Of a stretch of DNA of 64,000 nt, positions 1 through 64,000 are shown piece after piece; position 1 is the first letter of the stretch, and each line of letters starts with the position of its first letter. The position numbers and the translations under genes are program-made. The stretch lies in contig JAHQRK010000036.1 in NCBI GenBank assembly GCA_019828595.1, positions 186,001 to 250,000 on the forward strand. Direction: 5' to 3'. The DNA is from Aphanomyces cochlioides (Eukaryota > Oomycota > Saprolegniomycetes > Saprolegniales > Verrucalvaceae). The notes below the pieces were generated by a model. That model worked only from the letters and a program-made list of their open reading frames with translations. It was not told the origin of the DNA and did no database searches.

Positions 1-2
1 AT

Positions 3-3000
3 GCAGTAACAGACTCTGAACAACTAATGTGTATGGAGAATGAACACTTACGAACCAAAGTGACACGAATGACTCAAGACTTAAGTGACGCACAAGATTA
101 TGCTAACTTGATGAGGGAACTGCAACAAACACGTCAGCAAGAAGTCGAGATATGGAAAATGCAATATTCCCAATGCCGTAGCAATGAAACCTCAATGATT
201 GAGCTCAACACCAAGCTTGCCCATGATCTCGAGCAAATCGAACGTGACAGCGCAGAATGGCAAGAGCAAGCAGCAGATTTAATTGAAATGCAGCGTAATG
301 ACTATGAAACACGACTTGAGATTACAAACGAGACATTCAAGGAGAAGATTGCCAGCATGACGGATACGCTTGAAGCCTTGCGGCAGCAGATTCTTCAATT
401 GGAGTCGAATGCGACAATAAAAGATCGTGAAATTACTGCAGCAGAAAGAGCCAAATTCATTGCGGGAGAGACAAACGCTAAGTTGAACTCTCAGTTGATC
501 GAAGTCTCCAAGAAACTTGACGACACGACCAATTATTTGAATGCCAGGATGCAAATAAGTGGAAACCGCGAACAAATGCTGCTTGGAGAAGTCAGCGCTT
601 GGAAGTTCCATTGTTTTGAATTACGCTCAAGAGAGGCTGACATGGTCAAACTTAACGCACGGCTCACAGATGACTTTGAAAGAGAACAAGAGGAAAGTAG
701 ACTGAAGCAAAAACAAACGGCAGAATTAAAGGCATTGCTTGAAGAAGACTTTACCATGCAATTACTCTATACGATCGAATCGCACAAAGGGACTGTAATG
801 TGCCTGCTTCAAGCACAAACGAAGCTGGAGATGAAGATGAAGAGCATGGAAATAACGATAGCAGAGGTCAGCGGCAGATTAGATGAAGAACAACTCGCCA
901 AGAGTGTCACTGAAAGAACTTGTGAGACCACTCTTGTCGAACTACGGGAAGCGAAGAAAGAATTGAGCTTGATGCACGATGGCCTGAATAATAAACAAAT
1001 CGAGCTCGAGTCTTGGAGAGCAAAGTATGTCGAATCTCGAGACAATGAGGCAGCCATGAGAGAACTCAACAATATTCTTACTCAAGGCATTAAGCAGATG
1101 CAAGAAGACATCGCAGCATGGCAAGATCAGGCAGCAGACTTGATTGAAATGCAACAACAAGATCATGAAGCACGTATAGTATTTATTCACGAGCAGCACG
1201 CCACCAATATGTCAAACTTGGCTCAATCAGAAGGAAAATTACAATGTGAAATAGAACGTTTGGAATCAGTTGTGCAGATCTTACGACATAAAATCGACGA
1301 AATGGTTGATGCGAAAATCTCCGTTGACATGAAGAATAAATCTGTGGAGTCCAAGCTGACTCAAGTTACTGAGCAATTAGCTGAATCAAGGAACCATGCC
1401 AAGTTACTACAAGATCGTGAAGAAAATTTAAAATGCCTTGCAAAATCGTGGGAAGATCAAAACTGTTCGAATGAATTTATTGTCAAGTCACATCTAGCAA
1501 ATCTAAATGTCATGCTTGAAGAACAGTATGGAGAAAGATTAGCATCTACAAACAAATCGATTGACCAACTTTTGGAGAAAATGACCAGAACCGAGAAGTT
1601 GTTGCGAGAGAAAGCCCTACGATTAAAAAAATCCATGGATGCGATGCGAGGAACAATGACCAGGACTATTGAAGAAAATTTGGCGCTGAATGCCAATATT
1701 GTCGAACTGAGAGCAAGTTTGGACGAGGCTAGATTCCAGACAATGAATATGCAACTCACACTCCAAAAAAAGGTGGATTCATGGAAATCACAGTGTCTAG
1801 CATCACGCAATAATGAAGCCGCTGCAAAAACCTTTAACGAACAGGCCGTACTGAAAATCCATCAAGATTATGTTCTCTTACAGCGAAAAAATATGGAGTG
1901 TCTAGAAATGCTTCGTGAGGATTACGCTATGCGGCAAGACAAAAAAGAAATTTCGTTCAAAAATGCCATGCTTTCAGCTAACAATCAAATTCATATACTT
2001 CAACAACAAATCGCGCTTGAAATGTTATCCAAAGAAACTGCAATGTCAAATGCAAAGAAGTGGCAAGCTGAAGCTGCAGAATTGGCTACGGCAAGAGATC
2101 GCAGCATTCACGAAAACTATATTTTTCTATCTACAGAACTTAGTAAGCTCTTTTCGTCAGCTAAAAACGACGCGATCAGCAAAAAGAATAACCACAGACC
2201 ATCACAACTGCCGGGCAACCCAGCTGCCCATGAAGCTCAAGATGCTTGCACCATCAATTCGAGAGATTTTGGCAAATTAATGACGACAGATGATAATCTC
2301 GAAGTCAACTCAAGCGCCGGAGACTTTGCACAATTACACCAAGAGGCTGAATCAGACCAAAACGACGCATTCGAGCAATATCCCATGAAAGCTACCGACA
2401 AAGTTATCATCACTGGCCACCTTGTACATGGCGAGTCAAATAAAAGAAGTGAAACAGCTAATTTTATGGTTTCAGTTCAACCACTAATCAAAAACCTCCA
2501 AGCTTACCTGGAGGACGAACACCGGCGTTATACAAAGCAACTTCAAGATATTGAAGAGCAGCACATGAAAAACAAGAGTTTTTTAGAAACGCAGATACAA
2601 ACCCAGAATCAGGAGCTTGACCACTTTCGAGACCTTTGCGCAAATTATGAAGAATTGAATCGAGAACATGAGGCTGAAAAATTGTTGTTGAGTCGAAGTA
2701 TTGAAGCTTTGGAGGATCAACTTGGACGACTTCATATTGAACTGGAGAATAAGCAAAACAAAATTACCAAGCTTGAGTTTGCTGTGGTGAGTGCCGAAAA
2801 CAACGTGGAAACATCCCTTGAGTTGCAACATGCGAGGTTACTGGAGGTTGCAGCTTATCGATCTGAATGCGAGCATTTGAAGACTCTCGTTGATGAAATG
2901 AATTCTCGAATGAGCGAGTTCAAACGGGAAAGATTGGAAAGAGAAGAAGTGCTCGTGTCATCCATGCAAGACGAGCTTCGCACACTTGAAAAAACATATA

Positions 3001-6000
3001 TGAATCAAGCCGCACATTGGAAACAAGTTGCTTTTACCAACGAAAGCCAAATCATCAAGTGGCAGCACGTTGTAGGCTCAACTCAGTTAGAAATGCATGA
3101 GTATCAGACAAGGCAATCTACAAAAGATTCCTTTGTTTGTGGGCATTCGATGCCTGATCCAAGTCCGAACCGAAGAATCGATCTCAACGTGAAATGGCTC
3201 CATGCTCTTCGCTCTGCCCAGCTTGAAATGGATATGTACAAAGAGCTGTCAACTGTTGAGCTGAAGAAAGCCATGGCATCTTTCACAAAACGTCTAGCTG
3301 AATCTACCGCATATTTGACACTTGAACACGACCGAATTGTTGCTGAGCTGGCAGAACGGCTTTGTTCAGAGCAGAAATTGACAGCAAGAATAAGCAACGA
3401 CCTTGCAATGTCCATGGAAAAGTCACGTGTCATGGCAAATGAAATTGAAACCCTCAATGTTGAGCATGACGATCTCCACCGGCGATGCAAAGAAAATGAT
3501 CAGATGTTTGACAAAGCTCGACTTGAATGGATTCACCAGCTCAGAGCTGTGCAGCTTGAAATGGACTGCCTCCAGGATAGCAAGTTACAACAAGATCGAC
3601 AACTTCATGGCTTGGTTGAAGAAAATCATCGCTTGCAATGCCACGTCCAGGATATCATCGCCAATTTCCGCGAAAGCAATGTGACGTCGAGTCGCCAAAA
3701 AAAGATTAGCGATGAGGAATGGCAACGAAGGATTCAAGCACTTGAATATGAAGTGGTTGCTGCTCAGAGTGCATCGCATGCTGCAAAGATTGAAACTGGT
3801 GAAGTTGTGGACAAGTTAAGACAGTTGAATGTAGAGCACTCGAGACTCCAAAAATCTCACAAGGACCTTCTAGTCGACTATGGCACTATTTCAGGTCTGA
3901 TTGATGGCCTTGTATGCACAACTACCTCGTGGAGACAGTATGCTCAAACTATCCAGCTGGCTAGTCCCGAATATCCACACGAACCACACGTTGAGAGCGG
4001 GAGTCCAACGGACTCCAAGATGGACTCCAAGATCATCTCATCACCTGAGATAATGTTACCAAATGTGGCGAGAAAAGAGGTTCATCCAAGCTCGATGCCT
4101 GCTGTGGTGAACTCAATCGAATGTGGGCGCATTGATGATTGCAATCGAAATGTTGTCGAAATGATGGCACAATTGCCATACCATCAAGTTGGGCTAAATA
4201 TAGCACACGAGCTTGACGTTAGCGCCATGCCTGAGCTTGAGTGGATGTGGCACGCTAATGAAAGTGCCAAGCAGATCGACATGGTGCAAGATAAGCCTCT
4301 CATTTCCCCTCGCCGGTTATCACCTGAGGAGACGAGGAGGCAGCAGATGCTAGAAGCCATAAATGAGCAACTCCACCAGTGTCAAGACATACACAGCCAA
4401 GAGATTTCCTTGCTAGAAGCCCAACTCTTGAATGCAGAGACGGAAATTCAGTCGCTCCAAGAATCTATCGTGCATCTCAACCAGACTAACACGTCTCACA
4501 AAGAAGAATTTCGAAATTTGCAGCAGAGGTTCCTCTCGATGCATTTGCTCACAAGACTGCAAACGAAATCATATCCGTTGGTATTTCACGTCGAACCAAC
4601 TTTGTTTGGACTACACAACGCTCTGTTCGCTCCCTCTACGTCATCTTCACCACCTTTGCCAGTCGATACTCATGGTTTTGTGATCGTCCCAGAGGAAAAT
4701 ATAGAAACCAAAACGTTCCTGAGGGACCCGATGCTCTTTGGATTGGACCGAGCGTTATTTGCTCACTTACCAACGCCCTCTTCGTCACCATCCGAGAACA
4801 TCTATGTGTTAGAGACCGCCCCCGAAGGACAATTAGACGACGTTACCTTGATGTGGGAGCCAACGACGTATGGATTGGACAAAGTTCTGTTTGCGCCCTC
4901 TGCTTCGTCTTCTTTGCCATCTTCAAATGATTCTCTAATGTTAGCCACCATTCCTGAAATTACAACAGACGCCAGTAATTTAATGTGGGACCCGACGATC
5001 TCTGGGTTGGACCGAGCTCTGTTTGCTTCGACAGCATCATTACCTCTGGAATCATCATTTGAAATCGATGGATTGACGTCCGATGCAGAAGGAAACACGG
5101 ACACATGGAGATTGACGTGGGAGCAAACGATGCATGGATTGGACCGAGCTCTGTTTGCTTCCTCAGCGTCGTTATCTCTGGAATCATCAGTTGATATCGA
5201 CGGTTTGACGTCCGACGGAGAAGGTAAAACGGACGCTGGGAAAATGATCTGGGAGCCAACGACCCAAGGATTGGACCAAGCTCTGTTCGCTCCGTCTGCG
5301 CCTTCGTCACCGTTGTCATCTGTAGATTTCCGAGGACTGGTGCCAATCCCAGAGGAAAGGGATGTCATTGTCTTGACGTGGGATTCACTGAGTGGTCATT
5401 TTGCTGCACTCATTCAAGAAATGCATCAAGTTTGTGATCATTTGCGAAGGTGTCGCTGCAGTCGATCGGATCTCTTCTCTAGGATACAATGTCGGCTCAA
5501 GACATGCTTCCCTCGTCCAAATATTTATTCAAATCGTGACATTACACTCGGACAAGCGAGCGAGCTAATTCACACATTCGTTGCACTCTGGGTCGAGTCG
5601 CTTAATCACAGAACTCCTTCAAGAGGTTTAGATTATGCTGATCGGAACGACGCTGTTGCTTCAAAATCTTTGAACATGCTGCCAAAATACCAGCGGCGAC
5701 AAAGACGACGAGGTCGAGCCAAAGAACTAAGTCCGGCAGAATGCAGTGGCGTGATGCTTTTGCAAGTTGGGGCGACGGAAATCCAAGCTGGTATTCTTGG
5801 TTTGCCCATGCCCCTCGTGAATTTGCCGGTATGAAATCCCTCTGCTCTCCAGCATCTAACTTTTGACTTTGCTGCCAGTCTCCTCGAGGACTCTTTTCAA
5901 AAGGCCATCTAGTTGACATTGATCGATTTGAAGCCGCCGTTGAAGGCGCATTCTGTCAGTTGGGGATTCATCCTCCATCGTACAAAGTAAGTCGGAAGCG

Positions 6001-6724
6001 TCGTGGCCATCATGAATAATGCACTGCTAGGTTGTCCTCCTGCACAAGCCGACGTTTGACAGTACCGACAAGGAAACTTTAACCGATCTGTTTCTCGATG
6101 GCTTTGGAGTCTACGGCCTCAACTTGACAACTCATGCCCAAGTGTGCCTGCTAGGACGTGATCTACACACTGGACTGGTCGTGGATTTTGGCACAGACTC
6201 AACATGCATCGTGCCCATCTTTGAAGACATGTTGGTACATTCTTCTCAAAGTTAACCTTCATTTAACTCTTACGTAGCTCGATCATGCTCTCGTGACGAT
6301 TCGTCTGGGCGGTGCTGACATTGTCAAGTATTTCACAACAACCAAGGCTGGCGACATGGTCAGCACATCTTCGTCGTCGTTGCTAGATCACCCACGTACG
6401 TGTACTAACACCGAGTCGTTGGTCACGATGAGAGTAGAGGCGCCGATCGATCTCGTCGACGCGATACACGCATGTGTCTCAAAATGCGACCCAGTTCTAC
6501 ACAAAGCCTTGTACAACTCGATCGTAGTCACGGGTGGTCCGTCGGCGCTTCCCGGCCTAGCCAGTCGTCTCGAGCGCGACTTGAATGTCGCAGTCGTCCA
6601 CGTTGAGCCATCCGTTTTCCAAGGCGCGAGTCTCCACGCGACGCACTTGTCACCATACAAATGGGTTCTCAAACCGGACTACGTTGCTCATGGCGCTCGG
6701 ATTGTCCACGCCAAGTGTTTCTGA
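3..6724 (+). CDS. Giant coiled-coil protein fused to a divergent actin-like domain (5' partial)
   Basis: The frame is open to the left window edge, so the N-terminus is missing; the first visible ATG is at 27. Counting from it, residues 1-1500 are mostly charged, heptad-rich coiled coil, like golgins or myosin tails. Residues about 1520-1790 hold six copies of a 43-45 residue repeat. From about residue 1909 (MLLQVGATEIQAGILG) the sequence resembles the first strands of actin. Three introns follow (5829-5878, 5987-6030, 6235-6277), and all four exons join in frame. Later exons give VVDFGTDSTCIVPIFED, like the actin phosphate-2 loop, and YNSIVVTGGPSALPGLASRL, like the actin adenosine-binding GG motif. 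The actin-like part is about 275 residues against about 375 in actin, so subdomains are reduced. No stop separates the two halves, which argues for one polypeptide. Function is unknown; a cytoskeletal or centrosomal scaffold is a guess. Confidence 0.8.
4591..5390 (+). repeat. In-protein tandem repeat of 43-45 residues (GLDRALFA repeat)
   Basis: Six copies of a unit with core W-[ED]-P-T-x-x-GLDRALFA, each followed by a Ser/Pro-rich linker and an acidic stretch. Cores begin near 4591, 4723, 4852, 4983, 5118 and 5252, a spacing of 129-135 bp. Copies four to six are the most alike, with shared linker words such as DGLTSD, which points to recent internal duplication. A seventh, degenerate core may lie near 5380 (WDSLSGHFAAL). 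I do not recognise this repeat. Confidence 0.8.
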
Positions 6725-7150
6725 GGCTCTCGATTGTTCCGACTCCTCACAAACGTTCGCTCACGATCCGTCGAACGGGCCAATCGTCACCTTTCCACCT
6801 CGTCGGCCATCGCATCTGCCATGTCTGATCGGGCATGTGGATCTCCATGTCCATGCTCCAAATTAGAATTTTTAATCAAAATTATACTTGATTCTAGTAT
6901 ACATTCAAAATCAAATTCAATTTTTACTGTTAAAAATAGTCATTTTCAATCAAGGTCTGAAACGTTGGAAGATTTGTATCTCTTTTTTAAAATATATCCA
7001 TTGTACTTGTGATTTGTATAACAAATAAAAGATTGAAATAAAAATAGAATGGAAGTCGAAGCGAAGTTGCGCTGAGCCGTTGACTTTTTCACTGCGAGTT
7101 TGTATGGGCGATCGAAGCGACGGCGGCTGGACGCCTCGCGGCCGCATCCC
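6725..7150. other. Intergenic, partly AT-rich
   Basis: Sequence between the actin-like fusion gene and the CSRNP-like gene. The middle, about 6865-7060, is strongly AT-rich and contains AATAAA at about 7023. No coding frame with recognisable content was seen. It probably holds the 3' end of the upstream gene and the promoter of the downstream gene. Confidence 0.5.
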
Positions 7151-7564
7151 ATGCGTAACATAAAGAATGGCAAGTTTTATTTAGCCGCAATGCAAGGACG
7201 ACGTGTCGCGTTCGGCGGCGTGACCGAGTACCGCTTCGCGTTGGGCTACGGAGGAAGTGCCATTCCCGTCGAGAATGGACCTGCAATTGGACTCGTTGGA
7301 TCACCGATGCGTATCCGATGCCGACCGATCAAGTCCAAGAAACGACCTCTCCAAAAGTACACACGAGACGAACGCGTCGAGATTCTCAAGTCGGCTGGGT
7401 ATGACATGAAGGACATCGTTGACTTTTGCATGGATGCCCTCGACGTCCGTCTATCGCGAAATGCAAACTTGAGACCCAAGAAGCGACCGAAGCAGAGCCC
7501 AGTCGTCCAACGAAATACCGCGCTCAATGCGGCGGCCAATATTGATTATTTAGATGCTATGTAA
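7151..7564 (+). CDS. Small basic protein with a CSRNP-N-like motif
   Basis: An open frame of 137 codons counted from the first in-frame ATG; the frame is open for 17 more codons upstream but without an ATG, so a missed 5' exon is possible. The segment RRVAFGGVTEYRFALGYGG followed by SAIPVENGPAIGLVG matches the pattern V-x-F-x-x-V-x-x-Y-x-F...G-x-S-x-VP...GP-x-x-GL seen at the N-terminus of cysteine/serine-rich nuclear proteins. The C-terminal half is Lys/Arg-rich (KSKKRPLQK, PKKRPKQ), consistent with nuclear location. The cysteine-rich part of animal CSRNPs is absent. The family call rests on this one motif. Confidence 0.55.
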   Translation: MRNIKNGKFYLAAMQGRRVAFGGVTEYRFALGYGGSAIPVENGPAIGLVGSPMRIRCRPIKSKKRPLQKYTRDERVEILKSAGYDMKDIVDFCMDALDVRLSRNANLRPKKRPKQSPVVQRNTALNAAANIDYLDAM

Positions 7565-7649
7565 TGCACGTTTCCGATATCTACATATGGGTTTGAACGC
7601 GAACGTCCAAATTTAGCCAAGCTAGCTTGGGCTCAACCGCCGCACGAAT

Positions 7650-9432
7650 ATGCAGACGCTGGACGACTTGTTTGACTTCATCAAGACCGAAGCACCGTGG
7701 CTCCAACGACATCGTTCTGATGGCTCAACTCAGTGTGAAGATGACAAACAGGAGGCTACCATGGAGCTGCTAGATGCTGTCCTTGTAGAGAATCCACAGT
7801 GGGTGACGTTAACCGATGGAAACGAGGCGACGTTGCTTCACTGGGCAGCCCAACTCGGAAATCCATCGCTTGTCCATATCTTTGTCGATCACGGCGCTCA
7901 AGTTGAAGCCACCGACTCCAATGGTCTTCTTCCGATTCACTGGGCTGCAGCAGCGAACAACATCTCAACGCTGCGAACACTTTTGGATCTCCCAGAATTT
8001 GGTCAACGACTGCTCAATGCTACCGACAAATTCAAACAGCGGACACCACTGCTGCTTGGTGCACAGTACGGCCATGCCATGGTGGTGAGCAGTCATAGGC
8101 GGTGGCAATCCTAGACGTAATGCTAGGTGCTCTTTTTGCTCAAGCGTGGGGCGGACTCGACTGTCGTGGACCGCTCAGGGGTTCGTACAAGCTACTGAAA
8201 TTGATGGCTGGAAATGTCTGTAGGATACATTTCTCCACTGGGCTGCGTACAAAGACGCCACGGATCTTCTCGAAGCTTGTTGTGTCTACAACGACGAGCT
8301 CGGCCTTGATGCATCTCTCTTTCACGCTGTGGATTCCTATGGCCAAACGCCACTGCATCTTGCAGCTCTGCGCGGGTACTCTTTTCTCGTTTGAACTCTT
8401 GACATGGCATGCCAACGATAGACACTTGAAAGCTGTGAAATTTCTCGTTTCAACAGTTCAAGCTGCAACCGAAGATTCTGTGGACAGTAAAGGAGCTACG
8501 CCCTTGGACATAGCTAAAGACAAAGGTCATACCGCCGTCGCCAAGTTTTTAACAGCTAGAGCACGTCAAAGAGCACGACAAGCCGTTCTGCATCGAGTCT
8601 TTGGGGCGAGGATGATGCATTGGCTGAATCTACTGAAGAACGTGCCTTTCTATTTCCAAGCGGTCAATTTGGCCATCGTGCCTTGCTGGTACGGTGGTGT
8701 CCTCTTCCACTACGATACCTACAAAGTACAAGCCCATGCTGCCTTGCTCGCACTCACGTGGTTCTTCTTTGGCTGTGCAGTAAGGCTTGACCCTGGCACG
8801 ATCACAAAGTCGGCTCCAAATGGATCGGAATACACTCACATCATGGAGCGCTTGTTTAGCTACAGCAGTGATGACGATGGCAACATCAACTGGAGTAGCT
8901 CGTTATGCCACAAATGTCGAATTGTGAAGCCACCTCGATCCAAGCATTGCCGTGTATGCAACCGGTGCGTTCAGCTCTTCGATCACCAGTACGTTCAACT
9001 CTCTGCCCGCACTCAAAGTCGTCTTGACATAGCTGTCCCCTGCTTGGGAACTGTGTTGGCCGCAACAATTATTCCTTCTTCGTGGCATTTTCCTCATGCA
9101 TGTCACTAGCTGCATTGACAATGGCCCACATGTGGCTTGACCTGTGGCTAGCTGAAAATACGTGGATGGCAGGCATAGCAGGGATCTACTACTTGAGCGT
9201 TGGACTCATTTCCGGTGGACTTGTCGTCTTGCATCTCTTCCTTGCCACTCAAAACATCTCAACGACTGAGTTCCGCAGGCTGAAGAGGCAAAACAAAATG
9301 CAATTCGATACCAACTACGCATTGTGGCCAAGGAATTGTTTTGAAAGGCTCGGCATGAGCTTTGTGGCGCTATGGCCTGCAAGAACGAAGACATTTCAGA
9401 AGCCATCGGACAAGATTATACATCGCATATAG
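7650..9432 (+). CDS. Ankyrin-repeat DHHC palmitoyltransferase
   Basis: Transfers palmitate to protein cysteines at internal membranes; the architecture matches the Akr1/ZDHHC17 group. Exon 1 (7650-8084) and the following short exons encode ankyrin repeats, for example TLLHWAAQLGNPSLV, PLLLGAQYGHAMV, LKRGADSTVVDRSG and TPLHLAALRG. Hydrophobic segments follow (NLAIVPCWYGGVLF, AALLALTWFFFGCAV), then the cysteine-rich domain with CHKCRIVKPPRSKHCRVCNR. The catalytic DHHC is split by an intron at about 8989-9032: CA joins C to restore DHHCPLLGNCVGRNNYSFF, so the active site is intact. Two more membrane segments lie in the last exon, about 9082-9432. Inferred introns include 8085-8126 (GTGAGC to CTAG), one near 8175-8224 and one near 8378-8426. 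The protein ends with a short basic tail. Confidence 0.88.
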
Positions 9433-9672
9433 CTAAAATCAGAGTGCAACCAGAGCTTCTGCGACGGCAAATACACGGAACAATAAGAAAAAACGTTGAT
9501 ATCAATCCAAAAGAATCTCAAAAACAAAATTGACAACAGCCAACACATCTTCCGCTTCAGAGTTAACTGCTAGAAATATTCATAAGAACAGGAGACGCAA
9601 AAGAAAAGAGAGAGTGCATGGTTTAGGAGTTATAGACTACAGAGGATGGATCTCGTCAAGACGAGATGGATT

Positions 9673-9993
9673 TCAAGGGTACGCCTTGAATCGAGAGCCG
9701 TAGGATGGACCGCCGCCGTACCCGTAGCCAGAATAGCCACCGTCGTTCCCGTAGCCAGAATAGCCACCGCCGTGGCCGTAACCCTGCTTTTCATATCCGC
9801 CTTGGTACTTGTTGCCTCCAGGGTAGCCTCCATACGGGACCGAGTCGTAGCCACCGTCGTACCCTTCGCCATAATCCCCACGAGGACTGTTGTAGCCACC
9901 ATACCCGCCTTGGTGGAACGAGTCACCACCATACTCCGTCGACTGGACACTCACGACGGCACAGCACACCATCGCAAACAAGAGTTTCACCAT
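9673..9993 (-). CDS. Secreted Gly/Tyr-rich protein A, unit 1
   Basis: A 106-residue protein. Residues 1-19 (MVKLLFAMVCCAVVSVQST) form a typical signal peptide. The mature part is almost entirely Gly, Tyr, Ser and Asp in GGY, GYG and SGYG words, with near-exact repeats GGYSGYGNDGGYSGYGYGG around residues 76-95, and an RGD triplet at residues 38-40. There are no cysteines after the signal peptide. The frame is open upstream for 134 more codons, but the ATG at 9993 is preferred because the signal peptide starts there. Proteins of this composition occur in cell walls, adhesives and some antimicrobial peptides, and tyrosine cross-linking is possible. The true role is unknown. Confidence 0.8.
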   Translation of the reverse strand: MVKLLFAMVCCAVVSVQSTEYGGDSFHQGGYGGYNSPRGDYGEGYDGGYDSVPYGGYPGGNKYQGGYEKQGYGHGGGYSGYGNDGGYSGYGYGGGPSYGSRFKAYP

Positions 9994-10204
9994 GTTGGGA
10001 TCTTTCGACGCAAAAGCTACAATGACTTGGTTTACTATCCTCCAACACAGAATCGACGATAAACGGGCCAGGTCGTCGTCCACCTGCTGCTGTTCATTCT
10101 CACCAAGACTCATCGAAAAGAGACAAGACTCGGACTGGTTTACACTTGTCACCACCTCGGTCGTCGTCGCAACCGGCTCGTGTATTCTGCTTGTTGTCGT
10201 CTCG
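9994..10204. promoter_or_regulatory. Bidirectional promoter between divergent GY genes (unit 1; repeated in units 2-10)
   Basis: A 211 bp gap separates the two start codons of each divergent pair. TCATTCTCACC at 10094-10104, about 100 bp before the plus-strand ATG, and TCATTGTAGCTTTT on the minus strand, about 30-40 bp before the minus ATG, resemble the oomycete initiator consensus (TCATT followed by a pyrimidine/A/T-rich tail). No clear TATA box was seen. Function is inferred from position. Unit 5 carries a 3 bp insertion here, and unit 11 keeps only the 156 bp next to its minus gene. Confidence 0.5.
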
Positions 10205-10657
10205 ATGCAACTCGTCGTCTGGGCCATCTCAACGTTGCTTGCACTGGGTGTCGTCGCCCAGTCACCTGCCACAACCGCAACGCCAACTACAACATCCCCA
10301 ACCGATGTGACGTCCACCTCACCACTCACACAAGAATCCGCAGTCGATGGCTTGACGACGGACGTCGACAATCGACAACCCGGTGGTGACGACATTCGAC
10401 CTCACGGTGATAACGACAATCGACACCACGAATATGACAGCGGTGACCCCAGATCGTCTCGTGGTTTGTATGCAAATCGGGTGTTTGTTGACGGTGGTGA
10501 CATAGGAAGCTACGCTGAAGGTCGTCGTCCTGACTACGGTCCCATCGGTGGTCCCATGGGTCCTCATGACGGTGGCCACAACGGCTACTACTACGGCTCT
10601 AACGACGGCTACGGTTCACAACGAAACAATCGTGGCTACGGCTATTACCGCGTGTAG
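10205..10657 (+). CDS. Secreted Thr/Ser-rich and Gly/Tyr-rich protein B, unit 1
   Basis: A 150-residue protein. Residues 1-19 (MQLVVWAISTLLALGVVAQ) are a signal peptide. Residues 20-50 are Thr/Ser/Pro-rich and mucin-like, likely O-glycosylated. Residues 51-115 are polar and charged (Asp, Arg, His). Residues 120-150 are Gly/Tyr/Asn-rich (GYYYGSNDGYGSQRNNRGYG). No cysteines are present. The frame is open 71 codons further upstream, but the ATG at 10205 gives a clean signal peptide. It is divergent from protein A and shares the secreted GY-rich design without obvious alignment outside the tail. Function is unknown; a surface or wall component is a reasonable guess. Confidence 0.78.
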   Translation: MQLVVWAISTLLALGVVAQSPATTATPTTTSPTDVTSTSPLTQESAVDGLTTDVDNRQPGGDDIRPHGDNDNRHHEYDSGDPRSSRGLYANRVFVDGGDIGSYAEGRRPDYGPIGGPMGPHDGGHNGYYYGSNDGYGSQRNNRGYGYYRV

Positions 10658-10943
10658 CGGCATAACTACATTCAACATGATATGTATTCAACATGATCTC
10701 TTCCTTTTGTACACCTCCCGAAAGAGTCGACCCAACATGGTACAGCACTTGGTATCGTGCATATTGCTGTCGGCCATGGACACAATCAAGTCTTTGTGAT
10801 CACCGACTCGATGTCGGCGTCTCGTTGTCGGTGTCTCGTTGTCGGCGTCTCGATATGAATCAGAGATGCAAACGATAGGAGAGAGTGCATGGTTTAGGAG
10901 TTATAGACTACAGAGGATGGATCTCGTCAAGACGAGATGGATT

Positions 10944-11264
10944 TCAAGGGTACGCCTTGAATCGAGAGCCGTAGGATGGACCGCCGCCGTACCCGTAGCC
11001 AGAATAGCCACCGTCGTTCCCGTAGCCAGAATAGCCACCGCCGTGGCCGTAACCCTGCTTTTCATATCCGCCTTGGTACTTGTTGCCTCCAGGGTAGCCT
11101 CCATACGGGACCGAGTCGTAGCCACCGTCGTACCCTTCGCCATAATCCCCACGAGGACTGTTGTAGCCACCATACCCGCCTTGGTGGAACGAGTCACCAC
11201 CATACTCCGTCGACTGGACACTCACGACGGCACAGCACACCATCGCAAACAAGAGTTTCACCAT
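10944..11264 (-). CDS. Secreted GY-rich protein A, unit 2
   Basis: Same 106-residue product as the unit 1 copy; no difference noticed in the coding sequence. Confidence 0.8.
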   Translation of the reverse strand: MVKLLFAMVCCAVVSVQSTEYGGDSFHQGGYGGYNSPRGDYGEGYDGGYDSVPYGGYPGGNKYQGGYEKQGYGHGGGYSGYGNDGGYSGYGYGGGPSYGSRFKAYP

Positions 11265-11475
11265 GTTGGGATCTTTCGACGCAAAAGCTACAATGACTTG
11301 GTTTACTATCCTCCAACACAGAATCGACGATAAACGGGCCAGGTCGTCGTCCACCTGCTGCTGTTCATTCTCACCAAGACTCATCGAAAAGAGACAAGAC
11401 TCGGACTGGTTTACACTTGTCACCACCTCGGTCGTCGTCGCAACCGGCTCGTGTATTCTGCTTGTTGTCGTCTCG

Positions 11476-11928
11476 ATGCAACTCGTCGTCTGGGCCATCT
11501 CAACGTTGCTTGCACTGGGTGTCGTCGCCCAGTCACCTGCCACAACCGCAACGCCAACTACAACATCCCCAACCGATGTGACGTCCACCTCACCACTCAC
11601 ACAAGAATCCGCAGTCGATGGCTTGACGACGGACGTCGACAATCGACAACCCGGTGGTGACGACATTCGACCTCACGGTGATAACGACAATCGACACCAC
11701 GAATATGACAGCGGTGACCCCAGATCGTCTCGTGGTTTGTATGCAAATCGGGTGTTTGTTGACGGTGGTGACATAGGAAGCTACGCTGAAGGTCGTCGTC
11801 CTGACTACGGTCCCATCGGTGGTCCCATGGGTCCTCATGACGGTGGCCACAACGGCTACTACTACGGCTCTAACGACGGCTACGGTTCACAACGAAACAA
11901 TCGTGGCTACGGCTATTACCGCGTGTAG
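11476..11928 (+). CDS. Secreted protein B, unit 2
   Basis: Same 150-residue product as the unit 1 copy; no difference noticed. Confidence 0.78.
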   Translation: MQLVVWAISTLLALGVVAQSPATTATPTTTSPTDVTSTSPLTQESAVDGLTTDVDNRQPGGDDIRPHGDNDNRHHEYDSGDPRSSRGLYANRVFVDGGDIGSYAEGRRPDYGPIGGPMGPHDGGHNGYYYGSNDGYGSQRNNRGYGYYRV

Positions 11929-12214
11929 CGGCATAACTACATTCAACATGATATGTATTCAACATGATCTCTTCCTTTTGTACACCTCCCGAAAGAGTCG
12001 ACCCAACATGGTACAGCACTTGGTATCGTGCATATTGCTGTCGGCCATGGACACAATCAAGTCTTTGTGATCACCGACTCGATGTCGGCGTCTCGTTGTC
12101 GGTGTCTCGTTGTCGGCGTCTCGATATGAATCAGAGATGCAAACGATAGGAGAGAGTGCATGGTTTAGGAGTTATAGACTACAGAGGATGGATCTCGTCA
12201 AGACGAGATGGATT

Positions 12215-12535
12215 TCAAGGGTACGCCTTGAATCGAGAGCCGTAGGATGGACCGCCGCCGTACCCGTAGCCAGAATAGCCACCGTCGTTCCCGTAGCCAG
12301 AATAGCCACCGCCGTGGCCGTAACCCTGCTTTTCATATCCGCCTTGGTACTTGTTGCCTCCAGGGTAGCCTCCATACGGGACCGAGTCGTAGCCACCGTC
12401 GTACCCTTCGCCATAATCCCCACGAGGACTGTTGTAGCCACCATACCCGCCTTGGTGGAACGAGTCACCACCATACTCCGTCGACTGGACACTCACGACG
12501 GCACAGCACACCATCGCAAACAAGAGTTTCACCAT
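12215..12535 (-). CDS. Secreted GY-rich protein A, unit 3
   Basis: Coding sequence unchanged, although its divergent partner in this unit is broken. Confidence 0.8.
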   Translation of the reverse strand: MVKLLFAMVCCAVVSVQSTEYGGDSFHQGGYGGYNSPRGDYGEGYDGGYDSVPYGGYPGGNKYQGGYEKQGYGHGGGYSGYGNDGGYSGYGYGGGPSYGSRFKAYP

Positions 12536-12746
12536 GTTGGGATCTTTCGACGCAAAAGCTACAATGACTTGGTTTACTATCCTCCAACACAGAATCGACG
12601 ATAAACGGGCCAGGTCGTCGTCCACCTGCTGCTGTTCATTCTCACCAAGACTCATCGAAAAGAGACAAGACTCGGACTGGTTTACACTTGTCACCACCTC
12701 GGTCGTCGTCGCAACCGGCTCGTGTATTCTGCTTGTTGTCGTCTCG

Positions 12747-13197
12747 ATGCAACTCGTCGTCTGGGCCATCAACGTTGCTTGCACTGGGTGTCGTCGCCCA
12801 GTCACCTGCCACAACCGCAACGCCAACTACAACATCCCCAACCGATGTGACGTCCACCTCACCACTCACACAAGAATCCGCAGTCGATGGCTTGACGACG
12901 GACGTCGACAATCGACAACCCGGTGGTGACGACATTCGACCTCACGGTGATAACGACAATCGACACCACGAATATGACAGCGGTGACCCCAGATCGTCTC
13001 GTGGTTTGTATGCAAATCGGGTGTTTGTTGACGGTGGTGACATAGGAAGCTACGCTGAAGGTCGTCGTCCTGACTACGGTCCCATCGGTGGTCCCATGGG
13101 TCCTCATGACGGTGGCCACAACGGCTACTACTACGGCTCTAACGACGGCTACGGTTCACAACGAAACAATCGTGGCTACGGCTATTACCGCGTGTAG
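12747..13197 (+). pseudogene. Protein B, unit 3, frameshifted in the signal peptide
   Basis: A 2 bp deletion (CT) at about 12769 changes the frame after codon 8 of the signal peptide. Translation from the usual ATG would run into an unrelated frame that stops at 12929. The rest of the normal frame, from the ALGVVAQS segment to the stop at 13197, is intact. This is either a genuinely dead copy or a sequence error. The spacer of the same unit also has a private 1 bp insertion at about 13264, which favours a real variant unit. Confidence 0.75.
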
Positions 13198-13484
13198 CGG
13201 CATAACTACATTCAACATGATATGTATTCAACATGATCTCTTCCTTTTGTACACCTCCCGAAAAGAGTCGACCCAACATGGTACAGCACTTGGTATCGTG
13301 CATATTGCTGTCGGCCATGGACACAATCAAGTCTTTGTGATCACCGACTCGATGTCGGCGTCTCGTTGTCGGTGTCTCGTTGTCGGCGTCTCGATATGAA
13401 TCAGAGATGCAAACGATAGGAGAGAGTGCATGGTTTAGGAGTTATAGACTACAGAGGATGGATCTCGTCAAGACGAGATGGATT

Positions 13485-13805
13485 TCAAGGGTACGCCTTG
13501 AATCGAGAGCCGTAGGATGGACCGCCGCCGTACCCGTAGCCAGAATAGCCACCGTCGTTCCCGTAGCCAGAATAGCCACCGCCGTGGCCGTAACCCTGCT
13601 TTTCATATCCGCCTTGGTACTTGTTGCCTCCAGGGTAGCCTCCATACGGGACCGAGTCGTAGCCACCGTCGTACCCTTCGCCATAATCCCCACGAGGACT
13701 GTTGTAGCCACCATACCCGCCTTGGTGGAACGAGTCACCACCATACTCCGTCGACTGGACACTCACGACGGCACAGCACACCATCGCAAACAAGAGTTTC
13801 ACCAT
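13485..13805 (-). CDS. Secreted GY-rich protein A, unit 4
   Basis: Identical product; the spacer to its left carries the 1 bp insertion of unit 3. Confidence 0.8.
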   Translation of the reverse strand: MVKLLFAMVCCAVVSVQSTEYGGDSFHQGGYGGYNSPRGDYGEGYDGGYDSVPYGGYPGGNKYQGGYEKQGYGHGGGYSGYGNDGGYSGYGYGGGPSYGSRFKAYP

Positions 13806-14016
13806 GTTGGGATCTTTCGACGCAAAAGCTACAATGACTTGGTTTACTATCCTCCAACACAGAATCGACGATAAACGGGCCAGGTCGTCGTCCACCTGCT
13901 GCTGTTCATTCTCACCAAGACTCATCGAAAAGAGACAAGACTCGGACTGGTTTACACTTGTCACCACCTCGGTCGTCGTCGCAACCGGCTCGTGTATTCT
14001 GCTTGTTGTCGTCTCG

Positions 14017-14469
14017 ATGCAACTCGTCGTCTGGGCCATCTCAACGTTGCTTGCACTGGGTGTCGTCGCCCAGTCACCTGCCACAACCGCAACGCCAACT
14101 ACAACATCCCCAACCGATGTGACGTCCACCTCACCACTCACACAAGAATCCGCAGTCGATGGCTTGACGACGGACGTCGACAATCGACAACCCGGTGGTG
14201 ACGACATTCGACCTCACGGTGATAACGACAATCGACACCACGAATATGACAGCGGTGACCCCAGATCGTCTCGTGGTTTGTATGCAAATCGGGTGTTTGT
14301 TGACGGTGGTGACATAGGAAGCTACGCTGAAGGTCGTCGTCCTGACTACGGTCCCATCGGTGGTCCCATGGGTCCTCATGACGGTGGCCACAACGGCTAC
14401 TACTACGGCTCTAACGACGGCTACGGTTCACAACGAAACAATCGTGGCTACGGCTATTACCGCGTGTAG
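14017..14469 (+). CDS. Secreted protein B, unit 4
   Basis: Intact 150-residue copy with the signal peptide restored relative to unit 3. Confidence 0.78.
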   Translation: MQLVVWAISTLLALGVVAQSPATTATPTTTSPTDVTSTSPLTQESAVDGLTTDVDNRQPGGDDIRPHGDNDNRHHEYDSGDPRSSRGLYANRVFVDGGDIGSYAEGRRPDYGPIGGPMGPHDGGHNGYYYGSNDGYGSQRNNRGYGYYRV

Positions 14470-14755
14470 CGGCATAACTACATTCAACATGATATGTATT
14501 CAACATGATCTCTTCCTTTTGTACACCTCCCGAAAGAGTCGACCCAACATGGTACAGCACTTGGTATCGTGCATATTGCTGTCGGCCATGGACACAATCA
14601 AGTCTTTGTGATCACCGACTCGATGTCGGCGTCTCGTTGTCGGTGTCTCGTTGTCGGCGTCTCGATATGAATCAGAGATGCAAACGATAGGAGAGAGTGC
14701 ATGGTTTAGGAGTTATAGACTACAGAGGATGGATCTCGTCAAGACGAGATGGATT

Positions 14756-15076
14756 TCAAGGGTACGCCTTGAATCGAGAGCCGTAGGATGGACCGCCGCC
14801 GTACCCGTAGCCAGAATAGCCACCGTCGTTCCCGTAGCCAGAATAGCCACCGCCGTGGCCGTAACCCTGCTTTTCATATCCGCCTTGGTACTTGTTGCCT
14901 CCAGGGTAGCCTCCATACGGGACCGAGTCGTAGCCACCGTCGTACCCTTCGCCATAATCCCCACGAGGACTGTTGTAGCCACCATACCCGCCTTGGTGGA
15001 ACGAGTCACCACCATACTCCGTCGACTGGACACTCACGACGGCACAGCACACCATCGCAAACAAGAGTTTCACCAT
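14756..15076 (-). CDS. Secreted GY-rich protein A, unit 5
   Basis: Identical product; its upstream region has a 3 bp insertion at about 15129, 53 bp before the ATG. Confidence 0.8.
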   Translation of the reverse strand: MVKLLFAMVCCAVVSVQSTEYGGDSFHQGGYGGYNSPRGDYGEGYDGGYDSVPYGGYPGGNKYQGGYEKQGYGHGGGYSGYGNDGGYSGYGYGGGPSYGSRFKAYP

Positions 15077-15290
15077 GTTGGGATCTTTCGACGCAAAAGC
15101 TACAATGACTTGGTTTACTATCCTCCAACGGCACAGAATCGACGATAAACGGGCCAGGTCGTCGTCCACCTGCTGCTGTTCATTCTCACCAAGACTCATC
15201 GAAAAGAGACAAGACTCGGACTGGTTTACACTTGTCACCACCTCGGTCGTCGTCGCAACCGGCTCGTGTATTCTGCTTGTTGTCGTCTCG

Positions 15291-15743
15291 ATGCAACTCG
15301 TCGTCTGGGCCATCTCAACGTTGCTTGCACTGGGTGTCGTCGCCCAGTCACCTGCCACAACCGCAACGCCAACTACAACATCCCCAACCGATGTGACGTC
15401 CACCTCACCACTCACACAAGAATCCGCAGTCGATGGCTTGACGACGGACGTCGACAATCGACAACCCGGTGGTGACGACATTCGACCTCACGGTGATAAC
15501 GACAATCGACACCACGAATATGACAGCGGTGACCCCAGATCGTCTCGTGGTTTGTATGCAAATCGGGTGTTTGTTGACGGTGGTGACATAGGAAGCTACG
15601 CTGAAGGTCGTCGTCCTGACTACGGTCCCATCGGTGGTCCCATGGGTCCTCATGACGGTGGCCACAACGGCTACTACTACGGCTCTAACGACGGCTACGG
15701 TTCACAACGAAACAATCGTGGCTACGGCTATTACCGCGTGTAG
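15291..15743 (+). CDS. Secreted protein B, unit 5
   Basis: Identical product; it lies 214 bp from the minus ATG rather than 211 because of the insertion in the shared upstream region. Confidence 0.78.
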   Translation: MQLVVWAISTLLALGVVAQSPATTATPTTTSPTDVTSTSPLTQESAVDGLTTDVDNRQPGGDDIRPHGDNDNRHHEYDSGDPRSSRGLYANRVFVDGGDIGSYAEGRRPDYGPIGGPMGPHDGGHNGYYYGSNDGYGSQRNNRGYGYYRV

Positions 15744-16029
15744 CGGCATAACTACATTCAACATGATATGTATTCAACATGATCTCTTCCTTTTGTACAC
15801 CTCCCGAAAGAGTCGACCCAACATGGTACAGCACTTGGTATCGTGCATATTGCTGTCGGCCATGGACACAATCAAGTCTTTGTGATCACCGACTCGATGT
15901 CGGCGTCTCGTTGTCGGTGTCTCGTTGTCGGCGTCTCGATATGAATCAGAGATGCAAACGATAGGAGAGAGTGCATGGTTTAGGAGTTATAGACTACAGA
16001 GGATGGATCTCGTCAAGACGAGATGGATT

Positions 16030-16350
16030 TCAAGGGTACGCCTTGAATCGAGAGCCGTAGGATGGACCGCCGCCGTACCCGTAGCCAGAATAGCCACCGT
16101 CGTTCCCGTAGCCAGAATAGCCACCGCCGTGGCCGTAACCCTGCTTTTCATATCCGCCTTGGTACTTGTTGCCTCCAGGGTAGCCTCCATACGGGACCGA
16201 GTCGTAGCCACCGTCGTACCCTTCGCCATAATCCCCACGAGGACTGTTGTAGCCACCATACCCGCCTTGGTGGAACGAGTCACCACCATACTCCGTCGAC
16301 TGGACACTCACGACGGCACAGCACACCATCGCAAACAAGAGTTTCACCAT
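16030..16350 (-). CDS. Secreted GY-rich protein A, unit 6
   Basis: Identical 106-residue product; no private variant noticed. Confidence 0.8.
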   Translation of the reverse strand: MVKLLFAMVCCAVVSVQSTEYGGDSFHQGGYGGYNSPRGDYGEGYDGGYDSVPYGGYPGGNKYQGGYEKQGYGHGGGYSGYGNDGGYSGYGYGGGPSYGSRFKAYP

Positions 16351-16561
16351 GTTGGGATCTTTCGACGCAAAAGCTACAATGACTTGGTTTACTATCCTCC
16401 AACACAGAATCGACGATAAACGGGCCAGGTCGTCGTCCACCTGCTGCTGTTCATTCTCACCAAGACTCATCGAAAAGAGACAAGACTCGGACTGGTTTAC
16501 ACTTGTCACCACCTCGGTCGTCGTCGCAACCGGCTCGTGTATTCTGCTTGTTGTCGTCTCG

Positions 16562-17014
16562 ATGCAACTCGTCGTCTGGGCCATCTCAACGTTGCTTGCA
16601 CTGGGTGTCGTCGCCCAGTCACCTGCCACAACCGCAACGCCAACTACAACATCCCCAACCGATGTGACGTCCACCTCACCACTCACACAAGAATCCGCAG
16701 TCGATGGCTTGACGACGGACGTCGACAATCGACAACCCGGTGGTGACGACATTCGACCTCACGGTGATAACGACAATCGACACCACGAATATGACAGCGG
16801 TGACCCCAGATCGTCTCGTGGTTTGTATGCAAATCGGGTGTTTGTTGACGGTGGTGACATAGGAAGCTACGCTGAAGGTCGTCGTCCTGACTACGGTCCC
16901 ATCGGTGGTCCCATGGGTCCTCATGACGGTGGCCACAACGGCTACTACTACGGCTCTAACGACGGCTACGGTTCACAACGAAACAATCGTGGCTACGGCT
17001 ATTACCGCGTGTAG
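16562..17014 (+). CDS. Secreted protein B, unit 6
   Basis: Identical 150-residue product; no private variant noticed. Confidence 0.78.
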   Translation: MQLVVWAISTLLALGVVAQSPATTATPTTTSPTDVTSTSPLTQESAVDGLTTDVDNRQPGGDDIRPHGDNDNRHHEYDSGDPRSSRGLYANRVFVDGGDIGSYAEGRRPDYGPIGGPMGPHDGGHNGYYYGSNDGYGSQRNNRGYGYYRV

Positions 17015-17305
17015 CGGCATAACTACATTCAACATGATATGTATTCAACATGATCTCTTCCTTTTGTACACCTCCCGAAAGAGTCGACCCAACATGGTAC
17101 AGCACTTGGTATCGTGCATATTGCTGTCGGCCATGGACACAATCAAGTCTTTGTGATCACCGACTCGATGTCGGCGTCTCGTTGTCGGTGTCTCGTTGTC
17201 GGCGTCTCGATATGAATCAGAGATGCAAACGATAGGAGAGAGTGCATGGTTTAGGAGTTATATAGACTACAGAGGAGGATGGATCTCGTCAAGACGAGAT
17301 GGATT

Positions 17306-17626
17306 TCAAGGGTACGCCTTGAATCGAGAGCCGTAGGATGGACCGCCGCCGTACCCGTAGCCAGAATAGCCACCGTCGTTCCCGTAGCCAGAATAGCCAC
17401 CGCCGTGGCCGTAACCCTGCTTTTCATATCCGCCTTGGTACTTGTTGCCTCCAGGGTAGCCTCCATACGGGACCGAGTCGTAGCCACCGTCGTACCCTTC
17501 GCCATAATCCCCACGAGGACTGTTGTAGCCACCATACCCGCCTTGGTGGAACGAGTCACCACCATACTCCGTCGACTGGACACTCACGACGGCACAGCAC
17601 ACCATCGCAAACAAGAGTTTCACCAT
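17306..17626 (-). CDS. Secreted GY-rich protein A, unit 7
   Basis: Identical product. The region just 3' of its stop, about 17262-17276, has two small insertions (TA and GAG), making this the longest period in the array (1276 bp). Confidence 0.8.
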   Translation of the reverse strand: MVKLLFAMVCCAVVSVQSTEYGGDSFHQGGYGGYNSPRGDYGEGYDGGYDSVPYGGYPGGNKYQGGYEKQGYGHGGGYSGYGNDGGYSGYGYGGGPSYGSRFKAYP

Positions 17627-17837
17627 GTTGGGATCTTTCGACGCAAAAGCTACAATGACTTGGTTTACTATCCTCCAACACAGAATCGACGATAAACGGG
17701 CCAGGTCGTCGTCCACCTGCTGCTGTTCATTCTCACCAAGACTCATCGAAAAGAGACAAGACTCGGACTGGTTTACACTTGTCACCACCTCGGTCGTCGT
17801 CGCAACCGGCTCGTGTATTCTGCTTGTTGTCGTCTCG

Positions 17838-18290
17838 ATGCAACTCGTCGTCTGGGCCATCTCAACGTTGCTTGCACTGGGTGTCGTCGCCCAGTCACCT
17901 GCCACAACCGCAACGCCAACTACAACATCCCCAACCGATGTGACGTCCACCTCACCACTCACACAAGAATCCGCAGTCGATGGCTTGACGACGGACGTCG
18001 ACAATCGACAACCCGGTGGTGACGACATTCGACCTCACGGTGATAACGACAATCGACACCACGAATATGACAGCGGTGACCCCAGATCGTCTCGTGGTTT
18101 GTATGCAAATCGGGTGTTTGTTGACGGTGGTGACATAGGAAGCTACGCTGAAGGTCGTCGTCCTGACTACGGTCCCATCGGTGGTCCCATGGGTCCTCAT
18201 GACGGTGGCCACAACGGCTACTACTACGGCTCTAACGACGGCTACGGTTCACAACGAAACAATCGTGGCTACGGCTATTACCGCGTGTAG
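17838..18290 (+). CDS. Secreted protein B, unit 7
   Basis: Identical 150-residue product. Confidence 0.78.
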   Translation: MQLVVWAISTLLALGVVAQSPATTATPTTTSPTDVTSTSPLTQESAVDGLTTDVDNRQPGGDDIRPHGDNDNRHHEYDSGDPRSSRGLYANRVFVDGGDIGSYAEGRRPDYGPIGGPMGPHDGGHNGYYYGSNDGYGSQRNNRGYGYYRV

Positions 18291-18576
18291 CGGCATAACT
18301 ACATTCAACATGATATGTATTCAACATGATCTCTTCCTTTTGTACACCTCCCGAAAGAGTCGACCCAACATGGTACAGCACTTGGTATCGTGCATATTGC
18401 TGTCGGCCATGGACACAATCAAGTCTTTGTGATCACCGACTCGATGTCGGCGTCTCGTTGTCGGTGTCTCGTTGTCGGCGTCTCGATATGAATCAGAGAT
18501 GCAAACGATAGGAGAGAGTGCATGGTTTAGGAGTTATAGACTACAGAGGATGGATCTCGTCAAGACGAGATGGATT

Positions 18577-18897
18577 TCAAGGGTACGCCTTGAATCGAGA
18601 GCCGTAGGATGGACCGCCGCCGTACCCGTAGCCAGAATAGCCACCGTCGTTCCCGTAGCCAGAATAGCCACCGCCGTGGCCGTAACCCTGCTTTTCATAT
18701 CCGCCTTGGTACTTGTTGCCTCCAGGGTAGCCTCCATACGGGACCGAGTCGTAGCCACCGTCGTACCCTTCGCCATAATCCCCACGAGGACTGTTGTAGC
18801 CACCATACCCGCCTTGGTGGAACGAGTCACCACCATACTCCGTCGACTGGACACTCACGACGGCACAGCACACCATCGCAAACAAGAGTTTCACCAT
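18577..18897 (-). CDS. Secreted GY-rich protein A, unit 8
   Basis: Identical 106-residue product; exact 1271 bp spacing from unit 7. Confidence 0.8.
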   Translation of the reverse strand: MVKLLFAMVCCAVVSVQSTEYGGDSFHQGGYGGYNSPRGDYGEGYDGGYDSVPYGGYPGGNKYQGGYEKQGYGHGGGYSGYGNDGGYSGYGYGGGPSYGSRFKAYP

Positions 18898-19108
18898 GTT
18901 GGGATCTTTCGACGCAAAAGCTACAATGACTTGGTTTACTATCCTCCAACACAGAATCGACGATAAACGGGCCAGGTCGTCGTCCACCTGCTGCTGTTCA
19001 TTCTCACCAAGACTCATCGAAAAGAGACAAGACTCGGACTGGTTTACACTTGTCACCACCTCGGTCGTCGTCGCAACCGGCTCGTGTATTCTGCTTGTTG
19101 TCGTCTCG

Positions 19109-19561
19109 ATGCAACTCGTCGTCTGGGCCATCTCAACGTTGCTTGCACTGGGTGTCGTCGCCCAGTCACCTGCCACAACCGCAACGCCAACTACAACATC
19201 CCCAACCGATGTGACGTCCACCTCACCACTCACACAAGAATCCGCAGTCGATGGCTTGACGACGGACGTCGACAATCGACAACCCGGTGGTGACGACATT
19301 CGACCTCACGGTGATAACGACAATCGACACCACGAATATGACAGCGGTGACCCCAGATCGTCTCGTGGTTTGTATGCAAATCGGGTGTTTGTTGACGGTG
19401 GTGACATAGGAAGCTACGCTGAAGGTCGTCGTCCTGACTACGGTCCCATCGGTGGTCCCATGGGTCCTCATGACGGTGGCCACAACGGCTACTACTACGG
19501 CTCTAACGACGGCTACGGTTCACAACGAAACAATCGTGGCTACGGCTATTACCGCGTGTAG
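19109..19561 (+). CDS. Secreted protein B, unit 8
   Basis: Identical 150-residue product. Confidence 0.78.
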   Translation: MQLVVWAISTLLALGVVAQSPATTATPTTTSPTDVTSTSPLTQESAVDGLTTDVDNRQPGGDDIRPHGDNDNRHHEYDSGDPRSSRGLYANRVFVDGGDIGSYAEGRRPDYGPIGGPMGPHDGGHNGYYYGSNDGYGSQRNNRGYGYYRV

Positions 19562-19847
19562 CGGCATAACTACATTCAACATGATATGTATTCAACATGA
19601 TCTCTTCCTTTTGTACACCTCCCGAAAGAGTCGACCCAACATGGTACAGCACTTGGTATCGTGCATATTGCTGTCGGCCATGGACACAATCAAGTCTTTG
19701 TGATCACCGACTCGATGTCGGCGTCTCGTTGTCGGTGTCTCGTTGTCGGCGTCTCGATATGAATCAGAGATGCAAACGATAGGAGAGAGTGCATGGTTTA
19801 GGAGTTATAGACTACAGAGGATGGATCTCGTCAAGACGAGATGGATT

Positions 19848-20168
19848 TCAAGGGTACGCCTTGAATCGAGAGCCGTAGGATGGACCGCCGCCGTACCCGT
19901 AGCCAGAATAGCCACCGTCGTTCCCGTAGCCAGAATAGCCACCGCCGTGGCCGTAACCCTGCTTTTCATATCCGCCTTGGTACTTGTTGCCTCCAGGGTA
20001 GCCTCCATACGGGACCGAGTCGTAGCCACCGTCGTACCCTTCGCCATAATCCCCACGAGGACTGTTGTAGCCACCATACCCGCCTTGGTGGAACGAGTCA
20101 CCACCATACTCCGTCGACTGGACACTCACGACGGCACAGCACACCATCGCAAACAAGAGTTTCACCAT
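19848..20168 (-). CDS. Secreted GY-rich protein A, unit 9
   Basis: Identical 106-residue product. Confidence 0.8.
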   Translation of the reverse strand: MVKLLFAMVCCAVVSVQSTEYGGDSFHQGGYGGYNSPRGDYGEGYDGGYDSVPYGGYPGGNKYQGGYEKQGYGHGGGYSGYGNDGGYSGYGYGGGPSYGSRFKAYP

Positions 20169-20379
20169 GTTGGGATCTTTCGACGCAAAAGCTACAATGA
20201 CTTGGTTTACTATCCTCCAACACAGAATCGACGATAAACGGGCCAGGTCGTCGTCCACCTGCTGCTGTTCATTCTCACCAAGACTCATCGAAAAGAGACA
20301 AGACTCGGACTGGTTTACACTTGTCACCACCTCGGTCGTCGTCGCAACCGGCTCGTGTATTCTGCTTGTTGTCGTCTCG

Positions 20380-20832
20380 ATGCAACTCGTCGTCTGGGCC
20401 ATCTCAACGTTGCTTGCACTGGGTGTCGTCGCCCAGTCACCTGCCACAACCGCAACGCCAACTACAACATCCCCAACCGATGTGACGTCCACCTCACCAC
20501 TCACACAAGAATCCGCAGTCGATGGCTTGACGACGGACGTCGACAATCGACAACCCGGTGGTGACGACATTCGACCTCACGGTGATAACGACAATCGACA
20601 CCACGAATATGACAGCGGTGACCCCAGATCGTCTCGTGGTTTGTATGCAAATCGGGTGTTTGTTGACGGTGGTGACATAGGAAGCTACGCTGAAGGTCGT
20701 CGTCCTGACTACGGTCCCATCGGTGGTCCCATGGGTCCTCATGACGGTGGCCACAACGGCTACTACTACGGCTCTAACGACGGCTACGGTTCACAACGAA
20801 ACAATCGTGGCTACGGCTATTACCGCGTGTAG
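20380..20832 (+). CDS. Secreted protein B, unit 9
   Basis: Identical 150-residue product. Confidence 0.78.
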   Translation: MQLVVWAISTLLALGVVAQSPATTATPTTTSPTDVTSTSPLTQESAVDGLTTDVDNRQPGGDDIRPHGDNDNRHHEYDSGDPRSSRGLYANRVFVDGGDIGSYAEGRRPDYGPIGGPMGPHDGGHNGYYYGSNDGYGSQRNNRGYGYYRV

Positions 20833-21118
20833 CGGCATAACTACATTCAACATGATATGTATTCAACATGATCTCTTCCTTTTGTACACCTCCCGAAAGA
20901 GTCGACCCAACATGGTACAGCACTTGGTATCGTGCATATTGCTGTCGGCCATGGACACAATCAAGTCTTTGTGATCACCGACTCGATGTCGGCGTCTCGT
21001 TGTCGGTGTCTCGTTGTCGGCGTCTCGATATGAATCAGAGATGCAAACGATAGGAGAGAGTGCATGGTTTAGGAGTTATAGACTACAGAGGATGGATCTC
21101 GTCAAGACGAGATGGATT

Positions 21119-21439
21119 TCAAGGGTACGCCTTGAATCGAGAGCCGTAGGATGGACCGCCGCCGTACCCGTAGCCAGAATAGCCACCGTCGTTCCCGTAG
21201 CCAGAATAGCCACCGCCGTGGCCGTAACCCTGCTTTTCATATCCGCCTTGGTACTTGTTGCCTCCAGGGTAGCCTCCATACGGGACCGAGTCGTAGCCAC
21301 CGTCGTACCCTTCGCCATAATCCCCACGAGGACTGTTGTAGCCACCATACCCGCCTTGGTGGAACGAGTCACCACCATACTCCGTCGACTGGACACTCAC
21401 GACGGCACAGCACACCATCGCAAACAAGAGTTTCACCAT
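21119..21439 (-). CDS. Secreted GY-rich protein A, unit 10
   Basis: Identical 106-residue product. Confidence 0.8.
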   Translation of the reverse strand: MVKLLFAMVCCAVVSVQSTEYGGDSFHQGGYGGYNSPRGDYGEGYDGGYDSVPYGGYPGGNKYQGGYEKQGYGHGGGYSGYGNDGGYSGYGYGGGPSYGSRFKAYP

Positions 21440-21650
21440 GTTGGGATCTTTCGACGCAAAAGCTACAATGACTTGGTTTACTATCCTCCAACACAGAATC
21501 GACGATAAACGGGCCAGGTCGTCGTCCACCTGCTGCTGTTCATTCTCACCAAGACTCATCGAAAAGAGACAAGACTCGGACTGGTTTACACTTGTCACCA
21601 CCTCGGTCGTCGTCGCAACCGGCTCGTGTATTCTGCTTGTTGTCGTCTCG

Positions 21651-22103
21651 ATGCAACTCGTCGTCTGGGCCATCTCAACGTTGCTTGCACTGGGTGTCGT
21701 CGCCCAGTCACCTGCCACAACCGCAACGCCAACTACAACATCCCCAACCGATGTGACGTCCACCTCACCACTCACACAAGAATCCGCAGTCGATGGCTTG
21801 ACGACGGACGTCGACAATCGACAACCCGGTGGTGACGACATTCGACCTCACGGTGATAACGACAATCGACACCACGAATATGACAGCGGTGACCCCAGAT
21901 CGTCTCGTGGTTTGTATGCAAATCGGGTGTTTGTTGACGGTGGTGACATAGGAAGCTACGCTGAAGGTCGTCGTCCTGACTACGGTCCCATCGGTGGTCC
22001 CATGGGTCCTCATGACGGTGGCCACAACGGCTACTACTACGGCTCTAACGACGGCTACGGTTCACAACGAAACAATCGTGGCTACGGCTATTACCGCGTG
22101 TAG
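21651..22103 (+). CDS. Secreted protein B, unit 10 (last B copy)
   Basis: Identical 150-residue product; the following partial unit has no B gene. Confidence 0.78.
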   Translation: MQLVVWAISTLLALGVVAQSPATTATPTTTSPTDVTSTSPLTQESAVDGLTTDVDNRQPGGDDIRPHGDNDNRHHEYDSGDPRSSRGLYANRVFVDGGDIGSYAEGRRPDYGPIGGPMGPHDGGHNGYYYGSNDGYGSQRNNRGYGYYRV

Positions 22104-22389
22104 CGGCATAACTACATTCAACATGATATGTATTCAACATGATCTCTTCCTTTTGTACACCTCCCGAAAGAGTCGACCCAACATGGTACAGCACTTGGTA
22201 TCGTGCATATTGCTGTCGGCCATGGACACAATCAAGTCTTTGTGATCACCGACTCGATGTCGGCGTCTCGTTGTCGGTGTCTCGTTGTCGGCGTCTCGAT
22301 ATGAATCAGAGATGCAAACGATAGGAGAGAGTGCATGGTTTAGGAGTTATAGACTACAGAGGATGGATCTCGTCAAGACGAGATGGATT

Positions 22390-22710
22390 TCAAGGGTACG
22401 CCTTGAATCGAGAGCCGTAGGATGGACCGCCGCCGTACCCGTAGCCAGAATAGCCACCGTCGTTCCCGTAGCCAGAATAGCCACCGCCGTGGCCGTAACC
22501 CTGCTTTTCATATCCGCCTTGGTACTTGTTGCCTCCAGGGTAGCCTCCATACGGGACCGAGTCGTAGCCACCGTCGTACCCTTCGCCATAATCCCCACGA
22601 GGACTGTTGTAGCCACCATACCCGCCTTGGTGGAACGAGTCACCACCATACTCCGTCGACTGGACACTCACGACGGCACAGCACACCATCGCAAACAAGA
22701 GTTTCACCAT
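22390..22710 (-). CDS. Secreted GY-rich protein A, unit 11 (terminal, promoter truncated)
   Basis: Coding sequence is complete, but array sequence stops at about 22866, 156 bp upstream of the ATG. Beyond that lies unrelated DNA leading to VPS52. This copy therefore has only part of the shared promoter and no divergent partner; its expression may differ from the others. Confidence 0.78.
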   Translation of the reverse strand: MVKLLFAMVCCAVVSVQSTEYGGDSFHQGGYGGYNSPRGDYGEGYDGGYDSVPYGGYPGGNKYQGGYEKQGYGHGGGYSGYGNDGGYSGYGYGGGPSYGSRFKAYP

Positions 22711-23067
22711 GTTGGGATCTTTCGACGCAAAAGCTACAATGACTTGGTTTACTATCCTCCAACACAGAATCGACGATAAACGGGCCAGGTCGTCGTCCAC
22801 CTGCTGCTGTTCATTCTCACCAAGACTCATCGAAAAGAGACAAGACTCGGACTGGTTTACACTTGTAGATAGTTTGGTTGAGCCGGGGGTGGCTGATTAT
22901 TGTTTTCATCACGTTGGATTGTTGACTGCACGTGTGAGGTGGTGTCGATTGTTTCAAGTGTTCTTTCCCGGGTTGTTCACCTTTAAGTAATTTTGCTTTA
23001 TTATACAATTTTTGTGTGATATTTTGGATAGTTTATTTTATTTTCTCCCAGATCTTTGGAAGGGAGC

Positions 23068-25218
23068 ATGATGAAGATGGTAGATGTGCTCGAGGACATT
23101 GACTTTGACGAGCTCGACGATCACTTGGAGCAATTCCAACAAGATGACTTTATCAAGGAAGCTCTAGCCAAGGGTGTTGACCTACGTCAGTATGCGCAGC
23201 AGATTGATCGTGAGCTCCGAGACGTTGAAATGGAATCCATCACACAATACGTTGCGAAATCGGCCGACATTGTGGACCTGTACAATCAAGTGCAAGCGTG
23301 TGACGACATCCTAGCTCGAATGCAGGAAATGCTCTTGGGGTTCCAAGCTGATTTGGGTGGTATTTCGGACGAAATCCGCAATCTCCAGAATGAATCGATC
23401 GAGATGAATGTCAAGTTACGAAATCGACGTGAAGCAGAGGAGAAATTACGCATCTTCCTCGACCAGGTATCGTACAATGACGAAACATTTTCTGAGGAAA
23501 AATATAGGTGTATATTCCCCCAACCTTGATCGAAGGAATCGACGATGGCGATGTGAACGAAGCGTATGTATCGTACCTTATGATCCTCAACAGCAAGCTC
23601 GCATATGCCAAGCTTAATGAAGCTGCTCCAACCTCCCTTGGCGTCGTACCTGCTCAAGCTAAAGCTGTGCAGCAGGTTGATTCAGATCTCGAAAAGCTCA
23701 AACTTCGAGCTTGCTCACAGGTTCACCGATTTCTTGCAAATTGGCATCCTCACATCAAATTACCGGTAGATTCGCGAATGGCTCCTTGGCCGTATTAACG
23801 ACCTTAAGAAGCCAAAGACGAATGTGCAAATTGTACAACAGTCAACGTTGCTCAAGATGAAGTACTTGGTGGAGTTCTTAAATGACCAAGCGCCGTCTCT
23901 GGCCAACGAATTTCGTGATACTTATGCCGACACGATGAGTCGTATCCTCTTAGGTGTCTTCAAAGCATACCACACGGGCTTGATGAAATTTGTCGAAGAA
24001 AGCGCGACACGGACCGATGTAATTGCCGTCGAGGAAGCAAGCCTCAAGTCTCTATTCAGTTCCCGAGTGAATGCCAAGCAAACTAACGCCTTTGCCATGG
24101 GCGACCGCGATAAAATTCTCGAAGAAGCGCTCCAGCCACCAATTCTCGTCCACATGGCACAAGCTGAAAACCTCAAATGCTCGTATGAAGTTCTTTTCCG
24201 GTCAACGCAGATCCATCTCATCAATGCGGCAACGTCAGAGTACCTCTTCCTCCTCGACTTCTTCAAGGCTACGGAGAGCAGCAATCCCATTCGAATTCGC
24301 GAACTTTTCATGCGCGTCTTTGCAAAAACACTCAGCTTGAGCCTCGAACAACTCGAAAACTACCTCTGTACGTGTAACGATGCCATCGGATTGCTGCTCA
24401 TGATCCGCCTCACCCAAAGTCATCGCCAAGTAATGGAACAGCGGCGTATTCCTGTCTTGGACACGTATTTGAACCGCATTTTGCTTCTCTTGTGGCCTCG
24501 CTTCCATACCGTGGTTGATCTGAATGTCCAAAGTGTCAAGCAAGCAAAGCCAAAGAAACTTGGCAGTGTGGAACTACATCCCCACTACGTTACAAGGCGA
24601 TATGCTGAGTTTGTCGCTTCGCTATTAGGTTTGATTCCTGAAGGTGGCGATGGCGAAGCTGTCTACGTGTCCATGGCGGCGCTGCGTGAAGCCCTTGTCG
24701 AATTATTGGAGAAGCTGAGCGAGAGTCACAAGAGCTCCAAGGAGAAATGTGTTTTCCTCATCAACAATTACGATTTGGTCGTGAGCGTCGTGCAAGAACG
24801 CAAGATCGCATCGGATGAAACGAGCAAGTTTGAAGAATTGCTCGTCGCACAGCGGGAGCGCTTTGTCGAGGAGGAGCTCATGGCTTGGTATGGCACGTTG
24901 ATCGTCTTTGTCCAGCAGACGGAAAGCAAGAAGCCCGAGACGCTTGAGAGTTCCAAAGTCGAAAAAATTGTCAAGGAGTTCAACGCACATTGGAAAGCTG
25001 GCATTGAAAAGATGAACAGCAACATCATGAAGTACTTCTCCAACTTTCGCAATGGCATGGAAATCCTCAAGCAAGTCCTGACGCAACTCCTGCTCTACTA
25101 CACGCGATTTATCGAGCTTGTCAAGAAGAGCTGGACGCGACCACCCAGTTTCAGCAACGATATCGTCACGACGCAAGAAATCCTCTACGAGATCAAAAAG
25201 TATAGCCGATCCTTTTAA
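23068..25218 (+). CDS. VPS52: Vps52, subunit of the GARP/EARP tethering complex
   Basis: Acts at the trans-Golgi network, tethering endosome-derived vesicles together with Vps51, Vps53 and Vps54. The first ATG in frame, 23068, was taken as start. Exons 23068-23466, 23508-23720 and 23770-25218 join in frame to 686 residues, the usual size of the family. Introns are 41 and 49 bp with GT-AG ends. The N-terminal half is coiled coil (DEIRNLQNESIEMNVKLRNR, typical of Vps52/Sac2), and RINDLKKPKTNVQIVQQ across the second junction matches the conserved Vps52 core. The gene starts about 200 bp after the GY array and is convergent with spermidine synthase, 56 bp apart. Confidence 0.9.
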
Positions 25219-25274
25219 GGTAACCCCAGACAAGATGCAAGTCTTTCGTAGATAGATGCAATGTTACAAAAGAT

Positions 25275-26246
25275 TTAAGCAACCGAGCGCTTGGACTTGC
25301 GCACGGGGGCGATCTTCTTTTCAGCAAAGGCAGGCAAGACAAAGGCGGCTTCGTGCAACTTGCTGCTGTAGTATTGAAGACCTTCAGCGACGGAGGCTTC
25401 GACAACACGCTTGGGCTTGTTGAGGGCGTCGGTCGAGTCGTCCAAGGAGCACAAGACGAAACCAATTTGGCCCGAAGGGTACGATGGGATCGTCGTGTAG
25501 GCGTATTGGACGGTGGGGAAGAATTGACCGACACGGCCCAAGACATCAGCGATTAAGTCCAAGTGGAGCCACAAGCATTCACCTTGGGTGCACACGATAC
25601 CGTTGGGGTTCAACGCCTTCTTCATATTTTCGTAGAATTCCGAGCGGAAAAGCACTTCAGCAGGGCCGACTGGATCGGACGAGTCGACGATGATCACGTC
25701 GAACTTGCCGCATTCAGGCGAGCGCAAGAATTCAGCAGCATCTTGGAAGAGGAGAGTCAATCGAGGGTCGTTCAAAGCCGAGGCCATGTGAGGGAGGTAG
25801 ACACGCGAGACTTCAGTGACCTTGGGGTCAATTTCGCACATGACGATCTTTTCAACACCGGCGTGCTTGGCGACTTCACGGGCGACACCACCATCACCGC
25901 CACCGACAATCAAGACCGACTTGGGGTTAGCATGCGAGTAGAGAGGCAAGTGGGCGATCATTTCTTGGTACGAGAATTCATCGCGTTCCGTGCATTGGAT
26001 CACGCCGTCCAAGACCAACACGTTGCCGTAAGTTTGCGACTTGAAGACAAGCACGTCTTGGAAATCCGACTTGCCGTGGTAGAGCACTTCTTCTTGGGCA
26101 AGGCAGAACTTTTGGCCAGGCCACATGGCTTCAGTTTCGGAGAACCACTTGGTGTCAGACATTGTGTGTTGCTGTCGGATTGGGAAATGAACGGCGGCCA
26201 GAGCTCGCTTGAATTGCCGGGCACTTGGCTGCAAGATGCGAAGCAT
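25275..26246 (-). CDS. Spermidine synthase
   Basis: Transfers an aminopropyl group from decarboxylated S-adenosylmethionine to putrescine. A 323-residue single exon. The SAM-binding GGGDGGVAREV and the catalytic-site DSSDPVGPAEVLF are present, as are WFSETEAMWPGQ and LVLDGVIQCTERDEFSYQEM near the N-terminus of the enzyme core. The family is usually about 290-300 residues; Met29 (MSDTKWF, at 26162) would give 295. The 28 extra residues at the N-terminus are basic and free of acidic residues, like a mitochondrial presequence, so two start sites are possible. The first Met is annotated here. The C-terminus is basic (VRKSKRSVA). Confidence 0.95.
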   Translation of the reverse strand: MLRILQPSARQFKRALAAVHFPIRQQHTMSDTKWFSETEAMWPGQKFCLAQEEVLYHGKSDFQDVLVFKSQTYGNVLVLDGVIQCTERDEFSYQEMIAHLPLYSHANPKSVLIVGGGDGGVAREVAKHAGVEKIVMCEIDPKVTEVSRVYLPHMASALNDPRLTLLFQDAAEFLRSPECGKFDVIIVDSSDPVGPAEVLFRSEFYENMKKALNPNGIVCTQGECLWLHLDLIADVLGRVGQFFPTVQYAYTTIPSYPSGQIGFVLCSLDDSTDALNKPKRVVEASVAEGLQYYSSKLHEAAFVLPAFAEKKIAPVRKSKRSVA

Positions 26247-26597
26247 GCGGTTAGGTCAACTTGGATTTGACTGGCCCGCTTGTCACGAAAAGTTTTTTAA
26301 TTGTACAATCGAGTTTACAAATTTTCATATACCTGCCACGCCATTCTTTTTTATTACACTAAGGGAAATCTTCAACTTCAAACTGATTGGGTGTCGAAGC
26401 GATGCCGGGCCATTCAATCGACGGAGTATGCTGCGTATCTCAAGAATCTAAGCCAGCCTTGCGAGGGTTTGACAACGAGTTAGAGACTCTCTGCGGCTCG
26501 TAGGCCAATGGCACAGTCGTTGGGTGGAAAAGACGCTTGAAACGGCCGATCGTGCCGCTTGCTGCCTCTGCGTTTCGTTTCGACAATCTGTCTGACC
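26247..26597. promoter_or_regulatory. Divergent promoter region
   Basis: A 351 bp gap between the starts of spermidine synthase (minus) and the ankyrin protein (plus). No reading frame of note; it must hold both promoters. An AT-richer stretch lies at about 26290-26380. No specific sites recognised. Confidence 0.45.
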
Positions 26598-28014
26598 ATG
26601 TCCGTGCCGTCGAAGTCGCTCGTGGATTTTGCCAACGAAACCCGCTCCCAGGTAGCCAAAGCCAGTGAAAGCAGCACAGCTGAGCCTGTTGGCTCACAGT
26701 CGACTGCTGCTGTGAATGCCAATGTGATACCATCGAAACCGTCGTCGAAGTCGAATGCCACTGGCGACTCTACAACGACTGCAGCGGTTCTGCTCGCCAA
26801 ATCCACTCCGACAGAGACTGGAGATCAACAACAACCTGCCAAAAAAATAACGCTAGCTGACTTTGCCAAGGCTAAAGATGCCTCGACGAAAAGCACCACG
26901 TCTCAAGAGACTGCAACAGAAAAGTTGTCGCTACTCGTTGTGGCCAAGGCCGAGAAAGCGCAACCAACTACGAGCGCAACCAACTCGACAGCACCGTCTT
27001 TGATGAGCGTGGCTCAAACGCAAAAGCCCTCGCTAGCTGACGTTGCTTCCAATTCAAACAAGCCAGCTTCTCTCGTCGAGGCTGTGAATGCAGCCAGCAA
27101 GACCTCCAAGCAATCCCTCGTGGCCGTGACAGATTCGCTGCGGAAGGACGACAAGTCGACATTTGGCAAGGAAACAAGCATTGCTCAAGTGGCAGCGCAA
27201 GTTCATGAAGAAGTGACGAAAGAAGTCGACCAAGCTCTCAAGCAAGCGACGAAAGCTGTCCAGAAGGAAAATGACACGAAGGCGAGCATTGTACTAGCTC
27301 AGGCAGTTCGCGAGCAAGCCAACACGACTGCGCCAAGAGCAACAAAGCCAAGGACAAGCGCAGAAACTGTACCAACCACGACAAAGACAGAGAAGAAGGA
27401 GCCCGTCGCTCCAAAATCAGCGTCGCCGCCACAGTCTCCGACCTACAGCGAGGTGCAATTCCAATCTGCAATAAATCATGACGTGGTGGATGGCAGGAGG
27501 ATGCTGAGTCTGCTGGAAAACCTGCCGTGGACAACCAGAGCGAAGACGCCAGTGAGGACGATGGCCCTGAACGAACAACGCCATCAACAGACAAGCAGCA
27601 GCGAGAGTTCCTCATTGCAGTCTACCGAGGAAACATGCGCAAAGTCCGCGAAATGCTCGACAGTGGGGATGTCGATGTCCACGCCACAGACCAGGTACCG
27701 CCGTAGCTGATGGTACCTGGTAACAATACTAGCATGGATGGAATGGACTCCACTGGGCTGCGTCCCAAGGCCATGGCGACATCCTCAAGTGCTTACTGCA
27801 ACAAGGCGCTGCAGTGAACACCGTCGAGCCAGTCCACTTATGGTCTCCATTGCACGTTGCAGCTATTCGAGCTCATGTTGCCTGCGCCAAAGTCCTGTTG
27901 GCACATGGAGCAACGCGGACGCAAGCAGACATCTATGGAGACAGGCCGATTGACTGCGTGGTGAACTTAAAAGCTGCACGGCGGAAGCAAATGTTGGAGT
28001 TGTTCGATGGTTGA
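26598..28014 (+). CDS. Ankyrin-repeat protein with a repetitive low-complexity N-terminus
   Basis: Exons 26598-27452, 27497-27694 and 27733-28014 join in frame to 444 residues; introns are 44 and 38 bp. The first ATG in frame is 26598 (MSVPSKSLVDF). Residues 1-285 are Ala/Ser/Thr/Lys-rich and contain about nine loosely repeated hydrophobic words of the form [ST]-L-x-x-[VF]-A, for example TLADFAKAK, SLMSVAQTQ and SLADVASNS, about every 20-25 residues. Residues 310-440 are ankyrin repeats (REFLIAVYRGNMRKVREML, GLHWAASQGHGDILKCLLQQ, SPLHVAAIRAHVACAKVLLA). The partner is unknown; it is probably a scaffold. It is convergent with NF-YB, 84 bp apart. Confidence 0.8.
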
Positions 28015-28098
28015 GAGATACATAAGTGATTTAACGATGAATATCTACACTGAGCCCACGGTTCGATCGGCAGATGACCGCTTTGACGGAGGTTCAGC

Positions 28099-28470
28099 TT
28101 ACGACGAGGCGCCAAACGACCCCACGTTGTCCTTCTTGTCGGATTTTTCCACTTTGACGCTTTCTCGGTACTTTTGAAGATACAACTTGAGTGGTTCTAC
28201 ATACGAATCAAATCCGAGGGTGCTCATTGCCCAGATGATATCGTCTCCGTTGATCGTCTTTCTCTTTTCTTGCTGGCATTTGTCGCTTGCTTCAGACGTG
28301 ATGAACGAAATGAACTCCGAGACGCATTCCTGGACCGTTTCTTTTCCGTCCTTCGCGATCTTGGCTGTGTTGGGCAACGACACTTTCATAATACGGGAAA
28401 TGTTGGCAGTTGGGAGGAAGCGATCTTGTTCGCGGATTTCATCGTCGTTCATGTCGTCTTTGCTGCTCAT
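28099..28470 (-). CDS. NF-YB (HAP3) CCAAT-box binding subunit
   Basis: A histone-fold protein of 123 residues that pairs with NF-YC and NF-YA to bind CCAAT promoters. The conserved core is complete: [62 protein letters not shown] and [19 protein letters not shown]. The ATG at 28470 is the first in frame. The frame is open 11 codons further but without ATG. The C-terminal tail is short and Lys/Ser-rich. Confidence 0.95.
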
Positions 28471-28984
28471 CTTCGCCGAGGTGGACGCTGGTTGGTTGGC
28501 CAAAGGGAGAATGGGACACGAAACTCACGGCTTCGAGAAATTTATTTTAATATCCCTGATTATTAAATTTATTTACTCAAATCAAGGTAAGTTGTAGTCA
28601 ATTTAATATAAATTACAGTTAATTTTAGAAAAAGAACACAACAATTTGAAAATTCAAAACAATCCTAAAAATTGCAGTAAATTCAAAATGACTTGATTTT
28701 TGTATGAAATTCAAATTGTTCGACTTTTATGCGATTTTTTCTATTTTGAATTTTCAACCAATCATAAGTCTATTATTGAAAATATTTTAGCCAATAAGAA
28801 TTGTCCACTAAGGTTGTTGCAGATGACAAAAGTACGCAGGCACGCCTGATGCTGTCGCCAGCTTCTCGGCTCGCCAGCGACCTTAACGTGCAGCATATTG
28901 CGTACATTTCACTCCACCATGGATGATCCAAGCTACTAGACTCAACTCTCTCTGATTCATAAAATGCGAGTTGGATTATTAGAC
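28471..28984. other. AT-rich intergenic
   Basis: Between NF-YB and the first MAPEG gene. About 28540-28800 is very AT-rich with runs of A and T and no coding frame. It contains the NF-YB promoter and, at its right end, the 3' flank of the MAPEG gene. Confidence 0.5.
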
Positions 28985-29449
28985 TTAAAAAGCGCCGACG
29001 ACTGCAGTGATCGCAAGGCCAATGTTGCACAAGAGGGCAATTTGCCAAGCAGCCGTGCGTGGCAAGAAGACGCCTTTGGTGAACGCCACAGAGTGGATAA
29101 TGCGGCAGATGGTGAACACGATAAAGAAAACGCTGGTCGCTGTGCCATTGCCACCAGCAATAATCGACACCCATGCGAGGAGGATGCCAAATGGAAGGTT
29201 TTCCATATCATTGCCCACAATGCGATTCCATCGGTTTTCCTTGTCTTTCGCGGCTTGCAATTCTGCTGGATCCGTGGCCGTCGTGAAGGCTTGCTGGTTG
29301 GGATTCGCCCGGGCGAAGGCCATGTCTTCAGGTGCACGCGTGCCAGCAGTGAATTTCGAGCTCCCTTGGTTGAACAGGCACACGATAAATTTGAAGTAGA
29401 GCACCAGCGTGCACAGCGTTGCGATGCGGATATCTGTGGCCGTTGCCAT
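28985..29449 (-). CDS. MAPEG family membrane protein 1 (microsomal GST-like)
   Basis: A 154-residue single exon with four predicted membrane helices (IATLCTLVLYFKFIVCLF; FGILLAWVSIIAGG; VFFIVFTICRIIHSVAF; IALLCNIGLAITAVVGAF). The MAPEG signature in the second-helix region is present as ENRWNRIVGNDMENLPFG, with Arg, Asn and Glu in the positions that contact glutathione in MGST1 and LTC4 synthase. Likely a glutathione transferase or peroxidase of the endoplasmic reticulum. It is the most divergent of the five copies in the window. Confidence 0.85.
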   Translation of the reverse strand: MATATDIRIATLCTLVLYFKFIVCLFNQGSSKFTAGTRAPEDMAFARANPNQQAFTTATDPAELQAAKDKENRWNRIVGNDMENLPFGILLAWVSIIAGGNGTATSVFFIVFTICRIIHSVAFTKGVFLPRTAAWQIALLCNIGLAITAVVGAF

Positions 29450-30404
29450 GTTGCTATCAAAAGGAGAAATGCACCACTCCGACAGTCGAACACACCCAGA
29501 GACGAGTGTAGGTTGACTTCAGTTGCCCTTCGATGGGCAGTTGGAATTCTCCGGAACTGCATGTCTATTTCAACCAATCAAATTCATTCTCTCCATTGAA
29601 TTATTTGAATTTTAGCCAATCATATCAGTGATTAATGCCTGGGATTGGGGCTGTCGAAAGGCTCTAAACATGGATGAGAGCATAACTTGCGTTACAAGCG
29701 TCATGGAACTTATCTAAGAGCTATGGAGTGAAGATTTCCAAGGAGAGAGCACTGTAGAAGGGAACGGAGAGACGAGCGTGTCTTTGCAATGCTTTTCCCC
29801 CTATCCTGGAGTGTTTTTATCTCGACGCATGGTGAAGTTTGTCATGAGCAATGCTGTCCCTTCCGAGACGACGTGGCGTCATGTATTGCGAAAGCAAGGA
29901 AAGCATAGAACAGTGAGATTTTGGAGCTATTGAATGCATTGAAGAAGCCGCTGAGACGTAGAGACGACAGTGCCGTCGCTGAAGATTGAACGTCTCGTTT
30001 CAACGCAAGAACTCATCGTGGGTGACGGAACAATTCTCTGGTTGATGGTAACGCTCAAGACGAGGAATACAAATGAAGCCGATAGAATGCATCAGGCCAT
30101 TGGAGATGCTAGCAACATGCAGGGGATAGCACGCTTTCCATCAAGGCTTTGCAATTTGCATCGTCGTATCAGCATCATGAGGACTTGGTCGCTGGTGGAT
30201 CGAAATAATCTACGATCTTTCTGCTGGTATCAATGATACACTGTGTGGAGTCGACCAAACGTCGCAGACAGCGATGCGGAGCTTCCCGTGCTCCTCTAGA
30301 GCCACGAGACGAACAAGCACCTGAAGGATGTATTTCGAGAACGAGCCTCAAGTAGATGAAGACCGTGGTGCCAACGAAGCTGCCCAACAACTTGTATTGT
30401 GAGG
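29450..30404. other. Intergenic, no gene seen
   Basis: About 950 bp between MAPEG 1 and the MAPEG pseudogene, both on the minus strand. Only short frames without recognisable content. The two genes point the same way, so this is the MAPEG 1 promoter plus relic sequence. Confidence 0.4.
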
Positions 30405-30871
30405 TTAAAACGCACCGATGACAGCCGTGATAGCGAGGCCAAGGGTACTCAACACGCCAATTTGCCACGCAAGAGTCCGTGGCAAGAAGACACCGTTAGC
30501 AAAAGCCACCGTGTGAACAACGCGGCACACCGTGAAAAGGATGAACAGGACACTCGTCGCCGAGGTGTTGCCTCCAGCAACGATGGAGACCCATGCGGGG
30601 ATGATACCAAGCGGAATGTTTTCCATGTCGTTGCCCACGATGCGGTTTCATCGGTTTTCACGTTCCTTGGCTTTCAGCAACTCTTCCGGGTCCGTGGCGC
30701 GGCGACTGGTTCTTGTGACTTGGCTTGGACATGGGCCAAGTCCTCCGGAGCCCGTGCACCGGACTTGAATTTCACTGTACCTTGGACACCAAGTGCGACG
30801 ATCATCTTGAGATAGAGCACCAAAGTGCATACCGTGGCGATGCGAAGATCAGTCGGGGACGCGCTTGTCAT
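30405..30871 (-). pseudogene. MAPEG family pseudogene 2
   Basis: Starts with a normal N-terminus (MTSASPTDLRIATVCTLVLY) and ends with the usual FANGVFLPRTLAW and LGLAITAVIGAF. In the middle there is a 1 bp frameshift after AKSQEPVAA, about 30704. A few codons later the conserved Trp of ENRWNRIVGND is TGA. With two independent lesions it cannot make a full product. Confidence 0.88.
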
Positions 30872-31437
30872 CTCGAGTCGAAAAGTCAAAATGAGGGAAT
30901 GGAAGGCAGGCATTATTCCCTGTTGGCTCACGTTGGTCGAGGAAGTTCGTGGAACGCACGGTAACAACTTTTCAACAATTTTTTGTCACTCTCTGTTTAT
31001 TCCAGGTCGTAGATGCAATTGTCCAGCGATGAACTCCATCAACTTAAGGCAGAGTGAAGCCACAGGACACCAGAAGAGATGAAACGTGCTGGGGGAGCGT
31101 CATCCAAGCGCGTGGAGGTCACAAGAACGCCATGCTCCTCCCAGCTCATGCGAAAAGTTCTCAAGACAGCGTACAAGTTCGACGATTAGAAGCACCTCCC
31201 ACTGCCAGTCAGAGGACAGTGATCCTGTCAATGTTGCCTTCCTCTGATGGCCATCACCCATCGCCCGTGAAAGATGCCGCCATTCCGACGAATTCCAAGC
31301 GCGTTGTCATTGACAGGGAACGTGAAACGTCATATGCATCCAGCGAATTCCGACTGCCTCGTTAAGATCGGATCAGACGGACACGGCGACAGTCAGCCCC
31401 ACACTTCGACTTTGTCATTTCGAGATTTCCCAGGATC
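30872..31437. other. Intergenic between divergent MAPEG copies
   Basis: About 560 bp separating the pseudogene (minus) from intact MAPEG 3 (plus). No convincing coding frame. Likely promoter DNA for MAPEG 3. Confidence 0.4.
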
Positions 31438-31902
31438 ATGACAAGCTCTACTGACATCCGCGTCGCGGCAGTGTGTACGTTGGTGCTGTACGTCAAGCTC
31501 GTCGCCGCACTGCTTGCCCAAGGAGGATCGAAATTCAAGTCTGGCTCGCGCGCACCAGAGGACGTCGCGTATGTCAACAGCAAGCAGAAGCCGGAAGAGC
31601 AAGCTTTAATCACACCACCGGAAGCTTTGGAAACGGCCAAGGAAGTGGAAAATCGATGGAATCGCATCGTCGGCAACGACTTGGAAAACATCCCGATCGG
31701 CATTGTCGTCGCATGGGTGTCGATTGCTGCTGGAGGAAACAGCACAGCGACGAGCGCGTTATGCATCCTCTTCACAGTCTGCCGCATCGTGCACACTTTG
31801 GCGTTTGCCAACGGCGTCTTCTTGCCGCGTACACTTGCGTGGACGATTGGCGTGTTGAGTACGCTCGGCCTGGCCATCAACGCCGTCGTGGGTGCTTTTT
31901 AA
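31438..31902 (+). CDS. MAPEG family membrane protein 3
   Basis: Intact 154 residues with four hydrophobic helices and the signature ENRWNRIVGNDLENIPIG, including the glutathione-contact Asn and Glu. Loop 1 is longer than in MAPEG 1, with a PEEQALITPPEALET insertion. It lies 50 bp tail-to-tail from LRR membrane protein 1, the same arrangement seen for MAPEG 5 and LRR protein 2. Confidence 0.87.
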   Translation: MTSSTDIRVAAVCTLVLYVKLVAALLAQGGSKFKSGSRAPEDVAYVNSKQKPEEQALITPPEALETAKEVENRWNRIVGNDLENIPIGIVVAWVSIAAGGNSTATSALCILFTVCRIVHTLAFANGVFLPRTLAWTIGVLSTLGLAINAVVGAF

Positions 31903-31952
31903 TCCATAATATAGTCAACCAGTGTATGACGGACAACATAAAGACGTGTACA

Positions 31953-33193
31953 TTAAGGATCAAGATGGCGCTGTTGAGAAGGCTGAGCCCGTGGAGATGA
32001 AGTCGCGACGTAGCCAGAACTCTGGGCAGAGCTCTTGATGTAGTTGGAGCTGATGTACGTGGACCGCTCGTGGAAGTCGTCGCCACGGCGTCGTCGATAT
32101 CGAAATGTTTGGTTGGCAGCATAGAGCACGACGAGGACAATGAACCCCGCGGCGGCATATTTTGCCATGAATCCTATCGCAGCCCGTGAGGAGATATCGA
32201 CACAAATGGGAGCACGCACCGGCAAACTCGTTGTTCGATCCTGTCGACGACGTGGCTACTGCTGTCACGCAGATGTAGTTGCCATTGAAATAGCTTGGTG
32301 GCTTCAAGCAAGTCGGGTCTGTCGAGACAACCGACTCGTTCGGGTCGATCGTCAAGACAAAGTCAGGCTGCGACATTAAGTTATAGCTCGCCGCGTCCAT
32401 GACGATCGACTGGATGGCATTGCCCGAGAGATCCCTACAGCAGCCGTGAGAAACCGAGAGCCAAGGGGTTTTGCACTACAGTCGTTTGAGCTGTGCTGGC
32501 ATGTTGCTGCATCGCAGGGTGGTCAAGTTGTTCCCGTTCAGCGACCTACACAAGCTGAATTGAGCGTGTCGACGGGTAGCGATCCTTACAGAGACTGAAG
32601 CGATCGAGGCAAATTGGACCAGACGCTGCCGTCGATTGCTGTGATTCGGTTGTAGCTCAGATCCCTACGGAAGAATGACCAGCAGCGTTCATATTGGCCA
32701 TCGAAGAGGGCGACGTACAAGGTCTGGATGGTGGACGGAAGCTGTGGAAAGCTCAGCGACGTGAGGACATTGTGGCTCAAGTTCCTACAGCATCCGGATA
32801 AGTTTGCAGTCGGCGGCGGCCACGTACAAGGTGAGCACCCTTGACGACTGATCGGACGACGGCGATGGAAAGTTGGCAATGTAGTTGAAGGACAAGTCCC
32901 TATCGAGTGTGTCAACCACGCTGATTCCACGATCTTTTGACGTACACAGTCGTCGCCAGCGTCGGGATGGTCGAGACGACTGAGATGTTGCGATGTGAGA
33001 GGTCAAGCGCGTCCGACGTCACAGAGACCATCGTGGCTGTCGTTTCATTCACAACACAATAGCTCGCCGGCGTCACCATGCTTGTGTTGGTGTCGTTGGC
33101 GTACATCGGGCACTTGTTCATGAGGATCGTGTCGGCCAAGCACGAGCCAAGCAGGCCCGCGAGCGCCACAGCGGCAAGACGGCGGCAACTCAT
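31953..33193 (-). CDS. Leucine-rich repeat single-pass membrane protein 1 (receptor-like protein)
   Basis: Signal peptide MSCRRLAAVALAGLLGSCLA, then an N-terminal cap with Cys and N-glycosylation sites. About six LRRs follow, nearly one per exon: LDLSHRNISVVSTIP, DLSFNYIANFPSPSSD, NLSHNVLTSLSFPQLP, DLSYNRITAIDGSVW, SLNGNNLTTLRCSNMP and DLSGNAIQSIVM. Introns of about 45 bp start GTACGT or GTAAGG and end TAG just before the next L-x-L core. A membrane-proximal domain with two Cys (PTCLKPPSYFNGNYICVTAV) precedes an intron at about 32182-32228. The transmembrane helix (YAAAGFIVLVVLYAA) and a 50-residue cytosolic tail with ERSTYISSNYIKSS complete it. There is no kinase domain. Roughly 330 residues; exact exon ends were partly inferred. 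Confidence 0.8.
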
Positions 33194-33820
33194 CCAAAGT
33201 GAAAATGACGTCCGACTGACGTTCCGACGGGGTTTTGTTGAAGATCAATCGAGAAAGGTCATGGACGAAGGCCAAGAGTGCGCATGTGTACAGTAGGTTT
33301 CGAGGAAAGCTCCACGAGACTTGCCAGTTGTGTCGTCCAACTGCAGGGATCTGTTGACATGACAAATTTTTACTTTCCATGCCATCTTGGATGGACGGAC
33401 GACGACAGAGAGCGCAAGGAATCGACGACATGGCGAGTCTATCTCACGTGGATAGAGCTATCTTCGTGTTTGCTAAGACGAGGCGGCGATGCGGCCTCTT
33501 GCAGCAGCTTTGATCACAATCCGTTGTATGATCGATCACGTGATCCTGACAGGTGTTGATTGCGACGACAGAAGACGCATCGTGGGTGCATGGATAACAG
33601 TAAGGAAGACGCTATCACGTGCACATAAACAGTCGTAAACCATCCTCTTGCATGACAAGTTGTCGTTCAATCGCCGTGGCCAAGGCATGCACCTATGTCT
33701 GGTTGAGAGGGATCCATTAGACAGGCATGGATGGCCCCACGGTGCGTCAACTTGGGCTTCCCATGTGGTATCAGACGACGTCAACTCAATCCATAACACG
33801 TCGCTGGAACGGCGGTTTGC

Positions 33821-34232
33821 CGAGTAATTTCGTTCACCTGACCACTATCTGGATGAAATTCGTTAACCTGAACAGTGTGTCTACGAGACTGCGTCCAAAC
33901 TCAACTTGAGCATCAGAATAATTCCTTAACAGGTCTCATCAGGGCTGCGGCACAGCCTTACGGTCAAACTGTCCCCTATTAATAGTAAATGTTTAAATAT
34001 CCCTTTTTGGTGCCGCTGGGGGCTCCCTCCTCATCCACCCACAGAAAACTTTTCTCGTCGCCTCCGCATTGCTCTGGTGAGTGCAATTTTCTGGGTGATT
34101 ATCTTATGTCGTCCGCGCAGTATAGGGCTTTGTCAATGAAGCAGTACATAGCTCGAGTATTATTGTCCAGCGAAACACTGATCATGTTAACGAATTTTAT
34201 CCGGATAGTGTTGAGGTTAACGAATTTTCTCG
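33821..34232. mobile_element. MITE-like element with 58 bp inverted repeats
   Basis: 33821-33878 and 34175-34232 are inverted copies, about 49 of 58 bases matching. Each arm contains two near-copies of AAATTCGTTAACCTG about 30 bp apart. The 296 bp between the arms has no coding frame. Termini and target duplication were not resolved, so the class is open. Confidence 0.6.
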
Positions 34233-34250
34233 CGGTTTGTCGTATTCTGT

Positions 34251-34326
34251 TCAAATCCAATAAAACATGAAAAATAAAGACATTTTTTAAAATGTTTCTC
34301 TATTTTTCATGTTTTATTGGATTTGA
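34251..34326. repeat. Perfect 26 bp inverted repeat (long hairpin)
   Basis: 34251-34276 and 34301-34326 are exact reverse complements. The 24 bp between them can extend the stem with one mismatch (AGACATTTT against AAAATGTTT). AT-rich. It lies immediately beside the MITE-like element and could be part of it. Confidence 0.85.
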
Positions 34327-34929
34327 TTGGCTGATTGGGACAATTGCTCCAAGCGAGATAGGCAAGTCGACTTGAGTGAGGTACAATGTTCATCGACATG
34401 GAATTGGAATAATACAAGAACCTTAGGGCCCTGTTAATATGCACAAGCGAAGGTGTGGTGAGTTTTGTCCCGAAGTTGATGTATTTTCACTCGCATTGTC
34501 TGTTTTCATGGCCAAGTAGACGAAGTCAGTGCATTCACAACAAGGAGCTTTGTCCGGCAACCTCCAAGACGTTAATCTTTGACACTGATGAATGCTCGTG
34601 TGCTGGGAATGTTCGACAAGCATCGTATGTTGCTGAGACTTGAGGTGCATGTGATGGAATAGTTATCTCGCTTAACACGGCACTTTACCTTTACGAAATC
34701 CAACAAAATTCATGTTTTGGATCCTCGGAGTATCATGTAAGATCTTATAGGCAATCACAATAATACAGCTAATCATTCAGGAACTCAGAGTTCTCCTTGA
34801 ACATCGGGGTCAGCTTTTGATGCAAACATACCAAACTCTGTGTTAGTGCCACGTCATTAGAGTCTTTAGCAATTTGAGATACCGTGTTTGTATGGGAAAT
34901 TTCATAAAAACACATATCTAATTATGAAC

Positions 34930-35251
34930 TTAGAATGGTCCGATGACAGCCGTGATGGCGAGACCGAGAGTGCTCAAGGCTCCAACTTGCCAAGCAAGCG
35001 TACGCGGCAAGAACACGCCATGCACAAAAGCCACCGTGTGCACAAGGAGGCAGACGGTGAAGAGGAGGAACAACACACTCGTCGCCGTACTGTTGCCTCC
35101 AGCAACGATGGACACCCAAGCGAGGATGATGCCAAGTGGAATGTTTTCCATGTCATTGCCCACGATGTGAGTCCATCGCATCTCGTTTTCCTTGGCAGCT
35201 TCCAATTCTTCAGGTGTTGTTGTAAATGCTTGGTCTTGTGACTTGGCTTGG
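34930..35251 (-). pseudogene. 5'-truncated MAPEG copy 4
   Basis: Encodes the last 106 residues of a MAPEG protein (from QAKSQDQAFTTTPEE to the stop), closely matching MAPEG 5 at 47.4 kb with about seven amino-acid differences. Homology ends abruptly at about 35251, and the first membrane helix is missing. A frame continues upstream to 35322, but with unrelated sequence. It keeps the usual Asn in IVGNDMENIPLG. Confidence 0.82.
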
Positions 35252-35604
35252 TGTGGAGAGGCAACCCGCGAAAGTTTATCGAACACACCAATAGGGGAGT
35301 GCCGCCTCCTTGTCAAATGCAATCGATTAACTTAACACGGTAAAACCAAATCTGCCGATCTTGGACTCGCTCCTTGGCCGAAGAGTCGCCTTGACCAGGC
35401 GCAACCTCTGGGCCGACCAGTCGCAAGATCGCAGTCATTCAGACTGCCTATACGATACACAACACCCATCAAACGCATCTTGACACTGGAGCACGACACT
35501 CGACTGTCACCCGAGGGACAAGTCTGTGTGCGGATGGAGATGGCTTGACTCTATCACACAACACCCCCAAGCCATGTCCATCCCCGGATAGACTTGGTTT
35601 CACA

Positions 35605-36776
35605 CTACGCCTTCAACTTGGCCTTGATCGACTTGATACGGCGCGCCAGCTGTTCTCGATCTCTGCCAGGCTTGAGGGCATCAACATACGTATGGACCAC
35701 AGCTGGGCAGTCGCGCAACAGCTGGGTCACATCTTCCCATGAAGCTTCGATCGCTTCAAACCCTTCCCAATGGACTAGAATGTAGTAGCAGTCGCGGGCT
35801 TTGTCAAATTTGTGGGATTCGATGCACTCGACCTTCAGGAGGATGCCTTGGTCGGCCACATGTTCGAGGATTTCATCTGTCACTTCAAAGTTTGACTCCG
35901 CATACATCTTTAGTCTGGACATGTGTGTGTCCCGCTGTTCCTTCGTGATCAGATGTTCGATCCTCGCTGAAAACTCGTTGACTTCAACCACTCGATACGG
36001 TCCAACCCATGTGACCAGTAGCTTTGGGTGATGCGCTTCATCCACACGCGACCAGAGGACATAGTCTCCTCGGTCCGCATTGCACGCAGGATATTGGCTT
36101 GCACGTTCTCGCGCCTTGTCTTGTTTCGCATGGTTCTTCTTCACGATCTCTTTGTGAAGTTGTGCCATGCTCTCTTGTAACTTCACTAGAGTTTTCTGAA
36201 TGTTGTCTTTTGACCAGTCGACTTCAATTTCGACGACTTTCTTCTCGCTATCGAGGACCAGATCCATGACTGTGGATGGTTCCCTGCCTTGAAACACTTC
36301 CATTGGTGACTTGTTCTCGAGAGAGACAACTGGCGTCTGGTTCAGGCTCGCTTGTACCTGTTCCGCCTTGAACTTGTGAGCTAGTGCCTTCATCACTGCG
36401 TTCTTGAAGTGGCTGCCTTGGTCGCTGATCCAGACCAAAGGCATGCTGTGTCTTGACCACCATGCTGCCAGTGCGTCCACACATACTTGGCTCGTCGGTG
36501 CATCACATGCCACAAGTTCGCAGTAGTGTGTGAGGTCATCCTTCAGGACCAACACGTACTTCGGTCCTTTCGTAGACGGTCCCATGTAGAGGTAGTCGAA
36601 GTGTAGGCCTTCGTTGGGCAAGCAAGCAGCGATAAATGCCTTCGCCAGGTGATGGAGCCTGTCGACATGGAATTTCCTTTGCACGTGCTGTATAAGCGCA
36701 GCTTCACCTCGGTGTCCCATGCTGCCGCAGTGCGCCACAATTAGGTTCGTTGGATGAGACTTGTCGCTTCAGTCGG
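35605..36776 (-). pseudogene. Integrase and chromodomain of the chromodomain element
   Basis: The zinc-binding start (VAHCGSMGHRG) is one base out of frame with the preceding RNase H region near 36760. The first two catalytic Asp motifs are visible (HFDYLYMG, WISDQGSHFKN). The segment that should carry the catalytic Glu is missing, because KFKAEQ runs straight into VQASLNQTPV. The C-terminal chromodomain is well kept (YYILVHWEGFEAIEASWED). Confidence 0.82.
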
Positions 36777-39223
36777 AATCCATATTCGGTCGGCGACCAG
36801 CCAGAGTCCATCGCGGCGGTCCGCTCGAGCCAGTTTTGACTTGAGGAATTTCATTTGCGCTTGACTGATTTCGTCAATAGTGGGCCAGACAAACTCGGGA
36901 TCATCCATCGGTCGGAGCCGATGCTGACTTGGTGGAGATGCAACCGCAGACGTCGCCTTGCGCTTCTTGGTCCAGCCATGGCCACGACGAACTTTGGTGC
37001 GATTCATAGTCACAGCTGCCGGCCGTTCCTGACTCCAGCGACTCATGAGATCGGCCCACAAGTTGTCAATTCCTTTGATATGCTCGATGACATAGCGATA
37101 ACCACCGATAATAGCAGCCCAACGTGTGAGTTTCTGTCTCTGGTACGTCTTCCATTCCGCGTGTGGCGCGAACATGCGATCGGGTATGCCTCCTTTTCGA
37201 TAACAGACCAGTTGAGCTGTGCTCCAGTAAACATTCCGCTTTGGCATACCAGCATGTGATGCTGCTGGTCTTGGATCGGCACGTCCGCGTCGAAACTGAG
37301 TACTTCGGTCACAATGATGGACCATCCAGTATCACTGGCATCAGTGAATAAGCACATCGTTGCGTCATCTCGTGGGTGGGCCAGCTCAATCGCCGAGCGG
37401 AGCTTGGCCTTTACCGCTTCAAACGCTTTCACCTCGTCATCCGTCAGGGAGATCTGTATTCCCGACGCGATGCGTTTCTTCTCTGACTTGCCGTCGAGCG
37501 CACGGGTTAGACACTGCTGTAGCGGGTGTACCGTTTGCGCATATTCAGTGATGGACTCTCGCAGCCAGTTTGTCGCACAGATGTACTGTTGTAGTTCGCC
37601 GGCATTCGTCGGTACTGGGATCGCACAGAGCGCTTCGATGCGTTCTGGATCTTGTTTCACACCTGACTCGCTCAAGTAGCGACCGCACCATTTGACTTGC
37701 TTCGTGTATAGCTTCGTCTTCGTAGGGCAGAGCTTGAATCCATACTGACTGACCAAGTCAAAGAACTGGTCCAGTACTGTCGTGTATTCTTCTGGGTCAT
37801 TGGCATAGACGAGGATGTCGTCTATCCAGACCAACAGATGCTTGTTGAGCAGCGGCGCATAGCATTCTTCGCTCGTTGACTGGACGTAGAGCGCGCTGTC
37901 AACATGTCCTTGCATCACACGGTTTGGCGTCATGACCCAGCCATTGAGCATGAACGACAGCATGTCTTGGCTTGCCGGGTCCAAAGGGAACTGCCAAAAG
38001 CATTTGGGCATGTCGAACGTTCCCATCGCCTTCTTCCCTCGTAGATGCTGCGTGATCGTCGACTGGAAAGGCATCGTACCGGCCTTGGGTACCGTGCGCG
38101 CGTTGACCATCCGATAGTCGTTCGTAAGTCGGTAATACTTGAGAACTTCTTCATCTGTCCACTTGTCCGCGGACTTCAACATGCGCCGACCATCAGGCTT
38201 CATGACTGGGTTGATCGGTGAGCACCACTGGCTTTGCTGATTGTGTCGAATTACGCCGGCATCGCGTAGCTCGTTTCCAAATAATGTAAGAAACCTCGTT
38301 TCCAGTGGGTTGTGTGGTCTTCCCTTGCATCGATACGGTTCGCAACCTTCCTTTGGCGTCACCTTCAGCGGTTCAACCCTCGCCGGCGGGTCTGATCCAT
38401 TGAACTTGAGTCGCCAAATGTCGTGTTTCGTCAACGCCTTCCACAAGCGGCCGGCCAGGTCAACCGGGAAGCCATCATCGCAGGCTTCCTAGACCATGGC
38501 GGCCAGCGCTGTCTCCAATTCGCTCTTCGGTTTCGGCAGACCAAAGCGCGCGGTCCTCAGCAGGACAATGGATCTGCGCCTGAGCCTTGGACTTTCAAAC
38601 TCAACTGCCTCAAGATCATCCTCTTCACTTGCCATCCGCTGAGCCGTTTCAGCCAATAAACGGTCAATGTTGATTCCAACCAATCGCAGCGTCTGGTCGG
38701 ATACCAGCAGCTCATCGCCTTCGGCCACGATGTAGCACTTCCTCTTGCCAGGTACGCGCACTGCACCAACCGATGTCTGCATGGTAAGGCTCAGTTCCAC
38801 ATAGACGTGTGATTCGAAGCCTTGATCGTTGCACCCAATGCCACGGAGGGGTTCACGCAGTTGAACTATCTCGAGCTTCGGGCATCTTGCTTGAAGTTGC
38901 TTGAGAATCGACATTAGGATGACATCGATCTCAGCACCGGTGTCGGGACAATACAAGCAGTCGAGAGCGCTATTAATGTTAATGAAGCGTCCTTGTCCTG
39001 AGTCATTCTTCGCGCGTTTCGCCTTCTTGCGTTGCGTGTAGCGGTTGCGGCTGGCGGCATTCGCAATTTTCTTCACCTTTCTTTCGCTTGAACTCGTGCG
39101 CTCCGGGCAGTGCACCATCAGATGACCAGGCTTGCGGCAGTTGTAGCACACACCAGACGGCTTCACATCAAACTTGACCTTGGGCTTTTCATCCTTTCCC
39201 GATGATGGGCCATACTTCGTCAT
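36741..39223 (-). pseudogene. Protease, reverse transcriptase and RNase H of the chromodomain element
   Basis: Zinc knuckle CYNCRKPGHLMVHC, protease DTGAE, then an in-frame TAG at 38489-38491 before the reverse transcriptase, which is in the same frame. The reverse transcriptase has ITQHLRGKKAMGTFDMPKCF and the active-site VWIDDILVYA. RNase H has LFTDASDTGWS and WSVIEKEAYPI, after which the frame changes near 37190 to give RWAAIIGGYRYVIEHIKGID. Confidence 0.85.
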
Positions 39224-39348
39224 TCGCTGGTTGTGGCGAGTGTTGGCATGCAGGTCACCCTGGCGGGACCAATGCGATGCCTCTGGACTTTCCGTGTCCT
39301 TGCGATCGTGCGATCGGCGGAACTTGGTCTTGGGTTCGGGTGACGGAC

Positions 39349-40235
39349 TTAACGAACTGAAACTGTCTTCACTTCCCGCTTGAGTCGCGTCATCGCATGT
39401 TTTTCCACGAGTTCCTCTGCAGATCGGTGTGTATCCATATGTTCTTCAATCAGATCGCTGAGCGCTTCAAGTGTATGTCGTCTTGGGTCAACGTCGTAGT
39501 TCTCACGCACTTGACCTTGTAGATTGAGCGGTCGAATCTTCGTGATGGCTATGCGGAGGAACACCTTGCGGACATCCTTGTCTTCCATAGACCGTTGCAG
39601 GCAATTGTCTTGAATTGCAGTGTATAGTTGGTCCATAAAATCCAGTAATCGAGAGTTGACATCTCCCTTTGTCTTCATCAACACATCACTGAGGGCCTTC
39701 TTGATCTCGCATTCTGTAGCGCGCTTCATCGACGATCTCGTTTCCACAATATTCCGGATGTATTGCTGGATTCTGTCTTCCGTGAGATCGCGTACGTCGA
39801 TCTTCAGCTTGATCTTGCAAAGCACCTCAAGCAGGCTACGCGGGATGGAGTCCATCCATTTCTTCGTGTATGCTTGCCATTCCATCCCACAGAACGTACT
39901 TCACCTTCGTATTTGATGCGCTTCTTGAGCCAGGCCACCAGATGATCGCGGTCAAAACTTTCAATTTCTGGCGCCTTGATATGGCTGGAGAGAAACTTGA
40001 TGCCGCCACCAGATGGTTGCTCATGTCTGGCGCGTCGCACTGGCGATCTGCTCCGAGATCGTCGTCGCGGCATCGAGCGGTCGCGTCCTGGGGATCGTTC
40101 ACGTCTTGGAGGTCTTTCATGTCGTGGAGGTCGTTCTCGTCGCGGGAATCGCTCACGTCGAGGAGATCGGTCTTGTCTTCCGTCAGCAATATGTCCCCAT
40201 CCACCGCCAGGGATGGGATGGTTGGATGGCGGCAT
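39349..40235 (-). pseudogene. gag of the chromodomain element, frameshifted
   Basis: The first frame, 39804-40235, begins with Arg/Ser/Pro repeats (RRERPPRHERPPRRERS) and leads into the capsid-like region (SFDRDHLVAWLKKRIKYEGE). The match continues in a different frame at 39349-39885 (MEWQAYTKKWMDSIPRSLLE), so one base has been gained or lost near 39890. A further frame change lies near 39350, before the zinc-knuckle part. Confidence 0.8.
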
Positions 40236-40379
40236 GCCTTTTGTCCACGAATCTTCAATTTCTTGCGCGCGTTGTGCGTCAACTTGAGGGACTGTCGGTT
40301 GAGGACGTTTGACTTTTGTGTATATTCTCTGGCTATAGTGGATTTTCGTGTTCTCGCTTGTGAATTGGACCTCAACTGA

Positions 40380-41525
40380 GTCCTTTCTCTCTACCTTTTT
40401 CTGCGGTGCTATCCATAAATTAGAGGCAGAATTGAGCAGTGAGAAAGCACTAAATTCAGGCCCAATTTCAAATTAGAACACAATAGCTCAACAAAGTCAC
40501 AGATATTCATATAGCAAGGGAAAACACGCCAATATCAGACATCTTCATCGAACAGATAATCAAAATACATCACATTGACTGTCATTTGGCTTTATCAGCC
40601 ACCTTGAACAGTTCATCTTTTCATTCTTAAAATGTTTGACAGCGCAATGCATTCTTGCATCAGAAATCCCTGCATAGGTCTGTTTGCTAAGTAGTTAAGG
40701 GGAATATAATTTTGCTGAAATATGACAACGAGCCAATTTATTGGCATTTTCCTCTCGGGTTGTGCATTTTGAACAGACTTGTGCTGTCAATGAGTCTAAG
40801 TCTATCAACAAGACGAAAGTTCAAGCTAACTAATTGAACCAAAGGACAAAGTAATGTGGTTCATGTGTTAGGATTTACTGTTGGTTGAGGACGTTATGCA
40901 GTTGTCTACATTCTCTGGCTACGATGTGATGGCTTTATGCCCTCACTTGAGAATCGGCCTGGAACTGAGCCTTTAGTCTCTGCCCTGGTCTGCCTGTGCT
41001 GTCCAGTGACTAGACAATGTGAATAGCACATTCAAACTAGACCTAAGATGAAAGGGTGAGTTCCAAGCCAATTCATACGTGAGGACATAAAGCCATCTCA
41101 TCCTTGCCAGAAATACACACGACTTTTTATCATTCTCATTTAGTTGAAATTATCGCGTGATACTGCCCTTCTGTTCCATCAGTTGGCTATGACCTGTGTC
41201 CCCTTGACCCATTAAAAGCGTGATCTAGTCGTCTGTTATTGTAAGATATTCAACAATTAACCAAGATTGATGTTGATATTGATTATTGACTCCAAAATTT
41301 CTCCAGACCACATGCAGAAAAAGGACCTCGTCGACAACAAGTGTCGTTGTTTCAAAGTAATAGTGATAACTTGAATCACTCGAATACACAAGAACTTTCC
41401 CCAAAAGAGTCCCTACTTCAGGTTAGCTAGCCCCTCTTTATGTAAAAGACCTCACTGTTGTCCAAAAGCTGTTGTGTCAGCTTAAGATCACATTCTACTG
41501 ATTCTGTTGCATATTATCCGGAGGG
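40380..41525. other. Non-coding gap between the two gypsy elements
   Basis: About 1.1 kb with no usable reading frame. A stretch at about 40884-40970 resembles 40297-40383 (both begin GTTGAGGACGTT and share ATTCTCTGGCTA), so part of this is duplicated leader sequence of the chromodomain element. Otherwise nothing recognised. Confidence 0.5.
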
Positions 41526-41622
41526 GTACTGAATAGTAATTAAAAAAACATGTAGTGACCATTTAGTAACACGAGGTACCAAATAGTAATACAATACATT
41601 TATGGGGCACCAAATAGTAACA
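41526..41622. repeat. Four short degenerate repeats around CCAAATAGTAA
   Basis: Copies at about 41526-41540, 41557-41571, 41577-41591 and 41607-41622 share a G-[GT]-[CT]-ACC-x-AATAGTAA-like word, spaced 20-31 bp. They lie just beyond the integrase stop of the second gypsy element, next to a G-rich run on the minus strand. They could be the start of a 3' terminal repeat unlike the 5' one, or unrelated DNA. Confidence 0.5.
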
Positions 41623-42620
41623 ACCCCCCGGACTCCTCCGGCAGCGGCTGCAGAGCCTCTTGAGGTCGCACATCTGCGAACGGATTTGCGCGTTGTGGAG
41701 TTGGAACTCCGAGTTCGTGAGTTGACGTATGAGATTCATCGGCTTCGGAGAGATCAAAACGAGTATCCGTCCGTTCATGAGCTGGAGGATTATCTCCATG
41801 ACTGGCAGTCGATGAAGCGGTCTTTTGCTGATATGCAGAATCATATTCGACGCTTGTGGGACTGGATGAAGAGCGAGCAGGCGAGAGGTCGCCACGATCA
41901 GGCGTAGCAGGTAAATACCTCTTGATCTTGCCAACATAGAATGTTGGATGGATTTGCCATTCAGTTGGAAGCTCCAACTTGTATGCAGTGTTGCTAATCT
42001 TCTTTGTGATAGGGAATGGGCCAAGCCAAGGTGGCTGCAATTTTGGGTTTCCTAGCGCCGTCTTGGGCACTGCCGATGCACGTAGTAGGACTAAGTCGCC
42101 GACTGAATAAACATTTTTGTTTCCACGACTTGTCTTGTTGGCTTGCAAAGCCTGCTTTTCTTGAGCTGATGCGAGATTCTCGCGGACATGGAGGAGTAGG
42201 GACTTCCTGGATTCGATAAAGTGTTTTTCACTGGCGATTGTGCGTGCAGGGATAGATCCTCCCCCACATAAACGTGCAGCATCCACATTGATCGGAAGGC
42301 GCGGGTGCCGTAGATGTAGGACATAGAAAGGGGTATGACCCGTTGAGGGTTGAACAGAGTTGTTGTACGCAAAGACAACATGGGAGAGCATCGTGCTCCA
42401 TGTTCGCGGCTTGGATTGAGTGTAACTGCGAAGAACATCTTCGATAACGCGATTAGCGCGTTCAGACTGACCGTCAGTTTCAGGGTGGTCCGACGTGGAC
42501 ATGTCAAGGGTGGTGCCACAGAGCGCAAACAGCGCGGACCAGAATTTCGATGTAAAGCGAGGATCGCGGTCTGAAACGATAGAGGCTGGAAGCCCGAAGC
42601 GACAGAAAACATGGTCAAAG
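41600..42620 (-). pseudogene. Integrase C-terminal half of the second gypsy element
   Basis: Contains the second and third catalytic motifs (IVSDRDPRFTSKFW and DGQSERANR) and a C-terminal domain with VGDLVLLRASAV and LGPFPITKKISNTAYKLELP, followed by a Ser/Pro-rich tail. This half is undamaged; only the upstream lesions make it non-functional. Confidence 0.85.
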
Positions 42621-42667
42621 TAAAGTTGAGCCGACTCTTCGGCGGTAATGGTGTCGCGGCATGCGAC
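42621..42667. repeat. 47 bp target duplication, left copy
   Basis: Exact match to 42858-42904. It encodes part of integrase (CRDTITAEESAQLY on the minus strand). Flanks the 190 bp insert. Confidence 0.95.
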
Positions 42668-42857
42668 AATTGGTTAATTTAATAGTAAAAAATGATTTTA
42701 TTTAAGAATTTAGTAAAAATTCTTTTTGTATTTTTTTAATTTTGGTTTTTTATTAATCATTTTTTTATTTTTTAAAATGCTTCTATAAAAAAAGTAAAAC
42801 CAATTAAAAAATTTACATCCTAAGTGTAACGTGTTTACCAATTCCACTACTTTGATA
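42668..42857 (-). mobile_element. 190 bp mitochondrial-type DNA insert (NUMT) with partial tRNA-Leu(UAG)
   Basis: Extremely AT-rich compared with the surrounding element, and flanked by a 47 bp direct duplication of integrase sequence. On the minus strand it starts with the 5' half of a tRNA (about 42819-42856): D-arm GTGGAATTGGTAAACAC, then an anticodon stem TTACA/TGTAA enclosing CTTAGGA, giving anticodon TAG for Leu. No T-arm (GGTTC) follows, so the tRNA is truncated or joined to another AT-rich fragment. The rest holds only a 16-codon frame of Lys and Asn type. It probably derives from the mitochondrial genome. Confidence 0.8.
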
Positions 42858-42904
42858 TAAAGTTGAGCCGACTCTTCGGCGGTAATGGTGTCGCGGCATG
42901 CGAC
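42858..42904. repeat. 47 bp target duplication, right copy
   Basis: Exact match to 42621-42667. Removing the insert and one copy would take out 237 bp, a multiple of three, and the frames on both sides agree. Confidence 0.95.
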
Positions 42905-43693
42905 TGCAATCAAATATTTGGACAACCTGTCAACACAAGTCCAAATGCCGGTGCGACCGTGCTTGTCGCGTGGTAAGCCAAAGATAAAATCCACGCTGAC
43001 CGAGGAGAAGACCTCATCAGGTATTGGTAAAGGTGCCAAAGGGGCTCGAGTGGCTGGGGAAGCCTTGACGCGTTGGTAGACATCACAATGCGCTACATAG
43101 CGCGATACGGCCTTGAATAGGCGGGGCCACCAGAATTGCCGTGCTACGGTAAGATAAGTCTTGTCGCAGCCAAAATGTCCTGCTGTTTGGGCGGCATGAC
43201 AATCATGCAAAATGTCACGGCGAAGGGCTTCATCTGCCGGAATGGCAAGGCGGCGTGGGCTGGAAGCCATCGTGTAATACACCAAGCCATCATGGACAGA
43301 AAAATTCTTGAGCGAGGATCGCTTCGGCGAAGTAGTGGAATCACATAACAGAGATAAAATCTCAGAAAGCCATTTGTCGGATGTGTAGGACGCACGCACA
43401 CGGTCGTGGAGATTCGAGTGCACGTGTGATACATGGTTTAAGCTTGTGTCGTCTGATGTCGATGGACGACGGGAAAGAGCATCCGCAAGGACGTTTTGAC
43501 GTCCATGGTTGTATTCAACTGTGAAGTTGAACTCGGCAAAGAAGGCTAACCAGCGAGCCATGCGTTGGCTAATATGAGGAGACTTGACGGCTGTGCGTAA
43601 AGATGCATGGTCTGTGTAGACCACGAAAGGCTTGTTACCTAGGAGGTAGATTCGAAACTTCGTGAGGGCGCATTTCATAGCTAGTAGCTCCAA
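42905..43693 (-). pseudogene. RNase H end and integrase N-terminal half of the second gypsy element
   Basis: RNase H connection (FVVYTDHASLRTAV, EFNFTVEYNHGRQNVLADAL), then the integrase zinc domain HDCHAAQTAGHFGCDKTY with CDVYQR, where the second Cys of the expected C-x-x-C is Tyr. The first catalytic Asp lies in VDFIFGLP. The frame then enters the duplicated target sequence and the insert. Confidence 0.83.
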
Positions 43694-45972
43694 GTCGTGG
43701 ACAGGGTAGGCTTTTCAGCCTTTTGGAGCTGGCGGGATTGATAGGACACAGGTCGGTCGCGACCATCCTCCCCCACTTGCATGAGGCAGCAGCCTATAGC
43801 CTTGACAGAGGCATCACAAACGACCGAGAAGGGTCGAGAAAAGTCGGGTAGCGCCAGGACAGGCGCAGACACTAAGCTGTCTTTCACCGCGTTGAACGCG
43901 TCGTGGCATTCTTGGGTCCAATCCCAAGGGGCGTCTTTGGCAAGTAAGGCCGATAAAGGTTGTGCCAGCGAGGCAAAATTTGCCGAGAACTTGTGTAGAT
44001 ACGTGGCTAGACCAAGCCAACTGCGCAACTCAGTTTGAGTAGACGGAACGGGCCAGTCGCGAATGGTTTGGACCTTTGCAGGGTCAGCGCGACAACCATT
44101 GATGCCAACAAAGTCACCCAGAACAGGAATTTCCTCGACACCAAACATACATTTGGCCAAGTTGGCATAGAGACCATTGTCCCGCAGGACGGCAAGGACT
44201 TGACGGAGATGATCACGATGGACCTCAAGGTCGGAGCGGGTGGTCGTGCGACGACTATGGATATAAATATCGTCGAAATAAGAGGGAGCAAAGGCTCGCA
44301 AAGGGCGAAATTTCGCCGTCACCATGCGGTTGAACGTTGCTGGCGCATTTGAAAGGCCTTGTGGCATAACGAGCCATTCCCAGAGCATGCCACTTGGAGT
44401 GGAGACAGCGGTCTTAGGAATATCCTGTATACGCATCAGGATCTGGTAGAACCCATCGCGCAAATCGATCGTGGAAAAGAGGGTACTACCCGCCATGCTG
44501 TCAATGATGACATCCTTGCGCGGAATCGGCGTTTGCGCCGGTATCGTGGCTTGATTCAACTTGTTGAAGGCGTGAACGATACGCCAGCCACCGTTGGGTT
44601 TCTTGACACAAAATGTCGGACTTGAGTGCGGCGAGTTGCTCTCGCGCACATGGCCTGCCTTCTTGCGGGTCGCAAAGAATGAGTCGATGAACTCGACCTG
44701 ATCACGTGGCAATTGCTGGCGTGTAACGCAATACTTGGTCCCCGGGACCAAGTCAATCTCATGGCGGATGCCTTTGTCACTAGGCAGGGCCGCTGGAACC
44801 TCGTCAGGGAATACATCCTTGTACTCCATCAATATGTCGTAGTACGGGCTAGTCTTGAGAGACTCCCATGTCGTTCGTGCTCGCTTGTCAGCATCGTCAA
44901 GGACATCCTTGTCCATCGTGGATGTCGTGTGGAGGGTTCCATCTTCTTCTACGCAGATAACCGCGATAATCAGCGGTTCTTGGGCATTCAGGAGTCGCGA
45001 AAAGGAGCGAAAGCTCATCTCCGGCAAAGCCACAATCTCATCTGCCCTGGTGGGCAGTTCTTCAAGGTCACAGGCTGACCGTATAAACTCATCAACCGAC
45101 AACTTGTCGGGAACATCTTGCCTGTCTCGAGAGGGTGCACACTCTCGGAAATCGTACTCATCGATCGACTCTTCTTCGTGGTCGTCGGAAAACTCTTCGG
45201 CGATTCGTTGATCATTCGCCGGCAAACCTTCACGTTCGTTTGAAGGTGTATCCAAAGCTGGAATAGCTTGTTCTTCTCGTGGATGGTCCACAATGCCATC
45301 GCGTGTCCGTGTTGACGAAGAGTCAATACAAACCACAGCGATTTCATTACTCTGCGCTGGGTTGGGCACGTAGGAACGTGGAGATGGTGGCACCATCGTC
45401 TTCAGGCGCCAGTCAATAATGGGCTGATGGCGTTCGAGCCAACCCATTCCAAGGATCAAATCCCATCGGTCGTCAAGGTCCATAAGGAAGAATTCTTCTC
45501 TTGACGAAAAATCACCAATCGATATTGGCAACGCGACAATTTGTCGTGGATTTGAAACAATCCGACCGTCTGCAAGTCGGATGCGTAGAGTGTCGTTAGG
45601 TTGAGCCTTGGACGTCGATACGCCTGTAGCTCGTGCAATAGTTGCGCGCCGCGCATAATTTTCAGATGCGCCACTGTCTATCAAGACACGGAGGGGGTCG
45701 CTGAATCCAGGAACTGGAAGCAGGTAGGAGAGCATTTGGTGATGCTCACCTAGGCGGCACAAAGTGCCAGGGGGTAGATCAATAGGTTCAGAGGGCGCGG
45801 TGTCGGACACCCATTGATCAACTTGCCCAGTAGGCCGCCCGGCGCCTACTGGGTTGTGAAGTTTACCCGGCGACGCGGAGGCGTTCCAGGCGCACCATGC
45901 GCATTGGAAGCCTGTCGGCGGGGAGCAGTGCAGTTGCGGGAAATGTGTCCCGTACGCTGGCAATTGTAACAA
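43681..45972 (-). pseudogene. Protease and reverse transcriptase of the second gypsy element
   Basis: Retropepsin motif VLIDSGASENY, with a later LILGMGWLERH, then reverse transcriptase with STIDLRDGFYQI and the active-site SYFDDIYIHSRR, then the start of RNase H (FSVVCDASVKAIGCCLMQ). The frame ends in RNase H because one base is missing near 43710; the homology resumes in the next frame as DLELLAMKCALTKF. Confidence 0.87.
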
Positions 45973-46634
45973 CGCACATTGCGTCTTTGACTTGAGTTGG
46001 GACGTTGACGATCAAAGTTGCGAGTTTCGCGATTATTTGTCGTGCCGATTTGGCTAATTTACATGTCGTAAGCGTCATGATGACCCGCAAATGAAGCCGC
46101 AGATTGCGAGTAGTACTCGCCAAGGGCAATATTGAGTGCGTCAACCATATTCTCGAGCATTCGACGGAAGACTTCAAGTCGCGGAGGGCCATGGTTCAAA
46201 CCATGCATGAAAACGTTGACGATCGCTCCTTCCGAGACTAGAGCCTTGTCAGGCAGGGAGAGCCAGTGGTATTCCAGCTTCTGGGCAAACTCGCTGATTG
46301 TCAGTTTGCCTTGAGTGGCCTTAAAAAGTTGATGCATGTGGCGCACAGCTGCGTCCTTTCGCAAATAAGTTGCCTTCATGAGAGTGCAGTTTGGCAGAGT
46401 GTCCATCGCAGGGGCACCGCGCATATAAGTGTTGACTGCCCAGGTGTGGGCTTTGCCAGTAAGGCATGATACAGCAAAAGCAACTTGCTTGGTTCTAGAT
46501 TGAAAATCCATAGCTTCTACGGCCATCTTCACGCCAGCTTCCCAGACGAGAAGATTCTCGGAGGCTGAGCCTCCAAACTTGGGGACATCGAGTCTCACTC
46601 GCCCTTCGCGGACAGGGCTGTCTTCATTGTTCAT
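45846..46634 (-). pseudogene. gag of the second gypsy element with an in-frame TAA
   Basis: Capsid-like region (WEAGVKMAVEAM, CLTGKAHTWAV, EFAQKLEYHW) followed by an in-frame TAA at 46059-46061. The same frame then continues to a CCHC zinc knuckle (CYNCQRTGHISRNC) and a stop at 45846. pol is in another frame and overlaps this end by about 125 bp, the layout expected for a programmed gag-pol frameshift. The TAA is probably a mutation. Confidence 0.82.
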
Positions 46635-46707
46635 CGTAAACGTTGGAATCGTTGAGTTGTGACTTTTCCTTCTAGCAGGTCCTTGGACGAACTAGAGTGC
46701 TACCAAG

Positions 46708-46973
46708 TGTAACCGGGTACACGCGCAGGAGGAAGGCTTAGGAATCAGAGAGAAAGATGAAAAGTGAATTAGCTTTATCCTGCCTAAAGCTAATGAATGC
46801 AGAGTCGAACAGAGCTTGTGAGCCAGTGAATATGAATGGCCTAGAAGACACCGAGCCAAAGGAATGGCAGAGCGCACGGAGTGCTTCACATGCAGGGGAA
46901 TACAGATGACATGCTAACAGCAGGCATGTCATGCCAAGGGTCAAAGAGCAAGTAACCGGAGCGTCCGGTTACA
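46708..46973 (-). repeat. Putative 5' LTR with inverted ends
   Basis: 266 bp that begins TGTAACCGG and ends CCGGTTACA, a TG...CA structure with 9 bp inverted termini. On the minus strand it is followed two bases later by TGGTAGCACTCTAG (46692-46705), a plausible primer-binding site complementary to a tRNA ending in ACCA. gag starts about 70 bp further on. Confidence 0.65.
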
Positions 46974-47370
46974 AGAGCCATTTTCACTGTTTCGTGGCAA
47001 TCGAATTCGCTCGATGACAGCGAACACTTTTGACGCCAGTCTTCATGAACATGATCATGGAATTCGTTGGAAGTGATGTCGCTCTCGGATTATTTGACGT
47101 GGCAATCGGATATCAATGCTGCGCCGTAGCCACAATTTTTGATCACTCTACCGAGGACATTGAATAAACAAACAGACTGCGGGCAACGCATATTCTTCCA
47201 CGACGATGCGCAGCTCAGCACCGCTCCATCTTCTTGCCACGTCATAGGATACGACAGTCGAACTCATGAACTCTTCAAAAAGATTGAGCTGTTCGCTCCA
47301 ACGAAATCGGACGGCAAGTTCACGCCGTCCACGACTACTTGACAAGCTCATTTTGGATTTTCCACTCGAC

Positions 47371-47835
47371 ATGACGAGCGCAACCCCGACGGATCTTCGC
47401 ATTGCAGCGGTGTGCACATTGGTGCTCTACGTCAATATTGTCGTCACGCTTGGCATCCAAGCCGGCACACGATTCAAGACGGGCTCCCGTCCACCCGAGG
47501 ACTTGGCGCATGTCCAAGCCAAGTCACAAGACCAAGCATTTACAACAACACCTGAAGAATTGGAAGCTGCCAAGGAAAACGAGACGCGATGGACTCGCAT
47601 CGTGGGCGACGACATGGAAAACATTCCACTTGGCATCATCCTCGCTTGGGTGTCCATCGTTGCTAAAGGCAACAGTACGGCGACGAGTGTGTTGTTCCTC
47701 CTCTTCACCGTCTGTCGCCTTGTGCACACGGTGGCTTTTGTGCACGGCGTGTTCTTGCCGCGTACGCTTGCTTGGCAAGTTGGAGCCTTGAGCACTCTTG
47801 GTCTCGCCATTACGGCTGTAGTTGGTGCATTTTAA
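47371..47835 (+). CDS. MAPEG family membrane protein 5
   Basis: Intact 154 residues with four hydrophobic segments. The signature reads ETRWTRIVGDDMENIPLG: the Asn present in the other four copies is Asp here, at a position expected to contact glutathione, and AGGNS of the others is AKGNS. Activity may be altered. The frame is open 35 codons upstream, but the ATG at 47371 matches the start of its paralogs. The gene is 43 bp tail-to-tail from LRR protein 2. Confidence 0.85.
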   Translation: MTSATPTDLRIAAVCTLVLYVNIVVTLGIQAGTRFKTGSRPPEDLAHVQAKSQDQAFTTTPEELEAAKENETRWTRIVGDDMENIPLGIILAWVSIVAKGNSTATSVLFLLFTVCRLVHTVAFVHGVFLPRTLAWQVGALSTLGLAITAVVGAF

Positions 47836-47878
47836 CTCCAAAATATACACAACGTGAGGAGAAAGGCACTACATTACT

Positions 47879-49098
47879 TTAAACGTCGATGGGATGTCGA
47901 GATGACTGTGCTCTTGCTGTTGGAGCTGGCACGTAGTCGGTGCTTTGTGTTGTTGGGCTCTTGATGTAGATTGAACTGATGTACGTTGAGCGCTCTTGCA
48001 AGTCGCCCAGTCGTCCCCGCTGCGCTCGAATCGTTTCCCTCGCTGCGTATACGACAACAAGCACGATGAAGACTCCGGCAGCATATTTCCCCATGAAGCC
48101 TAGGAGAGGTCACTCCGAGATATCTTGATGGATGTACCAACGAACGCGTTCTGTGATGGTGTCGACGACGTTGCTTCTGTCACGCAGATGAAGTTGCCAT
48201 GAATGTAGCTTGGTGGCTTCAAGCACGCAGGATCTGCAGAGACAACCGTCTGGTTGGGATCAATGACCAAGACAAAGTCAGGTCGAGTGAGCAAGTTAAA
48301 GCTCGCCACGTCAGCTATAATAGTCTGGATGGAGTTCCCAGATAGATCCCTACAGCAGCCATTAGAACACGAACGCCGTGACTCTGAAATACAGCTGCCT
48401 CAGCTTCGGTGGCATGCTGCTACAGCGAACAGTCGTCATTCCGTTCCCCTTTAATGACCTACAAAGTTGGAATAAGCTCGTAGACTGAGCTCTGAGGCTT
48501 ACAGTGACTGCAGCGATCTCGGCAAGTTTCTCCAAATGCTCTCGTCCATCGACGTGATGCGATTGTAGCTCAAATCCCTACACGAAGATCATCAATGTCC
48601 ATGCTGACAACGGAGACGCACAAGGTTTGAATCGTTGACGGCAATTCGAGATAGCTGGATGCAGTCAGGGCATTGTAGCTCAAGTTCCTACAGCAGCGCG
48701 ATGAGCTCAGAGTACTCGGTCGTTGTGTTCTTACACGTTGAGGACGCTCGAGGTTTGATCGGACGGCAGTGATGAAATATGTCGAATCTCGTTGAACGAA
48801 AGGTCCCTATGGAGTCTTAGCCATGTAGATTGAGCATCCAATTGACATACACAGTCGTTGCCAGCGTCGGGATGGTCGAGACGACATCAATATTCCGATG
48901 CGAGAGATCAAGCATGTCCGCTGTCACAAAGACCATCGTGGCTGTCGTTTCATTGACAACACAATAGCTAGCCGGTGTCACCGAGGTTGTATTCGTGTCG
49001 TTCGTGTAGATCGGGCATGTATTCGTCAATATCGTGTCGGCAAAGCTACAGCCAAGCAGGCCAGCCACCGCCAAGGCTACCAAGGAGCAGCAAGTCAT
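47879..49098 (-). CDS. Leucine-rich repeat single-pass membrane protein 2
   Basis: Paralog of the 32 kb gene with the same exon plan. Signal peptide MTCCSLVALAVAGLLGCSFA; LRR cores LDLSHRNIDVVSTIP, DLSFNEIRHISSLPSD, NLSYNALTASSYLELP and DLSYNRITSMDESIW; membrane-proximal PACLKPPSYIHGNFICVTEA; an intron at about 48095-48132; helix YAAGVFIVLVVVYAA; tail with ERSTYISSIYIKSP and a TDYV motif. Small introns begin GTAAG, GTGCG or GTACA and end TAG or CTAG. No lesion was seen, so it is probably functional. A surface receptor or decoy role is likely, but the ligand is unknown. Confidence 0.78.
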
Positions 49099-50097
49099 CT
49101 AATTTCAAACTGTCGACAGAGTCGTGGCAGGATTTTCGTTGAAGATCAATATGGCCAAGTGTCATATACAAGTCAATTTGGAAAAATAACTTGAAGTTTG
49201 TATGCTTTGTTATTTTATTGCGTGTCTAAAGTTGATTTTTTCGTGGAAACAGTTCACTGTCACACCTTGCGACAAGGACGCGTTGTCGATGGAATTCCGG
49301 TCGAAACAAGTTTGTTTTGGGCATGCGCTGGGTAGTCTAGGCGGTCTTTATGGTGGCTGTCATCCAGGATAAAGTCGTCGCCTTGTGTAGAAGACACAGT
49401 GCGAATGAGCATCGCATTGGGGAATGACCATGCTGTAGAGATGTGACGTGAGCAGGAGATGTGAAACGCCTGCGGCCCACGGCTAGATACAAAGAGAAGA
49501 CACGGATCTGATTGTATCCTACGATTAAACAATCATGCAATGGATTGTTTGCCCTGATGAGATTGACACCATTGCGCTGATTGACTAAAAGATGGGAGGC
49601 ATGCTTAGCTTTTTTCACAGAGATAGCGTGTCGTCCGTCGTAGTGGATAAGCTGATGAGGTATCTCGCGACGAGAAGACGACGAGGAAAACATTCCTGTC
49701 GGCCTTTGAGCGTTTCGCAGGTTGAGAAATGTTGAGATAGAAAATTGCAATTTGAATCATAAGTTGGACAAAGTGGCGGCCATGCCAACTTTTCATGAAT
49801 ACTCTTGATGGATTTTATCCTCCAACCCATCCATTGGCAGTTGAAGCTTTTGGGACATTCAAACGAGAGCATATGAAAGCTGCTGGCCCTTCTCGGCAGC
49901 AACTCTATGTTTCTGTTTGCGTTCGTCGTTCTGAACTTAAGAGTCTCTCTTATGCTTATCCTTGTTAGCCGTCAACATGGCGCAGGTTGTTATTCTTCGC
50001 ATGATACCTACAACGCCATCTTGACTGCATTAGCACCTCCGAAATTGCTGGAACGTTTGTATTCGACTGATCCATGGTGTGAGTCGGATGTTGTCGC
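49099..50097. other. Intergenic, no gene seen
   Basis: Several short frames up to about 137 codons occur on the minus strand, but they overlap each other, lack recognisable motifs and do not look like coding sequence. Confidence 0.4.
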
Positions 50098-50517
50098 GAC
50101 TCCTCGAAAGTGCTGTTGACTTTTTTTCAAGTGATGTTGTCCTTTCCAGTGGCGGAGTAGACTTTTTCTAAATGCCATTGCCTCATTCAAATGCAAAGTG
50201 AGACTTCATTGAAATGCAGTTGTATTTATTGGATTATTATATCAATCGAACATCGACCTAACTTCAACGCAGAAAGATGTAGAATTTTCATGTAGTTGGA
50301 CTTTTCTTTACGAGCAAATTTCACCCGTTAGAATATGCTTCCTGAATATTCCTATTTACTGTTTGGTGGGGATGCTCAAGTTGTGCAAATTGAGTTGGGA
50401 CTTCTCGAAAGTGCTGTTAACTTTTTTTAAAGTGATGTTGTCTTTTCCAGTAGCGGAGTGGACTTTTTCTAAATGTCATTGCCTCATTCAAATGCAATGC
50501 AGTTGTGTTTATTGTAA
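50098..50517. repeat. Pair of direct repeats about 300 bp apart
   Basis: 50098-50195 and 50399-50496 are about 90% alike (both start GACT[CT]CTCGAAAGTGCTGTT and end GCCTCATTCAAATGCA). Both are followed by AATGCAGTTGT[AG]TTTATTG after an indel. They lie upstream of the RB-related gene. Possibly remnants of a small mobile element or a promoter duplication. Confidence 0.75.
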
Positions 50518-50724
50518 AAGATATCCTGCCCATGATGGTATAAGTTTCAATGGATAACTTTAAGGCGCCAATCTTCAGATTTTGACCAATATTAAACTTG
50601 ATTGGTTGAAAGTAAATAGTTTTATCCAATAGAATATCGTATTTTATGGAACCGGATAGGATTATCCGGATTTTCCGGAGCGAAAGGTATCCAATCAGTA
50701 GGCAGCTCCCCTCCTTCTCTCAAG

Positions 50725-53309
50725 ATGCGCCTCCAAGACTGCAAGGGCATCGCGGGAATCCTGTCGAGGCTCGATGCCAGCAGCATTTCGCGGTCCCAGA
50801 AGCTCCTGGACAAGATCAAATCGTCTCTCGTTACACAGGAGCAACTTTACAGCAACCATCAGTCGATGACAGCCGAGAAACCAGCTGCGTCAAGTCACGA
50901 CAACGTGTGGGTCATGTCCGCCCTGTTTGCAATCCTGAGCTCCAACGAGCTAGAAAAGGAGAGAGATTCGTCAAGCGATGTCCAGATATCAGGAGTGACA
51001 TTACAGGAACTGCTGGAAGGATGCCATGTCAGTTTGAGTGGCTTTCTCACGAGTTTTACCGGTCTCTTTGACATGCTTATCTTTGATTTAAGCCCGGACT
51101 TACTCCACCGTGCCAATGTACTCAAGGAAAGATTGACAATGGCTGCGATCTTGCATTCGAAATACGATCAATTGTGGCATCAATACGTGGACGGGTCGTC
51201 GAACGATGCTCGCAAGCAGCAATTGCACGAAGCGGGATGGTTGCTCTTTCTCATTGTGCGATCTCGTTTGCAATTGTCCGACAATGCAGGACTTGACGAG
51301 CTATACTACCTCCTATTGTCTGTCCTCAACATGGTGCTCACTAAAGTAAATGTGCAATCGGTCGAAGCTGAAGCTGCTGCTGCCCTCAGCTCCCTTGGCA
51401 ACTCCCATGATCAAATTCTAGAGAAATTGTGTGCTAAACCCGCTGTCGACCAAGCCGACGTTGAACGAGCAATTGCAAGGCTCGACAGGGAAATCCAAGC
51501 ACTTGAGGCAGAAGATGTCGTTCAGAAGGAGGACGAGTTCAGTCTGTTTGATCCGCGAGTGCTTGCTGACAATGTGCACAATCTCGCTTCCCACTACAAC
51601 GAGACTTATGTTTTGCACATTTATGACCTCAACGAAGCGCTCTTCCTCGTACCATCTCTCAAGACAGCGCTGATCGGACAGCCTGATGAAACGCCACCAC
51701 CGCCGCCTGTCCAATCTTTCTACGCCCCCGGGAGCTCCATTGAGCAAGCGTGGCAATGGCAAGGCCAATACAAGCAGCGTCCAGTTACACCTTCGAGAGC
51801 GTCCCCTCTGGTGGCGCAAACACCAGTGTCGGCTGCTGTCGAGACAAACAATTGGATCCGAAATGTGCTTACACCCTTACCAGTCGCGCCGTCTGAGAAG
51901 TTGGAAGCTCATTTTGCGGCGTGCACGTCGATTCAAGCTTCCGTCTTGATCCATCAGCTGACTGAAGAACTCATGTCAAAGCTCGCGATGCCCCCGCGTC
52001 CACATCTCCAAGGCGTTGTTCAAACCAGCGTCGAAGGAAGCTTGACAAAGACGAAGAAGATGGGCTTAGCTCTGTTCTACAAAGTCCTGGAATCTCTCTT
52101 GGATGCGGAATCCGTCCGAATCCAGTCGGATGACTTTTCTTCACTCTTAGCTAACCCCAGCTTTGCCCGTGCGTTGTTTGCTTGCAGTATGGAGGTTGTC
52201 TTGAAGACCCACAGCTTGGTTTCCCTTGCCTTTCCTCATCTCCTTACAACATGCGAGGTGTCAGCTTTTGATTTTGGCAAAATCATTGAAAGCTTCGTGA
52301 AGAGAGCGCCAATGTTGCCGTCGGAGCTCAAGCGACACATGCGCGACCTCGAACAGACTGTTCTAGACTCTCTGGTTTGGGCATCATCATCAGGACTGTA
52401 CACTTTACTTCGAGGTGCTTCCAAAGCGGCGGCTGTCTTGCAACTTTTCTTTCGCAAAGTGCTCGCCCTGGCTGCTAACCGCATTCATGCTCTTGGCCAG
52501 CACTTGAAGCTTGAAGCGCCTTACCTGAACCAGGTGTGGACAACCGTGAAAGAATGCATCTCGGCGTACCATGACCTTCTCCGTGACCGTCACTTAGATC
52601 ACATGATCCTCTGCAGTTTTTATGGAGTGGCTAAAGTCAACCATGTCGTTCCTGAAGTGACATTTAAGAGGATATTGGACGCCTACAAGCGTCTCTACCC
52701 TACAGTCTCCAAGTCCAGTATTGTGCGTGAAATTCCCCTCGATTCCACTGCCAAAGGCGATGTGATCAAATTTTACAATCGCTGCTTTATCCCAACGATG
52801 AAAGCGTTTTTGCTCCAATTTCAACTTCACGACAAGCAAGCTGCTGCTGCTGCCGATGCTGTGACTCCATTCTTGGCTCCAGAGTCGTCAAATGTGATTA
52901 TTTCCGACAATGAAGTGATTGCCCAAGCTGCCACGCTGGCCGTGGAGCGTCTCAAAAACACAACCTCGTCCAAACCTGAAGTTTCCCTGGCCGATATTCA
53001 ATCACTGCCACGTCCTTCTCAGCGATCTTCGCCCAAACGAGTGCCTGGATCCAACTTGTACATTTCGCCCCTTCGACCAAATCGACACCAACGAGCGACA
53101 CTGACGCCGAGGACCCATGCGCTGTACGCCTTTGGTGAAAGTCCAGCAAGGGTATGCACCTTGTTAAATGCTGAGTTTGTTAATTTCGTCTGTAGGACTT
53201 GGCTCTGATCAATCGTGCAGTAAACCCAAAGCGAGTAAATACACTGCAGTTTATACCAGACGACGAAGAACCCCCGAGTCCAAAACGTGCTCGGATAGAA
53301 AAGCCGTAA
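50725..53309 (+). CDS. Retinoblastoma-related pocket protein
   Basis: Cell-cycle repressor that binds E2F/DP and is released by cyclin-dependent kinase phosphorylation. Exon 1, 50725-53151, and exon 2, 53196-53309, join in frame to 846 residues; the intron is 44 bp. Residues 1-330 resemble the RB N-terminal cyclin-like region. Pocket A starts near 365 (NNWIRNVLTPL) with GLALFYKVLESLLDAE and FARALFACSMEVVLKTHSL. Pocket B includes LDHMILCSFYGVAKV and FKRILDAYKRLYP. The C-terminus has YISPLRP, several Ser/Thr-Pro sites (LTPRTHALYAFGESPAR) and KRVNTLQFIPDDEEPPSPK, like the RB C-terminal region. It is convergent with the receptor kinase; the 276 bp gap holds no gene. Confidence 0.9.
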
Positions 53310-53585
53310 ATGTCAGTGTTTAAAGATGAATTATGGTAATCATGGATGTATATTTACCTCAACTTTAGTCTCCTCCACCATTGAATGTCCTCTCGTACAC
53401 TTGTTCACTTCTTCGATTCCACAGCCTCCTCTGCCTTGTCGATGAGGAATATCCTCCTGGTCGTGGTGCCCAGTCTTCTGTCTTCTCACGAACGAGATGA
53501 GATGGATCATGACGAAATTTATGACAAGCATCAATCAACTAGACATTTATGAAAGCGATAGGACAACTCAAAGGTAAGATCACTT

Positions 53586-55969
53586 CTAATTTCCCATCTT
53601 GATCTGCTTGTGAATAATGCTCGACAGGATAAGTGCTGTAGGTCGTTCGTCGGGGCTACTGGATATGCATTGCATGGCCATGTCGCGGATCCACTCGGGC
53701 ATTGTGTTGGAGAACGCGGGCTTGATCGTCGCCGCGATGACCATTCCCATGATCGCAGTGTCCACGAGTGGCTTGCCGTTCTTGCGATTCGTCATGTCGG
53801 CGTATGGAATCTTGTGCGAGTCCATCTCGGACAAGATCATGCCGAAGGAATACGCGTCGGCCGCGACGGAGTAGTGGTTGAGTTGCAAGATCTCAGGGGC
53901 CATCCAGAGATACGTCCCGACGCCGACGGTCATGGTTTCCTGCGTGTCTTCCTTGGACAAACCAAAGTCCGTCAACTTGGCACCCTTCGTCGAATCCATC
54001 AAGACGTTGCGCGACTTGAGATCTCGATGGATGACCGGCAACGAATGCAGATACGCCAAGCCATCGACGATGTTGGCCATCACGTGGATCTTCTCTCTCC
54101 ATGTAAACTCGTCGGGAGTTCTCGTCGTCAAGTTGTCGCGCAAGTCGCCGGCGTCCATGAACTCCAAGATGCATTCCAAGTCGGACGGCTGGTCCCAGCA
54201 ACACCCGATGAGTTTGATCACAAAAGGCGACGTGAAGCTAATGGAGTCCAAGTGAGATGGACGAGAGAGCGACTCGAGTGTACCTGGCGATGAGTTTGAT
54301 CTCGTCAATCAAGACTTGGACTTCCTTGACACCGACGCGACTGCTGATCAATCTCTTGATCGCGACGGGATCGCTCTTGTACGTGCCATAGAAGACGTCT
54401 GCGAAAGCTCCTCATGCAAGTTTCTTTCCAAGGACGACATCACTTTGGTTGAGCTGGTGGAGTGTGAGCTGGGAGAGATCAAGTCCCATCGTGCTGTCTC
54501 CGATGAATCGAGTGCTGCTGCCATCTTGGCCGTGTCGCCGCCTTGGGATCTCGTGCCAGGGAGAGCACGATAGTGCTGGTGGGTGTCTCGCATGCGGTGG
54601 CGATAAGAACCACGGCACCGACGCTCAAACCAGCGACGAGCCCCAGTCGCAACGAGGATAAGATTTTCGAGAGGAAGAGCGTACTTGATGAAGAATTGAC
54701 TCGCTGAGGACTTGGCGAGGTGGTGGTCGAGTTGACAACACAGACGGTGGAGGTTTGGTTGTTGACATCAGCGTGCATCTCCCACAACTGCGTGACGACG
54801 CCTCCAGCAGCATCGCAGAGGGTTTTATTTTGCACTATCGTGGCGTTGGTAGCCGTAGGAGGTGCTGTTGTACGTGCTGAATTTGAGATTTTGCGCCGGC
54901 GAGAGTGCATTAAGCGCCGCGTAGGTCTCCTGGTCGACGACAAAGTTGACGTGATTGTCGCTCTGGAACATGCTACAAACTGTTCAAGGCGCGTGGAGAA
55001 GAGGCAGTTTACATGCTCCGGAGGGTTTTCTTGGAGAAGCTCACGTTCTGAAGCGACGTCAACGTTGTGTTGTGCAGGACACTGCGGTCAATGTCATGAC
55101 CAAATCGCAAGGAGTTCCATCAAGCGCTGCCCGAGTTGATGGAGAGGTTACAAATCGTAGATGGTTGGCGAGAGCGGGGATGGAATGTTCACCATGCCAT
55201 TCCAAGCGATCCATCTAATGGAGTTTGGCACAGACGACAGCATCAATGACGTACAATTGATTCAACTGCGTCGACATTGTGATGGAGGTCGGTAGTGTTG
55301 TCACTGGCACCTTGTAGAGATACCTTCAAGGTGTTCAAACATGCCGTCAAGATGCATGGACAGACGTACAGCGATCGAAAGCTTGGATGGAGCACAATGG
55401 CATCGAGGTTCATGCGATTGAAATAGTAGATAGGAAGGTCTTGTTGAGGATCGTGTTGTTCCATTGTGACAAGTCGCCGACGGCGTCGATGAAGTCCATG
55501 CCGTAGTCTCGTCCGTCGATCATGGCGTACGTCACATGGTCGCTTGGATATTTTAACAAGCTCGACGTGGCGTTCACAATGCGGCATTCGTTGTCCACGA
55601 CGCATTCGCCCGTCGTGTTCTGACAGATCAGCTCTGCCGTCAAGATGCGGCTGGCGTTCAGTGTATGGACAATCGCCTGGGAGTTGAATCGTCGACATGG
55701 CAGCTGTGAGATCGAGGACAGATTTGGAAATGGCATCATCGCGCTCTTGTTTCTGTCGTGCACGAACATGCACAGCAGTCGTGGGAAGCACAACCTGTCA
55801 TCAAACAACAACATTCGAGAGCCACATGGTCAAAAGCTGTCGAAGGATCTCCGCCATGACGACGAACGCATGGAGACAACTGAGTTATCGACACTCGGGA
55901 TGAAGCTAGCTGTAGCTGGACAATGGTTGGAGAGGGAATAGAGCTGAGAGCCCACACAAGGAACAACAC
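53586..55969 (-). pseudogene. LRR receptor-like TKL kinase, probably inactivated
   Basis: The ectodomain has Cys and N-glycosylation sites (CQNTTGECVVDNECRIVNAT, about 55610) and exon-sized LRR pieces (NRMNLDAIVLHPSFRSL; NGMVNIPSPLSPTIYDL). A transmembrane helix (LRLGLVAGLSVGAVVLIAT) lies near 54610. The kinase part starts near 54440 with DVVLGKKLA, followed by an in-frame TGA at 54412-54414 exactly before the glycine-loop GAFADVFYG and the Lys motif PVAIKRL. After an intron at about 54240-54285 the frame 53586-54308 carries ECILEFMDAGDL, VIHRDLKSRNVL, LTDFGLSKED and APEILQLNHYSVAADAYSFG. Frames between TM and kinase also do not join simply. A sequence error could explain the TGA. The 5' end is uncertain. 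Confidence 0.65.
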
Positions 55970-56648
55970 CGACAGCGACGACTGGGCTTGTTCTGTTGCA
56001 TGCTGTCAGCTCGGTGGATATGTCGAGCCCATTAGGTTGATGCAACTTCTGCTGTACGACACAACCTGGACAACAAGATAGGAAGCTTTAAATGAGTTGT
56101 CACGAGCAGTATGATGGAATTACAAACGACCGACATGGCCAGAGGGATGGAGGCGTGGTGTCGAGTGCACGTGGATCTACAGTGCATTTCCCACTCCTAT
56201 TGCATTAAGACGACGAAAGATGTGAGCTCCTACATGGTACCAAAGAGATAAGTTGTCCATGGCGACTGTGCAAGTCTTCCAGCATTGCTTGACTAGCCTG
56301 GCATGATGAACACAGTCAGAAGAGCGTTGCTGGACGAATTTCTCCTTGTGAGTGAGAGTGTCAGGGGTTGTCTTGGGGATCCCTGTGGAGGAATTCTTCA
56401 GCATCGCGTGGATTTGGAGGACACGACTTGTTGACAACGATGAGGAATGGTTGGAAAGGCGAGTGGTTTGGAATAATATGCCGTGGATCTATTACATCCT
56501 TACCGATTCCAAGCCAAATCTTGCGTGTGATCGACGACAAGCCGCCTCAGGAACGGCTGAAAGAATTTATCGGCGTCGCGGTCCTCCTCGTAGCAATAGT
56601 ACACGCTTGGCTGGTCATGCGATGTCTAATCGACGTCGTCAGAGGACT
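55970..56648. other. Intergenic, no gene seen
   Basis: About 680 bp between the receptor kinase start and the dymeclin stop, both minus strand. Short frames on both strands without recognisable motifs. Confidence 0.4.
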
Positions 56649-58978
56649 CTAAAGATAAAAAGTTACCGAAGGAGCCAGCTTTTTGCAGCCCAATTGGATA
56701 ATTTCGTAAACTTGTTCGACGCTCAGCGACGGCGGTAGCTCGTCATTGTCATGCTCGCTGGTGCCTTCTTGGTCGACAATGGCCTTTAAATACGCAACGA
56801 CGCCTTGGATCAGTGCGCCATCGTCTCGTACACTGTCGTTTGGATGATCTTGGAGTAAATCCAAGACTTTGCTTGCATGTAGCAACGAATACATCTACAC
56901 AATCGGCGTCAGAGTCTTCAAAACCACCAGCATCATGAAAAACCAGTTGCGCATTGTACGGAAGAAGTCGCGCGGAGCAACAGCAGAGTTCCAAGTTGGC
57001 TAAAAGAAGACGAATGCTGGTCAAATACGCTTCTTGGGAGTCCCAATCGGTTGCTGCGCGGAATTGTCGCTCTTTCTTGACCAAGTGGGTCAAGAGCAGC
57101 ACCAAACTTTGTGCTGCCGTCTGATGCAAGTGTTTGGCGAACTGCATGACGTTCCACATTGTCGAGAAGGCCGCGATATGGACAAAAGGGTCTTTGTAGA
57201 CAGCCAGGTTGGCTTTAACGACGCGGCAAAGTAAGATCAAGACAATACTACCGACCGACACATCGCACATGTATCGTTCTGTGTACCAAAGGACAGGATC
57301 CGTCACCTAGACGTCATTTAGCCATCGTATTCACCAGATTCCCAGCGGAGAAAGAGCGTGTAGAGCGTCTCCTACCTGGCTTTGATGGAGAGTTTGCACC
57401 AAGATAGGATTTTCCGTCAAATACAAGAGGACGACCAAGTACATGTAGAGCTTATCGCCGGATTTACAAGTGTACAAGGCTTCCAGCAGCGGCAAGACCT
57501 ACAAGAATATAAGCTTAGTGAAAGGAGGTTTGGTATCATCGACTAACGAAGTGATCGACGTCGAGGGGACGGCATAATGCATCGCGGAAGAGAGGATTGA
57601 GCGTCAAACAATAGTATAACAGCGTGATATTGAACTCGAGGTCCATTTTCCTACAAAGGAGATGGAATCGATGATACCCCAGCCAAGGAACATGGAATTA
57701 CCTGCCCATGACGGACGCCAGCTGTGAAAATGGAATCCCGTGCGCTGCTGTGGACTCATCGCGGTCAGCCAAGTTGTGCAGTGCGTCTCGAAAGGCATTC
57801 TGGTCACTACAAACGTCCATGTGGTGAGTTTCGAATGGACACCGAATAGAAAGAGCATACTGCCTGGAAGAAACAAGGACGAGCAAGAGGAGAACACTTC
57901 GATCTGCAATAGGAAACACTTCCGTCTCGGTGAAATAGTCCACGACGCTCCATTTGGACGCAGAAGCTTGAGAACTCCATAAAATTCAGGATAGAAGGGT
58001 AGATTGTACCAGGCAGCACTGCTAATGCAGCGATAGCAGAAGCAGCATCACGGCGAGGAGCTGGCATTTGGTCCAAGTACGAAAGGAGGAGCCGTTTGAC
58101 GAGTCCTGTGGCCCAAACGATAGATTTACCACGTTCTTGGAGCGCAGCATGGTGCAGAACAAAGTCCAAGAAGGTAGATGACGTCCCAAGAACCAAGACG
58201 GTGTTCAGAGCTTCGAGATAGAGGTCATAGGTATCTTCACTACGCAAAATGTCCGTAGGACGAGGGGAACTATGATGGATTCGTACTTGGGAGCTTCTAG
58301 TAGGACAAGGAAGAGCGTATCGACGAATTCAAACGCGACGTCGTCCACTACAAAGCGATGAAAGTTCTCTCTCCAGCTAAAAGAAGCGTACGTAGGATGT
58401 CAAACGATGGTTCTAGGTTTAAAGTTGGTCGCCTTTCTACTAGTATGAAGGTCATATCAAAGCAATCAACATCGTTGCATACCGAGGACGGCTGTAAGAT
58501 CCTTAGATGCACCCTCAGCCTTTAGATAGGTCCAAATATCTCCACTAGATTGGATAAACTCCTGGCAAAAGGATCGGACGACCACAAGGACATTGACAAT
58601 CTGCGGTAGCTCGGTCGCTACAACTTTTGTTGCAGCGTTGGGTTCCTTCCACGACCTTGCAAAGCGCATACATCGCGTGAGATGGCGGACGAGCATTCTG
58701 AAATTGCCACTGTCGAGCGTGTTCTTTGCTGGGGTCCAATTAGTCAAGTACTCCAGGGAAATCGTACCAAAGTTGTGAGCGTATCGTCGGAAAAATGGCT
58801 GCAAAACATCGGTTTGCATGTTCAGGAGAGGCTGCTGGACAGCGAAAAATGTACTCCACACATTATCACTCATCATATATGGCTGAGGGCTCACAATCTT
58901 GTCCAGAGCGAGCGTCTGTGCGGCGTCAAAGATGGACGCAGAGGAAGTCGATCCATCGCTCGAAGGTTGATTCCCCAT
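56649..58978 (-). CDS. DYM: Dymeclin
   Basis: Golgi-associated protein of membrane traffic. It starts MGNQPSSDGS, an N-myristoylation-type Met-Gly start as in animal dymeclin, and the ATG at 58978 was chosen over a Met seven codons upstream for this reason. Multi-exon, with introns of about 45 bp. Matching blocks in order: DNVWSTFFAVQQPL (N-terminal); ADRSVLLLLVLVSS near 57890; LWYTERYMCDVSVGSIVLIL near 57280, like the WYSER block of DYM; NAQLVYSLLHASKVLDLL across an intron at about 56890; and LSVEQVYEIIQLGCKKL near the end, the most conserved C-terminal motif. Exact internal exon ends were not all resolved. Confidence 0.85.
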
Positions 58979-59616
58979 GGTAAAAAATAATGCTCCCAAA
59001 TAAAGAAAATAAATAAGAAATAAGAAAAAAAGTCGAATAATTTCGTATTTTGTATTTCTCAGTTAAAAATATATTGTGTTTCAATAATTGTCTACTTGTA
59101 TTGTAAGACAATAAATATATTGATAATGAACGCAATACAATATTAACTTGTGAACATTCGCTGGCGCGCAATGCTGTTTACCACTAGAAATCAATGTATC
59201 CAATTGTTAGTTTTGAGATAGCGCATTGCCATGAAAAAAGCCGATTGTTAAGCGCCAATATTGATAGACTAATGTTGATATTGTGTCTAGAAAAAAACTG
59301 GAATCTTGCAAAGAAAATATCGACGCAGCCATTTTGACGCAAAAATGACGCAATACAAACTTCAAATGAAATGAAATTGAATACTTCGAACATGTTTTTC
59401 AAACATTTAAAACGTTTGAAATTACACTATTTAACGTTCATGATCGAGAAAATGCTTGCGTAAACCTTAAATAGTGTATGCGTCAGATAATTGAAACATT
59501 TTCGAAACATCTCAAAACTCCAGTTTTGGACCCAAACGACAATATATTGAAAACTATTTTTGAAATTGTTTTTTTCAATTTTCGGCCGATTTCTTCGCAT
59601 TTCCAAATTTGAGAAA
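58979..59616. other. AT-rich divergent promoter region
   Basis: About 640 bp, markedly AT-rich with no coding frame of interest, between dymeclin (minus) and HscB (plus). It must serve as promoter for both. Confidence 0.5.
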
Positions 59617-60541
59617 ATGTGGCGCGCACTGACAAGATGGACAGGACGATCTCGCGGAGGATCGATTCGGCGCTTTAGCACTCCTTGTGTGACGCTATCC
59701 AAGGAAGAGAAGAGTAGAGATGGCGCTGAATGCATTGTACTAACGATGTGCCTCTTAGATGTGTGCTGGAAGTGCGGAGCACAAACTGGTTGCTGTGAAT
59801 TTTTTTGTGCGGCTTGCAATCACATTCAACCTTTGCGAGCTGAAGGAGCTTGCAACTACTTCAAGATCTTTGGCATGTACGTAAACCGTGTCTGTTCGAA
59901 TGTAGGCTGACGGTTTGTTCTGAAGTCCTGAATCGTTTGCGATTGATGCCAAGAAAGTGGAGCAGCTGTACTGGTCCTTGCAAAAGAAGATGCATCCCGA
60001 CTTGTATGGATCGAAGTCCCAGGTTATCGCGCTTGAAATCGCACGCAGGGTGAGTTGAACGTTGTGTTGTAGATGGAGCAAAACATGTCGATTGAAAACT
60101 CGTCGCTGGTCAATACAGCCTACAATTTACTCAAAGCGCCGACGACCCGCGCCAATTACTTGGTAGTCACCGTGTGGATCAAAGACATGACCTTTTTAGC
60201 TCCACTTGCATGGTATTGATGCCCTCAGCGACAGTTCCACGTTTGTTGATCCTGCAGTTTTGATGCAAATCATGGAAGCTCGGTACACATTTTACCTCTG
60301 CTTAGGAGCTTTGGCTCAGCCCCATCCTAGCGAAGAGATTGAAGAGTGCGAGTCAATTGAGGAGCTTGATGAGCACAAGAGAGCCAACGCCAAGCAGATT
60401 GAAAGTTGTATTCGAGAGCTCACTGAAGCATTCGACACGAACGAAGATTTTGAGAAGTCCAAGAGATTGACCGTGGAACTGCAGTATCTCGTGAAGCTCA
60501 GCGACGCCATTCTAGAGAGAGAAGAAGCTCTTGACGCATGA
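59617..60541 (+). CDS. HscB/Jac1-type mitochondrial J-domain co-chaperone
   Basis: Delivers the ISCU scaffold to a mitochondrial Hsp70 for iron-sulphur cluster transfer. Five exons (59617-59713, 59759-59876, 59926-60022, 60073-60162, 60200-60541) join in frame to 247 residues. The first intron shows a perfect TACTAAC branch site. The N-terminus is basic with RRFS, like a matrix presequence. A four-cysteine motif CWKCG...FFCAAC, as in animal HSCB, precedes the J domain with the catalytic KKMHPDLYG, then SSLVNTAYNLLKAPTTRANYLLHL. The C-terminal ISCU-binding domain is helical (LMQIMEARYTFY onward). It is convergent with the tryptophanyl-tRNA synthetase, 42 bp apart. Confidence 0.93.
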
Positions 60542-60583
60542 AAGCCAAAACATCTCGTGATTCAATGAAACAAACGATGAAGT

Positions 60584-62261
60584 CTAGAACTCCAAAGGTC
60601 GGACACGCATGAATTCCCGCACGTCGTCGTCCGTCAAAGCTGCACGCTTGGCTTGGAACGCCTTGTTGGTTTCGGCCATAACTTGGATCAATCGTTCCTT
60701 CACGACGCTCGACATCATGCGGCCGCTGCCGTATTCTTCAGCAATGTGGGCCAACTCGGCATCGTCTTCCAGCATGAATGTCAAGTACTGGTACGGGATG
60801 TCCACTTCGAGGTTTGCGCCGTACTTTTCGTGATCAGCCTTGGTTTCTCCGCCCCCACTAAAAGCATATTGGCGAACCTTTTCGGCCACGACTTCATCCG
60901 AGTCTGAAATGTACACCGTGGCCGCTGCAACACTGCCGCTCATCTTGGTGGACGCACCTTGCAAGGCAGGCAAAAATTTGGAGAAGATGAGCGTTGGCTT
61001 TAGGTAGCCTATCCGGGGGGCGACATCTCGCGTCATACGGAAGTACGGATCTTGGTCAATAGCGCAAGGAATCAAGCAGCGCATGTCCGTTCGACCCGAG
61101 AATGGAATGGGAAACGTCTGAGGGAACGATGGGCACGCTTGGACGGCGGGAAACGCCGACTTGCCGATGTTGTCACTTCCTGAAAAGCCAAAGATGCCGC
61201 GGACTTGATTGTATGTGACACACTTTTGGATCTTGAGGATCTCAGGGTACATCGTGTGGATATAATCCTAAAAGGCGAAGGATATAGCTCAAGTACAAGA
61301 AGGATAAGACATACGGCATTGCGGAAGATGAAAGTCTTCTTGGGGTCAAAGCCGCAGGCAATGATATCTTTGCAATTTTCCCACGCCATTTTTTCGCTTT
61401 CTTCCAGAGTTTGGTCCTTGAAGAGGAACTTCTCATCGTCCGTCAATTGAATCACGAGCGGCACGTCGAACACTTTCTGCAACCATGCCGTAAAGGTGAA
61501 TGGAATTAAGTGCCCAATATGCAAACTGCCGGAGGATGGACCACGGCCAGTGTACAAGTAGAACTTTTGACCCTTCTCGTACAAGTCGAGGATCTCGTTC
61601 AACTCGCGATGGGCAAAGAAATATCCACGGCGGAGATAGCGATGTGCTGGAACCTACAAAGATCAATTTAAGGCGGAAGAGAAAGGTGGGGCAGTACCCC
61701 AGTGAGACGTTCAATGCGCTCCACGAGATCCTTGGTCAATGACGAGCAACCAAACGATGCAATCAACTTGTCATAATCAACACCGTCTTCCGCTTCGACT
61801 TCCCAAGGCGTGACGGTTTGACCACCAGAAGTGCCGTGGAGAGCGGTGTGGTGGGCATACTTTGCTTGACGCATGATGAGTTGCGCGGGAGATGGCAAAG
61901 CAGCACCGCTTTCAGGACGACCCGTGGGGGATGGCTTTGCGGGTTTCTTGGGTTGGGTTTTCTCCTTGGGCGCAGAGGCAGCCGCAGCCTTTTCAGCGAG
62001 TTTCTTTTCCTTCTTCAGTTGACTCTTGGATTTCTCTCCATCGGCCTTCTTTTCACCTTCGGGCTTCTTTTCTTCCTTTGGCGCCTTGGCTGCCTTGGGA
62101 GCAGCAGGAGGCTTGTACTCTTGACCAGTTGCAGTCTTATAGTCTTCCTTGAGCTGCTTGAGCTCTGCCAACTGGGCTTGGAAGTCTTGCTTGCTGCTCT
62201 TCAATTGACGGATTTCATCGCCTTTCGCCACGATCGCTGCTTCCAACGCTGGAGCGTCCAT
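60584..62261 (-). CDS. Tryptophanyl-tRNA synthetase, cytosolic type with WHEP domain
   Basis: Charges tRNA-Trp. Three exons with introns at about 61636-61695 and 61269-61318. The first ATG of the core protein is 62261 ([11 protein letters not shown]). Residues 1-50 form a WHEP-type helical hairpin ([20 protein letters not shown]), then a Lys/Ala/Pro-rich linker of about 60 residues. The catalytic domain has the HIGH motif as [22 protein letters not shown], and the KMSKS loop as [31 protein letters not shown] and [12 protein letters not shown] match eukaryotic TrpRS. The C-terminus is [11 protein letters not shown]. Confidence 0.95.
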
Positions 62262-63560
62262 GATGGCAATCAACTTGTGGTGGTCGTCATAAAACACCAA
62301 AATATAAAAACAAGGTATATATATATACAAAAGTCAAGCTAAATATGGTCATTTATTTAAAATTTCCAGGTTTGTGGCTGCTGACAAGAGCAAGAAAATT
62401 CCATCGGCCACCAAGTTGACCTGTCAATTGAGAGAGGACATGCAGTCGCTCGGCTTCTGCACTTGAGAGACCTCCATAAACCCCGCGAAAGCATGCAGGC
62501 TAAGCTGTGTCATGGATATAGACGCAACCTGGTGTAGTTGCTCGAGAGGTTTGGATATCGTTGACATTTTCAAGCATACATCCATGGCTACAGCAGTGTT
62601 TTGGACGCTATACATATTCCATCCATGCTTGAGGGACGGATTCTGGCTTCTGATTGGTCAATTCCAATGATTTCCGGATAATGGGGTTGTTCATGCTTTT
62701 CGGATAAACTCAGGCAGGAACACCTTTTTCCAGGCAGAGATGAATCCATGTCTGCCTCAACAAGTCCGTTCCTGCTCGAAAAATACTTACCATTTACTCA
62801 CCTCTTGCGAATGTTTTGCGAACTGACAATTGATTGGATCATTTTTGAGACATTCAAGCCAGATTTTACAATCGACAACACCCACAATCAGCGTAGAAGT
62901 ACTGTAACAGCTACTGTTTATTTGCATCGATGTGGATGCTCTTCCTCACTGACATTGCTGGCTTTCAAGTTTGCTTAACTCAAGGAAAGGAGAGAAAAAG
63001 CATTCAGTTGTCTTTTTTGTCATGCCTGCTTCAGAAACATGAAGTGTGTATTTGCCTGTCGTTCTTCTGTTCTCGCTCAAGTTGATCCGTCTTTTGGCAG
63101 TGCGTCTCATGAATTGCTGATTGAACGGCAGGCACCTCGAATCGACGACTACGATTGCTTTGAGTTGTCATAACAAAGGCAAGTGAGTGAGCTGAATGTG
63201 ACGACTTACCGCTTCAGACAAAAGCGTGTCGAGTCAGTGGTTGATAATGATCTCAATTGAATACAAATGATGCGTTCTCTATGAATTGATTGTGCTGGAC
63301 ATTCCGAACAATATGGATGACGATGCACGATGCATGTACTGAATCATGTTCCTCATGTTTGACAATCTTGGAAGCACGATCTCTCGAGTAAATCTGTTGT
63401 GTGATTTGCGTGTCTTATGGCATCCGAATGATATCCAAGAATTTCAGATTCTTCATGAAGACGCACTGCCTACAGTATTGACAATGCTCGTGCCCATGCT
63501 GCTATAGATAAGACAAACACACCAATTTACTCAGTGACCAAGTTGTACAATATAGATGGG
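62262..63560. other. Intergenic, no gene seen
   Basis: About 1.3 kb between TrpRS and the last gene, both minus strand. The longest frames (about 75 codons) have no recognisable content. AATATAAAAACAAGG-type AT-rich DNA next to TrpRS is probably its promoter. Confidence 0.4.
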
Positions 63561-63881
63561 TTATTGAGAAGCCTTCTTTAACAAATCGTAGATTGTATGA
63601 TACGACATCTCGTCCACTCGGCGCTGAACAACTTGTCTATCATTGCAAGTTTGAAAAACTTTGCTGCATAGCTGATTGAAGCACGATTGGAACAACAAGT
63701 CACGTGCTTGCTGGCTCATTTTGACAATGTCAGGCTCATTTAAATTTGTGCAAGACAAAAGTTCTCGCATGACGGTTGATGCTTTGGAAAAGTTAACCTT
63801 CTCCGAGTTTTGCTGGAAATCGCGACGGCGTAGTTTTCTCAAAGGAACGGCATTGTCGACTGAGCGACCAGACCACCACAT
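63561..63881 (-). CDS. Small protein with a probable histone fold (NF-YC/POLE4-like)
   Basis: 106 residues from the only in-frame ATG near the start, at 63881; a stop codon lies four codons upstream, so this is complete unless an upstream exon exists. Residues 30-100 fit the histone-fold pattern: VNFSKASTVMRELL (helix 1), VKMSQQARDLLFQSCFNQLC (helix 2), then RQVVQRRVDEMSYHTIYDLL (loop 2 and helix 3). This resembles NF-YC, DPB4 or CHRAC subunits, which pair with another histone-fold partner. The call rests on residue pattern only; the name is not certain. Confidence 0.5.
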   Translation of the reverse strand: MWWSGRSVDNAVPLRKLRRRDFQQNSEKVNFSKASTVMRELLSCTNLNEPDIVKMSQQARDLLFQSCFNQLCSKVFQTCNDRQVVQRRVDEMSYHTIYDLLKKASQ

Positions 63882-64000
63882 TGTCCACAATCATAAGTTT
63901 TACTCGTTGGACATCGAACCTTTGCAGACGCTAGGCCTTGGTTCAGAGGTGTTACCGTCGAAGTTTGTGTTGGGCAAGGAGTTGGGGTGTTGGACTCATT

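Follow-up and report, generated by a model that had tools for sequence, protein, structure and literature searches.

The question raised by this locus is what is being supplied by an array in which two unlike genes, each predicted to encode a small secreted protein, are placed head to head and repeated in tandem. The array lies within a 64,000-nucleotide stretch (the window) of contig JAHQRK010000036.1 of Aphanomyces cochlioides, an oomycete water mould that rots sugar beet. The original prediction was that the two proteins, here referred to as A and B, form a two-component extracellular material that is made at high output.

Organisation of the array

Ten complete units are identified by blastn with unit 1 at 9609-22325, followed by a 541-bp partial unit at 22326-22866 (Table 1), and the predicted limits of the array, 9609..22866, are exact. 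The array spans about 13 kb, and each of the ten complete units contains the predicted divergent pair in a head-to-head layout, with A on the minus strand and B on the plus strand. The predicted count of ten units and a partial one is borne out, but the predicted length of 1271 bp fits only seven of the ten, which are identical; units 3, 5 and 7 are 1270, 1274 and 1276 bp long, respectively. Indels account for all these differences, as there are no substitutions among the ten complete units, in genes and spacers alike, in agreement with the near-complete identity that had been described. As coding and spacer DNA are equally identical, the array has been either recently homogenised or recently amplified, and this identity does not carry the argument for selection for high output that had been built on it. 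The neighbouring genes, from a scan of the window genes, encode a DHHC acyltransferase and Vps52. There are no Rfam matches at the gathering score in 9000-23500.

The products of A and B, which match the A. cochlioides proteins AC1031_014819 and AC1031_014818, have 106 and 150 residues, respectively. The reading frame is intact in all 11 copies of A and in nine of the 10 copies of B, the exception being caused by a short deletion near codon 9 in unit 3, such that this copy would be either a pseudogene or the result of a sequencing error. Long antisense frames overlie A (for example, 10839-11333 on the plus strand) and are taken as by-products of its composition.

Table 1. Coordinates of the array, its units, genes and promoter-like elements (window positions)
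Feature	Position	Strand	Remark
Whole array	9609..22866	.	ten complete units + one 541-bp partial
Unit 1	9609..10879	.	reference, 1271 bp
Unit 2	10880..12150	.	identical to unit 1
Unit 3	12151..13420	.	1270 bp, B frame broken
Unit 4	13421..14691	.	identical to unit 1
Unit 5	14692..15965	.	1274 bp, 3-bp insertion within head-to-head spacer
Unit 6	15966..17236	.	identical to unit 1
Unit 7	17237..18512	.	1276 bp, two small insertions downstream of A
Unit 8	18513..19783	.	identical to unit 1
Unit 9	19784..21054	.	identical to unit 1
Unit 10	21055..22325	.	identical to unit 1
Partial unit 11	22326..22866	.	A + 156 bp of head-to-head spacer, B missing
Head-to-head spacer, unit 1	9994..10204	.	211 bp, putative bidirectional promoter, recurs in other complete units
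INR+FPR core-promoter match for A	10010..10025	-	13/14 defined positions, exact 2-nt spacing
INR match for B	10094..10100	+	7/7, 111 nt 5' of B ATG
A copy 1	9673..9993	-	106 aa, N-terminal signal-peptide-like stretch
A copy 2	10944..11264	-	
A copy 3	12215..12535	-	
A copy 4	13485..13805	-	
A copy 5	14756..15076	-	
A copy 6	16030..16350	-	
A copy 7	17306..17626	-	
A copy 8	18577..18897	-	
A copy 9	19848..20168	-	
A copy 10	21119..21439	-	
A copy 11	22390..22710	-	in partial unit, core-promoter match retained
B copy 1	10205..10657	+	150 aa
B copy 2	11476..11928	+	
B copy 3	12747..13197	+	frame broken near codon 9
B copy 4	14017..14469	+	
B copy 5	15291..15743	+	
B copy 6	16562..17014	+	
B copy 7	17838..18290	+	
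B copy 8	19109..19561	+	
B copy 9	20380..20832	+	
B copy 10	21651..22103	+	

The predicted proteins and their shared spacer

The N-termini of A and B are hydrophobic, have small residues before a likely cut site (as judged by eye) and are modelled as a helix, from which both proteins are predicted to be secreted, with mature lengths of 88 and 132 residues. Mature A consists of 36% glycine and 20% tyrosine (57% together), whereas in B such a composition is confined to the last 60 residues (27% glycine, 15% tyrosine) and the first 38 mature residues are 32% threonine, with histidine outside the eight commonest residues; the predicted Gly/Tyr-richness therefore holds strongly for A and for the tail of B. 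Both proteins have repeated GGY/GYG and very low complexity. Chance as the source of the composition of A is set aside, because the highest Gly+Tyr content among the 210 stop-to-stop frames of at least 80 codons outside the array is 16%. Mature A and mature B have an acidic pI of about 5 and contain no cysteine, which disfavours a cationic or cysteine-rich antimicrobial; an antimicrobial film was among the materials first proposed.

In the AlphaFold2 models, a single N-terminal helix is the only element of each protein, and a pLDDT of 70 is reached by none of the 150 residues of B and by 2 of the 106 residues of A, the alignments having just 3 and 4 rows; these low-confidence models suggest that A and B may be disordered. 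No Pfam family exceeds its cut-off for A or B, the match of B to the Pfam family New_glue (E=0.26, 11.5 bits with a cut-off of 31) being at chance level and discarded, and no NCBIfam match or similar solved structure is found at E up to 0.1. Descent of A and B from one ancestor is not supported, as the best matching piece covers 19 residues (E=0.028 in one comparison of low-complexity sequence).

The spacer between the start codons is 211 bp long, as predicted, in nine of the ten complete units, but 214 bp in unit 5 and 156 bp in the partial unit. When using oomycete motif definitions (from an excerpt of PMC3599244), an INR+FPR match is found for A and, about 73 bp away, an INR match for B, and both are also present in the other 10 units. 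Outside the array the INR+FPR combination at exact spacing occurs at 13 of 101,484 positions tested, corresponding to about 0.016 expected per 125 nt; for the match of B, 0.14 is expected by chance in 125 nt, such that it is weak when taken alone. Both matches are retained in a paralogous A/B pair (described below). The homologue from the European Nucleotide Archive (ENA) agrees at 12 of 12 residues with a hypothetical translation of the stretch directly 5' of the start of A. The spacer is not palindromic, a single imperfect 12-nt inverted pair being all that is found.

Relatives, constraint and codon usage

A further A/B pair is located 42 kb from the array (C30:152.7 kb), in which A is intact and B is shortened, and the latter may be decaying. 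The 3-bp spacer insertion of unit 5 is shared with this pair. A relic on contig C13 retains the unit-to-unit junction of the array in a diverged form. Judging from these copies, the A/B pair and the tandem junction predate the present array, and, because an old copy of the same junction exists on C13, the tandem organisation is recurrent or long-standing. In the genome, one array is found, together with broken relics elsewhere, where these counts are lower bounds.

The protein search with A and B covered 5.8 billion proteins and reaches only relatives that share 5-residue words. It gives three hits for A and three for B, exclusively from Aphanomyces and from one ENA source, which has a longest contig of 1341 bp and provides a homologue of A as well as of B. 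Outside A. cochlioides, this search finds relatives in A. euteiches (A only) and in this source. Homologues in related oomycetes had been named in the original prediction as a check; that of A is found in A. euteiches (P0005), and that of B is not found there by this word-based search. Viral contigs give 44 pattern stretches for B and 53 for A, and prokaryote genomes, where B was the only query, give 43; none of these is confirmed as a relative.

When compared with the paralogous pair, A has 1.4% substitutions and the adjoining non-coding DNA 4.4% (p=0.052), which suggests some constraint on A. B has 5.8% substitutions, with 3 synonymous and 19 non-synonymous changes, and this comparison points to no detectable constraint. 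The codon adaptation values are 0.375 for A and 0.394 for B, compared with background medians of 0.265 and 0.269 (upper 95% limits of 0.339 and 0.329) and high-expression expectations of 0.72 and 0.70, respectively. The high-expression set consists of four of the eight listed frames (one beta- and one alpha-tubulin, actin and EF1A), leaving out three near-duplicates of the chosen frames and one uncertain frame; the background set consists of four window genes, with spermidine synthase being high at 0.658 and the other three at 0.227-0.311. The codon usage of A and B is slightly above the local background and far below that of tubulin, actin and EF1A, and on this ground high output is rejected as an established fact.

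A candidate two-protein coat and its alternatives

Composition, layout and analogy best support the two-component extracellular material of the original prediction, shorn of its high-output argument. This reading, to which we give an even chance, is that of a dosage-amplified locus of A/B pairs, co-transcribed from a shared promoter and supplying one extracellular wall or coat made of two proteins. A and B would be transcribed together, outward from the compact spacer promoter, and unequal crossing-over together with gene conversion would maintain the array and thereby hold A and B near 1:1. The disordered, Gly/Tyr-rich A would associate with the Gly/Tyr-rich tail of B and be linked to it via tyrosines, and the Thr-rich start of B may be O-glycosylated. 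Counted against this reading are the weak codon bias, the lack of detectable constraint on B (in a comparison with a copy that may be decaying), the absence of B from the A. euteiches hits of the word-based search and the fact that the scanned window genes include no tyrosine-cross-linking enzyme. If the likeness to M96 of Phytophthora and to the PoStr proteins of Pythium is a guide, the oogonium or oospore wall would be the likeliest site, followed by a cyst coat or adhesive.

In its organisation, with homogenised head-to-head pairs that share a short spacer and recur in tandem, the array is of the chorion type. According to an excerpt of PMC4639761, the HcA/HcB chorion genes of the silkmoth (Bombyx mori) also encode two types of small secreted structural proteins, head to head from a short common promoter (330 nt, compared with 211 in A. 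cochlioides), with 21 clustered pairs compared with 10, of which five compared pairs have 86-96% similarity over the gene regions. The same excerpt describes some B-type copies that are broken or lack a partner, as well as a few reversed pairs, and these too are counted as likeness. The chorion genes differ in being animal genes with an intron and with TATA, GATA and C/EBP promoter elements, in encoding Cys-rich proteins, and in 3' flanks that are 48-72% conserved between pairs, whereas those of the array are identical apart from indels; a single superfamily is proposed for chorion A and B (PMC4639761, excerpt), whereas A and B of the array have no convincing mutual relation. Homology of A or B to chorion proteins is not detected by Pfam or among the 5.8 billion proteins compared through 5-residue words.

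The Phytophthora M96 genes, according to an excerpt of PMC5999078, encode a putative wall protein with a signal peptide and Gly/Ser/Tyr-rich stretches, form tandem clusters, group mostly within species and are induced more than 100-fold in mating. Outside its N-terminal third, M96 has about 50 mole-percent of Gly+Ser+Tyr, a level that is also found in mature A (about 65%) and in the final 60 residues of B (about 47%). The median mature size of M96 is 271 residues with a His-rich N-terminal third, different from the shorter mature A and B and the Thr-rich start of B, and a head-to-head partner is not described in the text available (PMC5999078). At the sequence level the comparison with M96 is that of the database search, where no Phytophthora protein is among the three hits each of A and B. 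The excerpted text on the small tyrosine-rich PoStr proteins of Pythium oligandrum does not describe a paired array. The loricrin-like PiLLP of P. infestans, likened to A and B by description only, is a Gly-rich oomycete protein required for normal oospore formation, and tandem arrays or pairing are not mentioned in the excerpt of PMC5298957. By analogy, the A/B locus is best read as working like the silkmoth chorion pairs and the M96 arrays, probably as a member of neither.

It is possible, but rather unlikely, that A and B are effector-type small secreted proteins (SSPs) of Aphanomyces that are secreted in root infection, act on the host and have been amplified for host adaptation. Both have the size (<300 residues) and the absence of functional domains that form part of the definition of such SSPs, of the same genus (excerpts of PMC8780586 and PMC5907361), and about 5% of the AeSSP genes occur in clusters, which hold 3 to 9 genes each (PMC5907361, excerpt); infection functions are linked with INR+FPR genes in P. 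infestans (PMC3599244, excerpt), and the rapid change of B also fits. Against this, neither protein has the RxLR or LxLFLAK motif or mature cysteines, nor the nuclear localisation signal of nuclear effectors such as AeSSP1256, as judged by one simple basic-cluster pattern, and their very low complexity with GGY/GYG repeats also counts against it. Nor do the excerpted descriptions of SSP clusters mention two unlike proteins that are always paired, and the tandem SSP class of A. euteiches is termed MDR-rich, not Gly/Tyr-rich, with no mention of pairing (PMC8780586, excerpt).

A neutral origin, in which unequal crossing-over in a recent burst left functional genes at an unselected copy number, is unlikely. 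The lack of substitutions in spacers and genes, the single array among broken relics, the weak codon bias and the unconstrained B all agree with such an origin, as would the largely intact frames, which otherwise speak against it but are expected of young identical copies under neutrality too; the old junction on C13, with the recurrent or long-standing tandem organisation to which it points, argues against it. It is very improbable that the array or its copy number is an assembly artefact: the indel-only differences resemble consensus errors, but the array sits within a contig with unrelated genes on either side, the unit 5 insertion is likely real (a polishing artefact being possible) because it recurs in the independent paralogous pair, and the assembly is unlikely to have created the layout, because that pair and the diverged junction on another contig exist. 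The copy number could still be off. In early assemblies of P. infestans, M96 was over-collapsed to a single gene (PMC5999078, excerpt), and the MDR-rich SSPs of A. euteiches, in tandem in a long-read assembly, are present as a single copy in most of the strains sequenced by Illumina (PMC8780586, excerpt).

Oomycete tandem arrays of putative wall-protein genes (M96) and head-to-head pairs of coat genes in silkmoths are already known, and no account of both features combined in one oomycete locus is found by term searches of an open-licence library. The two-protein coat reading can be extended, tentatively and with considerable doubt, to an independent oomycete solution resembling the chorion, in which a homogenised array of pairs would fix dosage and timing and the two unlike Gly/Tyr-rich proteins would assemble together into a cross-linked spore coat. 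If true, this would be, to our knowledge, the first paired coat locus with bidirectional promoters outside insects. Should A and B be co-expressed coat partners, the hardening of walls through tyrosines could be studied in a small system of two proteins, and the locus would show in a natural setting whether two partners are held at equal dosage by concerted evolution. The oospores of Aphanomyces are the long-lived soil stage, and their wall proteins therefore bear on survival in the field.

Layout of the array and its gene models

The window covers positions 186001-250000 of contig C30 in the 76.2-Mb Aphanomyces cochlioides assembly of 94 contigs. On re-mapping, the array is found exactly at 9609-22866, as in the original prediction, with ten complete units and a 541-bp partial unit arranged head to tail. 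In each complete unit, A (106 codons) is on the minus strand and B (150 codons) on the plus strand, and the reading frames are intact in 11 of 11 copies of A and in 9 of 10 copies of B. The near-complete identity of the units is also borne out, as 7 of the 10 complete units are equal letter for letter, and units 3, 5 and 7 deviate by indels only. The proposed outward reading of A and B from a 211-bp spacer holds for the complete units, the spacer measuring 214 bp in unit 5.

Among the annotated proteins of A. cochlioides, AC1031_014818 matches B and AC1031_014819 matches A. The annotated B model is 14 residues shorter than the plain frame, as though an intron of 42 nt had been removed. The plain frame is preferred because these residues are largely kept in the ENA homologue. 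The annotated A model carries an extra upstream part that coincides with the core-promoter match, and therefore the plain frame is preferred here as well.

Features of the window and unit-matching pieces elsewhere in the genome (C30, C13 and C9 are contigs; other positions refer to the window)
Feature	Location	Strand	Remark
132-bp tandem repeat (multiple of three)	5003-5291		inside 1935-codon frame with a coiled-coil look by eye
Actin-family gene, two pieces	6031-6721		upstream of the DHHC frame
DHHC acyltransferase-domain frame	8102-9109		one flank of the array
Ten complete A/B units	9609-22325	A minus, B plus	
Partial unit	22326-22866		
Vps52 gene	domain in 23824-25218		other flank of the array; start near 23.07 kb, read by eye
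Retroelement frame (reverse transcriptase, RNase H, aspartyl protease domains)	43684-45972	minus	
Retinoblastoma homologue, single frame	50725-53208		domains RB_A, RB_B, Rb_C
A/B pair, 90% identity	C30:152.7-153.7 kb	reversed relative to array	intact A, shortened B; 42 kb away
Seven pieces	C13:996.7-1023.8 kb		
A relic	C9:930 kb		two stops

Other minus-strand retroelement frames within 35605-45972 are integrase- or chromodomain-like, by eye only; the retroelement frames of this region are 13 kb from the array.

Diverged copies and relatives

With the unit DNA as query against the whole genome, at least nine further matching pieces are found outside the array, at three places. On C13, the end of one B passes straight into the end of one A via the array's own unit-to-unit junction, and one A fragment without the original start and two short pieces are also seen. 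Together with the C30 pair, these copies indicate that the head-to-head pairing and the tandem repetition are both older than the present near-uniform array. The marker insertion of unit 5 is shared with the C30 pair, the simplest reading being that unit 5 holds an older state; alternatively, this insertion may be a patch left by gene conversion or an artefact of polishing. In two diverged copies that are independent of each other (at L036:4660 and L037:9168, in two loci), the unit match begins at unit position 25, which looks as though the ancestral segment had started at this point.

Compared with the C30 pair, A carries 4 substitutions in 294 sites and B 25 in 429; the head-to-head spacer has 7 in 186, and the segment beyond A has 3 in 40. 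The rate in A is lower than in B (p=0.003); the comparison with the adjoining non-coding DNA gives p=0.052 for A and p=0.58 for B. With 2 synonymous and 2 non-synonymous changes, A has a dN/dS ratio of 0.30, and B, with 3 and 19, one of 2.2; neither is significant by site counts (p=0.23 and p=0.31, respectively). It is possible that A is constrained, as these sequence comparisons perhaps indicate, and no constraint on B is detected against this pair, whose shortened B may be decaying.

The database relatives of A are three matches, from A. cochlioides, A. euteiches (81%) and ENA (75%), and those of B are also three, two from A. cochlioides and one from ENA (66%); a profile search with B finds no further relative among the 7990 candidates scored. 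The longest contig for each of the ENA homologues, P0003 (B) and P0006 (A), is 1341 bp, only 70 bp longer than the unit of the window, a length of the kind that would result if short reads from a perfect tandem array were assembled into a collapsed unit.

The shared spacer and output per copy

In the available text of PMC3599244, the oomycete core-promoter motifs are given as INR (YCAYTYY) and FPR (MWTTTNC), spaced by 2 nt, and the combined motif is also reported for Saprolegnia parasitica; in P. infestans, genes carrying it are linked with functions in infection. In the A direction, the spacer contains TCATTGT-AG-CTTTTGC, which fits this motif at 13 of 14 defined positions, with the 2-nt spacing; equally good matches outside the array number 13 among the 101,484 positions tested, both strands included, which corresponds to about 0.016 per 125 nt. 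In the B direction, a single perfect INR stands 111 nt upstream of the ATG, which is weak alone, as 0.14 are expected per 125 nt. If used, the predicted start sites of A and B are about 73 bp apart. Both motif stretches are present in the C30 pair, a relative too close for strong evidence. The strongest hint comes from the 12 residues potentially encoded by the motif stretch just upstream of the A start: these are identical in the ENA homologue, whereas the two A proteins differ more widely (75% identity over 79% of A), which suggests that this stretch is functional, either as promoter or as coding sequence. Within 22711-23066, most of a head-to-head spacer, with the INR match of B at 22811, is left by the partial unit facing the Vps52 start, and it might be an added promoter for Vps52.

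Measured against tubulins, actin and EF1A, codon adaptation reaches 0.375 for A and 0.394 for B. For the same residues, background codon use gives the lower values of 0.265 (A) and 0.269 (B), and the high-expression expectation is far higher, 0.72 (A) and 0.70 (B). Codon use thus lends no support to high output per copy; dosage may be raised by copy number.

Protein composition and likely role

With the cut site assumed after residue 18, mature A has 88 residues (36% Gly, 20% Tyr, pI 5.0) and mature B has 132 (pI 4.95). In its first 38 residues, mature B contains 32% Thr and 13% Ser; a Gly/Arg/Asp/Tyr part comes next, with 27% Gly and 15% Tyr in its last 60 residues. Neither protein has a cysteine beyond the signal-peptide-like N-terminus. 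In the AlphaFold2 models, from shallow alignments of 3 (B) and 4 (A) rows, only an N-terminal helix is formed, the mean pLDDT being 48.1 for B and 47.7 for A.

The main rival reading of these predicted secreted proteins, that they are effectors, like the Aphanomyces small secreted proteins in the available text of PMC8780586 and PMC5907361, is considered rather unlikely. As a separate point, PMC11653986 states that less than 1% of its reads from infected samples could be mapped to the pathogen.

A homogenised tandem array in which two small, unlike and putatively secreted proteins are encoded head to head, with a short spacer in common, is the layout known from the HcA/HcB chorion genes of the silkmoth, of which the available part of PMC4639761 describes 21 pairs with the genes 330 nt apart. 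The nearest oomycete likeness, in composition and tandem organisation, is the M96 family, whose tandem organisation is described, in the source as available, as possibly under concerted evolution. By sequence, no membership of the chorion or M96 families is found. According to citations in the available source text, the walls of oogonia and oospores in Pythium oligandrum cannot do without its PoStr proteins. The chorion-type layout, the M96 likeness and the cited PoStr role together point, with about even chances, to a locus for a coat or wall of two components, which would most likely be that of the sexual spore.
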